Shown one piece after another: positions 1 through 64,000 of a stretch of 64,000 nucleotides of DNA. The notes under the pieces were generated by a model that worked only from the letters and a program-made list of their open reading frames with translations, was not told the DNA's origin and did not search any database. A program made the translations under genes and the position numbers. Every line of letters begins with the position of its first letter. Within the stretch, counting starts at the first letter, position 1. The stretch is from Anas platyrhynchos (Eukaryota > Chordata > Aves > Anseriformes > Anatidae), in assembly GCF_047663525.1 (NCBI RefSeq), contig NC_092602.1, forward strand, positions 2,549,501 to 2,613,500, given 5' to 3'.

Positions 1-667
1 AGCATTAAGTTTCCATTTAATCTGGGGGGTTTGCCCACATCCACAATTTATGTATGACCTGACAAGCTAGAGCTCCAATAGTAGTAGTGGGAAGGTGGCT
101 GGAAACAGCTTTCCTAAGTCCTTCACAGATGGTTCCAAGATACTAGATTTCTGTGGACCTTTGGCACAATTTTTGAGCTCACACTGGGTTTCTGCGCTAC
201 CTCCTGGGTGAGGTACAGACCCTTCTGGAAAACGACATCTCCATATGTGTATTGGTCTGAATAGCTAGTTGAAACATAAATGCTAAATTTATCAGTTCAA
301 AAGATTAAAATGGTAAAGAACCAAAACTGCTAATTCAACTGATGTTGTAACTGTATTTTGAAATGTTTCAGTGTACTCCAAAATGTCTGCCATTAAATGT
401 TTTCACCATTAATTCTAAGATCACTAAATTTTAATTATTATTTCAAACATTTCAAGATCCAATTAGTACTGTGATGTAGTCATCAGTGGAAATCAGCTTC
501 ACTTAGTTAACACATTACATTTCTTTTTCCTTCAGTTTATTTTTATTTTGTCATCTTATAGTGATTTTAATATTCTAGTTATTTATTTCAGATTCAACTT
601 TTAATTTCCCTGTTTTTATCATTCATGTTTGTAATTTTATTTTACTCCATTTGACCATATTCGTTAG
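1..667 (+). other. CLIP1 intron (upstream part)
   Basis: AT-rich sequence before the first recognised exon, ending in a polypyrimidine-poor but usable acceptor (ttcgttag). I see no further exon. Confidence 0.6.
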
Positions 668-3600
668 GCTAGTAATCTGGCCAAAGAACTGCAGGGCAAA
701 GAGCAAAAGCTTCTTGACCTTGAGAAAAACTTGAGTGCAGTAAATCAAGTTAAAGATTCTTTGGAAAAGGAACTTCAGATTTTGGTGAGTAATACTCAAA
801 AATTTTGACTTTATCCGTTGGATTTTGGGTTTTGTGGTGAGAGCATAATTGAATTCAGAGGATCCGTTCTGCCTGAGCAGTCTTTCAAAGCTATGATCTT
901 CATGAACAGAAGGCAGTGGCTCATGACTAATAAGATCCATCTCGGAATGAAAAGAGCATTTCACCTGACTTGTGTTATCAGGTGATTTGTTTAAATAGAA
1001 CTCATCCATTAGAGATTTCAGATAAAATATTAAGCCAAGTCAAAAGAATTGTGCAGCTTTAAATTTAGACTACTCTTGAAGGAACACATGGCCCTTTATC
1101 ATTATAACTATTGTATAAATTAATGCTTGCTACAGGAATGGCTCACAAATGATTCTTAAAGATATTTTTCACCTGATTTCTCATTTTGCAAATTTAATTA
1201 ATTTTGCAAGTAGGTATCCTGTGGATGGGTGGGATTCTCCTGAGAAACTCGCTAGTTAGCAATAGAAAGACAAGCTGCTTAATTTTTACTGTCCCTGTCA
1301 TAAAGTCTTTCTGTGGCCATAGTAAATATCTGAAGCTGATGGAGAAGTCTTATTTATTGTCTTCCTTAGCATCCTACCTTTTTTTTCAGTCTAGCATCTC
1401 TTCCTGCTGGTAAAGCTGTAAAATGCTCATGTAAGATTGATCACAGGGTTGCAGAAGTCCATTGTGCAACACATGAGTAACATGGATAGCTTCTGACATC
1501 GAGAGGCCCAAACATGATGTCTCCTACATGAGTCTCTGTAGCTGCAGTTCTGTTGCTATGCTTGCTGATGGAGAAGTTATTTTGAAAGTTTAGGGAATTG
1601 CTTGCAAACAAGGCAAGGGAGAAATCCTGCATTATGTTGTTGAATATAGCAGTGCTAAGCTGTAGTTCAAAAACTTCAGGTCTGTTTATGATAGGAGTGA
1701 AAACTTGATATATTTCCTACATGAAAAAATACCTAATATAAATTCAGTGGTTGAATTATACTGTTAACATCAAACCTGACCTTAGGTTTTTGTCTATTTT
1801 TTTCAGAAAGAAAAGTTTACTAGTGCAGCTGATGAAGCAGAAAATGTTCAACAAACTATGCAAGGTATGTCTGCTACTAAAGTACATGAAGATCTTAAAA
1901 GCTGCAGAAAACTATACTGCGAAATAAAGGTGTTTTCTTTCATGTGCTTTCAAATTTAAACCTGGCAATAAACTAGTTTCAGTAGCTAGGGAAAGGACAG
2001 GACTACTTGCAGCCTCTCTTCTTGAGAGTAACATACCTTGCAAGTAGGTGGAATTGTTGGAATCTAAGTAGTTACTAACTTTGTCTTTAAAATTTTACTT
2101 GCATAGAAACAATAAAAAAACTAAACCAAAAAGAAGAGCAATTTGCACTCATGTCTTCAGAACTGGAACAACTGAAGTCTAATTTGACTGGTAAGGAAGT
2201 AATAAAATGGAATGTTTTGAAATATGCATCAGCTTTGTGCTTTCTTATGCCTCCTGCTCAGCTTGCCATACCTTACATAGTGCATAATGCTTTCTCAAAT
2301 GCATATGCCATCAAAAGAAAGCCTTCTTTCTAGGCAAAACTAACTTTTGTGGCACTGTATAGTGATACAGCAAGGTGACCATGACATTAAGGAAATAATG
2401 CAGTAAGGCAAAAGATTTCCTGGCTGAGTGTATTCCAAATCAGTAGTTAAATTTTTGCTTTAACATTGCAACAAAATCATGCTGTGGTAATGGTCAAGTA
2501 CCAGACAAAAACTTAGTGACCAGACTGAAGCTTTACAAGCATAAAATAATTAATCCACATAAACAGTATTCTCTTTTTTAATCCACATAAACAGTATTCT
2601 CTCTTTTTTCTTCCTTTTTTAAGGACGTCAAAAAGACAGTGTGCTAGTTTGGTTGTCTACTTTTTCTTATCTGGCAGGTGGGAGACTTGCTGTATCTGTC
2701 TAGTTATACATCTCAATTTAAAACCAAACTAGAAAGAAATTAGGAATGATTTTGTACCCTGTAATCAAATCTTTCAAGGCATTGTTGGGACTCAAGTCAT
2801 GCCAAGGGCAGCTGTTGCCCTTGGTGGCAGTGCCTGCACTGGTCTGAGTCATGCTGGAGCAGAAGAAAGACATTAACTTGTTAGAGCAGGTCCAGAGGAA
2901 GGTCACAAATGTGATCAGAGGGCTGGAGCACCTCGCCAGTTCCTGGAATTGTTCAAGGTCAGGTTGGATGGAGCTTTGGGCAGCCTGGTTTAGTGGAAGG
3001 TATCACTGCCTGTGGCAGAGGGTTGGAAGTAGATGGTCTTTGTGGACCCTTCCAACCCAAACCATTCTGATTCCATGATTTTTTCCCTGTAACTTCATGT
3101 TGCTTGCGTTGTTTGTTTTCCACTCTTCTGCTGAATAGCTGGAGAGGTGTGCATGCTTCTCCTATTATACTGCTTGATTATCCTCTGATATGCATTAGGA
3201 CTCTTACCAACTTCTCATGGCCTGAAGTTAAGTGATTCGCTTCTGGAAAAAAAAAAGCTAAAACTTCTTGACCAGTTGCTTTACTGCTATTTCTGAAGTG
3301 TTCTTAACTTTCTGCTACAGCTCACAGCGCAAAGTTCAAACCAATTATAATTATTAATTTTGAAGATGTAATTCGGAAGGTCTATAGCATCAACATTATT
3401 CTGTTTATAGTTCTTTATGATCTTCTAGCTAGTCTGCGCATTCCCTTTGCTAGACTGCTAACTTTTATCTTGTTCAGTGATGGAGGAGAAACTGAAGGAG
3501 CGAGAAGAGAGAGAACAGCAACTGACTCAAGCTAAAGTCAAACTAGAAAATGACATAGCAGAGATCATGAAGTCATCAGGGGACAGCTCTGCCCAGCTTA

Positions 3601-6600
3601 CAAAAATGAATGATGAGCTACGGTTAAAAGAAAGGTATTCCATCATTGTCAGAACATTTTTGCATTAGTTCTTTACTCCTGAATTCCTTGCTTCTCATTT
3701 TATCTCATTTCAAATAGCTGAGCAAGATGCTCCTGAGTGTCACATTGATGTGACAAGTTAACTTAGTCTTTCAAACTAAATTAATCAAAATAGTGTCCTC
3801 TGAGTGATTTGAAGAGTTTCACTTTTATAATTTCTAAAATTCCTTGTAGCATATACTTATCACTGTCCAGGGCAAATGAGCATTTTAATAACATACTCTT
3901 TCATAATTGTGCTTCGTAATTATTTGGTTACAAGTTTTTGGGCTTTTATTTGGAAATAGAGGAGATACAAGGGTCTCTTTTTTGACCAGCAAGAGAAAAT
4001 GTGGTTTCTTTCAAACAAAAATTGTGGGTAGAATAGTTCTTTATCTTTTTAGAACCCCAGGCTGGGGGCAAGTTTACTGGCAATGGTGTTACTCTGCAGA
4101 CAAGCAAGTGCTTGGACCCACTTGTGTATATTTAATTTAACAGAACATTCCCTATATGTTAAATAATTAAATCTCTTCCTAAATGTTTGGACAGAATATA
4201 GGACTTCAGCATAATTTAGAGTCTTTTATCTGTGCTTGTCATGCTGTCAGCAAAAAGTAATGTTCTTTTATTTGGTCTTTTTAGGCAGTTGGAGCAAATA
4301 CAACTTGAGCTTACAAAAGCAAATGAAAAGGCTGTTCAGCTACAGAAAAATGTGGAACAGACAGCACAGAAAGCTGAGCAGAGTCAGCAAGAAACTCTCA
4401 AGACTCATCAAGAAGAGCTGAAAAAAATGCAGGATCAACTAATGGACATGGTAAGAAAAACATTAAAAAATACTAGCTAATTATGGGGAGAACAGTTACC
4501 ACAATGTACCACTGCACCTTTAACTGTGTTCCAACTGTTTTATGTTCTATCAGAAAAAGCAAATCGAGACTAACCAAAATCAGTATAAGGATCTTCAGGC
4601 AAAGTATGAAAAAGAAACTTCTGAGATGATCACTAAACATGATGCAGACATTAAAGGGTTTAAGCAGCATTTGCTGGATGCAGAAGAGGCACTGAAAACT
4701 GCACAAAAGAAAAATGATGAGTTGGAAACGCAGGCTGAGGAGCTGAAAAAGCAAGCAGAACAGGCCAAAGTATGTATACTTTGTTACTTTGCAAGTAATT
4801 TAAAGTTCATATCTTTGTATTTCAGTGAATCACTGTTCTGTTGTTTTGTTTTGTTTTCTCAGCTTTACCATTTTATAGTAGGGTTTTTGTGATATTTGTT
4901 TTGAACTTTTCCAGAACAAATTAATGTTGATTAGGGAAGTGAAGTTGTGAATGCTTCACAACTTACTGTTGTCTTCTCTGGATTACACAAGAATCCATAA
5001 AATATGGTTCTTTTACATTAGCATTCTCTGTTCATAGATATCTGGTTCAGCGCAATAAGTTGGAGCCAGATGTTATTGTTTTCAGTGTTTTAAATACATG
5101 ATTTTTAAATAAAATAAGTTGTAAAATATTTCATTTAAAGGTGTTGCACAATTGAAATGTTGCTCTGTAGTATGATCTTGTGTTATATGCAGCTATTTGG
5201 TATGTATTTTGACTAGAATAATTTTCATTTTTTTCTCCTGTTTCTTTGATATTGCTGCACTTTCATCCCTTATTAGTTATTGGCTATAATCTGTTTATGC
5301 TTCATCAAAATGTTTAGTGTATAAATTGGCACAGGAGTTAACTTGTAGATATATCAGTGATGTGCTGTTTTGAATTAAAAATGTCATGACAATATATCTT
5401 GGGGAGAATTAGCTACAGAAGGTGACTTTGAGAATTGGAAGTGAGTACCTACTATAACTCCCTGCATGTTACTTCATTAGATTCTGTGTCTCTTTTTGAT
5501 TAATTTTCATTCAGAAAATTCATTGAGAGTAGTTTTTTAAAACCAAGATGAAGTCTGGTATGGAGGACCTCTCAAATCAAGATATTTTTAATTTAACCAC
5601 CAAAAAGTATTCTTGTTGGTGTTTTGTAATGAAATATCAACAACAGTTCAGTTAGCACAGGGACTATGTGCCAGCGTATACACTTTTTAAAAAAACTTAA
5701 ATTACAGTAGCACTGTTTGCCCATAATGCACATTTCTCATTTGTCTGCTTGACTTCATTTTTGTTTTCCCTTCTCCCTGACTTTATTTCTTTAGTCCTTA
5801 AGCTCTGTGTTAGCATCAGCCAGAAAAGAGATTGAACTAATGTCAGACAAGATGAGGGGTTTGATATCAGAAAAAGAGACTCTGGCACAGGAGGGGAATA
5901 CTTTAAAATTAGAGAAAGGTTCGTTATTATCAAAACTTCTAGAGTTGGAATCAAAGATTTTGTCAATGCAACAAGACCAAGAAGAGCTTTGGACAATAAA
6001 TGAAGAACTTAATTCAGAAAACAAAAAAATCCTAAAGCAGAGAGAAGAAGCTGAGGCCAAAAGCCAGCAGGAAAGCACAGAAAAGGTAGCACTAATTTCT
6101 GAGAAAGGCAAATTACTCTCTGAAGTAGAGGCAGCACAGGCAGATCTTCTGAAGATAACTCAAGAAAATGATGTTCTCCGGTCTTCAGAGTCAACCTTGC
6201 TCCAACAGCTGAAAGAACTTCAGGCCAACAAAGATGCTATGGATGTGGCATGTCAGAAACATATCAAGGAACGAGAAGAACTGGAGCATTATCAGAAGAA
6301 ACTTTTGGAAGAGAACGATGCAGTCATTAAAGACAAAGATGATGTCATTCAGAAGCTGAAAAGTTCTTACGATGACCTGGCCAGAGAACAAAGAGAGCTA
6401 CTACAACAACTGTCAGCTCTGACTGCAGAGAGAGATTCAGCCCAAGATAAACACTTGGATCTTAAAAGTACACACGTAGCCTTAAAAAATGAACGGGACC
6501 ATCTATTGCAGATGAGTCAGAGTCTGCAGTCCGAGAAGGAGATGCTCCTTAAAAGTATAGAAGAGTTGCGCCTGAGTTCAGCTGATACTGTTAGTGAAAA

Positions 6601-9600
6601 CCAGGCATTAAAAACGAGAACAGAAGAGATGCTAACAGATCTAGAGAGTGAACGTGAAGAACTTAAAAAGGTGATGAAAGACAATACAGAGCTGAAGGCT
6701 TCTCTTGCTAGTCTCACTCATCTTCTTGAGAAAATTAAATCCGCAAGAGAGACATCCAACTCTGAATGTATTCAGTTACTTCAAGAGAAAGAGGCTCTTT
6801 CTTCATCAGAACGAAGGCTTTTGGCTGAAAAGGATGAACTTCTAAATGAAAATAAGGTAATTACTGAAAAGCTTGCTAAGGCCACAGCAGATGCTATGCT
6901 TGCTGAGAAAATCTTTACTGAGAAAATAAATGAATTGAACTTGGAAAAGGAATCTGTTTTTTGTAAGTCGTTGCAATTTGAAAAGCACAATGAAGCTCTT
7001 CTGAAAGAGAAGAATGAATTGGAGAGAAAATACGCAGAGCTCCTTGATGAGAACAAGTCTTCTACAAATGTAGTTTCTGATATGAAGAGAGAACATGAGC
7101 TGAATACCTTAGCCAAGAGAGCTCTGGCCCAAGAGAATACCACACTGCAAGAGTCCCTTGAAGCTCTCAAGGAAGAGCTAAATAAGATGAATCTAGAAAA
7201 TCAAGAGCTAAAAGCTTGTAAACGTGACCTTTCAGATCTTTTGAAAGAGGCACAGGATGCCAAAAGAACATTGGAAAATGAACTGTCTGCTCTGTCTCGT
7301 GACAAGCAGGTCCTATCATCCTCATTCAAGACCTGTTCTACTGACATGGAAACAATGACCAGAGAGAGGACCGAATTACAAGATAAGTGTCAGAAATTAA
7401 AGGAAGAACTTCAGAATATGAAAGAAAACTTAACCATAGAAAAGGAAGCTAGAAAACTGGATAAGGAGTCATTTTTGTTGGAACGTCTGGAGCTTCAAAA
7501 TAACATGAGCTCCTTAGAGAAGGAGATAGAAGTGATGAGAGAGAAAAATAAAGAATTTCTAACTGAGAAAGAAAGTTTGGTTCAGGAGAAAGAAAAATCC
7601 GAAACTAAACTGGTGGAAATAATTAAAGAAAAAGAAATCCTCTGTGCAGAGACAGAACAGCTGGCTTCCAAAATTGAGCAACTGAAGAGTGACTTTACTT
7701 CCTTGTCTACATCAAAAGCAGAGCTCCAGGACTTGCACAGCTGTCTGTCCAAGATGCTGGATGATCTTCAGCGGAAACATGATGTGACTGAGAAAGAGAG
7801 AAACAAATTACTTAAGGAAAATGAAAGTCTGCTTGCTGAACAGAAGAGTCTGATCATCAGTAGGGAAGAAACACTGAAAGAGAAGGAGAAATTGTCCAAG
7901 AACCATTATAAGTTGCAGGAGGAAGTAGCACTGTTAGAGCACACTAACATAGACCTCTCGGGCAAACTGCTGGTCTCTGAGGAAAAAAATCAGATGCTGC
8001 TGGAGAAGGTGAACAATCTGGCTTTGACACTAAGAGAAATTGAAACTCTCCAGGCCCAAACAATAATGCAAAAAACGGAGGTATTGAAACGTACAGTTAA
8101 ACAAGTACGGTTATACTAATACTGAGCACTAACTCCATGGTTTCCTCTCTGCACTTCATTGCACAATCAGCACTTCATCTCAGGGTAAATGGGCTGGAGT
8201 TTTGTTCTCAATATATTTCTTTTTTTTTTTTTTTTGTTAAGTTGTAACTGAGTCTGAAAGACATTTTAACTATAATAATTCTTTTTAAATTATTTCTAAA
8301 TATAAAAGCCTATGTTGTCGCTGAATGTTGCAAGAAAACAACATAAACTGTGAATAAAAGGAAGTCTTGTTTTTTGAATCTGGTGGAAGAAATCGGGCAG
8401 TTCTTCTGGTGAAGTACTTCTCAGCTTAATAGCTAGTGTAGGCATTACATCAAACTACAAATTTGAGTTATTCAAAAAATATAAAACAATGGACTACTCC
8501 TGTAAATATAATTGGATAATTAAAAAACAGTGCAGGAGAATCATTTACATTTGCATTATAGGCCTTCCAGACTGTTAAAGATATTGGCATCTCTCATGTT
8601 CTTTTTATTCACAGAAGTGTTTGTATTCACCGCCAACAAATTCTGAATAGTATTTTGAATTTCACCTTGAATTTCACTCAAAGCCCATAAAATCACTTAG
8701 GATATATTGAATCCATAATGAACAATGCTAAAATGATGTGATAATTGGTCTATTTCCTAATTATTTTTTTGTTTTATATTCAAATTTTTATCAGTTGTTA
8801 TAATTCCACATTTTCTGAAAATAGAAACATTTGTTGGAAGTGAATATCTACGAACTACTACTGTCTAAAATATTTGGAAGTCTAAGAGCAATCACAATCG
8901 TAAATAGAAATGCAGGAAAAAAAATAAAGAAAGGAAGAAATTGTCTAAGTGGTGACCCAAGCATGGGGTTTCTGCATGGAACTGAATCTACTCATGTCCG
9001 TTTATTTTTACACTTTATGCCAGCTTCAGGATGCAAATTCAGAGATGAAGTCCTTCTTTAATTGGAAAGCATCTGGCAAACAGTGGAGCTGTGCATAAAG
9101 TATTGTGGGTTTCCTTTCAGAGGTCCCACTGTTTTTTTCTCCTTCATCCTCACTTTGTACACAGGCTGTCAAAATGGCAGAAGATGTTTTACAGACTGTG
9201 GAGAAGGTGACCAAAGAGAAGGATGCCATTCACAAAGAAAAGATCGAAACTTTGGCTTCTCTGGAGAACTCTAGACAGACAAATGAGAAGCTGCAGAACG
9301 AGGTAACCATATTTAAATGCTTTTATCTGAAAAGTATTGCCTGGTTTGTAAGTGACTTGGATCTTTCTTGAAGTGTCTATGCAGTGAAATATGTGTTGTA
9401 GGCTTTGATTACTTTCTGGGATGAAACCAAAGGCAAAATCATGCTTCAGTTCCCTGGTTGTATGGGTTGCAACTTCACGCCCCAATGAAGTGCTGCAAGG
9501 TCTGACTAGGTACAAATACCACTGACTTATACACTGTACAAATAAATGCATGGGCACAGCTGTCCCAAAGAACTTACAGTCCAAGAAATACATCAGTTCC

Positions 9601-12600
9601 TCAAGGGACCCGTTCATCAGTCTATTCCCTCCCATCAGTTTGTGATACATCAGGGTTTGAAAGCAGGGAAAATGTCCTCACTAATCTCTCTTACACTCTT
9701 TGGCCTCAGAGAATCTTGAACTAACATTGAACTGGGAACTTTTCTGCAGATCTTGAGCACTCTGTGGCCTCTCATTGATGGCTATTTTCATCTTTTGCAT
9801 CTCCTGTAATAATGGGTAGTGAACAGCTGGACTAACCTAAATGCAACAGCTTGTTCAGAGATGGTAATGATTTCCAAGGAGATCTGATAGCTCGAGAATT
9901 AAAATCAGTGACGTTAATAGTGGCAGGAGTTCACTTTCTGGATTAAAAAAAAAATAAGGCAACCACAGGGTCCTGTAATGCCTTGAGAGTGACTGAAGAT
10001 TATCCGTTATGTAAGATAATGTGTCACTGAATGTGAACAAATAAGGTTCACAAGCTTGTGGTATTTATGTGGTAGATACAAGCTCAGTAAATAGATATGC
10101 AGCAATTCAACCTGTGCAACACGATCTCGGGAAGGAATTGATTACTTACGGTTGCAAGCACAGCATTCAGCCTCCTGTTTCTTGGAAATAAAGGTATGGG
10201 AAAGCAAGAACTTCTTATCAGTTACCTTAGAAGAATAAATATCAAAGGGAACAGCTATTTTTAACAAGAAATGTTGAGGTAGAAAAATAATGCTTTGAGT
10301 TGCACAGCATTTAAAATGGAGGTGCTTTGGAGCTTTACATTTTGTACCAGAATCTATACATCAGATTACTGTAAGCTGCTCTTCAGTGGACACCAAGTTT
10401 TTGTGCTGCTAGACTTGAGTTCAGAAAGGCTCGTAACACATTTTGCTAGACAAATGCTTCTCAGCGCAAAGTTGGAATTAATTTAATGAGTAAAGATGAA
10501 AAAGTGGATCAGCTCAGGTCACTTTCTCCATTTTTCTGAATGCTGCAGCTGGAAACATTACAGTTTCATTTGTGTAATGAGATTTTTTTCCTCTTTAAGT
10601 TGGACATGCTTAAACAAAACAACTTGAAAAATGAAGAGGAACTTACTAAATCAAAAGAGCTTCTAAACCTAGAGAACAAGAAAGTAGAAGAACTTAGAAA
10701 AGAATTGTAAGTATTGCAATGTGAATTTGTTAAACCATTACTTTTACCTTGCATTAAAAAGTCTTTCAGTACATCTCCAGTACCCTCGCTTATAAGGCAG
10801 ATCACAATTAAGTACTAGTTTGACATGCGTTGACACGCATATGACTTCAAATCAGAACAGTGCTCCTGAATTTCTCAAGTTATTGAAGAAATCCTTCTCT
10901 TCAAGCTTGGTTTGAAATGTTGTTTGTTGGAGGAAGTATATCGTTCTGCCACCTGAGGGCACTAGATTACTTTAAAGGTTTTACTGTAAAGAAATCCTGT
11001 TTGGATTTGATTACAGGTATACTTGGAGTGCTAAATAGTTTTAAGAGGCTTTGTTTATAGAAAATCTGGTTCTGCTTTCATTTTTCATTGATGGCCTTAT
11101 CCAGTTTATTCCTGGTGCCATGCTACGGACTGATTTTCTAACTGGTACCATACAAATGCCATATATAGAACTATGTAAACGTAGAGTTAAGAAATTAACA
11201 TTTGAGATGCTTTATTTGAGAAGCTACCTCTTATGAACTACAAACGAATAACATGTGGCATTGGACACAAATTAACTGCAAAGCATCTGATATAAAGTAA
11301 TTTGTACCTGGAATGTCGTTGTATCAAAGCTTCTAGTGTGCCACCATGAATAAAAACCCAGCTGAATTATTGCTACCCTGCCGTAGCTGCATGTCCTCTG
11401 GCTTTCAGAGATGTAAAGCATTAAATCACAAGTCCCTGTTCCCAGTCAGAAAAGCATTTCTTGACTAGCAGAGTGAGAGCTGGAATCTGGACTGATAGCC
11501 AAGAATAGCTGTGACTAATTATTGTTATTAGTTTCATAAGTCATTTTGTGACAGTTTTTATTGCTGCTCTGAGGTGAAGACAGGACACAAAGGAAATCAG
11601 CACACAGAATAAATTCTAAGTTCTCTATGACTGACAGTTTTTTACTGCTTACATTTTAAAAAACTGCATGCCTGTATAGAAAGCAACCTCATTTGAGAAA
11701 GGCTGGATTTCATTCTGCAGTTGCTGCCTGCCTCTATGCACATGGGAAATGCCAAAGCAAAATAATGATTTCTAGACTAGTTGCTCTAATGCTTAGGACA
11801 GCATGGGGCTAGCAGACTGATTTCATGGAAAGACAAAATATATTAATTGTACTTTGTCAGGCAGAATTTATTTATAGAAATTACTTCCTTAAAAACCCTC
11901 TGTACTGAAAGGTGTTCTCATGATTCTGATAATTGTGCTTTTTATTTATTTATTTTTATTTTATTTTTAAGATTAATACAGACAGTTGCTGGATATGGTC
12001 TCTAGTCATCAGTGGTATGAGACATTGTGGATAAGTGGTCGCTGGTCTGGTTGACATTTAATTGATCTTTGTCAACTAGTCATTTTGTGTGTTGCCTTTT
12101 TTAATTACAGTAAAGCGTTAGCTTGATGATAGGCATTTCTTGATCAGTGGTAACGAGGGCAGTGAGAACACCTCTGAGAGGTCAGTTGATGAAGATGGTG
12201 CCTTGCCTTTGTGAAAGAGAGAGGAAGTTTTGTCCCCAGGAGCTGTGGCTGTAGGTAGGGCAACACTGCTGCCTCCAGAGCAGCGCCTTTTGAAGGTGGG
12301 AAGATCACAGGATCATAGAAGATAGTATAATAGAATTGGTTCGCTTTGTCAAAGAGCTTCTTCCATGGAAAAATAGGATGAAGAAAATCAGAACTAACAG
12401 CTGGATGTTGTGTATTCATTTAGCATTGCCTACTGTCAAGCGTACTTGAAGCTATCAATTTGAAATTCCTGGGTACTAAGCACAGGGGAGTGTTTCACAC
12501 AGACTGACCCCAGTGTTTTGTGTGTGCTTTAGTAATACCCCAAATTTCTGCTTTAATGCCAAAAGCAAAAAGAGGAGACTGGTTAGTACTGCAGCTCAAC

Positions 12601-15600
12601 AAACAACCACAGTTGAAAATAGGTACATTCCTGCATCAGTAAGTATATTCATACAAAGATAATTTGAATCAATAGTCGGTGATGTGAGCTAGCCTGCTTA
12701 GTCCAGTCTAGGTGGTTTAGATTGGAAATTGGTCAAGGACTAGATAACTAAAAGTTGGTGTAGAGCTCAGAGATTGACTAAGATTTTCCAACCATTTCTT
12801 CATATTATGTGCTAAACTCTAAATCAGACTTTGTTTTGTTCAAATGTGCTCAATAACAAACTTCAGAGTTGTTTTATTTTGAAGTGCTTGAATAAGTTTC
12901 TGACTTAGGGGTTCTTCTACCTCCAATGGCAATAAAAATATTTTTAATATTCCAGTCAGGGTTGAACTCTGTGCAATATTGGCACATAGGAGTACTGAGA
13001 GTCCTTGCTACCAAAACAAAACCCAGACAGAAGTTCCCATTTCATGAAGTGAAGGACACCTTTTTCATTTTTTAAAATGTGTTGTCAGATGTTATAAGAA
13101 CTTGTGTTAGTCACTTATGCCACAGGCAAGCATGCAATTTTCATTTTTATTTTTTAAGTTGAAAATAAACGTACTTTAAGGAAATCACATGTATTAGTAA
13201 CAACATAAGCTAATGGAACCTACAGATCCATTTTTATGGCTCAGATTTTGTTTTGTCTTCTTTTTGGTGTCCATTAAGCTAAAGAGAGCAGAGTCGATGT
13301 TTTCCGGGTTTGTCTCCTGTGATCCTGCACATTCTTGGTTGTTCGGGTGTCAGACCTTGTAGGAAGTATTTAAATAAGTGGAACCATAAACTTTTTTATT
13401 TTTTTAAACAATTCTCAAGTTTTTCCTACAAAATACGCAGACGTTAATTTCTGAGAAATCTGGGCTATAAATACAAAGCTCACCAGCAGTCCTGTTAAAC
13501 TGCACTGTATCAGGCACATTTTTGAATGCAAGTTCTTGTTGACCATTGGAAAGATGCAGGACCTGCATGCTGAGCTTACCTTGTACTTCCCTGAGCACCT
13601 GCTACATGCCAAGGAGAAGGAAGCAGTCATTTTGTGCTGCCACTGCCTTCCAGGGCTAGCCCTATCTGTGTGCATCTGAGGCATGGCGCGTCACCTTTCT
13701 TATAGATCGCCACGTGACCTAGATGTATTTTTCCAAGCTGTGAAGCTGATTCTCTCCCACAGTTTTTTCTTGCCTCTCTCGTTCCTATGGTAACAATGCA
13801 CTCTCTGTCCTCGCAGCGAAGCGCTGAAGCTGGCAGCTGCTCAGAAGTCCCAGCAGCTTGCAGCTTTGCAAGAGGAGAACGTGAAACTTGCCGAGGAGCT
13901 GGGCAGAAGCAGGGACGAAGTCACAAGTCATCAGAAGGTAGAGTGGCTGGAACGTTTCCTGATCTGTGGTGAAAGTGCTGTACATGCTGTTTCCACTGCT
14001 GTCTGGGTGACGTTGCACTGCATGTTTGTGATTGAAAGATGAGTTGTTCTGAGAATATTTTAAAATAAATTTGGAAACCACCTGCATTGGGAGGTTAGAA
14101 CTGCAGGCTAACAGAAGGTTGCATAACCTGTGAAGGATACTTAGGAGGCTTGGAAATAAGCATAAATTAAATATGCTTTAGCCAAATGTATTAGCAGACA
14201 CTTGCTATTTCTGTCAGGAATGATTTTGTTATACAATTATGAAATCTCCATCTAACCAGAACTAAGGAAATCCATTTATTTAATTCTTCTCCTTATTCTT
14301 GCTCTCTCTTCCCACTAAAAAAGAGTATTTAGGATGTCTTTCAGCATACTATTTAAAACTGCTCGGTTGGAGTCTATAAAAAGCACTATGCACACATATG
14401 CTTGCTTAGACTCGATACTGTGCATGTACACGAACAGTGTTGCAGTCAGGTACCGGGTACATGGAGGACTAGAATTGAGGTGAGATTTTTTTCTGGCAGT
14501 AGTTTATAGTGAAAAAAGACTACTTAGTTGTTTATTTCTACTTATTACATTTACACGTGCTAAAATCTTAAAGTTTAGTTATACAGCTTCTAATGCTGGT
14601 ACTTGCCAAAAGAGATATTAGATTTAAATCCATTAAACATGGTGGTTTTATTTCTCGTGGAGCAGTGCCTGTGATAGCCACACCATGAAGGCATCTTTGG
14701 AAGCTCTAGTCCAAAAGCACGAGTGTGTAGGACATGTTTTACACACTGCCTTTCTTAGCGAGCACTTCTGCAGAAGGGTATGCCTGTTCTCGGTGGCAGT
14801 GGAACAGATGTCTTCCATTCTGCAATGTAGGGTAATGCTTTTAAAGCCAAGAGGCTGACTTTTTCCCCCAAGGTACCTGCTTTGAAATACTGAGGATGAG
14901 TAAATACAGATCTAATACCGATCTGGCATGTTTCTAAATCCTTTTGGCTGCTGCTAGGAGCAATGCACGAGCTTCTTCATCCTGAAGGGCCTTTGGAGAT
15001 GATTAACAAGAGTCCCAGACGTGTGGGCTCCAGCACTGACTCATGCCGCATCTGAGTAGTGATGTGACAAGAGAATGCTGTCATCCTAAACAGCCAGTGG
15101 GAGCTCTGCACCCCACTCCCACTTGTTTTCTTAAATTATTTCAGAATCTTTGAGGCAACCTGTTATTTTCAGAAAAAGTTGTAAATTGAAAGTGATTCGG
15201 CGACACTGGTCAAATCCTTCTGCCTAATGTACACGGCCAGGGTTGATGTTTGGAAAGTGCCTGGAGGAAGGGACCCTTCAGCCCCCCAGGTGTAGGCTGG
15301 CAGTGGTGATTGCAGCCTCACTCTGTGGCCTCTGTAGTTTCCAGATGAACTTGCAGAGGAGTCTTGCTGTCTGCATCCTACCGACCTGTGGGTCTATCAG
15401 CAGGGATCCTCTAATTGCCAGGACAGAGAAGTCCACGAAGCACAGAGTCAGTCATCTCGCAAACTGTGCTCTCAGATCACTCGCACCACGGTCTTTTCTT
15501 TCTGTGAGCAGATAACTCCAGTAGATTGGCTTTGGAGGTCTGCTAGAGCTTGAAGCAACAGTCTGCTTACTGCAAATTTCAAGTCTGAGCCTTGGCAACG

Positions 15601-18600
15601 TGGCAAAGCTGTTGCATTGCTTAAATGTAGTGTTTGGGTTATGGCACCTGTACGCCTAGCTGCATGGCCTCCCAGCAGCCTGGAAGAGGCCTTGCATATT
15701 CCAGGAAATTCTTGTCATGACAAAAGGAACAGAGGCAAAATGGTATCATGTAAAATGCAGGTTTCTTTCAGGGTGTCACATCACTAATGAGCACAGCTTT
15801 CCTCAGTGCAGCTCTTACTGATGACACGTGCAGCACACCTGCCTAAGCCGTTGTGTCTCGTGGTTCCTTGGCACTGGAGGCAGATGCTCTGCTAACAGCA
15901 TTCCGTCTCCTCTGGGACACGTCAAGCACTAACCATCATTTTAGCACCAATGGAAACCTGCTGCTGCCCTTGGGAATGCCCCTTTTTTCGTGCTCCCTTT
16001 AGACCTTACCTAACCTAAACTTAGAGTCTACTTTTTCTACCTTCGACTCAGGCAGATTCTCTTATTGAAATGGCTGCAAAATGATCTGGCCTCAAGGCTT
16101 CTAGTGCTGATAGCCAGACCTCAGGCTAGCACAAGCTCACCGATTCCCACCAACGCTTATGTTTTGCTGTTACTTGGGTGAATGTACATCATATTTAGGC
16201 ACCAAGTGACAGCGTGGTTTGGATTTCCTTGCTTCAGGCTGTCTGTGGGAACAGAAAAAATGTTGCTGTGAAGAATTGCTCAATTAGATTTAGGAGAACA
16301 AGTGTCCATGCTAACAGTGAGGAGGTCAGACATGGAGCAGGGTTGGTGAAAAACTGGATGATAGGAAGCAGTGCTTCAGGCTGTTTCTGTGCATGTGCCT
16401 ATTAACATGCAGTCAGAAAGGTAGCGAGCGTATGTTTTAAGTATTTTGAGCAGTCACTATGGTAACTATATAAATTCTAGCAAGCGTGTTAGTCAATTGG
16501 GTTAGTGACTCTGTGGCTGCATATGACACACTTTGCAAAATTAATGGATACTCTTTCATGAATGATTTATCCTGACATCTAAAGGTTAAAGTGCCTTATA
16601 CTAAAGATGCTGGGGGTGTTTTTCTGTATCGATTCATAAATAATTAGCTGTCTGTAATTAGTTAAAGATTCCTGGTCAGATACATGCTGAGCTTGGGGAA
16701 CATTTCTGGCTTCAATTTATTTGCTAGAGTATTTCAAGAGCCTCAGACCTGTCCAGGCATTTTAATTTCATTGTAAAACAGAACAAAACAACCGCAGAAT
16801 TATCTATTAGCTGAGGTGGTCCATCTTCTGTGCAAGGTATGTGAGAAGTCTGCTCTGAAGCTGAGGAGAGAGCAGATTGCTGGAGAAATGTTGCTGAGAG
16901 AAGAGGGTGCCCTTTCTACCACAAAGCTACTCCAAGCTTCTCTCTCTTTAGCATCCTCTTCTGTCTTGCTCTATATAAAAATCACTCATCTAGTTCTTGC
17001 TAGTTGTGAGGGCTTAATGTGGCCCTGCGGAGTCACAGGTTTGGGAGATGGTAACAGACACCAGACCAACAGCTTTAGGGATAAATTATTTAATCTCTAT
17101 ATAGCGGTACAGTAATGAATACAGATCAGTAGTACAATTATCCAGGTCAAAATGACACCAAATCCAGTAATTCATCAATAATGGGCTAAACTTAATAGCT
17201 GGGCACACAAACACAATTCTCTTTGGTGTTTGCAGGAGGCCAAGAGGTACTGTGTAAGGCAGTGCTAAGCCTCACACCTCTTTTGTGTGCACAGGACCTC
17301 AAAGTATAGCAGTAACAACCTCTCAGTAGCTAATATGAATTAGTCACTGAATGATTTGCATTTGTGTGCCTGCATTGTCCTGGAAGAAAATTGATTACTT
17401 TAAGAATTTTAAGTTCTGTAGCCTCTCCTGTGTCTGTTTTACGATGATAACGATGTTCTGATGCATTATATTAAAGAAATAATCCATGGTGTATTAACTG
17501 TAGGGGTTTTGTGTTTGTGTTTTAGCTGGAAGAGGAGAGATCAGTACTCAATAACCAGTTATTAGAGATGAAAAAGAGGTAAGTTTTCTTCTGATGTGTA
17601 TTTAACTATGTGGTCCTACAGAAAATTTGAAAAAAACATAATACAAAAACAGTGCTAAGAAAAGCAGCTCACTCCTATTGTAGTGAAAAGTTCTGAGGTT
17701 GTTACACAGCTTGGGCTTACGGATGGTATCTTCTGTGTTTTCTTTATTAAATGTGGGATGAAAAAGTAATTATTAATACAAGAAAAAAACATGTAAGAAG
17801 AGGTATTTACCATTTCCTCTTTAGTTATGCACCTCTTGAGTTGTACTAGTTCTCTTTGTTTTCAGTTAGCAGTTTAGCGCTCGGTTTTAGTTTGCTCTGG
17901 AATATTGGATTGTTCATCAGTCTGATAAATATCATACATACAGATCCTCCCCAGTCAGGTTCTTAAGGAGTAATGGAAAGATAGTGAAGATAAGGGTTGT
18001 TATTTAAAACAATACTAAAGGCTGTTATTCAGCTGTCGGTGGCTTGTTGTTACAGTTTTGAGATATTCCTTTCATTTATCAGTAGTTATTGCAGTTCATT
18101 CAGCACTGCTTTTAAATACCAGGAGATTTGTCCTGGGTGACTGGGGCATCCCTTTGTAAACTGTGCTATTCAATAAATGGTCCCAAGTGACAAACTGTAC
18201 CATCTCCCTGCTATTTATAGGGAAAGCCAATTGGCTGTGTACCACAAGGAATTCAGAAAAATGTAGGCTTTTCAAAAGTAATTGTATAAATCTCTAGAAA
18301 AAGGTGCAGTTCTCCATGACACCAAGTGTGCTCTAAGCAAAACGACCAAAATTTATAATTTCTGTTATAATTTCGTGTGTTAACAGTGGTTGCAAAAAAG
18401 AACAGTGAATATCACCTCAGGATTCAGGCACATCCTTGGCTACTCAGCATATACGCTGGGCCCATTTTTATTCCCTAATAATCTGTTACTTGGCAGAATC
18501 TGCACCATACTTTCCCTCTCTCGCTTCTTTGAGGTTTAACGGTTTAATTAGTCTTTACACAGAGAGGCAAGGCAACAGCTGAAGCTCCAGCTTTAACCAG

Positions 18601-21600
18601 CCTTAAGAACTGGCTCACTTGGTCTTTAGCTGGAGATAATAGCATAGGTGTAAGTCACTTATTCTTAAAAAACAGGTGAAGGAGAAGATAGTATTCTTTA
18701 GCTGGTGTAAAGACTGTTTGACATCCACAGTAATTAGTGAGTTTATACCAACTGAGGATCATCTCCAGCGTATCTGATGTGGGGGAAGGAAGCAAAAAGG
18801 GAGCCCCCCTTATTCATGCTGCTGACAGCTTAGAATGCTGTTTATAGCCCATTAATTGAGATGTTTTAAAATACATATTTAAAATGGTTGTGAGAGTTAT
18901 TTTAAATAGTGTAACTATCTGTAATGCAGATGTGTCTGCATTAAAAATGTATTTAAGTTAATTTTATGCCTGTTTTTACTCTGTATGAGCTGCCTAAAAT
19001 AGCCTAGATAAATATGAAATCCTTAGAGAGAATGTTAACATTACTTTCAGGGTTGTCAGGTACATCTGTGCTTACCTTCAGTTAGTTACACTGAGATGCC
19101 CAAGTTTTTGACTGGCTTAATGACATTTCTCAACAGTGTTGAATAAACTCCAATAGAGAGGATAAAACAAGTAGCAGAAACAGTCTGTCATTGAAGCGAA
19201 CTGCAGGCCTTGAGTGGTTAAAAATGGAAGCATATGGCCTTATTTGCTAACAAAAAAATTAGGCTGAATGAAGAACTAATTAAATAAAAAAGGTGTCTCT
19301 CTAAATTCCTAAATTCCACTAAAGTTGGTGATGAACAATAATTTCTTCCTTTTATCTTCAGAATTTGAGATGCTGAAACAGAGACATCTATTTATTTCAA
19401 TTAGGTCAAGTCCCTAACAGTAGCTTTCCCACCTTCCTTCCACCCACAGGAATTTAGCAACTCTCTATGAAATAGTCCAGCTAGGAGTGGCAGGAGATTA
19501 ATATTTATGACTCTGAGGGGGTTCTGTGTTACTTCGGTTCATTAGATTCACTGTGGGTTGCTGACTGTCTTACTGTCTTTGAGCTTGCGCTATTTATCGA
19601 TACTCATTTCATTCCTCTCTCTTCCCTTTCCTACCCTTGCTTCCTTTGCTATATCTGTGTGTCTTTAATGGTAAGACTCAAGAAAGTCTATCCACGTTAC
19701 AATAAATAATATATATATATATATTTATTTTTTTTAGTAAAGTTGTTGTACATATTTTGGCTGCCTTTGTCCCTTGGTGTCTTGCTTTTGTTTTGTAAAA
19801 CACTCAGCAATATACACACATATATATATACATATGTTACATAGTCTATATTTTTTACCAAAACGAAAAAGCGCCTTGGTGCAAATTTAATTCTTCCTTG
19901 TAGTATTTTGCATTTCTACTCCACGTTTCTAACGTTTGGTTCTTGTTATCTTGCATTTTTAAAGCTTGCCCAGTAACACTTTAAGGTACTTGCTTCATTC
20001 TTAGAATTTCTTATTTTTGTAGTAAGGGAAGAATCTGGGTGATCTTTTTTTCCAATGTTAAACAAAACAACAACAACAAAAAATTCTTTGTCTCCCATGA
20101 ATTCCACGTCCTGTGCTCAAAATAAGGCATAACCTCTTCTAGAATGTGAAATTTTAAACTGGTGTATGAATTGACAATCTTGCCCCCCTTCAATCCTTGC
20201 TGTCCAGCAGGAGATTTTGGATATGAACTGGCAGGGGAAAAGTTTTAAGCTCACTGGGTCACCATGAGGAAGCTGTGATCCCCACTTGGATAAGTAATTA
20301 GTGGCATACACCGACTATATTTGTATTTTCCAGTTTGTACATTTTAGAGGGCCTCTAACTAGAGCTGTAAAGGATTGGTCCTGGAAAGACTGTCCTGTAA
20401 AAGCAAAAAAGTAATGCTTTCACATAGGCACCTTTTTCCCTCTCTTGTTTTCTTTCCTCTTTTCTTCTCCTGTTTCTTTCTCCTCTACGATGTTATAGTA
20501 CTATGTTATAGTACTCTGGACTCCTATATTGCATTTGTAAATATATATTAATATGCTTACAAACTGTTTACCTTTTTCAACCACCTGAATGTTTCTGCCT
20601 CCTTTTTACAAGGCCAATAAATGGCAAGTTAACCATGTTTGTATAAAAAGTACGTTGCCTGCCCTTGATCTCTAAGATGAGGATCTGACCAAAAAAAATA
20701 AAAAAATAGAAACATTGCCTTAATAGCAAGTTCCTGAGCATGAGATGAGTCGCTGGGGTTTCCATCTGCCCTTTTACGGCTGCGTACAGAGCAAAGGGAA
20801 AGCTGGGTGAAGTCTCAGGTAGGGGAGAGCTTGTGAGCAGCATCATGCAGACATCCCTTCCCATTTCCCTGCCCTTCAGTACATGGTGGGGTTGCAGCTC
20901 TGTGGATCAGAGGCGGCAGCAGCGTCCTGTGCGCTGGCAGGACTTTACTTTCCCACAGCACCACCCTGTGCTTCTGATCCAACTCAGCAAGGCATTTAAA
21001 AACATGGGGTAGGCTGGAGCATGAAAATAATGCTGCGGAAAAGCAGAGACTGCTGTCATGCTTTCAGTGCTCTGCTGAATTGGGCTTGGCAAGGGATAAC
21101 GAGGAGGGCTGTTAAGTGCCACTGCCCTTTTTGTTAGCAGGAGCACAACTTGTATTTGAAGGCAAGATCTTGCAGTCTGCAACTTGTTGTGTTTCTGTTT
21201 ATATTAATTCTCTCATTGTATAAATGTACCAAAATCAACCTTTGGGTTCTTTTTTGGTAGCTGCATCAGCTTTTCTAAACCCCAGATTCTCCACTTGCTG
21301 CTTCCATTCCTGAGTATAATCTTAACAATGAAAGAATTACATTAATTGTGCTCTCATTGTTGAGTTTGCTATTTACCTTGAGTCAGTGAGGTTTATTGTA
21401 TTTCATGTCTGGGTATCGTGGCTCTCACTAACTGTAGATACCATGGATGTAAAAACTTTTCAGTAAGGACTTAGGAGCTATTCCCTACCTACTGCATATC
21501 CTCACACAAGGATACGTTCCACTCTTGGTTCCTTGAGCAGCCCAAAGAGAGTGTAGTTTTGTTTATTAAATGAAACCACGATGTCATTTGGTCTCTGAAT

Positions 21601-24600
21601 TATTGTCTTCATGCTTTTTGTGTAGTGGGCATGTATTCAGGTAGCTTAGTTTGTCAGCAGCCCTCTCAGAGCTAGTAAGAAGAAAAGCAGCTAACTTCAG
21701 CCACCGACTGAAGTGAGACGTGTGGAGTCGCACAGAAAACTGGCTTCATCCCCAGAGGCCTGGAGAGTTGGCAGCCAGCTGCTGGGCACTGCTTGGTGTT
21801 CTCAAATCAGGCTTCTCCTCTAGATGAGTAAACACAGATTTTGGAGTAGCAAGAAATGGTTTTGGTGGCCTTATTTATTTATTTATTTTAACAAATGAAA
21901 ACCTTTCAGCTTGTACTGAACTTCTGTAGCAATAGTCCCAGCACTAGAGGACAAGTGTCCATGCCCTGTGACCTCTCAGGAAGACCTGCAAGCAACGACG
22001 TTCTCATACTAATGCTGTGGTGCCTTAAGAATGCCAGCAGGACAGGAACTGTAGGCAGAAGCCACCTCTAGTAGATCAGCTGAAAAAATCAGGAAGCCTG
22101 GACATATGTATACAGAAAGGGCTTGAGCCTGCTTTGGAGGATTCCTTTCTAGAACCTCCTTCCATAAATCCCACAGGGTTTTCTGAGGGATCAGTAGTTG
22201 TTAGAAGCCCAGAAATGCTCGAAGTATCTAATTCAGGAAATAATGTTACTGAAATTAGTGAGGACCAGCTGATACTTCCAGCATCATCAATGCTTTGCAT
22301 GACAACTTGTACAATGAGCTTTGCATGTGTGTTTTGTTGCTTGTTAATAATTTTCAGGAAGTAACAAAACTCTGATGTTAGGTTTTGTGGAGCATTGTGC
22401 AACATGTTTGTTTATCCTGTATCTCCCCAGTCTATTGACTCGTTTCTTTAAATTCAAATGGATACGATGATATGCAGATTCTGGCTTTTACTACCTAGGT
22501 AAACTTTTTGCTTTGTTTCCACAGTTGTAACATCTGAAATGTTTACACAGATATAAAATATTACTTAAGTACAGAATTAATATTTAAGAACTTCTTACAG
22601 TAGTATACTACTTGAAATTAATTTAAACTTCTTTAGGCAACAGCATTAACCTATTCCTTGGATGATTTCTGGTTGTATTTGGTTTTCTTTTAGAGAATCA
22701 ACATTAAAAAAAGAAATTGATGAAGAGAGAGCATCTTTACAAAAATCCATCAGTGATACTAGTGCCTTGATCACACAGAAAGATGAAGAACTGGAAAAAC
22801 TCAGAAATGAGGTAAATGAGGAAAAGCGGGATGCTTCTCAATCTTTATAGCTACAATGTCTGATTGTGTGGTTGCTACTGAAGAGTTGGATAATTCATTT
22901 TAATTTAATTTAATGATTAATTTAGCATAGTTAAACCTTAGAATTAAATCTTTAGGTATCTGTACCTAGTTAGTGCCTGTGCCTCTGGCTAGTTGGGTAA
23001 ATGCTGCCATGTAGTTGTGGTGGCTGGGTAGCCCTTAGGATGGTACCTGTCTGCTTTGACTTTGTGCTGGGAGACCTAAGCGTTCTGATGTAACTCTTAC
23101 AGATCACAGTGCTTCGTGGAGAAAACGCTTCTGCAAAAACCTTACAGTCAGTGGTTAAGTCACTGGAGTCTGATAAGCTGAAACTTGAGGAAAAGGTGAA
23201 AAACTTGGAGCAAAAGCTCAAGGAAAACAATGAGCCATTAACTGTAACTAGCCCCTCAGGTAAAAGAGAAAGCTTTTCTTGTGTCTGTGCTTTCAACTCT
23301 AATCTTGCAGGGTTTTGTAGCTGTTAAAACACACCCTTAAAATGAGCTTCAACTAATTGAACCTCCAGAGAAATGTGACTTTTCTGTTGTAGGACAGAGC
23401 TAGGTTTTTTAAATGAAGGAAATCTGACCAGCTGCAAAATGTAAATGCTCCCAGTTTTACCAGTTAACCCCATTCACACTAGCGGCAGGGGTGCAATTTG
23501 TCCGGAAGTGACACATGCGTAAACTATTCCAAAACTTTTATTTGTGAACTGTTGCTGTCACCTAAACACACAGTTGTGTTTTAATAATGTACAATATTGA
23601 ACATGCTTCCATATGCACTGGTCAAAAACAAACAAACAAAAAAACAACCTGAAAGCCACCCTCACTGGAACTTACCCCGAATGCTCAGAAAGCAGTAAGA
23701 ATAAGATGTGTTGGAGACTGGAGACTATTCCACTATTTCAGACTCTGAATTAGCCATTGTATGTTTCACCCTTTAGGTTGCTGGCTATTTACGCCTTACC
23801 TTTTTGTTTCTCTTTAAAGGTGACATTGCTGCTAATCTCCTTCAAGATGAAACCTTGGAAGAGAAGCAGGTATTTGGTCTGAAACATCACCGTGCTAAAC
23901 AGCAGTGTGTCAGTAGGCAGTGTGAGATATTTTTCCAAATGCAGTTCTGTCAGATTTTGGAAATCAGGATTACAACAGGCAGATTTTTCTTTTCAACATG
24001 TACATCTGAGAGCAATGTTAACGGCAGGAAACACTTAGAACAAAGTGATATTGGAGAAATCTGTTGAACTCTACTCAAAAGGAGGGTTGGCAGCGGTGGG
24101 GCAAAGAAGCTGCTCAGGTAGCATTTATTTTGATTTAGGAAAACAGATTCAGATAACAGATTTAGGAAAAGTCTGTATCAAGGAGTATGATAATCCTAAC
24201 GAACATGTACAAGACCGCTGTGCAACAGGCTGCCTGTGACAACAAATGCCGAGGAAGCACGGTGAGAACAGAAGCGCTTCCTGACCACTACACAGGTTCT
24301 TGCTAGGCCTCTGGAGTCAGTCAGTGACTACAGACGTCCTTCCTAGAGCCATACTCTGTACAGAGGCCAGAAGTGTTATTAATGTACACTAACCACTAAT
24401 CTTTTCTTTTTTTTTTTTTTTTTGTCTCCTGGAATTCACCTGCTGATGGCAATACTTTATTCCAATCAGCACGAGGTTTGTTCTGCTTTTTGGCTTGTTT
24501 TCTTTTGCTCCCTGTTGATTTGCCAAGCACTACGTGCTTACTGTCAGCAGGGGTTCTGCACTGCTCCTACTGATCCCTGTCTGGCTGAAGCCAGCTCTGG

Positions 24601-26107
24601 GAGGTGCCTCGTGGGCGCGCAGTGCGGTCCTGCTGCTGCCTCCAGCACAGCTCTGGGAGGGACTCTGGTTGCCCCCAGTGCACCCACCTGAGCGGCAGGC
24701 TCAGAGGACTGGAGATGCAGTTCTGATCAGAATTACACTGCTGGCTTTACGTTCAAACATAACGTCAGAAAGAGTTGTAACTATCAGTGGTGGGTTGAGA
24801 CCCACCGATATCTGTCAGACATGGGCTGGGCTGAACTAGCCGGCTCCTGAACAGAAATCATACTGAGGAGTCCTTTGGGAAGTTTCTCCCAGTTCCTACC
24901 CCCATTCTGTCAGCCTCCACTCGTGCTTTCTGTAATACAACGACACACTGGTAAAAGTTAATGCCCATGTTGTTTTGAGGCCCTTTCCTGTGTTGCTTGC
25001 TTTCTCTGGAAGTGCAGTCCTCAGCCTTGTTCTTTCACATCACAGATTGACTTCCTGAATTCAGTGATAGTAGATCTGCAAAGGAGAAATGAAGAACTGA
25101 ACTTGAAAATACAACGAATGTGTGAAGCAGCCCTCAACGGCAATGAAGAGGAGACAAACAACTACGACAGGTATAAATCCTGAAGGGAAACCTTGGCTTT
25201 GTTCTGGGAAGCGTTGGTAGCAGTTGGCTCTGTCGGCTGCAAGGTGCTCAGCCTGGTTTCAGCTGTTGTGACGACTTTAGGTGGAATGAATCTATTTTGG
25301 GTAGACCTGTGCGGTGTCAAGAGTTGGACTTGATGATCCTTAAGGGTCCCTTCCAACTCAGGATATTCTATGATTCTATTCAGGCCCATCACTACGGCAT
25401 GCCAGATGGTGCAAACTGCCCCCCTGTACTTATCTATCACAAAGACCGATGTGATGTTTGTTGTCAGTCTCGGTTGAGGCTGGCCCTTTCCATGCTAGGT
25501 AGAAGAGTCTTTCCCTTGTGATGCCGTTACTACATTGAGAGAGTGAGATTCTGTCAGAGAAATAGAACTAAAGCCTGTGGTGTAAATTGTGAGCTCAGAT
25601 CTCTTCTATCAAAAAAACAAGTTTACATGTTACCTTTACAAATAATGTCTGCCTGTGCCTCTATTTACACAGAGCAGTTTGTTTAGTAAATATTGTAGTG
25701 TGAGGGAATATGGGGAACTGTGGGGCAGTTGAGAGGTTAGATCTTCCATGTTTTCATGTCTTTGTTGGCCACAGTGCCATTTTCAACGACAATCAGAGAG
25801 GTTTCAGGGAGGGCGGGAAGCAGGCCTTTTTCCTTTACGAGGGAGAAGCGCCCTGCTTGACTTGCACTGGTGCTGATCTTGCAGTGAGGAAGAAAGCCTG
25901 TCGAAGAAGAAGCCTCGTCTCTTCTGCGATATCTGCGGCTGCTTTGACCTTCACGACACCGAGGACTGTCCCACCCAGGCGCAGATGCTGGAGGAGCCTC
26001 CCCACTCGGCTTACCACGGCAGCAGGAGGGAGGAGCGCCCCTACTGTGACACCTGCGAGATGTTTGGGCACTGGACAGCCGACTGCAACGACGACGAGAC
26101 CTTCTAG
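668..26107 (+). CDS. CLIP1: CLIP1 (CLIP-170), 3' part: central coiled coil to C-terminus
   Basis: Microtubule plus-end tracking protein linking growing microtubules to endosomes, dynein/dynactin and the cortex. The CAP-Gly domains lie upstream of the window. Phase-consistent exons seen: 668-784, 1807-1864, 2107-2190, 3478-3634, 4285-4450, 4554-4769, (5795-8080, separate entry), 9165-9302, 10600-10706, 13817-13937, 17526-17578, 22694-22811, 23103-23259, 23820-23869, 25046-25170, 25885-26107. All have AG/GT borders. Without the large exon they give 629 residues, nearly all charged heptad coiled coil. The last exon carries two zinc knuckles (CDIC...H...C and [14 protein letters not shown]) and ends DDETF, the C-terminal acidic-aromatic tail that binds CAP-Gly domains. 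Family members are about 1,430 residues, so roughly 800 N-terminal residues are outside the window. Segments such as [16 protein letters not shown] are those I know from vertebrate CLIP1. Very certain. Confidence 0.97.
2720..3079 (+). repeat. CR1 LINE 3' fragment (plus orientation) in a CLIP1 intron
   Basis: The segment has the usual avian CR1 3' wording: agcaggtccagaggaagg, then agggctggagcacctc, ggttggatggagctttgg and the end cccttccaacccaaacc, attctgattccatgat. Part of the usual sequence between the hypervariable middle and the 3' end is missing, so it is a truncated, internally deleted copy. It is non-coding; the short open frames inside it are chance. CR1 content is one reason for calling the source avian. 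Confidence 0.85.
5795..8080 (+). CDS. CLIP1: CLIP1 giant coiled-coil exon (762 codons)
   Basis: A single 2,286-bp open exon preceded by a polypyrimidine tract and TTTAG, and followed by CGGAG/GTATTG. It starts and ends in phase 0, and both the preceding exon (ends ...QAEQAK) and the following exon (starts AVKMAEDV) are also phase 0, so it can be included or skipped without changing the frame. The translation is entirely Glu/Lys/Leu-rich coiled coil starting [16 protein letters not shown]. The GTATTN donor type is weak but is also used by two other exons of this gene (donors at 3635 and 23870). Inclusion would extend the rod by about 760 residues, which does not fit the roughly 1,430-residue family form, so I infer an alternative exon. 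If the donor is ignored, the frame continues to a stop at 8117-8119. Whether it is cassette or terminal cannot be decided here. Confidence 0.8.
8353..8358 (+). terminator. Possible alternative CLIP1 polyadenylation signal
   Basis: AATAAA lies 234 bp after the stop (8117-8119) that closes the giant exon when its donor is not used, and is followed by a GT/T-rich stretch (tcttgttttttg). It could end a truncated CLIP1 mRNA lacking the zinc knuckles. In AT-rich intron sequence an AATAAA can occur by chance. Confidence 0.35.
10707..13816 (+). other. CLIP1 intron
   Basis: 3.1 kb of AT-rich intron. A degenerate stretch near 12303-12340 (gatcacaggatcatagaa) resembles the reverse complement of a CR1 end but is too decayed to call. 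No coding segment is supported. Confidence 0.6.
13938..17525 (+). other. CLIP1 intron
   Basis: 3.6 kb with no recognisable gene or RNA. Its short open frames have no splice-supported or domain content. Confidence 0.6.
17579..22693 (+). other. Longest CLIP1 intron in the window
   Basis: 5.1 kb of intron with simple repeats, including an (AT)n run near 19709-19724, a second TA/CA run near 19815-19835 and TTTA repeats near 21870-21890. No supported exon was found. Confidence 0.6.
23870..25045 (+). other. CLIP1 intron with poly-T run
   Basis: Intron between the DETLEEKQ and IDFLNSV exons. It contains a poly-T tract near 24406-24423. No other feature is supported. Confidence 0.6.
25285..25380 (+). 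repeat. CR1 LINE 3' end in the last CLIP1 intron
   Basis: The text agttggacttgatgatcc, gggtcccttccaactcagg and the terminal attctatgattctatt match the standard CR1 3' terminus, including the octamer-like end repeat. The copy is short (about 100 bp) and heavily 5'-truncated, as usual for CR1. Confidence 0.9.
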
Positions 26108-26281
26108 TGCAGGGGCAGGAGGCCGGACTGTCTGTGCGCACTGAGCGGACACTTCACACCACCAGCATTTGCGTGTGCTGAATGTCAGGAAAAGGGACGG
26201 CGTTTGTTGACCCCGTGCTCCCAGTCCCTTTGCCTATCCACTCCGGAATCAGTAAATTGATAAATATTCCCCCCCTCCACT

Positions 26282-26341
26282 AATAAAAGCCCTATTTCCC
26301 TTTATTAAACTTAAGTGAACTATAAATAAATGATTTAATAA
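26282..26341 (+). terminator. CLIP1 polyadenylation signals
   Basis: Several AATAAA hexamers (26282 onward, then two more within about 60 bp) lie 175-235 bp after the CLIP1 stop, in the right place for the main 3' end. VPS33A starts only about 350 bp further on. Confidence 0.7.
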
Positions 26342-26519
26342 ATGACTTTATGCCATTTCCTCCCAGGTTCTGGGTTTGTTGCAGCTCCTAACCAGCCCTG
26401 CCCTGGCGCTGGTGCAGCTGCTGCTGGGAAGCCGTGTATAGAACAAAGCCCTAGAGTTATATTAAAGCTTATTTAAGTACCTTGAGCTTGCGCTGTTGAT
26501 TTCACGACGCACTGAACCG

Positions 26520-27180
26520 TTCTAAGGCCGCGCGTGTCCGTTTACGCTGTTCGGCGGCGTTTTCCCATCCAGGCTCTATTTCGGTGGTGCCGCCGGGAGG
26601 GGGGGCGCTGGCGCGGGCTGCTCGCGGTCACGTGGCGGGTCACATGGCGGGTCAGGTGACAGCAGTCAGGTGACGGCGGCGGGGCGATGGCGGCGCACCT
26701 GAGCTCGGGGCGTGTGAACCTGACGGCGCTGCGCGAGGCGGGGCGCAGGGAGCTGCGCGAGGTGCTCGACAAGTGCGCGGGCACCAAGGTGCGGGGGCAG
26801 CGGGAGGGCTCCGGGGAGTCCCGGGGGTACCCGAGGGTACCGGGGGCACCCAGCCGCACCGTGTCGCCCCGCAGGCCATCGTGTGGGACGAGTACCTGAC
26901 CGGGCCGTTCGGGCTGATCGCGCAGTACTCGCTGCTCAAGGTACGGCCCGGGGGAGCCGCCGGGGGTGGGGGGAGCCGGGGGGGGCTCGGTTAAGGTGCG
27001 CCTCGTCCCCCTCCCCCCCTGCGCCTACAGGAGCATGAAGTGGAGAAGATGTTCACGCTGAAGCCGGGCCGCCTGCCCCAGGCGGATGTGAAGAACGTCA
27101 TCTTCTTCGTCAGGCCCAAGCTGGAGCTGATGGACATCATCGCCGACAACGTGCTCAGGTACTGCTGACACGGGGCGGCT
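26520..27180. promoter_or_regulatory. CpG-island-like VPS33A promoter and first exons
   Basis: Base composition changes abruptly to high GC with frequent CpG from about 26,520 and covers the first three exons. This is the usual picture of a housekeeping promoter. No TATA box is visible near the start. Confidence 0.65.
26627..26672 (+). promoter_or_regulatory. Four-E-box array with CLEAR-like core, VPS33A promoter
   Basis: Four E-boxes lie within 46 bp just before the VPS33A start codon: CACGTG at 26629, CACATG at 26641, CAGGTG at 26653 and CAGGTG at 26667, spaced 12, 12 and 14 bp. The first reads GTCACGTGGC, close to the TFEB/CLEAR element GTCACGTGAC that controls lysosomal genes. Since VPS33A is a lysosomal tethering factor, MiT/TFE control is a reasonable inference. 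The repeat spacing suggests local duplication of a 12-bp unit. Confidence 0.6.
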
Positions 27181-30100
27181 CTCGGGGTGACTCTCGGTTC
27201 CCCTGGGGCTTTCCCAGAGCAGTGGCGGTTCCGTGTGAAGCTGCCCAAGTTCCCACAGTTGGGTCTCAGTGGGGAGCGAGGCGCATACACCAAAACCATG
27301 TATGTTTCAGACACGTGAATGTGAGCACAAATGGCTGAGTAAAAACTACTCAGAGATAAAAAGGAAGCTGATGACCATAACCACGTGCAGCGTTCCTCTT
27401 TTGTTTACATTCAGCACCCCTTAGCCCCCACCCCGTGCCCCGATCTGCGCTGCTGAGTTACTGTCTGTGGTGCTCCTGCCTGTGACCCTTGCAGGGAGGA
27501 CAGAGGCCGCTCTCCGCAGAGGGACTTCCACATCCTCTTCGTGCCGCGCCGCAGCCTGCTCTGCGAGCAGTGGCTGAAGGAGCAGGGTGTGCTGGGGTCC
27601 TTCATCCACCGGGAGCAGTACAGCCTCGACCTGATACCCTTCGATGGGGACCTGCTGTCCATGGAGTCTGAGAGCGCCTTCAAGGTTAGTGCTCGTCTCA
27701 TCGTCGAGGAAGAGCCCTGCATGTGGGTGCTGGCTCTTGGTGCCAGGTACAAAGGCCTCACACAGCAACTGGTATGCGAGTGAACAGATGGCTCTGAGTG
27801 CTGAACTGGGTCCAACTTGTCATTGGGCTTTCTGACTAAACACTGGCAGAACAATCACAACACCAGCCTGTATCCTCCTCCTCCAGCCATAGACCGGTGT
27901 TACTTTGACAAACGGAGCGTTCATAAGGCCTAAAACACTTGGTCATTAAAACAAATGGCGCAGTTTGTATCAATATGCAGCATAAGAGCCATGGCAGTGG
28001 TTAATGATGTACGCTGCAAATCACATATCCTCTTTCTCAGAGTGCTGCACCTAGGGACAGAAACGTGTGAGTGGTTCTTTGCCCGTTTCAGCCTTATTAA
28101 ATAGAGCCAAGATGTGCCAGGGCCTGCAGCTGCTTGGCAGCAGCTAGGCAGAGGTGTTGTGCTCTCGGATCCGCCCAGTTAGAGGGAGAGGCTTACCACA
28201 GTTACTCTCTGGCTCTCTTCTCTCTCTCAAACTGGGAATAGCACGCAGGATTCAAAAAATTTGCAGCAATTGGTTAGATCAAGTGATTTGATTTAGGAAC
28301 AGCACGGGTAAGGTCCATATTTACCACTGGCCACAGTTTATTCCCCAGCCTCTGCCTCCTCTGAAGTACTGATGTGGACCATGGGGTGCTGTGGAAGCGG
28401 CTGTGTCAGGTGGAAACCTCCCACTGGGAATCCTGCTTCTCCTTTAGGAATGTTACTTGGAGAGCGACCAGACAAGTCTGTACCACGCGGCAAAGGGGCT
28501 GATGACTCTGCAGGCTCTCTATGGAACCATCCCTCAGATTTTTGGGAAGGGCGAATGTGCCCGGGTAAGGCAAACGCTGCTGCTTAAACAATGCCTCTTG
28601 TTCTTTGCAACACGTGCTTGCTGACGTGCCGCCTGTGGGTTTGCTCGTTTTGATTCCAGCCGCGTACTCTTCTTGTCATGTTGGCATTTCAGGATCATGG
28701 CCATTAGGTTTTTGTTGTCTCTGCCTAAAAGAACAATCTTTGCTGTTTCACAGGTCTTCCTGTCAGGAAGCTTTATCTGATTTTATGTTTTGCTCATAGG
28801 TACAGTACCTTTGTGCTTTCCGCAGGTCTTTCTGTGGAGTACGCTTAGCTGCTCTGGTAACCAGTAAACAGTTCTGGTAATCAGAAGGGCTAGATAAAGC
28901 TGGAAATGTGCAACCTATGCTTATGTGTTATCTTTTCCATCTCTCCCTATAACTGTCTCACTCTTTTTTTTTTTTCCCCATCTCATCAACCTAGTGTTTA
29001 ATTGGTCCCTTTTTTAATGAGGGAGTGGCTTGAGAGGAAGCCAGTGCTTTGGCTGCCGCAGTTGCTGCCCTGCTAAGGTACAGAGTAGCAGTGAAGGGCT
29101 TTGCTTTTTTTGTTGTCTTTGTCTTGTCCTGCCCCCATTTGTCAGCCAGTTTGTACCTCTTGTCATTGTCTTCCTTTGTACAGGATTGTGACCCCATACT
29201 TGCATAATCATGTGCCTGTACAGCCTACAAGTCAAATCCATCTGTTGCAGCCAGCACCGTAACCAGACCAATGTGATTTATTTTCAGCACGTGGCTAATA
29301 TGATGATCAGGATGAAGCGTGAGTTCCCCGGAAGCCAGAACTCGATATTTCCAGTCTTTGACACCCTCTTGTTGCTGGACCGCAACGTGGACCTGCTGAC
29401 GCCGTTAGCTACGCAGCTGACATATGAAGGGCTGATTGATGAAATCTATGGGATTCAGAACAGTGAGTACTGCAGGGTGACAGGAGTGGCCCCGCTGTGC
29501 TGGAGCAGGCCGCAGTGTGTCAGATGGATTTCTTTTTCCACTAAGTGACAGTGACATGGGAGCTGCTCACCTGAACTTGGGGTGGGGATGGTTCAGACCC
29601 CTGATGTAGCAGCCCCAGCCTAGAGCCCATCGAGATCAGCTTTGGCCACCTTTGTTTGCTGGGGAAGCAGAGCTGAGTGCAGGCATGTTACTGAGCTGGG
29701 AGTGTTCTGGGTGTTGGCTGGGTGCAGATGTGGTGACACCGAACATGTAGAGTGGGAGTAGAAATGGTAGCGTGTGCCTTCACCCTCCAGCCTGGATAGC
29801 TCCCCCGGTGCCACAGGGAAAGGGAAGAGTTTGTGAAAGGTCATTCGAAGCGCTCCCCTTCTCCTTGGGAGGTAGGAATTAAAAATTAGGTGTTCAGTGG
29901 TTTTAATCTGATGCTGTACTGATGGCTGGGAGGCTGACCCCAAACCTCTTTGGAAACAGGGCACCTAGAGCTTCCCTGTGTGAGTACAGGGAGACTGTAC
30001 AGGGAGACTCTCCTTAATTAACATATATCTACTAAGTAATTTGGGCACTTGCATTAGCTTTCTTGCTAAGAACCCTTTCCAATTAAGGAGACAGGTTTCA

Positions 30101-33100
30101 CAGCCTGCTTTGCTGAAGTTACGGTGGGGAAGCTCCAGTCCTTACCAGGGTTATCTCTCTGCATTTGACAGCATATGTGAAACTCCCTCCTGAGAAGTTT
30201 GCCCCGAAGAAGCAGGGTGAGGGTGGCAAAGATCTCCCCACAGAGCCCAAGAAACTCCAGCTGAACTCAGCTGAAGAGCTGTACGCTGAAATCCGAGACA
30301 AGAACTTCAATGCTGTGGGGTCAGTGCTGAGCAAGAAAGCCAAGATCATCTCAGCAGCCTTTGAGGTGAGGCGTGTATCTGACCGTGCATGCCTCGGGCA
30401 TTGTCATCAGACACAGACGTGGTCTGTATCAGTGGGGCTCTGACAGGCAGCCTGAGCTACTGCCGTGGACTGATCCCCAGCCAGAGAAAACACAGGCCTC
30501 AAAACCTGCTTGGTTCTGGTCCCCCATCCAGGGCTGAGATCAGCTCCGCTTCAGCAGTAGGTGTTGGTCAGATCGCTGCAGTAATGTAGACCCCCTCTTC
30601 TCACCACCTGGGGCTCTTCTGGGACTTTCCCCATCCTGACTGTTAAAAGCTTTTCTCAGATCTAGCCTGCAAAACTCAGGTGCTGCTTCCCACTGCAAGA
30701 GGCCTAAGGTTAATTTTAGTGCAGTGATCAGTTCCACTTTGTGGGATGTTGATCTTTCAGTTAACAGGTAACAATCCCTGTCTCTCTGAGTTCCCTGAGG
30801 ATAGAGAGAAAGAGTTGAAGAAATAAGACTCAAGATACACATTCACGCCTTGTTACTATGGCAGGCATCAAAAACAACAGGAATGTGGAAAAACCCAAAT
30901 TGTCTTACGGGGGGTTTGACCTGTAAACTCAGGCTCATGTTGTCTTAAAGCTGGAGAGTGCTGTGGGGTGTGTTTGTGGTTTTGTTTGAAAATATCCTGT
31001 TGATGATTCAGAAAGAGTCTGAGATCCTGTATCTGTGTTTTCAGACTTCATAGTGGTTCTGCAGAGAACTGGTTACGTTGTTGGATTGTATTTCTTGTTT
31101 ATTTCCTTTGCCTCTTCCTTTCTGCCACATGAAAGAGGTGGTGGTTCCCTAACTCAACTCGTGCACGCTTAGCCTTCCCCTCGTAGGTGGCTGTTACTGC
31201 AGGATTAATGCTGAAGGTGCTAAGGATGGATTATTCAGACTGTTGCTTTTTAAAAAAAAAAAAAAAGTCGTCAAATATTAGAGGTGATAATGAAACAGCA
31301 TCACAGCGGTAGCAAAGGACTTATTAAATTGCAGGCTTTGTCACTATCACTCTCCTGCCTGCACTTGCCTGCTTAAATTCTTCACATATGAATCAAATTA
31401 TTATTTTTATTCTAAGTTGCAGTGAGAGACAAGTAGCCCAAATGAAATACAGACATCTGGACTGCTCTGAGAGCTGAAGTCTGCGTTGTGCTTCATCAGA
31501 GCGTTGCTCAAAACCTGGGAAACTGCAGTCAGGTACAGTGAATCGCAGGCTCCTCCTTAAGAGGGCCGCAGACCCGGCCTGCCCAGTTCCTCAGCACCTC
31601 TGAAAACTGCTTTGAGGGGCAGTGACCCCACCTCTGGCTGCATTTGCCCAGAACTCCATGTTTGGTGGCACCTAGCTTTTGTCTTTGCATAAAAAAAAGA
31701 TATTTGCTGATAGGGAAGCTGAGGAAAAGTTAGTGATGGCTGGTCAGACAAAAGTGGAGAAAAGGGATTGCCCGCACTGGCACAATAATTGACAGAACGG
31801 AAAGAAACAGCCCGATGCTCCTGTTGCATTATGACTGGTCTCTTCTAACCACCAAAGCGCTGTTACGGGTGATGCTGTGATTTTAGTATAAAGATGAAAA
31901 GTATTTTGTCTGAAAAGCTGCACATCTCTAACAGTATCTGCTGCTGCACTGACTACAGGAAAAGACTTGCTCATGATGAAATGATCTAGTTGGTGGGTGG
32001 CTAATTCATCTGAATGAGATCTAACCTTAGTGATGGATTTCTTTAGGAAAGGCACCATGCGAAAACGGTTGGAGAGATTAAGCAGTTTGTCTCGCAGTTG
32101 CCACACATGCAGGCAGCAAGGAGTTCTCTGGCAAACCACACTTCAATTGCAGAACTCATCAAAGACATCACCAGTGAGTATTTGTTGTATAGGCTGAGGG
32201 ATTTGAGTGTACAAGATGTAAGACAACTTGATTGACATCATTCAGCTTGACAAAAATTAGGTTTATCCCATCCAGTGCTCCTCTGCTGAAATGTTTAAAT
32301 GCAGAAAATACAGTCAGTTGCTAATATGTCGATTTTCATTCTTTTCCTGAAGCATCTGAGGATTTCTTTGATAATTTAACAGTGGAACAGGAATTCATGT
32401 CCGGAATAGACACAGACAAGGTGAGTAGGTAACGACGACTAATAACTCTTCAAAATATATATATATGTATATTTCTGTGTGTGCTTTTTTTTTTTTTTGC
32501 ATTTGTGTTTGGTGGTGGTTTGGTTTTTGGACATTTTTTGTTTGTTTGTTTGAGCAATACGTGGTCTGGATGATGTCTATCTCCATTCAGTGTCGAAGCT
32601 GTGAGCTCTCACATGTGTCTCCTTGCATGTCTGCAGCAGTTGTTTCCAAGTGACATGCACCACTGAGCTTACGCAGAGGTGCCACTGTACTGAGTGCTCT
32701 GCCAGGCTTTTACCTGTCGCTGCCTGCAGCTCAGCTGACTGCGGGTGGATTGCTTTCACTTGTATAGGGGGACCGTGTCCTGTGAGGGATGAGTGGAATC
32801 GAGGTGCTTTAGAGAGGCGCGGGATCACTGATTTACAGCTGGCTTGGAGCTGCCTGGGCAGCAGCTGCATCCCCTTTCTTGCCATTTTGCAGACACTAGG
32901 CAAAACTAGATCATTCTTTCCACGTCTGCTAGGTACTTTAGCAGGGCTTTGACTAACAGCTTATATATTTCTTTGAATAGGTTAACAATTACATTGAAGA
33001 CTGCATTGCCCAAAAACATCCATTAATCAAGATCCTACGTCTCGTTTGCTTGCAATCTGTGTGCAATAGTGGGCTGAAGCAGAAGGTTCTGGACCATTAT

Positions 33101-34678
33101 AAAAGAGAGATTCTGCAGGTTGGTCTGTAGCTTTTGGATTGATAAATTTCTGAGAAAATCTCCATCAAAGCCTCCACTGTACAGCATTCTGGATGGATGC
33201 ATCTTACATGGGGTAGTCTTAGCATGACTTAGGTGTGTGTGGAGGGCAGAGGCTTGTGTTTGGGCTGACAGCTGGGACGCAGGTGGTGCACATGTCTGTA
33301 CACAACGTGAAGGTACAGAGGTTTATCTCATTACAGTTTTTGCTATCATGGTTTAAACACTCTAAATGGGTTAGAGTAGATCTCACTGTAGAGATCTTAA
33401 CCAAAACATTTTTTATAATAACGTTTACAATCTGGCCATGGATTAATGGCATGGCATTTAAGGTGAATTCTTTCTATTGCAGACGTACGGATACGAGCAC
33501 ATATTGACCTTAAACAACTTAGAGAAGGCTGGACTCCTGAAGCCTCAGACAAGTGGTAGGAATAACTACCCAACGATCAGGAAAACCCTGCGCCTATGGA
33601 TGGATGACGTTAATGAACAGGTAAACAGATGCTTCAGCAGTGACAATTACACTTAACAGCAGGGGATTGTGTGCAGCAGGAAAGCCCTCATGGTTTTGTT
33701 TGATTGTTAGGGTGCTGTGCTGCTTTCCAGCATGAAGTAGCACTCACCTGTTGCTCGCACTCTGCTCTCTTGCAGAACCCCAATGATATCTCCTATGTGT
33801 ACAGTGGCTACGCGCCGCTGAGCGTGCGCCTGGCACAGCTACTAGCCCGGCCTGGGTGGCGCAGCATAGAGGAGGTATTAAAGATGCTGCCAGGTCCCCA
33901 TTTTGAGGAGAGGCAGCAGTTACCTACTGGCCTTCAGAAAAAGCGTAAGTTTTGTTTCATTTTCCCATTTTTTAAAGGGACGTGCATGTCTGCTAGGTTG
34001 GAATGAGGCAAACAGAAATGAAGGCTGGCAGAATGCAGGCATCTGTCTCCTCTCCCCATCTCCCTACAGTGTTAGATATCCCTATTCTTGACAGATGGGT
34101 TTTGGGCCTCCTTAAAGCTTCCAGTCTGCTATTAATGAACAGCACCATTTGTATTGAAAATACTGTGGAGTTGTACATTTCTTTAACTTCTAATCGGTGT
34201 ACTAACATAATCCACCCTTTCACCATGGTTTTAATAAGTACCATTACCTCACAACACAGGTCAGCATCACTCTCCTAGTACTAAGCAAATTCTGTAGAGA
34301 CTGCTCAGCTGGCAGCGGAGTCTGCACCTCTGGGCCCCAGGCCGGTTCTGTGCTCAACAGGTTTCTTCTCTAAACCAGCTACATTTATTTTAGGTTTAGG
34401 ACGTTCTCAGTTTGCCTGAGAGGTGATGCATAGGAGATGTTAAAATAAAACTAAGCCAACCTGTATGTTTCTCTGAATACGCAGGTCAGCACGGTGAGAA
34501 CCGAGTCACACTGGTGTTCTTCCTGGGAGGCGTGACGTACGCAGAAATAGCGGCACTCAGATTTCTCTCTCAGATGGAAGATGGAGGCACAGAGTATGTC
34601 ATTGCCACCACAAAACTGATCAACGGGACCACCTGGATCAAATCCTTGATGGAAAAACTGGAGCCTGCCCCTTTCTAG
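26687..34678 (+). CDS. VPS33A: VPS33A, Sec1/Munc18 subunit of HOPS/CORVET
   Basis: SM-family protein that templates SNARE assembly within the HOPS and CORVET tethers during fusion with late endosomes and lysosomes. Exons: 26687-26788, 26875-26940, 27031-27158, 27495-27684, 28448-28564, 29288-29462, 30172-30365, 32047-32173, 32353-32420, 32981-33118, 33483-33620, 33776-33944, 34485-34678. Phases are kept throughout and the sum is 1,806 nt, giving 601 residues against 596 in human. Recognised segments include [52 protein letters not shown] and a C-terminal [19 protein letters not shown]. The start is the first ATG in a GC-rich promoter and matches the family N-terminus. The C-terminus ends ...EKLEPAPF, a few residues longer than the mammalian EKPF end. 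The first introns are only 86-90 bp. Confidence 0.98.
32455..32498 (+). repeat. AT and poly-T simple repeats in a VPS33A intron
   Basis: An (AT)n run (atatatatatgtatat) is followed by a T12 run shortly after the donor of the exon ending at 32420. Confidence 0.6.
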
Positions 34679-34908
34679 GGTCTGTGGCAAGAGACACTAA
34701 ACGTGAGCTGCCCTGGGTTGATAGAGGTACATCAGCCTCTGGAATAGCTCCTGGAACATGAAAGAAACGTGCTCCTGGAAGAGTGGCATGCCCCTGAGTG
34801 GTCCTGCTCCTGATGCAGTTCCCCTCATCCCTCTCTGCACTTGCATTCCTACTGTTTGTTTGGGGACCTTCCTAGCAGACAAACAGTGCTGAAAGGCATT
34901 AACCATGA

Positions 34909-34914
34909 AATAAA
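34909..34914 (+). terminator. VPS33A polyadenylation signal
   Basis: AATAAA lies 231 bp after the VPS33A stop (within catgaaataaattatggg). Confidence 0.65.
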
Positions 34915-37900
34915 TTATGGGAAAAAAAGAAGTCCCTGCTTGTGGTCTGAATCAGCAAACAAGTGCTGGGGCAGGGTAGGATTTGCCCTGGTCCTTCTAT
35001 TTGATGAGCTGTTACCATTTTTCTTTCTGTTTAGTTTTAATGGGAAATGCAATTACTTCTTTTTACCTTCCTGAGAAGCTCGGGGGCGGGATAGCCATTA
35101 TTCCCTGTCTGTCGCTGTTGCCTGATAATTCCATCAATGTGCTGGATCTATTCCTGTCACAGACTGGGTGCAGCTGAACCTGTGCTTTGAAAAGCTTCCA
35201 CAGGGAGCCTCTGCTATTTTTTAAAGTCCTTTCCCCCAATATCAGAGCATCACTTTACTAAAAGAAAATGTAAAACTAACACTTTGCTATTAGCATTTCC
35301 TACCATGGCTAAAACTTGCACCATTATAATTCTGCTGGAAAGGTCTGTCCTGCTTTCATCTTTCTGCTAAAAGCTGAGGAATTCCTGTTTCTAGCTCCGC
35401 CACATTCACCTCAACAGGAACCTACAAGGGCCATGGCCTAATTTTCTCACATCCTTGAACACTGTACAAGAGGAAGATAACCGCTCCAAAGGGGAAGCAG
35501 TAACTTTTTTACTGCGTAGGATTAGATACCTCTTGAAGACAAAAACCCAATGACACGTAATTCACAAAGCACCAAACTGAAACAGAGTAAACTAGCAGGC
35601 TCCTTTTGGCCCCAGCTGCTCTACCAGGCTTTGCCACATGTCCTCAGTACCCCTTTGGAAACCACATGGCTCTCAGGCAGCCAGAGAAGGGTTCCTACAG
35701 GGCCTGCGTAGCCTGCACCACACTTTTGTGGTTACCTATCCCTCAGTCACACTCAAGTCCAGTGTCTGGCCAAGACATTCACTGGGATTCCTCTAGCACA
35801 GGCAGCAACAAATAAATCTTGAACTAGCCACATGCATGTCAACAGCAAGGCCTGCAAATACAAGTAACAGCATGGAAATGACAAGGAACACGCTAGTCTT
35901 TTACTTCAAGCATTCTCTGACATTCAGTGGGATGTGGCTTGTTTGGCATAGGTGCACCCACCCGACTGCAAAGCAACTCCAGAGTATGAATTACCTCAGT
36001 GTGCCCAATGCTTATGTTAGAAGACACACGTACACATAGACAGGCACTCCCCACATGGGATGCAGACCAAAAATAGCTGCCTCAGTGGACCAGCAAGCAG
36101 CAGCTTTAAAACAGATCCCCTTTTTGTTTTCCTCCGTTCAGTTTACAAATTGTGGTACTTGCTGTTGCAGAGTCCAGAATTGTAGAGCGGAATTTTCCAT
36201 GGCCTTGGGGGCTGGGGCCTTGGCGTTGCTGAGCCAACGTACGCAAGCAGCAGCTTCTGGCTCCGGAAGACTCCGCGCTGCTAATTGCTGGGGGCTGGGA
36301 AAGCAGACCAGGGGCTGTTGCCGATGCCTGTGACACTGACACTATACTCACACCCTTCCCAACAAACACTGGGGACTCTGTTTCACACTGCACTTCATTA
36401 TTAAACTGTTACAAACAATTTAAAAAAAAAACAAACAACACATTAAATCACTCTCTTTGCAAACATTTTGGCTCTCTTATCCCACATGATGTGTACAGCA
36501 TTAAAAAAAAAAAATTCCCACATTGTTAGGGTTATGACTGAGTTTCAGTCTTAGAAATTAATCACAAGGAAACGACTAGCACTGATCAGGGTATTTTGTG
36601 GCCCAACACAAATGAATAATGCAACAAAGGCAGAGCACAAATTCAACAGCTTACTTACCTTTTCACTTGGGTCAATAAACGTGTTAGTAGCATTAGAGGC
36701 AACATTTATTTCAAAAAGTACTTTATGCGAACACTCTGTAGATTAATTTACCAACAACACTGCATAAATCTTGCAGACTGTACCCCTCACCACCACCAAG
36801 CAAGAGCCATGTGGATACACAAACTAGACAAAGTCTCTTCCCGGAACTATTCAACAACAACAAAAAAGCCATCTTGACGTTGATCGATTCTCTGGAGGAG
36901 CAATTACTACTTAACAGGCTTCCTGAGCAGCTTGATTATGTTCTGCTTCTGTCTAAGGCCTTGCTGACCATGCGGGTAATAATTTGATAACAAGAGAGCT
37001 TAATTAAATTAAGGGGCCATTTTCTACATCATAATATCTTTGTAGGTAAGAGATTTGATTTGCAGTACACACTCTTCCTTCTCTCTGCTGTCTGCATTTG
37101 TCTGATTTACAAGCAAAAAGAAGAGCAAACATTATCCAACCTCCACTCCCAAAGACTTTCACTTTTCATATAGCGTTCTCAGAAAGCAGTTTTGCTAAAA
37201 ATAAACGTGTATCTTACCTCCCTCCTCCCCACTTGCCACCAATAAGTTGTAGCTCTTGCTCTCTAAAAGGTAGGGGTGACTTTTTGGCTGTGCACAGGAG
37301 AAGATACTAGGGCAGTGAAGGAGCAATTATGTATAGACTAGACTGCCTTCAGCACTCACTCGCTTCTGATAAAAGGGCCTGATTCAGTCTGCACAGTTCC
37401 AACCCGTCCTGTGCCACTGATCTTGAGCAATCCCCAGGCAAGCACCCTGCTCCCTGAGCAGCCCACAGAAGCACGGGGCTCTCAGAGAACATAGGAAGAG
37501 CTACAACCGTATTCCAGGTAACCGAACTGCACAATAAAAAGCATTCGATGACACAATACTTTGTTAGAGGGGGGGAAAAAAAGCACATTTAAACAAATGC
37601 AGGTTTTGACTGACAGCACTAGGAAAGCTATGGTGCTTAAACTCACCGAATGCCGTTGACAAAAGCTCTCCGGGGAAGGGGAGCTATTTGGAGTGCTCTG
37701 TACTGCTGTGCCGCGCAGCGCGCAAAGGCGCTCTGTCATATAATAATTGGTCCTGACCACACCTAGTGCATTAGTCCTTGTGCGGGCTGCAAATACAGCC
37801 TCATCGCTCCTGCCTCCCGGATGAGCAGCTCAGAAGGGGATCAAACTACAGTACAAACCTTCCAGGAGCCAGAAATTCAAGGGGCAGCTGCAGAACAGAA

Positions 37901-39153
37901 CCAGAGGAATAGGAACTTTATGAAGTAGACCCCATCGTCTACCTGGGTAAGCAATTTATTTCTTTGTCGGCGCTACTTTAGACAATTAAAAGTTTCAAAA
38001 AGCCAATAAATATCAAAGTTTAATGCTTTGAACAACTGGGAAACCATAGCTGGTTTTAAAATGCAATAGCTCCCATAATGTCTACGTGCACCTGAGTTTA
38101 GAAAGAAATAACCAACTCAGTAAAAGTAAAAGAATGACTTAATTTTAATGAAACTGTGAACTCTTCATCGTGCTTTTTAAAAAGCATTCAAAGTGGCAGA
38201 ACAGGAATTCAATTTACTCTGACCGGCTTTAGACTATTTAGAAGAGACATAATCCTTTTAAGTTAGTTTTATCCAAAATCTGTTTTTAAATTCCCTATAT
38301 GTGCTTCACCAAGACTGGGAATATTTTGTCAGGCATGGTTGTGACCAAAATTAAAAAGAACATGCAAGTCAGGGAGACAGCAGAATTTTTTAGTTGGACC
38401 TTTACAGATTTAAGTCTGAGGAGCCAAAAACTTTTGTGAAATTTCAGATTTTATATTAAACTTACAAACGAGCAACTTCTAAAGTGACGTGTTCATATGA
38501 CTTCAAAACACAGATGGAAGACGCGTTCTAAAACATCTTACCCTGTGTCTTCCATTTAGAGGTTATTTTTAAGGTGAGACAGAAATATTTTTCTGTGCAA
38601 ACTTGTATTTAAGCCCGAGTTTTCCTCACTCTTAAACAAAAGGCTCAGTTTGTGCCAGTATCTCCATTAGATGCAATTATGTCATTAAATATTAATGGTG
38701 GCTTCCTTGGAGGAATTGACCACTTTTATCAGAACACACTGGTGGTAATGCATCAGCGAACACTCCGCTTGTGAAGCTTCCTGGATGCACAGCCACCGAC
38801 ACGGGGGAAAGGCATCAGGATCCGGCTGAACCGGGGGCCACCGGTCCTTAGCTACACAACAGCGACCACTACGTGTGCATCCATATTTTAGTTTGCTTAG
38901 TTACCAGTCCTGATTTGGAGACATTGTTCAGATCCCAAACTCCTTTTCAACACTGCACACAGCTTGGTAACCCAGGAAAAGTCTGAACAAGCTCACACAA
39001 GACGAGCCTCACACTTACACTTCGGTAATTAGCAACTTGCTTAGGAGGCTGGGTGGCTGTTAACCCTCCCAAACAACCATTTCTCCCTGAAGCAGAGCCA
39101 CACCATCCTTCTGGGAAAAACCCATCCTGTTCCTTCGCTTCTCCTTCATACAG
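34915..39153. other. Intergenic region between VPS33A and the micropeptide ORF
   Basis: About 4.2 kb without a recognised gene on either strand. It holds A-rich tracts (near 36421 and 36503) and scattered short frames without family content. A 5' exon of the 39,221 transcript could lie here, but I cannot point to it. Confidence 0.5.
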
Positions 39154-39220
39154 AGCGCAGAAGAACAAGGCAGCAGCCAGCTCCCGACACCTTACCTGCC
39201 CTGTGGTGCTGGGAAGAACC

Positions 39221-39355
39221 ATGCCAGACTCCTTTGCCATCCACTTCCTCAAGGTCCTGAGGGAGCTGCTGGCCTTCGTGCTGTTCAGCTACACGGTGCT
39301 GGTTGGAGCACTGCTGCTCGCCGGCTGGACGACGTACTTCCTTGTGCTTAAATGA
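39221..39355 (+). CDS. Candidate 44-residue single-pass membrane micropeptide
   Basis: The ORF starts MPDSFAIHFLKVLREL and ends GWTTYFLVLK. Residues about 16-40 form one strongly hydrophobic segment (LLAFVLFSYTVLVGALLLAG) flanked by a basic-amphipathic N-terminal stretch and a C-terminal lysine, as in regulin-type and SMIM-type membrane micropeptides. The ATG context (gaagaaccATGc) is good, with A at -3. A plausible splice acceptor (cttctccttcatacag, ending 39153) sits 67 bp upstream, and ATTAAA at 39515 could end the mRNA, so this may be the last exon of a spliced gene. I do not recognise the family and assign no function. The frame is open further 5' (to 39053) but without an ATG. The coding call is inferred from composition and context only. 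Confidence 0.5.
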   Translation: MPDSFAIHFLKVLRELLAFVLFSYTVLVGALLLAGWTTYFLVLK

Positions 39356-39514
39356 CTGCTGCCCTTCTGCTCCGGCAGCCACAGACTGGCCCAAAGCATC
39401 AGGCTCCACGCTCCGCGCACAGGATGGCAGTCCCTTCCTCCTGCACCGACTCTGCAAGCATTTTGTTTTGTTACTGCCTAAGCATAATCTTATTTTCTTA
39501 TGTAAAAAGGAAAG

Positions 39515-39520
39515 ATTAAA
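39515..39520 (+). terminator. Possible polyadenylation signal of the micropeptide transcript
   Basis: ATTAAA 160 bp after the micropeptide stop, running into an A-rich stretch. Confidence 0.35.
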
Positions 39521-40079
39521 AAAAAAAATGTATCTATACACATACATCTTTCTGATCTTTGTGGCTCTTGCCAATTCTTTTATCTCCTAGACATTGGTCC
39601 CTGTTCCCTGGAAGATCTGAAAGCTTCCCAGTAGCTTTGTCCCGAGAGTCCCACCCCACACCCAGCCCACCTCTAGGGTACAGCAGCCCGCTGAGTGTGG
39701 TAGGACAGGAGGGATGCGACACAATTTGTGTGTGACCAACATCTCAGATAAACAAGTCTTGCCTTGCCTAGCTCTGCCTCACTGAGGGTGGGAAGAGAGA
39801 TGGAGAAATTACTTGTAATTGCTTTTTAAGTCTTAAAAAAAGCCATTTCAAATCAGTGCAAAGTTTCCGCTGGTTTTACAAGGTACACTTTTGTGGGGTG
39901 GGGGCACCAACACCACACCACCCATAGGGCTATCATTTGGCACTCCTGAGCATGCAACACTTTTCAATAAACACTTTAAATACGGGGGCAGCTGAAGGAT
40001 ATGACTGGTACAGCAGTGCCCTGCTAAAGCTAAAGTGTGACAAGTCAAGTGTCTCATCAAGAACAGCAGGAATTTCTGG

Positions 40080-40083
40080 TATA

Positions 40084-40116
<33 letters not shown>

Positions 40117-40117
40117 G
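40080..40117 (+). repeat. (AT)n followed by a 26-base poly-A run
   Basis: The run atatatatatat is followed by 26 consecutive A (40092-40117). No retrogene body is recognised upstream of it, so I list it as a simple repeat. Confidence 0.7.
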
Positions 40118-40429
40118 GTAATTGAACTCGACTTAGGCTTTTCATGTGTAACTATAGAGACCCTAGCAGGGGATTATCACAGGCACAGAACCACCCAAAG
40201 CCAACGCAGCACCACATACACTAAGAGTAAAGCTGAAGAACACCCGCGGGGGCACAAAGAACAGGGGCCGCGCTTGGTTCTAAGCCGGGAGCCCAGCAGG
40301 TACCTCGGGCTGGGGCTGGGCGAGGCTTTTGCGGCCATTCCTGAGAGTTCTGAGGCCGTCCCGGGAGGTTTTGAGACCACTCAGGGCCACCAGACCCTCA
40401 AGTCACCTCACGGCCTCACCACCCCGCGA

Positions 40430-40466
40430 CCGTTACTAACGGCTGCCTCACGACCGTTACCAACGG
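40430..40466. promoter_or_regulatory. Tandem MYB-type palindromes, DIABLO promoter
   Basis: CCGTTACTAACGG (40430-40442) and CCGTTACCAACGG (40454-40466) are two near-identical inverted repeats 24 bp apart. Each contains facing MYB recognition cores (YAACNG, here TAACGG or CAACGG, with CCGTTA on the other arm). They lie about 95-130 bp before the DIABLO ATG. Confidence 0.5.
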
Positions 40467-40482
40467 CCGCTCGCGCGCACGC

Positions 40483-40494
40483 TGCGCATGCGCA
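40483..40494. promoter_or_regulatory. Perfect NRF1 site, DIABLO promoter
   Basis: TGCGCATGCGCA is a full palindromic NRF1 element 66 bp before the start codon. NRF1 drives many nuclear genes for mitochondrial proteins, which fits a mitochondrial intermembrane-space protein. Confidence 0.75.
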
Positions 40495-40560
40495 GATTTC
40501 CCCCCCCTCCCGCCGCCGCCGCGCGCGTGACGCGGTTCCGCCGCCGCGCCCCGTCCCAAG

Positions 40561-43276
40561 ATGGCCGCCGCGGGGCGCTGGTTGCGGAGCTGCCGCTCGC
40601 TCCTCAGGTACCGCCTGCTGCCGATAAGCGCGTCCTAAAGCCCGGTTCTCGGTGTGGTTGAATGTTGACGGTGTGTTTTTAAAGCCCGATTTTCAACACG
40701 ATTGGGTATTAACGGCGTGTTCGCACGAGATGCGTGCCTTCCCTCGCGGGACCAACAGCTTACTAGCTTACTGTGCCTGCCTTCTGTTCCTTGTAGCTTT
40801 AATTAAATAACAGGACCCTAAACAACCTTGTTCATGTGCAAACGCGGCTGTTTCGCAGAATGGGTCAGACACGGATGTATCACGGAAGGTTCCTCCTGAC
40901 TGGGTTGCCTGGAACAGCCCCCACACGTTTCTTTCCTCCTTGACACCCGCCTCACGCGTTGTTTCTGTGCCTGACCCCCGTGTTTTGTGCTTGCAGACGA
41001 GGCTTCCCCGTGCTGGCGGCCGCCCGGAGACAGCCCGGCCTCTCCGGAGGGAGCAGGCGATGGCAGCAGGCGCTGGGCGTGGGGCTGGGAGCGGCGCTGT
41101 GCGCAGTCCCGGTCATTGAGGTAATGTCATGAGAGAGATAGGATCGGGGGAAACAGTTCTAGCCAAAAACACTTGCCTAGCGTTGTACGAGTTAATGTTT
41201 ACCTTAGTACCATCCTCGTTCCTTCTCAGGGATCACAGGTGGTTATCTGTGTAGTTGTTAAGGAACAGAAATGAGAAAGACGGGGTTTACCTTCAATAAC
41301 ATCTTAAAAAAGGTTGCCTTGTTCTACAGAGAAAGGTGAAACACCACTAAGAATTAGGCTGTCCAAGCTTGTAATTAACAGTCTGCTTTTGCTTACCGTT
41401 ATTTGTTACAATAACGTATACTTCAATGTCATTGTAAAGACGATGCAAATTTGTTGTCTTTCAGAAACAGAATTCCTCTTCTCTCAGTAACGATGCCCTG
41501 ATTAAAAGAGCAGTTTCTCTGGTAACAGACAGCACTTCCACTCTCCTCTCTCAAACAACGTACGCGTTGATTGAAGCATTGACAGAGTATACGAAGGTAA
41601 GCTGAGTGATTGTGAGTAGTGTACTCATATATTTCTGCTTTTCATGCAGTACTAGTGTATTTGTGTGCAAGGAACTCCTGTAGCACAAGCAGGCTTTCAG
41701 AGCAGGAGATCAGAGTGGCAGTTAGATGCTCTGGATTCCAAAAAGCCCAGAACGATGCGTACATACTCCTGGAGTATGAAAGTTTGAGTCAGTGTACTCC
41801 TTCCTTTTTTCAACATCTTTAAAATTATCAGTAAACTTAAGAACAAAGCACCTATTTGGAACTATTAAACGATTCTGTTACCCGCTGTATATACTGGGGA
41901 TTAAACACAGACAGGTTAGTTCTTTTCTTATTTCTGTGACTAATTAACAGAAGTTAACACTGAGACGACATCAGTGACTTACAGATTTTCCTGTAACTGT
42001 GTGAAATGATTCCTTTGCAGGCGGTTTATACACTAGTGTCTCTCTACAAGCAATACTCAAATCTTCTTGGGAAGATGAACTCCGAAGAAGTAGACGCAGT
42101 CTGGCAGGTGGTGATAGGAGCCAGAGTTGATGTAAGCAATCACCTCCCTTCGGTCAGCAACTTGCCTCATTTATGCTGCTCAGAAAGCTGTTGTGTCACT
42201 TGCTGACCTTTTCACAACGGTTTGGAAGAGCATTCTGATACGCATCTATAAAGCTGAGTAATACTTTATTTTACTCCTAGATGACAACAAAACAGCAAGA
42301 ATACCTGAGGCTGGAGTCCAGCTGGATGACAGCGTTACGTCTCTCAGAGATGGCAGCAGAAGCTGCGTATCAATCAGGTATGCAGAAGCAGAAATACTGA
42401 GAATCTTTCAGCTAACATTTAGGTGCCCCTCGCTGGATTCACTTTTATTGAAGTGAGAGTATTTGCCTTTCGCTCAGGGACGATAGGAATTTTGTTTTCT
42501 CCCTGTACACACACTTCCACAAAACATGCAGAGACTTGACAGCTCTGAGATTGAGTTATGAGCTGACTTGGCAAAGTTATTGGAGCAGAGAAAGATTAGG
42601 ACAAAAAAGGTAAATATCCAGGGGCAGCCTAACTGCACATTTCTTGATGAAACTGTTGAAAAAGACATACGATCTGTAGGAGCACAGGAAAACAGGTTTC
42701 CATGTTCAGCAGTGCCACGCTTTCCAGTTCATGTTCCATGACAAGACAAGGCCTGAAAGTTCCTGGTACACGGCGACTGGGCTGGGCTTAGTTCTCAAAC
42801 CCAACAACACAAGCTGATCCAATTTGACCAGATGCTGGCTGAAAGCTGCTTGGGCTGGAGGAATTCAAGGGGACACAAAAATCTCAAGGTCGGCATGTTG
42901 TTGGTTGAGGTAAATGAACAGTAAATGCATTTAGCATTAATACAGCCCAAGAGCCATCAAAACACTTAGCAAAGCAGGTGATAATTACAGACAGTTGCTT
43001 CCTTAATTGAAGGTTTGCTGAGTGCTCTCTAACCTAATGAATTTAAATTACTGCTTTTCAGGTGCAGATCAAGCCTCAGTGACAGCCCGAAGCCACATCC
43101 AGCTAGTGAAATCACAAGTGCAAGAAGTGCGGCAGCTGTCCCAGAAAGCAGAGACGAAGTTAGCTGAAGCTCAAACAGAAGAGCTGATAAAAGCTCAAGG
43201 AGAGGAGTCTTCATTGCCGCAGGGTGTTATAGGAAGTACGGATGCAGGTGAAGACCCTTATCTCCGGGAAGACTGA
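40561..43276 (+). CDS. DIABLO: DIABLO (Smac), mitochondrial IAP antagonist
   Basis: Released from the mitochondrial intermembrane space during apoptosis, the processed protein displaces caspases from XIAP/cIAPs. Exons: 40561-40607, 40997-41120, 41465-41596, 42021-42131, 42281-42377, 43062-43276. Phases are kept and the sum is 726 nt, giving 241 residues (human 239). Residues 1-51 are an Arg-rich, acid-free presequence ending ...GLGAALC. Cleavage before residue 52 would expose AVPVIE, the IAP-binding motif (AVPI in mammals). The rest is the helical arch domain ([40 protein letters not shown]) with a charged C-terminal helix ending PYLRED. The start is the first ATG, inside a YY1-like AAGATGGCCGCC in a CpG-rich promoter. 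Confidence 0.97.
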
Positions 43277-43702
43277 AAAGAACTGAAGTGTCACCTTCGA
43301 GTACGTGAGAATTGATCAGAAATCCTGGGGTCCTAAACTTCTAAGTGGATAGTGGGAAACTGCTGAAATAAGCCTGTGATTCCATTTTTTTCCCCTAAAT
43401 AGGCTTGCTTTACAAATCAAGTCAATTCCAAGACTCTGAAAAAGCCTTCACCTTGTTTGTAGCCTACCACGTTTGTAATAATTATAGATTTGATTATTTA
43501 AGTGTTTAACTATGCAAATGTGAAAATTGCTATCAAGGATAGCTTGTTGTTCATTGTCTCTGCCGGGAGGATCCTACCCATGGTGCGATGTGTTTCTGGG
43601 AGCTCTCTGACATAGGGGCTAACTAGGTATCAGCCAAAGACGTGTATTTAAAAGTGATAATTTTTAACCTGTGAAGTAAATGATACGTTAGTAGACACCT
43701 TT

Positions 43703-43708
43703 ATTAAA
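43703..43708 (+). terminator. Possible DIABLO polyadenylation signal
   Basis: ATTAAA 427 bp after the DIABLO stop. No AATAAA was seen in the next kilobase, so the true 3' end is uncertain. Confidence 0.3.
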
Positions 43709-43719
43709 CTGTGCAAGTG

Positions 43720-46340
43720 CATTTCCTTTCAAGTATGCCCACATAGATAAGAGATTAAGTGCTGTTTTCTGTTTTGACTTTGTAACAGAGTTGAGTCTGA
43801 CAACCATATCTAATTGCACTTAATTGCAATCAGGGAAAACATTTGCTATTGAGCTGAAAACTTTCGATGGAGTTACCCAAGCTCTTCTTGGAGAAGTTTT
43901 GCAGTGCAGTACAGTCTCCAACAGTCTCTTTCACCCAGGAGTCGCTGCTTGTAGAACAGCTGCCTTCCTCAGGAAGCATAAGATGTGATTTTCAACGTAC
44001 TGTGGTTACAGAGTAGTTGTGACAATCGCTGCAGACTTTATAAAGCAACAAAAGTGAGTTTTACGTATTTGAGTGCTTTCTAGCACAAGATTCAGGAAAA
44101 TTATCTGAATTCTCTCTTTTGGTAAGCTTAATGTTTCACTGCAGGTTTTAAAACCGCAAGTGTCTTTCACTGTGTTCATTTTCTAACTTGACAGCTTCAT
44201 GTGAAATTTGCAGAATTAGCTGTACAGACAATATAAACTTTAGCTGAGATTGCTTTGTACAGTAGCACTGGCTAGAACTCTGTCGCTGCTGATTTGAGTC
44301 AGTTAATCCCTATTCATCACCTTTTGTAAGAAGGCATGCAATCATAAGATTTTCCACTATAAATTAGCAGCAGATGCACTACATGTGGTGAGGTTGCTGT
44401 TACTAAACTGAGTTCTGCTTGACTAGGAATTTTTTTTCATCTGTAACACGAGCCTTTCTCTGTCTCCTTTTGCCTGCCTTTTGAACAAATGCAATCTCAG
44501 CTGCACAGCACCATAAATTTAGATTATATAGTAAAAGCTTTGAAAAACAAACAAACAAACAAAAAAAACATCAACTTTCCTTGCTCCTGCTGCTCACTGG
44601 ATGCTGCTGTATCCAAGGGGGAAGGCAGGGTCTGAAATCAAAGCTCACAGGAAGATGCCAGCATCTGCTGTGCCAGTAGTCAGAAGGTCCCAAACACGCC
44701 TTTGGGCTGGAGCACTGGGGAAGACCCAACTGTCATGTGCCAGTTTGTTGTAGCAGTGGCACAGCCACACCCTCAAGAGCTACAGGCAACTTCAGGTCAG
44801 CCTTCTAACCGCATCTGCTCTGCTTGTTCTGTGCTGCAGTTGAAGAACCACCAAGCCACTGATTGAAACATGCATACAGGCTATGTTTCTGTCACAATGC
44901 TGCACTAACTCCTCTCAGATGCTTGCATGACAAGGATATGGCTTAAGAAAGATAAACATCAACCCAGGAGTCTGGGAAGCGGCCATTCTTCCCCTTTCAG
45001 AGCCTCCCCCCCCCCCCCCCCCTTGCAGCCCAACTTCTTGTTTTACAGTTTGACACAGGTTCTACCCCCACGCATCTGAACTGCTGTGACAGGAAGCAAT
45101 TAGTCAGTGCAATCAAGTCAAAAAGGGAAAGAAATACTTGAGTGGCTCCACAGCACCTCCCAGGTGGGGTGGAAAAGATCCCCCTGCACCTTCCTTGAGA
45201 AGTGAGAGTTGCGTGCGCGGAATTAGCCTATGCACTTAAGCCCAGAACTGCCATGACATCACTCGCTGCGTGATGTTCCTGAGTTTGCATTTGGACTCAG
45301 CGAGGGGATCAGAAAAACGCTGCCAGAGCAGCTGACATCGTACCAAGCCCGCTCCGTCCAGTCTCTTCTCTGGAACAGACAGTGGTGCCCAGGGCACAGT
45401 GCTGAGAAATGCAGGGCTTTGCTGCGCGATACTCAACCTCGTTTACAAAGCCAATTAGTCTAAAACTACGTGTAGTGTCTCAGGTACAGCTGATTAATAA
45501 CTGCTAGGGCTGCAGTGAGATGGAGTAGCAGCTGCTACAGGAGCACACAGGCTCACGGAAGGTTTTTTTTTTTAGACGCACACCTACTCACATGTAGCAC
45601 AGAAACAGCTCCCGTGAGAGTGGCAACTCGTGCTGTAAGAGTCACGCAGTGGAGCTAAACTTGACCTACAGCTGGTGCTCTAGAAAGCCAAGGCCACAAG
45701 GAAAATACGTTGTCAGACAGGACTGCCAGGAACCCCTCAGCCCCGGGCTGTACAGTACTGCACCCCACAGCAGCGCGGGGCAGGCAGCCTCCCCAGGGAG
45801 CCTGGCACACCCCGGGACTCAGGATGCCCTCCAAGCCTAAGCAGCCAGGACAAGGAACTCCTGGCAGTGCTCCCCAGGCACCTCTGGAAGCTCCAGCTCA
45901 CAGCTGGTGGCCCTGAACACTGAGCAGCTGGGACACAACCAGCTCTGATTCCTGTGATTGCACACCCTCATTCCCCTTACATTTTTCTAAGCTTCCAGGT
46001 CGCTGCCTGCTCACACAGCACATCTGGCAGCAAGGCTGAGAAGCTTCATAAACTGTCAGCTAATCTCAGCTTCAGAATTGATTGGTCCTCAAATTAGTTA
46101 CTCCAGAGCACTCAAGAGATTAATCACGGCTTCTGTGTCAATGCATCGCGCCTGGACCGTGGGCAGAGAGCAGCAGCTGCTCACAGAAGTGACAAGTTTC
46201 CATTTCCTCATAACCCTTTAATATACTCTTTAATATCCATGACTCCTTAATGCAAATATCACCAGACGTCAGCATGCTTTGGCTCCTAGTTCTAGCTTTC
46301 AGGAGACCCAGAAAAATTCCTGTGAATACTTTCAGAACTG
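43720..46340. other. Convergent intergenic region between DIABLO and B3GNT4
   Basis: No gene recognised. Probably holds the 3' UTR ends of the two converging genes. Includes a CAAA-type repeat near 44543-44568 and a C17 run at 45006-45022. Confidence 0.5.
45006..45022. repeat. Poly-C run (17 C)
   Basis: Uninterrupted C homopolymer between tcct and ttgcag, in the intergenic region between convergent genes. Confidence 0.85.
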
Positions 46341-46343
46341 TAT

Positions 46344-46349
46344 TTTATT
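46344..46349 (-). terminator. Possible B3GNT4 polyadenylation signal
   Basis: TTTATT on the plus strand reads AATAAA on the minus strand, 790 bp after the B3GNT4 stop. Confidence 0.4.
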
Positions 46350-47138
46350 TATACCCAATGAAAACAAGCAAACGAAGCAAATAAACCCCAAACACCTCCC
46401 ACACAGCATGAAAAGCTGCAGCCACTGGGACTTAACTACCTCTCAGGACATATTTCTGCTCAGACTAGATCAGAAATTGTTTGTGCAAAAGCTTCTAGTG
46501 CAAGTAAACTTGTAGTAACTTTCTGTAAAATCCAAAGGGCTTAAATTGGAGCCCAATCCCTCGGATTACTGTGCTGTTAAGGCAATACATTTTAAGGCTT
46601 TTCCCCACACTCCATTCCTTTTCTCCTGCTGCCCCACAGGACCTGTGGGATTGCTGGCCTGGGACAATGGAGCTGCACCGCAGCAGATGCAGCAGTATAC
46701 ACCGGCCTTTCTTCTACCATTGCCTTGACTAAAAAGGTTAGAAATAATTTAAAGTGCTCCGTCACTTGTTAGTCATCATTACCTTTCCCAGGAGAGACCG
46801 GATTAGGCTGGCAGTCCGACACCAGCCTCAGTGTTGCAGAATCTCCACAGGAGGTAGCACCTCATTCACGTTACCTGCAGCAGCTGTGAGCTCCCTGGGC
46901 CCCAGCGTGGCCAGGAGGAACCGAGCCGAGTCCCCTGCGCCGCGTCTCACCAAGCTACCAGCCCCGTCCCCTTCCCCTGACAATTCAGTAACCCACCAAC
47001 AAAGACTGACTGCAAACAAAACCCTATGGCTCACGTACAGCCTGTTAGTAGAGGACACATTTCTACCACAACCTGATTTTTAGTTTAAGCACCCTGTATC
47101 CGTCACCAGCCAAGATCCTGCTGTGCTCATCAGGAGCT

Positions 47139-48248
47139 TCATTTCCAACCGGTTCTGTAGGGGTGTGTTACTGACACTGCACACCGAATGCTCTCGTCCT
47201 TCACCAGCGTCCACATGATCCACATCTCAGTGGGGTTTAGCTTGTGCACAACCATCAGTTCCTTGTACAAGCACGGATCGAAAGGATTGAAAGGTCTCTG
47301 GATCCCAAAAGTCTTAAAGCCAGCATGGTTCTTTGGGGTCACTGCCATCTTTGCCAGACACATTCCCACAAAGACATCATCTATTGGGAAGAGCTCCATG
47401 TCCTCTGCGGTGCTCTGGAGTCGGCGCACTGTCGCTCTAGACATCACGTAACCCCCTCCGCCCGCATAGAGGGGATAGAAGGGGGCTCCGTACATGGTCT
47501 CTGGAATGAAGTACTTCACCTTGGTGTTCCTGATGGGCCGGGCGTTGGCAATCACGTCCCCAACAAAGAGATCCTGCTCAGGGTCCAGCTCCTGGAGGAA
47601 CTCAACAATATTGTAAGTGTTGACAAAGACATCATCGTCGCCCTTCAGCACAAACCTGGCATGCCAACAGTCCTCCATGAACCAGCGGAGGAAATGCAGC
47701 TCCTTGAGGGTCAAGTTGAAGAAATTGTCAGCAAAATCCCACTGCACGATGTCATCAAACTCCTGGCTTTCGTAAGCCAGCAGCTGGTGCAGGGGCTGCG
47801 CTTGGATTTTGGCCTCCGAGCGCCCGAGGAGGAACACCAGCCTGATGTGCCTGCCACCAATGGAGCCCTCCTTCCCCCACGTGTTCCTGATCGCCACCCG
47901 CCGCTCTATATTGATCGGGGGAGACTTGATCGCCAGCAAGAGGAACGTGTCCTTACTGCACCTGGAAGGCTTCAGCAGCGCTGAGAAGTTCCGGCAGTGC
48001 TTGTACGTTAGGAAGACGCGGTGAAGCTCCGGGAGGGCGAGGGAAGAATTGGCGAGGGTCAAGTCCGGCAAACACTTACTGGGTTCGGCGTTGTCCAAAG
48101 CTAAAGACTTGGGTTTGCGACTTGCTACATCCACTTTCTGCTCTGCTGACGACGTTGCCAACTTCGCCTCTCTCTTTAGGTAAAAAAGACACGCCAGCAG
48201 CATGACCGACAAGGCATAAAGCGCCAGGTTTTTAATCCTGGGATACAT
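47139..48248 (-). CDS. B3GNT4: B3GNT4, beta-1,3-N-acetylglucosaminyltransferase 4
   Basis: Golgi type II enzyme of family GT31 that adds beta-1,3-GlcNAc to galactose ends of N-acetyllactosamine chains. The 369-residue frame (human about 378) starts [17 protein letters not shown]: short cytosolic tail, one membrane anchor at about residues 6-26, then stem. Family motifs seen are [23 protein letters not shown] (metal-binding DDD), [11 protein letters not shown] and [11 protein letters not shown]. There are three N-glycosylation sequons (NSS, NFS, NLT). The whole coding region lies in one exon, as usual for this family. A minus-strand acceptor (cttcgtccccacag) ends just before 48275, so a 5' UTR exon is spliced on (donor near 48422). 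The open frame extends 5' to 48557, but that part crosses this intron. The paralogue choice (4) rests mainly on position between DIABLO and LRRC43. Confidence 0.92.
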
Positions 48249-48279
48249 CGCAATGTCCCGTGCGGGATCCAGGCCCTGT

Positions 48280-48600
48280 GGGGACGAAGAAGGACAGAAG
48301 GACAAGCCGGTGATCACCGAGAGCCGCACGCTCCCACCTCCCGTTCCCGGCACTGCGGGGCCAGGCGCAGCCCCGAGCTCCCCCCCACCCCGTCCCCAAC
48401 GCGGTTTTGGGGCGCGTCTCACCGCTGCGGGTCCCGGCGAGGACGGGAGCGCGGGGCCGGGCTCCGGAGCCAGCCCCGGGGGCAGAGCCCAGCCGGGAGC
48501 CGGGCAGCGCTGGCCACGCCGGGCTCCTTCTCTCCTCTCCTCTTCTCCTCCTCCCACCGGCAGCTGCCCGCTGCTGCCGCCGCCCCGCCCGGCCCCGCCC
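48280..48600 (-). promoter_or_regulatory. B3GNT4 5' UTR exon and CpG-rich promoter
   Basis: Minus-strand donor gcagcg/GTGAGA has its last exon base at 48423, followed by a 147-bp intron to the coding exon. The surrounding sequence is very GC- and CpG-rich with no TATA box. The exact transcription start is not visible. Confidence 0.55.
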
Positions 48601-48895
48601 CAGATTCGATCGCTGCATCCCCAACTCTACCTCCGCACGGTGCAGCCCCAATTGCCCCCCACCTGCTGCAAGTTGCACCCCCCAATTCCCCTGCACGCAC
48701 TGCACATTGCACCCCCAAATCCCCAACGCACACAGCACATTACACCCCCAGTTCACCCCCCCCACAGCACACTGCACCCCCAATCCCCCCCCATGCTGCA
48801 CCCCAATCCCTCCCCCTGCGTACTGCACCCCCAATTCCCACTCCCTGCACCCCCAGTCCCCCCAGTACATTGCACACCCACCACTGAGCTCCATC
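48601..48895. repeat. Degenerate C-rich minisatellite upstream of B3GNT4
   Basis: About 300 bp made of imperfect copies of a roughly 20-35-bp unit around gcacattgcacccccaatcc (for example near 48705, 48745, 48773 and 48825). The copies differ in spacer and C-run length. On the B3GNT4 coding strand the unit is G-rich (GGGGGTGCAATGTGC). Long open frames across it are by-products of the repeat. Confidence 0.8.
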
Positions 48896-48899
48896 CCAC

Positions 48900-50990
48900 G
48901 GCCCTGGCGATTTAGCAGCCCCGGCAGCCGAGCAGTGTCCCCGTGGGCTTTATTTCACTGACCTCCGTCACTCGCTCCAGCCACGGCCGCCTTAGGGAGC
49001 CTTGTCCACGGCCACCGTGCTCCACGGGCTCTGAGCAGCAGCCGAGGGCCACCGCAGCAGCTGTACCTGGAATTCCACTGTCAGCGGCACTGCCTCAAGC
49101 CCTCGGCCCTCCTCCGGCTCAGTGGAGTCTTTGTTTTTTCTTTTTCCTGGAGAAAGTGGTAAATCAGCCTTGGACTTTGTAGGATAAATCGCCCGAAAAG
49201 CAGCTGCATGCAGGGGGCTGTGCCCACCACGTTAGCACCGACTGCCGGGCCCTAAAGGAAAATCCACTTGAAAATGAGTTAGGGTGGTAAGCCCAGCTTC
49301 TTCTTTAAGCCCAATCTTTAAGCAGTTAATCAATCTGGGTGCAATTTTGCTTTTTGTAGTGAAATTGCCCTGTAATTTCCAAGAAAAAAGAACGATGCAG
49401 GCATAAATCATTCCAAGGATCCTGGAAAATCAAGCGCGAGGTAAAGGAGACCTATGTGAGACTACTTCCGAAGGCATCCTTCAATGTCTGGGCGAATTGT
49501 TTGCTCGAGACAAAGCTTGCTGCCTTTCCCCTTTGAGCCGCCTGGAAGGGATCCCGATTTCCCTGAGAGCACTTATTATTTGTGTGCATTTGCCGACGGA
49601 GGGATGCAAATCAGCCTCAGCTCCCGGCTGCAAGGGCCGGGAGCGTCCCCGGTGCCCCGCGGTGCAGCCGCTGCTGCAGCTCCAGGGGAACGGAGAGCGA
49701 GCACCGAAGGACCAGAGCACGCTTTGGTGACACAGGAAGATGCTACCTGCGTGCTGCGGTGACAATTGAGTGGCCCACCAGCCCCCACGGCCGCTCTCGC
49801 CTCCCTGGCTGTGGTCGGGCTGTGTGTGAGACTCATGAGTCACAGCACAGCATGCTGCCACGGGATGCTGCTGGTATTGGGTGTAGCAAACCGTGGGGCA
49901 GATTTTTGACGTGTCTTTTGAGAGATGCACCCTGAGACCTTGCTGTGCTGCAGGCTGAGGCTGTGGCTGTCATCCCCCACCTGCAAGAGGGGGCCGGGAG
50001 GGCCAAGCTGAACTCGAGTCGCTGACTACTTGGGGTTTTCTGTGGCGGCAGCTGTTTTCTGTGCACCCAACGCCATGCTCAGCCACACAGCCCCCAGCAG
50101 AAGGGGGGGGATAAGATAGAGAGAAGAGCTGCTACACACACACTGACCACAGGCACTGGGGTGGAAAGGAAGAAAAAAGCACTAGGCGGTTGTAGGACAG
50201 CAGCTCCCTGCTTCAGCAGCTGCTGAGCATGCACTGCAAATCAGCATCTCGTGGTGGGGAACAAACGCTGTGATAACCCAAGGAGTTTCTTCTTCTTTTT
50301 GGGTAGCTGGAAGGCCAGCAGGCTTCCTCGAGCACAGCCAGCATAGGACTGCAGGGTCTGAAGTCCTTCCCGTGGACAGGGTGAGGGTGCACAGAAAACA
50401 GCCAGAGCTCTTGGGGAAGGGGGGTTAATTGCACTGTTAAATTAGCAACTCAACCTGAGGCCAGAGCAGGGACACGGGGCTCCTCTGAGAGCTCCCGGTG
50501 GTGCTGGGGAGAGGGGCCTAGCCCGTTCCATGCTGTCCTCAACCCCTGAGCAACTTTTGGCATCGCCTTGAGCCACCTCCCCCACTTCCTCCTGCTCTTG
50601 CATTACCCCTCTGGCGCGCTGGCACTGTTATTTTTGTAGTCAAAACAAGAGTGCTGGAAAAATAACCTGCAAGAGGAAGGGCGAGCTCTGTCCGCAAGTG
50701 GCTTAAACAATGGTGCTGACAGAGCAAAGCCTGAGCTCCGTGCTGGGCGGCAGGGGATGCCTGTTAGGGGCTGGGGTGGTGTCTGCAGGGGTGGCAGCAG
50801 TGGGGTCTGTTCCTGGGCAGGCTGAGCACCTGGGCTCAGAGCTGGAAAGCCCACCGATCCCCTCCTCAAAGTACCTGGAGATGGATGAGGACCTTATTAT
50901 GGACCCCAGACAGCTGCCCACACCACGATGTGTGTACCAGGGCGTGTGCCTGGCCCTACAACCCCCACAGCCTCAATGACAGCATTCAGA
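48900..50990. other. Region between B3GNT4 promoter and LRRC43 3' end
   Basis: GC-rich and without a recognised gene. The block 49480-49935 has long open frames on both strands, which is expected from its GC content. No domain or splice pattern supports any of them. Confidence 0.5.
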
Positions 50991-50999
50991 GCCCCAAGC

Positions 51000-53900
51000 T
51001 CAGGATGTGAGTAAGCGTCCTGTGTGGCAGAGCTGGCAGGGTGGCAGGGAACCTGCGGCTGCCTCCGGGCTGGGCACCGTTGGTGTTTGCTCTTGCACAC
51101 GCTGCTCTCTGCCCAGCCAGCTCCAGCTCTCTCACCTTTGGCAGACGCTGTGGTTTTCCGGCTGGCCTGACTTTCTGCTTTCAGTTTTTTGCTCTTCTCT
51201 TTGCCTTTTTTCTTGTCCTGTGGAGAGAGACGTTTCCACACTCAGGCGGTGTTGAAATTCAGTGCCCACATTCAGTCCTGTGACAGTCATCACCGCCTGG
51301 GTTGGCACCAGGATTTAACGGGCCAAAGAAAGTGGTGACAGGAAGCGGGAGCACAGCAGAGGGGCTGCCCAGAGAAGAGAAGAGACTCCAGGAAACACAA
51401 AGTGTCAGGACAGCTGGTGCACGTTGCCATGCTGAGAGGATCAGTGGAAGCGTGAGGGGTTGCTTTCACATTCTTGGAAATTAAGATAAACTCACCTATT
51501 TTCTTACCATAAGCCCACAAAAAGTAGCAGCACTTACTGATAATGCCAATTTCAAATAACAATGCCAGCAGTGGTGGGTGGTGCTCCAGCAGGGCTATTT
51601 CAGCCCCATTTTTTGGAGAGGGAACTGAGGGACGGATGAGCAGGGCAGGATGTGCTGAAACCCCTCCCCAGCAGCCCGTCCCCACCGCCCTGCCCCAGGA
51701 CATGCTCCTTACCACTTTCTCCTCCAGACTCGGTGGCTGCAGCGGCCGCTCGGTGATGAGGATCCCAAAGTCACACACAGTTGCCACCAGGTCCTCAGTG
51801 GCCAGCAGGGCCTCCAGGCTCACTCTCCTAGAGCCCAGGGTCCTCCGAATGGGTGGGTCGCTGCGGAGTTCACACGGCTGCTTCTTCTTCTTCTTCTCCT
51901 GCTGCTTCTGCTTCTGCTTGTCCTTGGGCACGGGACCCTGCAGAGCACCGGTATGGGATCAGTGTCAGCTGAGGGTTGGGGCCCCTTTATCAGGCAGCAG
52001 GTAACCTGGGCCCAGCCACTCGCCCACCTCTGTATCCAGCCTGAGGGGTGTGTAAAACAGCTGCTGCCCTCCTCCCACAGCAGGGAGGAATTTGTCTAGA
52101 GGTCTGGGATGGAGAAATACTCCCTGACACCCAAAACTGGCACAGGAGAAGGTCCCTCCTTGCCCCATCACTATTGTTGTAGCTCAGAAGGTTTTTGGAC
52201 ATTGTTCCCTCCTGGCATCCTACCTTGCCACCATCTTTCTTTAATCCCTGTCCTGCCTTCTTGTTTGTTACTGCACCTTCTTCTGAGTCAGCATCAACAG
52301 GCCACGAGAGTACCTGCCAGGAGAGAGGAGCTGGCGCTGCAGGGACTGGGACACCCAAGGACCTGGCCTGGGGCCACCTCCATCCCAGAGTGCCTCCCAG
52401 AGGGAGTGAGGTGCCACTGCTGCCCCCCCCCCAGCAGCTATTTTCTCTCCCTGCCCCTTTCATCTGGCCCTGCCACACACTCACCTTCTCCTCTACCACT
52501 GAGACGATCGTTCCAGCCGCCAGGTAGCCCTTCAGCCCCACCAAGTCCTTGGCAGTGTGCTCCTTCCTGTAGCTGCAGTCAATGGTGTCTGCCCAGGGTT
52601 TTCCAGGGGTGACAAACAAATGTGCTGCGCAGGAAAAAAAAATTAAAAAAATTGAGGTGACCTTTTCTTTCTGGGGAGAGGATAAGACTGGTGCCAGTTT
52701 GTTACCCATCATGAGTCTGCCCTGACCAGTAGGATGGAGGATTGATAATTCCTCATTACCAGCATGTGCCGTGGGCTCCTCCATGGCTGCAGACTCCTGC
52801 TGGCCCTTTGTTTCCCCCATGTCCCTTGCAGAGCAGTCCACACCCAGGGTGGCCACCGCAGGACTCTGATGAATTGTTGTTACCTGGAACAGAGAGGAAT
52901 CACCTGGCATGGCACGTCTGGCTGTGTCTGCACCAGGCCTAGGAGCAGCACTGCCTCTGAAATCCCATTCCCCAACCCATCCTGGTCATCAGGAGAAGGG
53001 ACAGAGCAAGGCGAGCTGCATGGTGGCACCTGCAGGAGGGCCAGAGATGCACTCCCATGTGCAGAGCAGCGTTGGACTACCCAGAGGGACAGGGAACACG
53101 GCCAGCAGAGACGGGTGCTGCCAGACTTGGCCACACAGGAATTTGTCCCTGGCCTGGAGGTGAAGTCCCCCTTGCTGTGGCCTGCCAGAGCCTCCTGTTT
53201 TCAGGAGCTCAGTTAAACACCAACCTCAGCGCTGCCACCGTCCTCCACCTCCTCTCCCTCTGCGAACTCGTAGGTCACGCAGTAGCTGTAGGTGATCGCC
53301 GCTGCCTTGGTGTCAACCTCCAGTTCCTGGAGAGTGCTGGGATCAGGAACTCCCTTGATCTTCCCAATGCTCACAACCACTTGTGCTTCACTTCTTATCA
53401 GCTCTAAAAGGAAGACAATCCTGCTGAGGAGCAAGGAAGGCACGGAGCAAGAGGAAACCTCCAGGATGCCAAGTCCCACCACCCAGCATCCCTCCCTGCC
53501 ATCCTTTGCAAGTGCTGTGACAAGCCATAGCCACATGGGGTCACTCCAAAGCCATGCAAACAACTGGCTTGGTTCCTTTGCCTCCCTCGTTAATATTTTC
53601 GACTCAATAAAGCACACTCAGTGCATAAATTCATTGAAGGGGGGTCACCAAGAGGGGCTTCCCTCAACCTGGTGCCCCCAAGGCCCTGGGATCTTGTCCC
53701 AGACTAGGATGTGTCACACTTTGGAGCAGGCACCACTTTGTGCTGGCACTGCAGCACACGTCAGCATCTTCCCAGATGTTCAGGAATGTCAGCAGAGATG
53801 TTCCTCTTTCAGCAGCTCAAGAGGGAAACACACAGCATGAAACCAGACTGTGTCTGGCAAACAAAGACGGGGCAGGCCGTGACACCAAGCCAGAGCTACA

Positions 53901-55881
53901 GGGACAGGGTTGGGTTGTTCCTGCAACCTTTGGACCTGATTAAGGCTAAAACCACCTCGATTATAGACGTGCTGCTGCAGGGTCCCCTGCCTGCCTCACC
54001 TGGCTGCCTTGCCAAACCACGGAACTGGTGCCTCTCGTCAGGCTCTATGTGGATGTCGTCCAGGACGGACAGCTGGGGCAGGCCGTCCACAACAAAGCCT
54101 CTGTAAGCAGGAATGAGAGCCAGAGGGTTCCCTTGGAGCACCAGGACCCGGAGCTTCTGCAGACTGGAGAGCTGGGAGACCAGCTCCAGCAGCTCTGTTA
54201 AGTTGTTAAAGCTCAGGTCAAGGGAGACGAGATTTGGCCTGAAAGAGAGAATCCAGCAGTAAGGGCAGGCAAACGACGTCCAGCTGAGGGCACTGCTGCC
54301 CTGAGTCGAGAAAAGAAACAGAAATCCTGATTCCTCAGCACAACAACCTGCAGTGGCACAAATTGTGTGAAAGTGGGGAATCCGAAAGCATAATCTCACA
54401 TAGTCCATTGCCAGCCTGCCCCATAACTCAAAACCTTTTTTTTCTTTAGCATCCATTAATTACCCCACTGCATCCTTCAGTGATACAGCCTAAGCTTTAC
54501 CCCCTTCCCCAGGGAAGACTACCAGCAGGGACTGGGAAGAGCAAAGCCAGACCCTGCCCCAACAAGCTTACATCAAAGTGTGAGACAGAAGGCAGCAAAC
54601 CGAGACAAGCCACGCTGCACTGATGGGGTGTTGGAGGCAGAGAAAAAAAAAAAAAAAACACCCTGCTGAAGGGCTGCAATTTCTTAATGCAGGGCATCTC
54701 GATGGCTTGGGGGCATCTGTCCCCATCTGCCCACCTCCCAGTAGCTAGCCTGTGGCATTACCAGAAGTCCGCATTGAGGTACTTGTCCTGCGAGGGGCCG
54801 CACAGCCTGTTGTACCCCAGCCCCAGGTGCTGCAGCTGCGGAGGGGGCTGAGAGCACAGCTCCTGAAGATCAGCCACAGCGTTGCAGCAGAGCTCCAGGA
54901 CCTGCCCAGGACAGAGGGAACAACAAACACCCTTTGCAATGAGCAGTTCCTGGCACACCCTCGAGCTGCTCAGCTTGTGCAGTTTTCATGGGATCTCTTT
55001 CCGATCCCACTGACACAAGGCTCTGCTCACCCACCTTCAGTGTCCGGGGCAGGTTGGCCGAGGTTACCCTGCTGATCTGGTTGGCACAGAGTATCAGCTC
55101 CTCCAGGTGCTGTAACTGCAGCAGATCCTCGTCGATTTCCTCTACCTACGAAGAGCTGTGTTTGGCCACCGTGACCTTGAACCACCTCGTGTCATGTGGG
55201 TCAAGGTGACGCAGAGATGTGGTGTTGATCCATGTGATGTACGTGTAGCACGGATCAGTGTAACACACCGAGTGGGGCTGCCAGCAGCTCGATCCCTGCT
55301 GCAATAGCAGCACCTGGGAAGACCCTGGGTTGGGGAAACTTTTCCCAGGATGTTTTCCCCCTCAGCAGATGTGTATTTGTGGCCTGGAGATGGGCAGCTC
55401 TGTGGGCACCAGCCCGTCCCTGCCTGCCAGCCTGCACTTACGTCCTTGCCGACGATCCGCAGGGACCTGAAGACCTGGAGGACGCGGGTGCCACTGACAA
55501 GCTGGGGTACCTGCACAGCCATATCCCGCAGCTGCTGGTCCTGGGGGCTGCAGCCTGGTGGCAGGGCCCAGGGGCTGTGCGGGTCTCTCAGCAGCTCCAT
55601 CAGAGCCTGGGGGCTCTCCTCGCCCAGCGGCAGGTCCTCATCCTCCTCCTGCCCCGAGGGGCTCGTGCGTGCGCTGAAGCGGGACTTGTTCTGCGGAGAG
55701 GGAGAGGGGAGAGGCAGTGAGCACCCCACAGACCCCCTGCCCTCTGTGGAGCCCTCCCCGTCCCACTGTGCCCCCCAGCCCCTACCCAGCTGCCAAGGCC
55801 GCAGGGGAAGTCCCGCAGGCCCAGGAGCCGCAGGTGCTCCCGAAAAGCAGCCGAGAGGCTGCGGGGCCCAGGCACCGCCAT
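51000..55881 (-). CDS. LRRC43: LRRC43, leucine-rich repeat protein
   Basis: Cytoplasmic leucine-rich-repeat protein of unknown mechanism, probably ciliary. Minus-strand exons: 55786-55881, 55442-55690, 55035-55145, 54762-54901, 54000-54238, 53225-53403, 52706-52883, 52485-52624, 52224-52313, 51713-51937, 51136-51217 and, tentatively, 51000-51019. Phases fit at every junction. N-terminus [20 protein letters not shown], then [13 protein letters not shown] as in the human protein. LRRs run from about residue 116 to 225 ([57 protein letters not shown]), followed by VLDDI capping, then [22 protein letters not shown] and a Lys-rich segment. The product is about 582 residues (human 656). The mammalian last-exon sequence was not found. 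The 53225 donor (GTTGGT) is weak. Confidence 0.92.
54643..54659. repeat. A-rich tract in an LRRC43 intron
   Basis: Run of about 17 A; it is the poly-T pyrimidine tract of the minus-strand intron between the exons at 54762 and 54238. Confidence 0.6.
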
Positions 55882-55914
55882 CCAGGAATTCTCTGGCTCT
55901 TGGCACCCGTCCCT

Positions 55915-55927
55915 GTCGCTAGGAGAT
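55915..55927. promoter_or_regulatory. RFX X-box-like motif, LRRC43 promoter
   Basis: GTCGCTAGGAGAT fits the X-box pattern RYYNYY-N-RRNRAC at every specified position but the last. It lies 34 bp 5' of the LRRC43 ATG on the minus strand. X-boxes mark ciliary genes controlled by RFX factors. Confidence 0.4.
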
Positions 55928-55949
55928 GGCGGGGACGCGATGCCCTGGG

Positions 55950-57660
55950 GACCGGGCTCTGTGGGGCCGTGAAGGGGGCGTGGGATGGGACTGCAGGTTA
56001 GGAATAAATCCCAGGCTTTTACCGGTCTCCCTCTGGGATCTGAAGGCTGCTCCCCACCAGGGAAAGAGTGGGCGGCATTTACAAGGTGCAGCATCAGCCC
56101 CGTCCCCTGGCCAAGGACCTGCAGCACAGCGTTTGCCATTTCACTTATCTACATCTTGAGAGTCACTCGAGTTTCAGGGAGGAAGCAGTCATGTGCTCAG
56201 TAAAAGCACCCCGATTGTTGGTGCAGAGGGCACCGCTGCCACAGCACCGCAAGACCATCGGAAAACAAAGTTCAAAGCTAAAAGTACCAGCGCCCGCTCT
56301 TGGAAAAAGTCACTGAGCCCAGGGGCAAAAGCCCCAGCGCTGTCTGAGGTCAGACCCAGGTCTCCCCACTCAGGGGTTTATCTGTTTTTTCCAGCGATAG
56401 GTGTGGAGATGATAGCGACAAATTCCACTTTAGGGAGCTTGCAGAGCAGCTCGTGTCAGCAGAACTTCACCAAGTAAATTGCAGATGCTCTGTGGTGTCT
56501 GGTGGTTGCGTGGTGGAACACTGAACTTCCACTCGCGCTGGGTTTTGCAGGACGGATACTGATCTGCTCCCTTATCAGCTCGGCAGCTTATTGCAGCTGC
56601 ACAGATAGGAAAGGATGTGCGGAGCATGCACACGCCAAGAGATAGCGGCATGGCTCAAAGTGGAATAACCAGGCAAGCCGCTACCCTCGGTTCGGCAGAA
56701 AATTAAGTCAAACTTTCGGAAATTCTTTAAAACAGCATTGCCAGCGGCTGAATTTTATTCTGGGGAAAAGCCGAGCTGAAAGCTTCTCCTGTACTGCTGT
56801 AGTGGCAGGGACAGTCCAGGAGTGATCCCCACTGCGATGGGTGGCAGGGCTGGAAGGGGACGGGCAGTGCCTGGTGCCCAACGTGTGCCTACATGTGCAA
56901 ACTCATGTCATCCACACACCTCGTAGCACACGGTGGGGTTCTAAGCAGCTGCATCCCTCTGCTCTTCAGTGCTTCCGAACAAGCACTCCTTCAGCACGGT
57001 TCTTCTACCTGGAAGGAGCTGTCCGTACTCACCATTGTCTGAAAGAGCACCCTGCACAAAGAAACACCTCTCTCCGTGATACCCCCAAATAATTCTGAGT
57101 CCCAGGAACATTTTTTCTCTGTTTTGCTGTGTATGAGAATCTCCTTTTAGCAACTGGACACAGAGAAAACAAGTTCGGCAGAGTTAGAGAAGGGTGAGAG
57201 CTGAGGAGGTGGATCCTGGACATCCGCTGATGGGGTGCACTGGGTGTTACACCAGTGGGATGGTCTTACAGAGATCCAGCAGAGGGATACATATGCTCAT
57301 CTGGAAGCCTCTTGTGGCTTTTCCACTGCCATTAGCCCACTCTTACACTGGCCCCTGCAGGAGATGGTTGCTGGCTTCAACAACCCAGGTGCGTGCTTAC
57401 GTGCTCCATCATGCTTGGAAAAAATACAAAAACCACAAAAAACACAATTCATGTTCTAAGTCCTACATTTTGGAGCTCCCAGGGATTTAGATGGGATGGC
57501 TAAGCCAAGAGTCCTGCACTCCCAGTCAAATAGACGATGTGGGACACCATCTGTGTCAGTTTGAAACTGCACGCTAGATCACAATCAGTGACGACGCATT
57601 TGAACCAATTTTTGATGTAATCTTTCAAAAAAGAAAAAAAATCCCACACCATCATCTGCA
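55950..57660. other. Intergenic region between LRRC43 and the cytokine gene (divergent)
   Basis: About 1.7 kb between two divergently transcribed genes. No coding segment recognised. It presumably holds the distal promoter of the cytokine gene. Confidence 0.5.
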
Positions 57661-57697
57661 GGAGAACATGGGGGAGCCACTGACGCAAAACCCCGCT

Positions 57698-57706
57698 GTA
57701 CTTAAA
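57698..57706 (+). promoter_or_regulatory. Weak TATA-like element before the cytokine gene
   Basis: gtacttaaac resembles a degenerate TATA box about 105 bp before the ATG at 57809. If it is used, transcription would start near 57730 and exclude the upstream in-frame ATG at 57668. Confidence 0.3.
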
Positions 57707-57808
57707 CGCAGCTCGGCTGTCCCCAGCTGCAGCACTCCAGCCACCAAGCAGCCTGAACGCCGACATCCCACCAGCTTTCGGCCAAGCCAGCCGCCGCCTG
57801 AGCCCGCC

Positions 57809-59471
57809 ATGAAACGCCAGACAGGTGGGTGCCACTTGGACGTGCCGTAAGGTTGCGTTGGTTGATGCTCGTCATTAGCTCAGCCGCTCAAATCTCTCTG
57901 CTTTAGAAAGTCAGCACGCTGCACAGAACCAGGAAGTTTTGCAAAAACGGCGTAGATGCCTGAGGCTGTACTCACTGTATTATTTTTTTTTTTTCTTTTC
58001 TTCATTTGAATGCAGAAATCACCAGATTTGTAATCTTCCTCTTCTGCTCACTGGCTCCTTTGGTCTCCTTGGCACCAACATCCGAAGATGGCAAAACTAC
58101 TACAGGACAGAGGCAGAGGCATTCTACTTCCAGAATAAGGCCCTTCCTAGTGCTAGAAAAGCAAGCAACTACCTTGTTTAAAAACTACGTAAGTGTAATA
58201 TTTTGCATTTGCTGGGCCTGTGTCTGGGAATGAATCTGTTGATTTAGTTACGAAATACTAGGAAGACCATCAGAAAAGAAATAGTTGGGTTAGAACCTCA
58301 AAGAGGCACCTCTCTGTATTCCATACAGAAGGAAAGCCTTTGCGTTGTCTTATTTTAGGACAGAGTTGGAGCAATGTCTAGGACAGCTTGGGTGTGCCAA
58401 CTGTGGTCTCACGCATTTTTCTTTGTTTCCTGAGTCACGTTGAGCTTGAAGCAGGCAGCTTTTGGGGTGACACCAGTCAGATCACTGGAAAGATGGAGAG
58501 AACTGGCTTCCTCTTCAGTCTGACCTTAATGCTAGAGCAGTCAGGAGCACTTCTGCAGAAAATCCTGCTCAGCCTTGCATTTCCTTGGAGACAGCAGAAT
58601 GTTCACTGAATCTGAAAGTCAATACCATAGGCAAATTTCAATGCCTGGGAACGTGTTCCCAAGAAAACGCTGATAAAAATCAGTATAAAGCATTTCCCCT
58701 GAATTCATTCTTGAAATCAAAACCATTTCTTCTGAAACAGGTTTGTTCTGGTCACAGCAAATGTGTTACGTGAGTAAATTTTACCTATATGGTTAAAAAC
58801 AAAAAAGACTCAGGAAAGCTGAAAACAATGCCAAGCAGGTTATTAAGACAGAAAGTGCTGCGCAATCATAGCCACAGATAGTATATAATAGTTGCTTGAT
58901 AAAGGAGCGTAGGTGTTAATACAGCCAGTGAACAATAACAAAAAAACCTCAAGCAGACGCAAGCTGAAAAATAGGTGTGTACGCTCCTAGACAGTCTCAT
59001 GTGGAAACTACCAGGACAGACGTAAACCAAAAGATTTAACGATTTCTCTCTCCTCTTCCTCCCCTGCAGAACGCATGCAGCAATGTAACACCGAGAACCA
59101 TAAGCTGGCTAACTGCTGACCTCCAAGTCAGAGCAATGGTGAAGAAAATACCCGAATGCCCACCTCTGGATGCAGGTTGCTGCATGCACGTTTTCTACAA
59201 TATTTTGCAAACCATACGAAATGATCCGGAAGCAATCTGTGGGAAGAATTTCACCCAGGCTTTGAACGCAAGTGTCATCCAGCTAAACGTGACGATGACC
59301 GAACGGGAGGTGCCTTACACCTGCAGGAGCAAGGATCTTCCACAGAAGGTCTGCGAGCAGTTCGGGGGGATGAAAGCAGCAAAGAAGATGAGGTACACCT
59401 GGCTGGTTTTACAGAAATATGAGCAATTTATGCAAAATGCAACAAAAATATACTCTGCAGTAGGAATGTAA
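57809..59471 (+). CDS. IL31: Candidate avian IL-31 counterpart: secreted cytokine-like protein
   Basis: Three coding exons, 57809-57824, 58016-58188 and 59070-59471, with good AG/GT borders and phases 1 and 0, give 196 residues. Residues 7-25 (TRFVIFLFCSLAPLVSLA) form a signal peptide with likely cleavage before PTSEDG. The mature chain of about 171 residues has predicted amphipathic helices, seven cysteines (NAC, PEC, GCC, AIC, YTC, KVC) and five N-glycosylation sequons (NVT, NFT, NAS, NVT, NAT). The 3' UTR is full of ATTTA motifs, typical of short-lived cytokine mRNAs. Position and orientation next to LRRC43 equal those of mammalian IL31. I could not align it convincingly to mammalian IL-31, whose cysteines differ, so the name rests on synteny and architecture. 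It could be another short-chain helical cytokine. The start is the ATG in gccATGa; an in-frame ATG at 57668 would bury the signal peptide. Confidence 0.75.
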
Positions 59472-59589
59472 TATGCCAAGCTGGAACAGTAACTGTAGGA
59501 TACGAGAGCTTTGGCTGAACGTACCTAGCAGTACTTGTGACCAGTTTGATGCCAGGGACAACGTTAATAATGTGCTTACTATCCTGTAG

Positions 59590-60010
59590 ATCATAAATAT
59601 ATACTCTAGTTTAGTTTACTATTTAAAAGATGAATGTCTTAAGTTATTGATTTTATTTATTATAAAAAATATTTATAATGTTTTATTTGCAGCAGTATAT
59701 CAAAAGGATGCACTGATTTAAGTCAGAGTGATTTAATTGACCAGTCACGATATCAATTAGCAAATAGGAAGGCACGATTTCAGTGATTTTCATGTTATTT
59801 ATATTTTTCTTTTGTAATTATTTTCCAAAAGAGAAGTTGATTTTCAGCAGACGGATTTTGTACTTCTGATTACTAGCAAATTGTATTTATGAATTTATAG
59901 AATACATTTATTTTTATAAATTTATTTAAGCAATTTTGTGTTCTATATTTATTCAGATTTTTAATTTATATATTTTAATGTTAAAAGAGATGAATGATGT
60001 ATTTACTACT
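59590..60010 (+). promoter_or_regulatory. AU-rich element cluster in the cytokine 3' UTR
   Basis: A very AT-rich stretch with repeated ATTTA pentamers and several overlapping TTATTTAT-type cores (near 59652, 59670, 59885, 59908, 59920 and 59945). Such elements bind TTP/AUF1-type proteins and destabilise cytokine and early-response mRNAs. Confidence 0.75.
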
Positions 60011-60084
60011 TAGGTGAACAGTTTTCCTCATCTTCTGTCACTATATATTTGGACAAAACCTGGCATTTAATTAAAATTATATTA

Positions 60085-60090
60085 AATAAA
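60085..60090 (+). terminator. Polyadenylation signal of the cytokine gene
   Basis: AATAAA (in attaaataaaactgc) 614 bp after the stop, just beyond the AU-rich cluster. Confidence 0.7.
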
Positions 60091-60109
60091 ACTGCTACTG
60101 GTGATTTTT

Positions 60110-63100
60110 TTATTATTATTATGTAAATTTTTTTTACAGTCTTTTTGCATTGGAAAACTAATGCTTTGTTAAACAGAAAATTGAACTTGTTGTTTCTGGT
60201 CATTGTGATAAAGACATTACAAACAGCACATCTCCTTTCCTACCCACTTTTTACTGATAGACATGCAAAAAGATCACAGCACTTTCACTTCTTTTGCTCC
60301 CAGTTGGTTTCTTAAGTTTGGACCTGCCAGTGGGTAAATTGCTTTCTCTTCAGCCCTAGCTTGTGAAGGCTGAATTATTGCAGCTCTGCACCACACCTCG
60401 AGCCTGGCTTAGGTTCAGCAGAAGCAGCAGCGCTGCTGGAAGGACGCTCCATCAGCTCAGGCAAGAGCAACATGCCAAAAGGTGCCCGAGTCAATTGCTG
60501 CTCCTGGAGCTGGTAACAGAGCAGGCACCAAAATGTCCTAGGAGCAAGAGGACCTGTCATCATCTTGTTTTTCCTTTCTTGCATCAACTCTCGATTATCC
60601 CCAATAACGGGGAGGTTAATAATGCAATGAGTTCAGTTCAAATCACCATGCAAATTTCAAGCCAGTGTAAGCATTAGAACCAATTCTGAAATTAACATTA
60701 TTTATATATACACACACATAAATGTATATATAAATTAATTTCACATGAAACACCTATTTAAAATGCAAGTACAGGATTGCTCCTCTCCCTGCTGCCATCC
60801 CTTCACTGACAGTGGTCCAGCCCAGCACAGGACTGCCTGCTCTGGAGCACTCTGATTGCTGCTCTGAACGTCCAGGAAGCTGCAGCAGGACTGAGCTCCT
60901 CCACCCCAGTGCCACCAGTGCTCCTCCTCCTCTGCAAAGGTGTCAACAGCCCAAGAGGAACTGGAGCAAGGGACTGTGGTACCAGCCCACCTCCTCCATC
61001 GTCCTTTAAACCCTCTCAATGCAAGCAGTAGGGAGGAAAGCGACTTACCCTTTTGTTTGGGTGGTTCTTCAGCACGGTGCCATTGGTGCTGATGCAGCTC
61101 TTTCTCCTCCCAGTCCATGGCCACGCCTGGCCCCTTTGTTCTGGTGAAGCATCTTCTATAGCAGGAGGTGAGGGCGCGAAGCTGGGCCTTTATTTTTTTA
61201 CAAGAGGCTTACCTGTATCCTCCCCTGGCATAGTGAACCGGGTGCTGAGCACTTGCAGGGGAGCTGCAGGGAAGGTGTTTGGCCCTGCCGAATGTCTGGA
61301 TGCTGATGAGTTGTGAGCAACAGGAGGCAGAGCCCAGGGTCTTTATGGACTCTAGTGGAAGAGTTGTCTTTAAAACAACAAGAGTTGCTGCAGATCTGGT
61401 CCTGTTTTCCCCAGACTTCCCTGGGAAGAGAGTTACCTCTTGATAACTGAGCCACTGTCAGTCCCCAAAAAGCACCAACCACTCTGGGTGCTCTCAGGAA
61501 AGCACTCTACCTTCCCAAGAGGAACTCCCTGCTGGGGCCAAGGGAAGAATTCCTCCCAAATGGGACCACTCTGGGACACCACCGTGGAGATGTCACAGTG
61601 GTAGCAGAAAGGATGAAGGCAGATCTGAGACCTCTGCTCTAGTTTCTGACATTGACACAGGTACCATCAGCTCTCCTTCCTGTTGGTGCCATCCTGGCAC
61701 ACCTCAAGTTCAAAGAGCATTTTAATAAACCACCTCTGACTTGTGTGTGAGCTTTGTGCAAGCACGGTAAGTGCAGTTCAAAGGTGTTTCCTTTGCTCCT
61801 GATACCTTCTGCATCAGAAGGCCACCTGCCAGGCTCAGTGCCAACCCATGAGAAGCAGAGGGACACCAGCAGCTCTGGCACTCTCTCAAATTAACCCGCT
61901 TAGTTCAAGGTCTACCAGTTTCCCCAAGGGCCAAGAGGTGCAATTCCAACCTCACACCCTTGATGTTGAGTAGAGGAAGAGGGAATGCAAAAGGATCACA
62001 AGGGATGTGCTTATCCCCAGAGCAGAAGTGGCATCTGCTGACCTCATCAGGTGGGGTCAACCAACCACTGCAAGCAGGCAGACGTGTAAATCCTGAGCGC
62101 TTCAACATCACCATTTCCAGTGGCTGATACAAACCACCTAAACCTTGCTGAATCAGAGGATTATACAGGGCCACTCCTTGTGGTTTTGTGTCTCATGCGC
62201 GCCTTTTCTTTCACCTTCTGAGTATGTAACTCTTATACAAAAGCATTTTCCTTGGAAAGGGAAACATTTGCCTGAACGTCAAACAAGACGAAAAAGTGAG
62301 TCAGATGGCTGGTACCAATTAACGTCATTGAGAAGGAAAACTGACCCCAAAAAAAGAAGAGTTGTTCTTCCCATGGAGGCACAGAGGTGTGCGTCAGCCC
62401 TGCAGACTCAGCTCACCTCAGGAGTGAGCTCACACACACAGGGGGCAGGCTTGGAGCAGGGAGACACGGGCTTGTGCAAAACTGTGGCAAGCCTCTGCTC
62501 TCCTTCTGTGCTTGAGAAAGAACAGCGTGCTGCCACAAGTGTTTGGGATGCAGCAGGGCAGGCAGCTGGGTACCAGAACATCAAACTTCAAAGGGCTGAG
62601 GTCAGGAAGCTATGGCCAGCACCCCTCTGAGGAGCGAGAACAGGACAGAAGTGCATACAGAGGTGAGACAGAAAGAGTGGCTGCAGGTCGGCTGAAGCAC
62701 TGTGACACAAGTGTATCACCAAAGCATTTCTGACTGCTTTGTACTCATTTCTGCACACTTTATGGCAAACAGGCCCGGAATTTGTCAGCACTGTGTGGCC
62801 ATCTGGCTGCTCGGGTACTGGCTTTTCCTTTGTCTGCCTCAACATGGTCAATCCCTGCCGACCACAGCCAGATGCAGAGGCTTTGTTTTTGAAAACTCTT
62901 CCCCCTGCTTGGAGAAGATCGGGCAGCTTCAGAACAGGGAGGGAAATGGAGCAGTTAGGGTGACCTGTTGGATGACTGAGTTTGGACTACACGGTTGAGA
63001 AGACCTGAGAGCCACCCCTAGCTGCACTGCAGATGTGGTTGTGTGGCTTTCTTCTCATGAGGTTCTCAGGACCTCTCTAGCCCACGCCCCAGACAGAGAG

Positions 63101-63680
63101 CTCAAAAGCCCAGATACTCTCAAAAAAAGCCTCAAATATTAACAGAGAGCAAGGTGCTCATCCCAGGACAGTGCTGCCAGCCCCGGACAGAACAGTGTGA
63201 TCACAACCACGGTGGATCCTGCCACCAGAGCTCAGGTGAATCTTCCTCAGCCCTGGGGCAAACTAACTTGGGGATACACCTGCACCATGTTTTGATCTCT
63301 GCTGTCATGGTGAGGTGGTCACCGGCAAAGCTTTCTTGCCAAGGGGTACCCTATTTACACAGGCTGTGTAAAAAATGTCAGAAGGGCAGGCAGCAGGACT
63401 TAGGGATGTGATGGACAAATGTTTTGTGGGTCTGTTTCCATTTTGTGATGCTCAAGCCTTGGAGTTTGTGATGCATACACCTTCTTCTGAGACAGGAAGA
63501 TATGAAACATCTCTCTGGATGATAACAGGGACTCCGGTGTTGACACACAGGGAACTTCCCTGCCACCCAAGTATGTATTTTGTCTGCACACCTCCTGAGA
63601 ATGAGTAAAACTCAGGAGAAAAAAGTGCTTATGGGTGAGAGTATCTAAAGAAAAGCTCCCAAGGGTAAATACAAGTAAAA
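60110..63680. other. Distal intergenic region
   Basis: 3.6 kb after the cytokine gene with no exon, repeat family or RNA that I can support. It includes a TA/CA microsatellite near 60705-60732. Open frames of up to 161 codons (62145-62630) have no recognised content. By synteny, MLXIP would be expected beyond the window. Confidence 0.5.
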
Positions 63681-63686
63681 AAAACA

Positions 63687-63740
63687 CACATATATATAAT
63701 ATATATATATATATATATAAGTAATATACATATGCATATA
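63687..63740. repeat. (TA)n/(CA)n microsatellite
   Basis: Run of acacacatatata followed by about 24 bases of alternating AT and further TA-rich sequence. Confidence 0.85.
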
Positions 63741-64000
63741 TCCAAAGTATCTTGTGAGCACTGGGTTCTTTTCCTTTTGCCCCAGATTCAAACAGTGCTG
63801 GGAGAAAGCAAAATCTGGCAGAGCTGGGTTACAACAGACTCACAGGAAAATATTTGGGATTTCAGTACATGTAAAGCTAGTCCTGAGCTGTTCTCCCACT
63901 GAAGTGCCAATTCCCTTATTGTGGTGATTTCAATTGGCATTAATTTGCTTAGAGCGAATCTAGGTCTCCTTTTTGTACTGCTCAGGGATTAGCAGAATCA

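Follow-up and report, generated by a model that had tools for sequence, protein, structure and literature searches.

A probable bird orthologue of IL31 in the MLXIP-LRRC43 interval

We wanted to know whether a small gene lying beyond LRRC43 in a bird genome, at the place where mammals carry IL31, could be the IL31 of this bird. The window, that is, the whole stretch of DNA analyzed, spans 64,000 nucleotides (contig C16, positions 2,549,501-2,613,500) of a genome that we searched as 1.26 Gb in 42 contigs. The original prediction had placed the gene at the IL31 locus, beyond LRRC43 on the opposite strand and with B3GNT4, DIABLO, VPS33A, and CLIP1 in order. The Pfam families and positions of the neighbors bear this out:

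5795..8116, + strand: CLIP1, large coiled-coil exon, assigned from position and visual inspection; no Pfam match for the 774-aa open reading frame
27457..34675, + strand: VPS33A exons, Pfam Sec1 in all four stretches submitted, two of them over the cut-off; name from position
41438..43273, + strand: DIABLO exons, Pfam Smac_DIABLO in two of three stretches submitted (E 8e-24 and 2e-25); name from position
47142..48626, - strand: B3GNT4, main coding exon, Pfam Galactosyl_T (E 3e-44); gene name from position
53899..54459, - strand: LRRC43, leucine-rich-repeat exon, Pfam LRR_9 (E 9e-8); gene name from position
from about C16:2,621,187, outside the window, - strand: MLXIP exons, open reading frames recognized by eye

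The distance from the poly(A) signals of the candidate to the MLXIP exons is about 11.6 kb. When two MLXIP stretches were submitted to Pfam, one gave an HLH match (E 5e-4, 20.3 bits, against a cut-off of 20.7) and the other none. The candidate lies on the + strand, opposite to LRRC43, and occupies the MLXIP-LRRC43 interval, which is the slot of mammalian IL31 and the position expected of an orthologue, MLXIP being recognized mostly by eye. In mammals, too, IL31 is opposite in strand to LRRC43. A horse study names BCL7A, MLXIP, IL31, LRRC43, B3GNT4, DIABLO, and CLIP1 in its gene list (PMC6402180).

Reading of the window sequence gave a gene of three coding exons, with a joined frame of 196 amino acids and no internal stop:

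57809..57824, + strand: coding exon 1, 16 nt, MKRQT plus 1 nt, ending in phase 1; start CCCGCC/ATGA, donor CAG/GTGGGT
57825..58015, + strand: intron 1, phase 1, within the signal peptide; GT...AG, an extended T-rich tract before the acceptor
58016..58188, + strand: coding exon 2, 173 nt; T-rich tract and GCAG acceptor, donor TAC/GTAAGT
58189..59069, + strand: intron 2, phase 0, separating helix A from the remainder of the protein; GTAAGT donor, pyrimidine-rich acceptor
59070..59471, + strand: coding exon 3 with stop, 402 nt, 133 residues; pyrimidine-rich acceptor ending CCCCTGCAG
59472..60100, + strand: AU-rich 3' UTR containing repeated ATTTA motifs; poly(A) signals at 60070 and 60081

Exon 2 encodes the rest of the signal peptide, the mature N terminus, and helix A, and ends in phase 0 after TLFKNY, while exon 3 would cover the AB loop and helices B, C, and D, within predicted helix limits. 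The gene had been described beforehand as a three-exon gene for a secreted, cysteine-rich, glycosylated protein of 196 residues, and we recovered the same exons, a likely signal peptide (cleavage point placed by eye), eight cysteines of which seven follow the signal peptide, and five N-glycosylation sequons (residues 68, 123, 129, 136, and 186). Six patterned phase-1 mini-exons occur within 4 kb upstream of exon 2, and the choice of exon 1 among them was a judgement; only the proposed one has CAG before the GT. Within intron 2, a 100-aa open frame on the + strand (58471-58770) has a codon usage scoring above that of the true exons and is probably due to chance.

The probability that exon 3 stays open by base composition is about 7e-4. 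Codon usage was compared with that of 389 open stretches of at least 57 codons, the exons of the neighbors included. The score of exon 3 was equalled by 176 of them and that of exon 2 by 122, so that codon usage does not separate these exons from other open stretches and the coding status rests on the architecture as a whole. A genome search with exon 3 found nothing but exon 3 itself at E <= 0.001. Past the stop codon, positions 59472-60160 harbor 15 ATTTA motifs, whereas 1000 shuffles of the same letters average 4.9. Such ATTTA-rich 3' UTRs are typical of short-lived cytokine mRNAs, but they are not a mark of the family, because in this genome the 700 nt past the stop contain two ATTTA in LIF and two in an OSM-like gene.

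The candidate had been thought too diverged to be recognized as IL-31, and indeed it gave no match to Pfam or PDB sequences at E up to 10 and none to the LIF_OSM profile PF01291, while pairwise scores against IL-31, LIF, and OSM stayed at shuffle level. A clearly recognizable IL31 elsewhere in the genome would have spoken against the candidate. The IL31 profile PF15209 gave three weak matches over the genome (best E 0.2), none over the cut-off and none on C16, and it misses the candidate in its own genome. IL-31, LIF, OSM, CNTF, and IL-6 belong to one structural family. Nevertheless, pairwise comparison of both IL-31 sequences with LIF, OSM, CNTF, and IL-6 gave Z scores of -0.7 to 0.9, again at shuffle level, while the same statistic reached 6.2 for LIF-OSM and 3.75 for LIF-CNTF. 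Because IL-31 is equally invisible pairwise against these relatives, a missing match between the candidate and IL-31 is expected. Our IL-31 references were the human protein (PDB 22pl is human IL-31 with IL31RA) and another IL-31 (PDB 9uk5); some tests also included a provisional mouse IL-31 sequence.

LIF and OSM are readily found in the same genome:

C16:5276100-5276854: LIF, exons 2-3, Pfam LIF_OSM (PF01291) E 2e-24, over the cut-off
C16:5267533-5268270: OSM-like gene, exons 2-3, Pfam LIF_OSM (PF01291) E 1e-7, over the cut-off

The two genes stand in tandem, 8.5 kb apart and 2.7 Mb from the candidate on C16, and mammalian OSM and LIF are also arranged in tandem. That the candidate is the LIF or OSM gene itself is ruled out, since those genes are found at C16:5.268-5.277 Mb and the candidate has no PF01291 match. 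The OSM-like gene, whose helix D reads FQQKLEGCRILWSYARF, is hard to reconcile with the claim of PMC13203501 that only mammals have OSM. A further LIF_OSM match just over the cut-off (C5:51929245-51929502, - strand, 24.8 bits, E 0.015) contains an in-frame TGA and is due to chance or is a remnant.

We then compared the architecture of the candidate with that of this family, starting from the residues at the end of exon 2:

58141..58188, + strand: end of helix A, residues 48-63, PFLVLEKQATTLFKNY

All three bird genes have LFxxY at the very end of exon 2, in phase 0 (TLFKNY/GTAAGT in the candidate, DLFSLY/GTGAGT in LIF, and ELFFFY/GTGAGT in the OSM-like gene), and helix A of CNTF likewise ends at a phase-0 exon end. 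The candidate therefore carries a helix A that ends in L[FL]xxY at a phase-0 exon end. Of 8099 control 16-mers taken in front of a GT, 7 end in this motif. The controls comprised every open 16-mer preceding a GT in the available DNA, 263 of them with a GTRAG donor; like these, the last 16 residues encoded by exon 2 were scored against the matching residues of LIF, OSM, CNTF, and IL-31. With the whole family set, the score of the candidate was reached by none of the 8099 controls and none of the 263, and with the LIF/OSM/CNTF set alone again by none of the 8099. Against IL-31 alone (human and 9uk5), 15 of the 8099 controls and 2 of the 263 scored as high. For comparison, six genuine family members, each tested with its own kind excluded, were equalled by 0 to 74 of the 8099 controls.

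Shuffling the helix A peptide 20000 times gave a score as high once for the whole set (37 times with the final Y fixed), 20 times for the LIF/OSM/CNTF set (220), 112 times for human IL-31 plus 9uk5 (468), and 3 times when the provisional mouse IL-31 was added (32). The end of helix A also had the top helical moment among the 18-residue windows tested. The 25 best windows define amphipathic stretches at about residues 47-64, 96-116, and 162-196, which is compatible with a bundle, with no fourth stretch among them.

The exon layout follows the same pattern. Three coding exons with a tiny first exon and intron phases 1 and 0 are, as far as is known, specific to the LIF/OSM/CNTF/IL-31 branch, and the candidate has this layout, with exons of 16, 173, and 402 nt compared to 16, 179, and 438 nt in LIF of the same genome, where exon 1 was assigned by pattern only (the sole candidate in 4 kb) and the acceptors were picked by judgement. 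For the first exon of the OSM-like gene there were seven patterned candidates.

At the other end of the protein, a second family helix was found:

59373..59456, + strand: helix D region, residues about 165-192, from the LIF/OSM/CNTF helix D profile and hhalign

Slid along the protein, the LIF/OSM/CNTF helix D profile picks the C-terminal AKKMRYTWLVLQKYEQFMQNATK, with 2 of 2000 shuffles as good; a family helix D at the C terminus was thus found with this profile and by local hhalign. The IL-31 helix D profile by itself prefers a different stretch of the protein, with a score equalled by 66 or 145 of 2000 shuffles. When IL-31 blocks for helices A, B, and D were placed in order but unanchored, they chose the helix at the end of exon 2 and the C-terminal helix. 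Their joint score was matched by 16 of 400 shuffles with human IL-31 and 9uk5 and by 5 of 400 with mouse IL-31 added; for the OSM-like protein the corresponding counts were 9 and 13 of 400, on a par with the candidate. No fit to the candidate was obtained for the helix B block of IL-31 (894 and 670 of 1000 shuffles as good).

Aligned by hhalign with eight family sequences, the candidate matched end to end, with helices A and D each placed on their counterparts (P 0.002, none of 150 shuffles as good), and it ranked above all eight other helical cytokines tried. IL-2, IL-3, IL-4, GM-CSF, EPO, IL-10, and leptin remained below it both globally and locally, also without mouse IL-31. Leaving out the mouse sequence, still none of 150 shuffles was as good, yet human IL-6 scored 16.9 and the candidate 15.8. 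Leaving out every IL-31, the global match was lost: 107 of 150 shuffles did as well, and seven of the eight other cytokines overtook the candidate. All that survived was the local match to helix D (1 of 150). Over the three versions of the alignment, 0, 0, and 1 of 150 shuffles were as good locally.

Taken together, it is very likely that the candidate belongs to the LIF/OSM/CNTF/IL-31 branch of the gp130 (IL-6) family. This membership rests on architecture, namely, the exon layout, the end of helix A, and helix D. That the gene is IL31 rather than a generic member of the family is suggested by the sequence and settled mainly by position, and we conclude that it is quite probably the bird orthologue of IL31.

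A bird IL31 calls for its receptors, and the original prediction had suggested a look for a paired IL31RA and OSMR in the same genome. Both are present as co-linear exon pieces. A genome search with human IL31RA located exons at C35:19.03-19.04 Mb, and local tblastn resolved 11 co-linear pieces covering human residues 3-712 at C35:19.022-19.045 Mb, apart from a gap at residues 39-93. Box 1 (CWPDIPNPAES) is present, in a piece that crosses a stop at its upstream end, probably an intron, and the C-tail is conserved (NPYLRNSVKTREFLISENLPEHSKNE in the bird and NPYLKNSVTAREFLVSEKLPEHTKGE in human). A further match to the human IL31RA query at C35:19.078 Mb, on the strand opposite to IL31RA, is probably gp130. 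OSMR, named from matches to the human OSMR query alone, is represented in tblastn by 12 co-linear pieces and one secondary match, covering human residues 65-898 with gaps, at C35:13.911-13.927 Mb. OSMR, IL31RA, and a probable gp130 share contig C35 (86 Mb). A second OSMR-like match (C35:13762091-13762300, - strand), probably LIFR, lies about 157 kb away from OSMR on the opposite strand.

Earlier work places chicken IL31RA on Z together with IL6ST (PMC3108232, PMC4964923), which fits C35 being the Z chromosome. IL31RA has been described in chicken CD4+CD8low T cells, in a study that mentions IL31 from the mammalian literature (PMC8631335), and is among the genes raised in infected ducks (PMC11123779); the available portions of these two papers name no bird ligand for IL31RA. 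Mammalian IL-31 uses IL31RA and OSMR (PMC7902767), and by analogy we consider it fairly likely that the candidate acts through the same pair.

The strongest competing explanation would be a gp130-family cytokine that is not the IL31 orthologue, but a LIF or OSM duplicate, formed on this chromosome within the lineage, that came by chance to lie at the IL31 locus. Helix D of the candidate indeed fits LIF/OSM/CNTF better than IL-31, the exon layout is shared with LIF, and LIF and the OSM-like gene reside on the same contig, 2.7 Mb off. However, the copy would have needed to land in the exact MLXIP-LRRC43 interval and to diverge beyond recognition, and the true IL31 would be missing although IL31RA was kept with a conserved C-tail; we consider this origin unlikely. 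Both LIF and the OSM-like protein of this bird, which share with the candidate the exon 2 end after LFxxY and a LIF/OSM-type helix D, differ from it in locus and in matching PF01291 over the cut-off. They also open helix D with an F (FKKK and FQQK), where the candidate has AKKM. In LIF and OSM, FxxK at this place serves LIFR-type binding, and its absence from the candidate argues against simple LIF mimicry. A helical cytokine of another kind, for example interferon-like, IL-10-like, or short-chain, would also be cysteine-rich and secreted and match no family model, and seven of the eight other cytokines score above the candidate globally once IL-31 is removed from the family alignment. Against the full family alignment, however, IL-2, IL-3, IL-4, GM-CSF, EPO, IL-10, and leptin all fall below it, and the exon layout of those families differs from phases 1 and 0, which leaves this reading highly improbable.

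Two further explanations accept the position and question the gene. If IL31 were decayed or unexpressed here, its frame surviving by chance or after a recent loss, the uninformative codon usage would be understandable; the gene nevertheless retains an intact frame together with intact splice sites, signal peptide, and AU-rich 3' UTR, and the C-tail of IL31RA has been kept, making such a loss very improbable. The same codon usage, which separates neither exon (176 and 122 of 389 stretches as high), would also suit chance open reading frames that resemble a gene. That three in-phase exons with a signal peptide and good splice sites would, by chance, also place a helix A of the family precisely where the exons join (0 of 8099), add a helix D (2 of 2000), and fall at the position of IL31 is hardly credible. 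An orthologue of IL31 thus remains our preferred reading. The proposal of an overlooked IL31 that we set out from is supported by helices A and D, the LIF-like layout, the separate LIF and OSM-like genes, both receptors, and the position.

Compared to mammalian IL-31, the candidate is likewise a small secreted cytokine of the MLXIP-LRRC43 locus, its helix A ends in LFKNY where that of 9uk5 ends in LLEDY, and global hhalign puts its C-terminal helix on helix D of IL-31. It differs in that no significant sequence match exists and helix B is not recognized, and human IL-31 has 3 cysteines and 164 aa, compared to 7 mature cysteines and 196 aa in the candidate. We thus propose that, after removal of the signal peptide, a small glycosylated cytokine would be secreted and would fold as an up-up-down-down four-helix bundle. 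By the example of mammalian IL-31, it may bind IL31RA and OSMR at the cell surface, and this pairing would bring JAK kinases together and activate STATs. The AU-rich mRNA is probably short-lived, like those of inducible cytokines. Mammalian IL-31 is made by activated Th2 cells and does not bind gp130. Expression of the bird gene is presumed, as is whatever part it may play in itch or type-2 immunity.

A recent survey described IL-31 as restricted to mammals, using search cut-offs of E <= 1e-5 and at least 30% identity, with which a gene like the candidate would be missed; the OSM-like gene and the probable gp130 of this genome also sit badly with that survey. No bird IL31 was reported among the matches listed in a full-text library with few subscription journals, and an unnamed gene model may already be annotated at the locus. 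There is a precedent in chicken TNF-alpha, a cytokine long thought absent from birds and later found; unlike the candidate, whose obstacle is divergence, that gene is very GC-rich (PMC5913325).

Overall, these data make it probable that the IL-31 axis of ligand, IL31RA, and OSMR was already in place before the mammal and bird lineages parted, and that its bird ligand was overlooked through lost sequence similarity. If true, a bird IL31 would provide the ligand for bird IL31RA. An itch and type-2 cytokine would date back to the amniote ancestor, IL-31 being no mammalian invention, and the gene would offer a test system for how a cytokine-receptor partnership persists while its sequence diverges.
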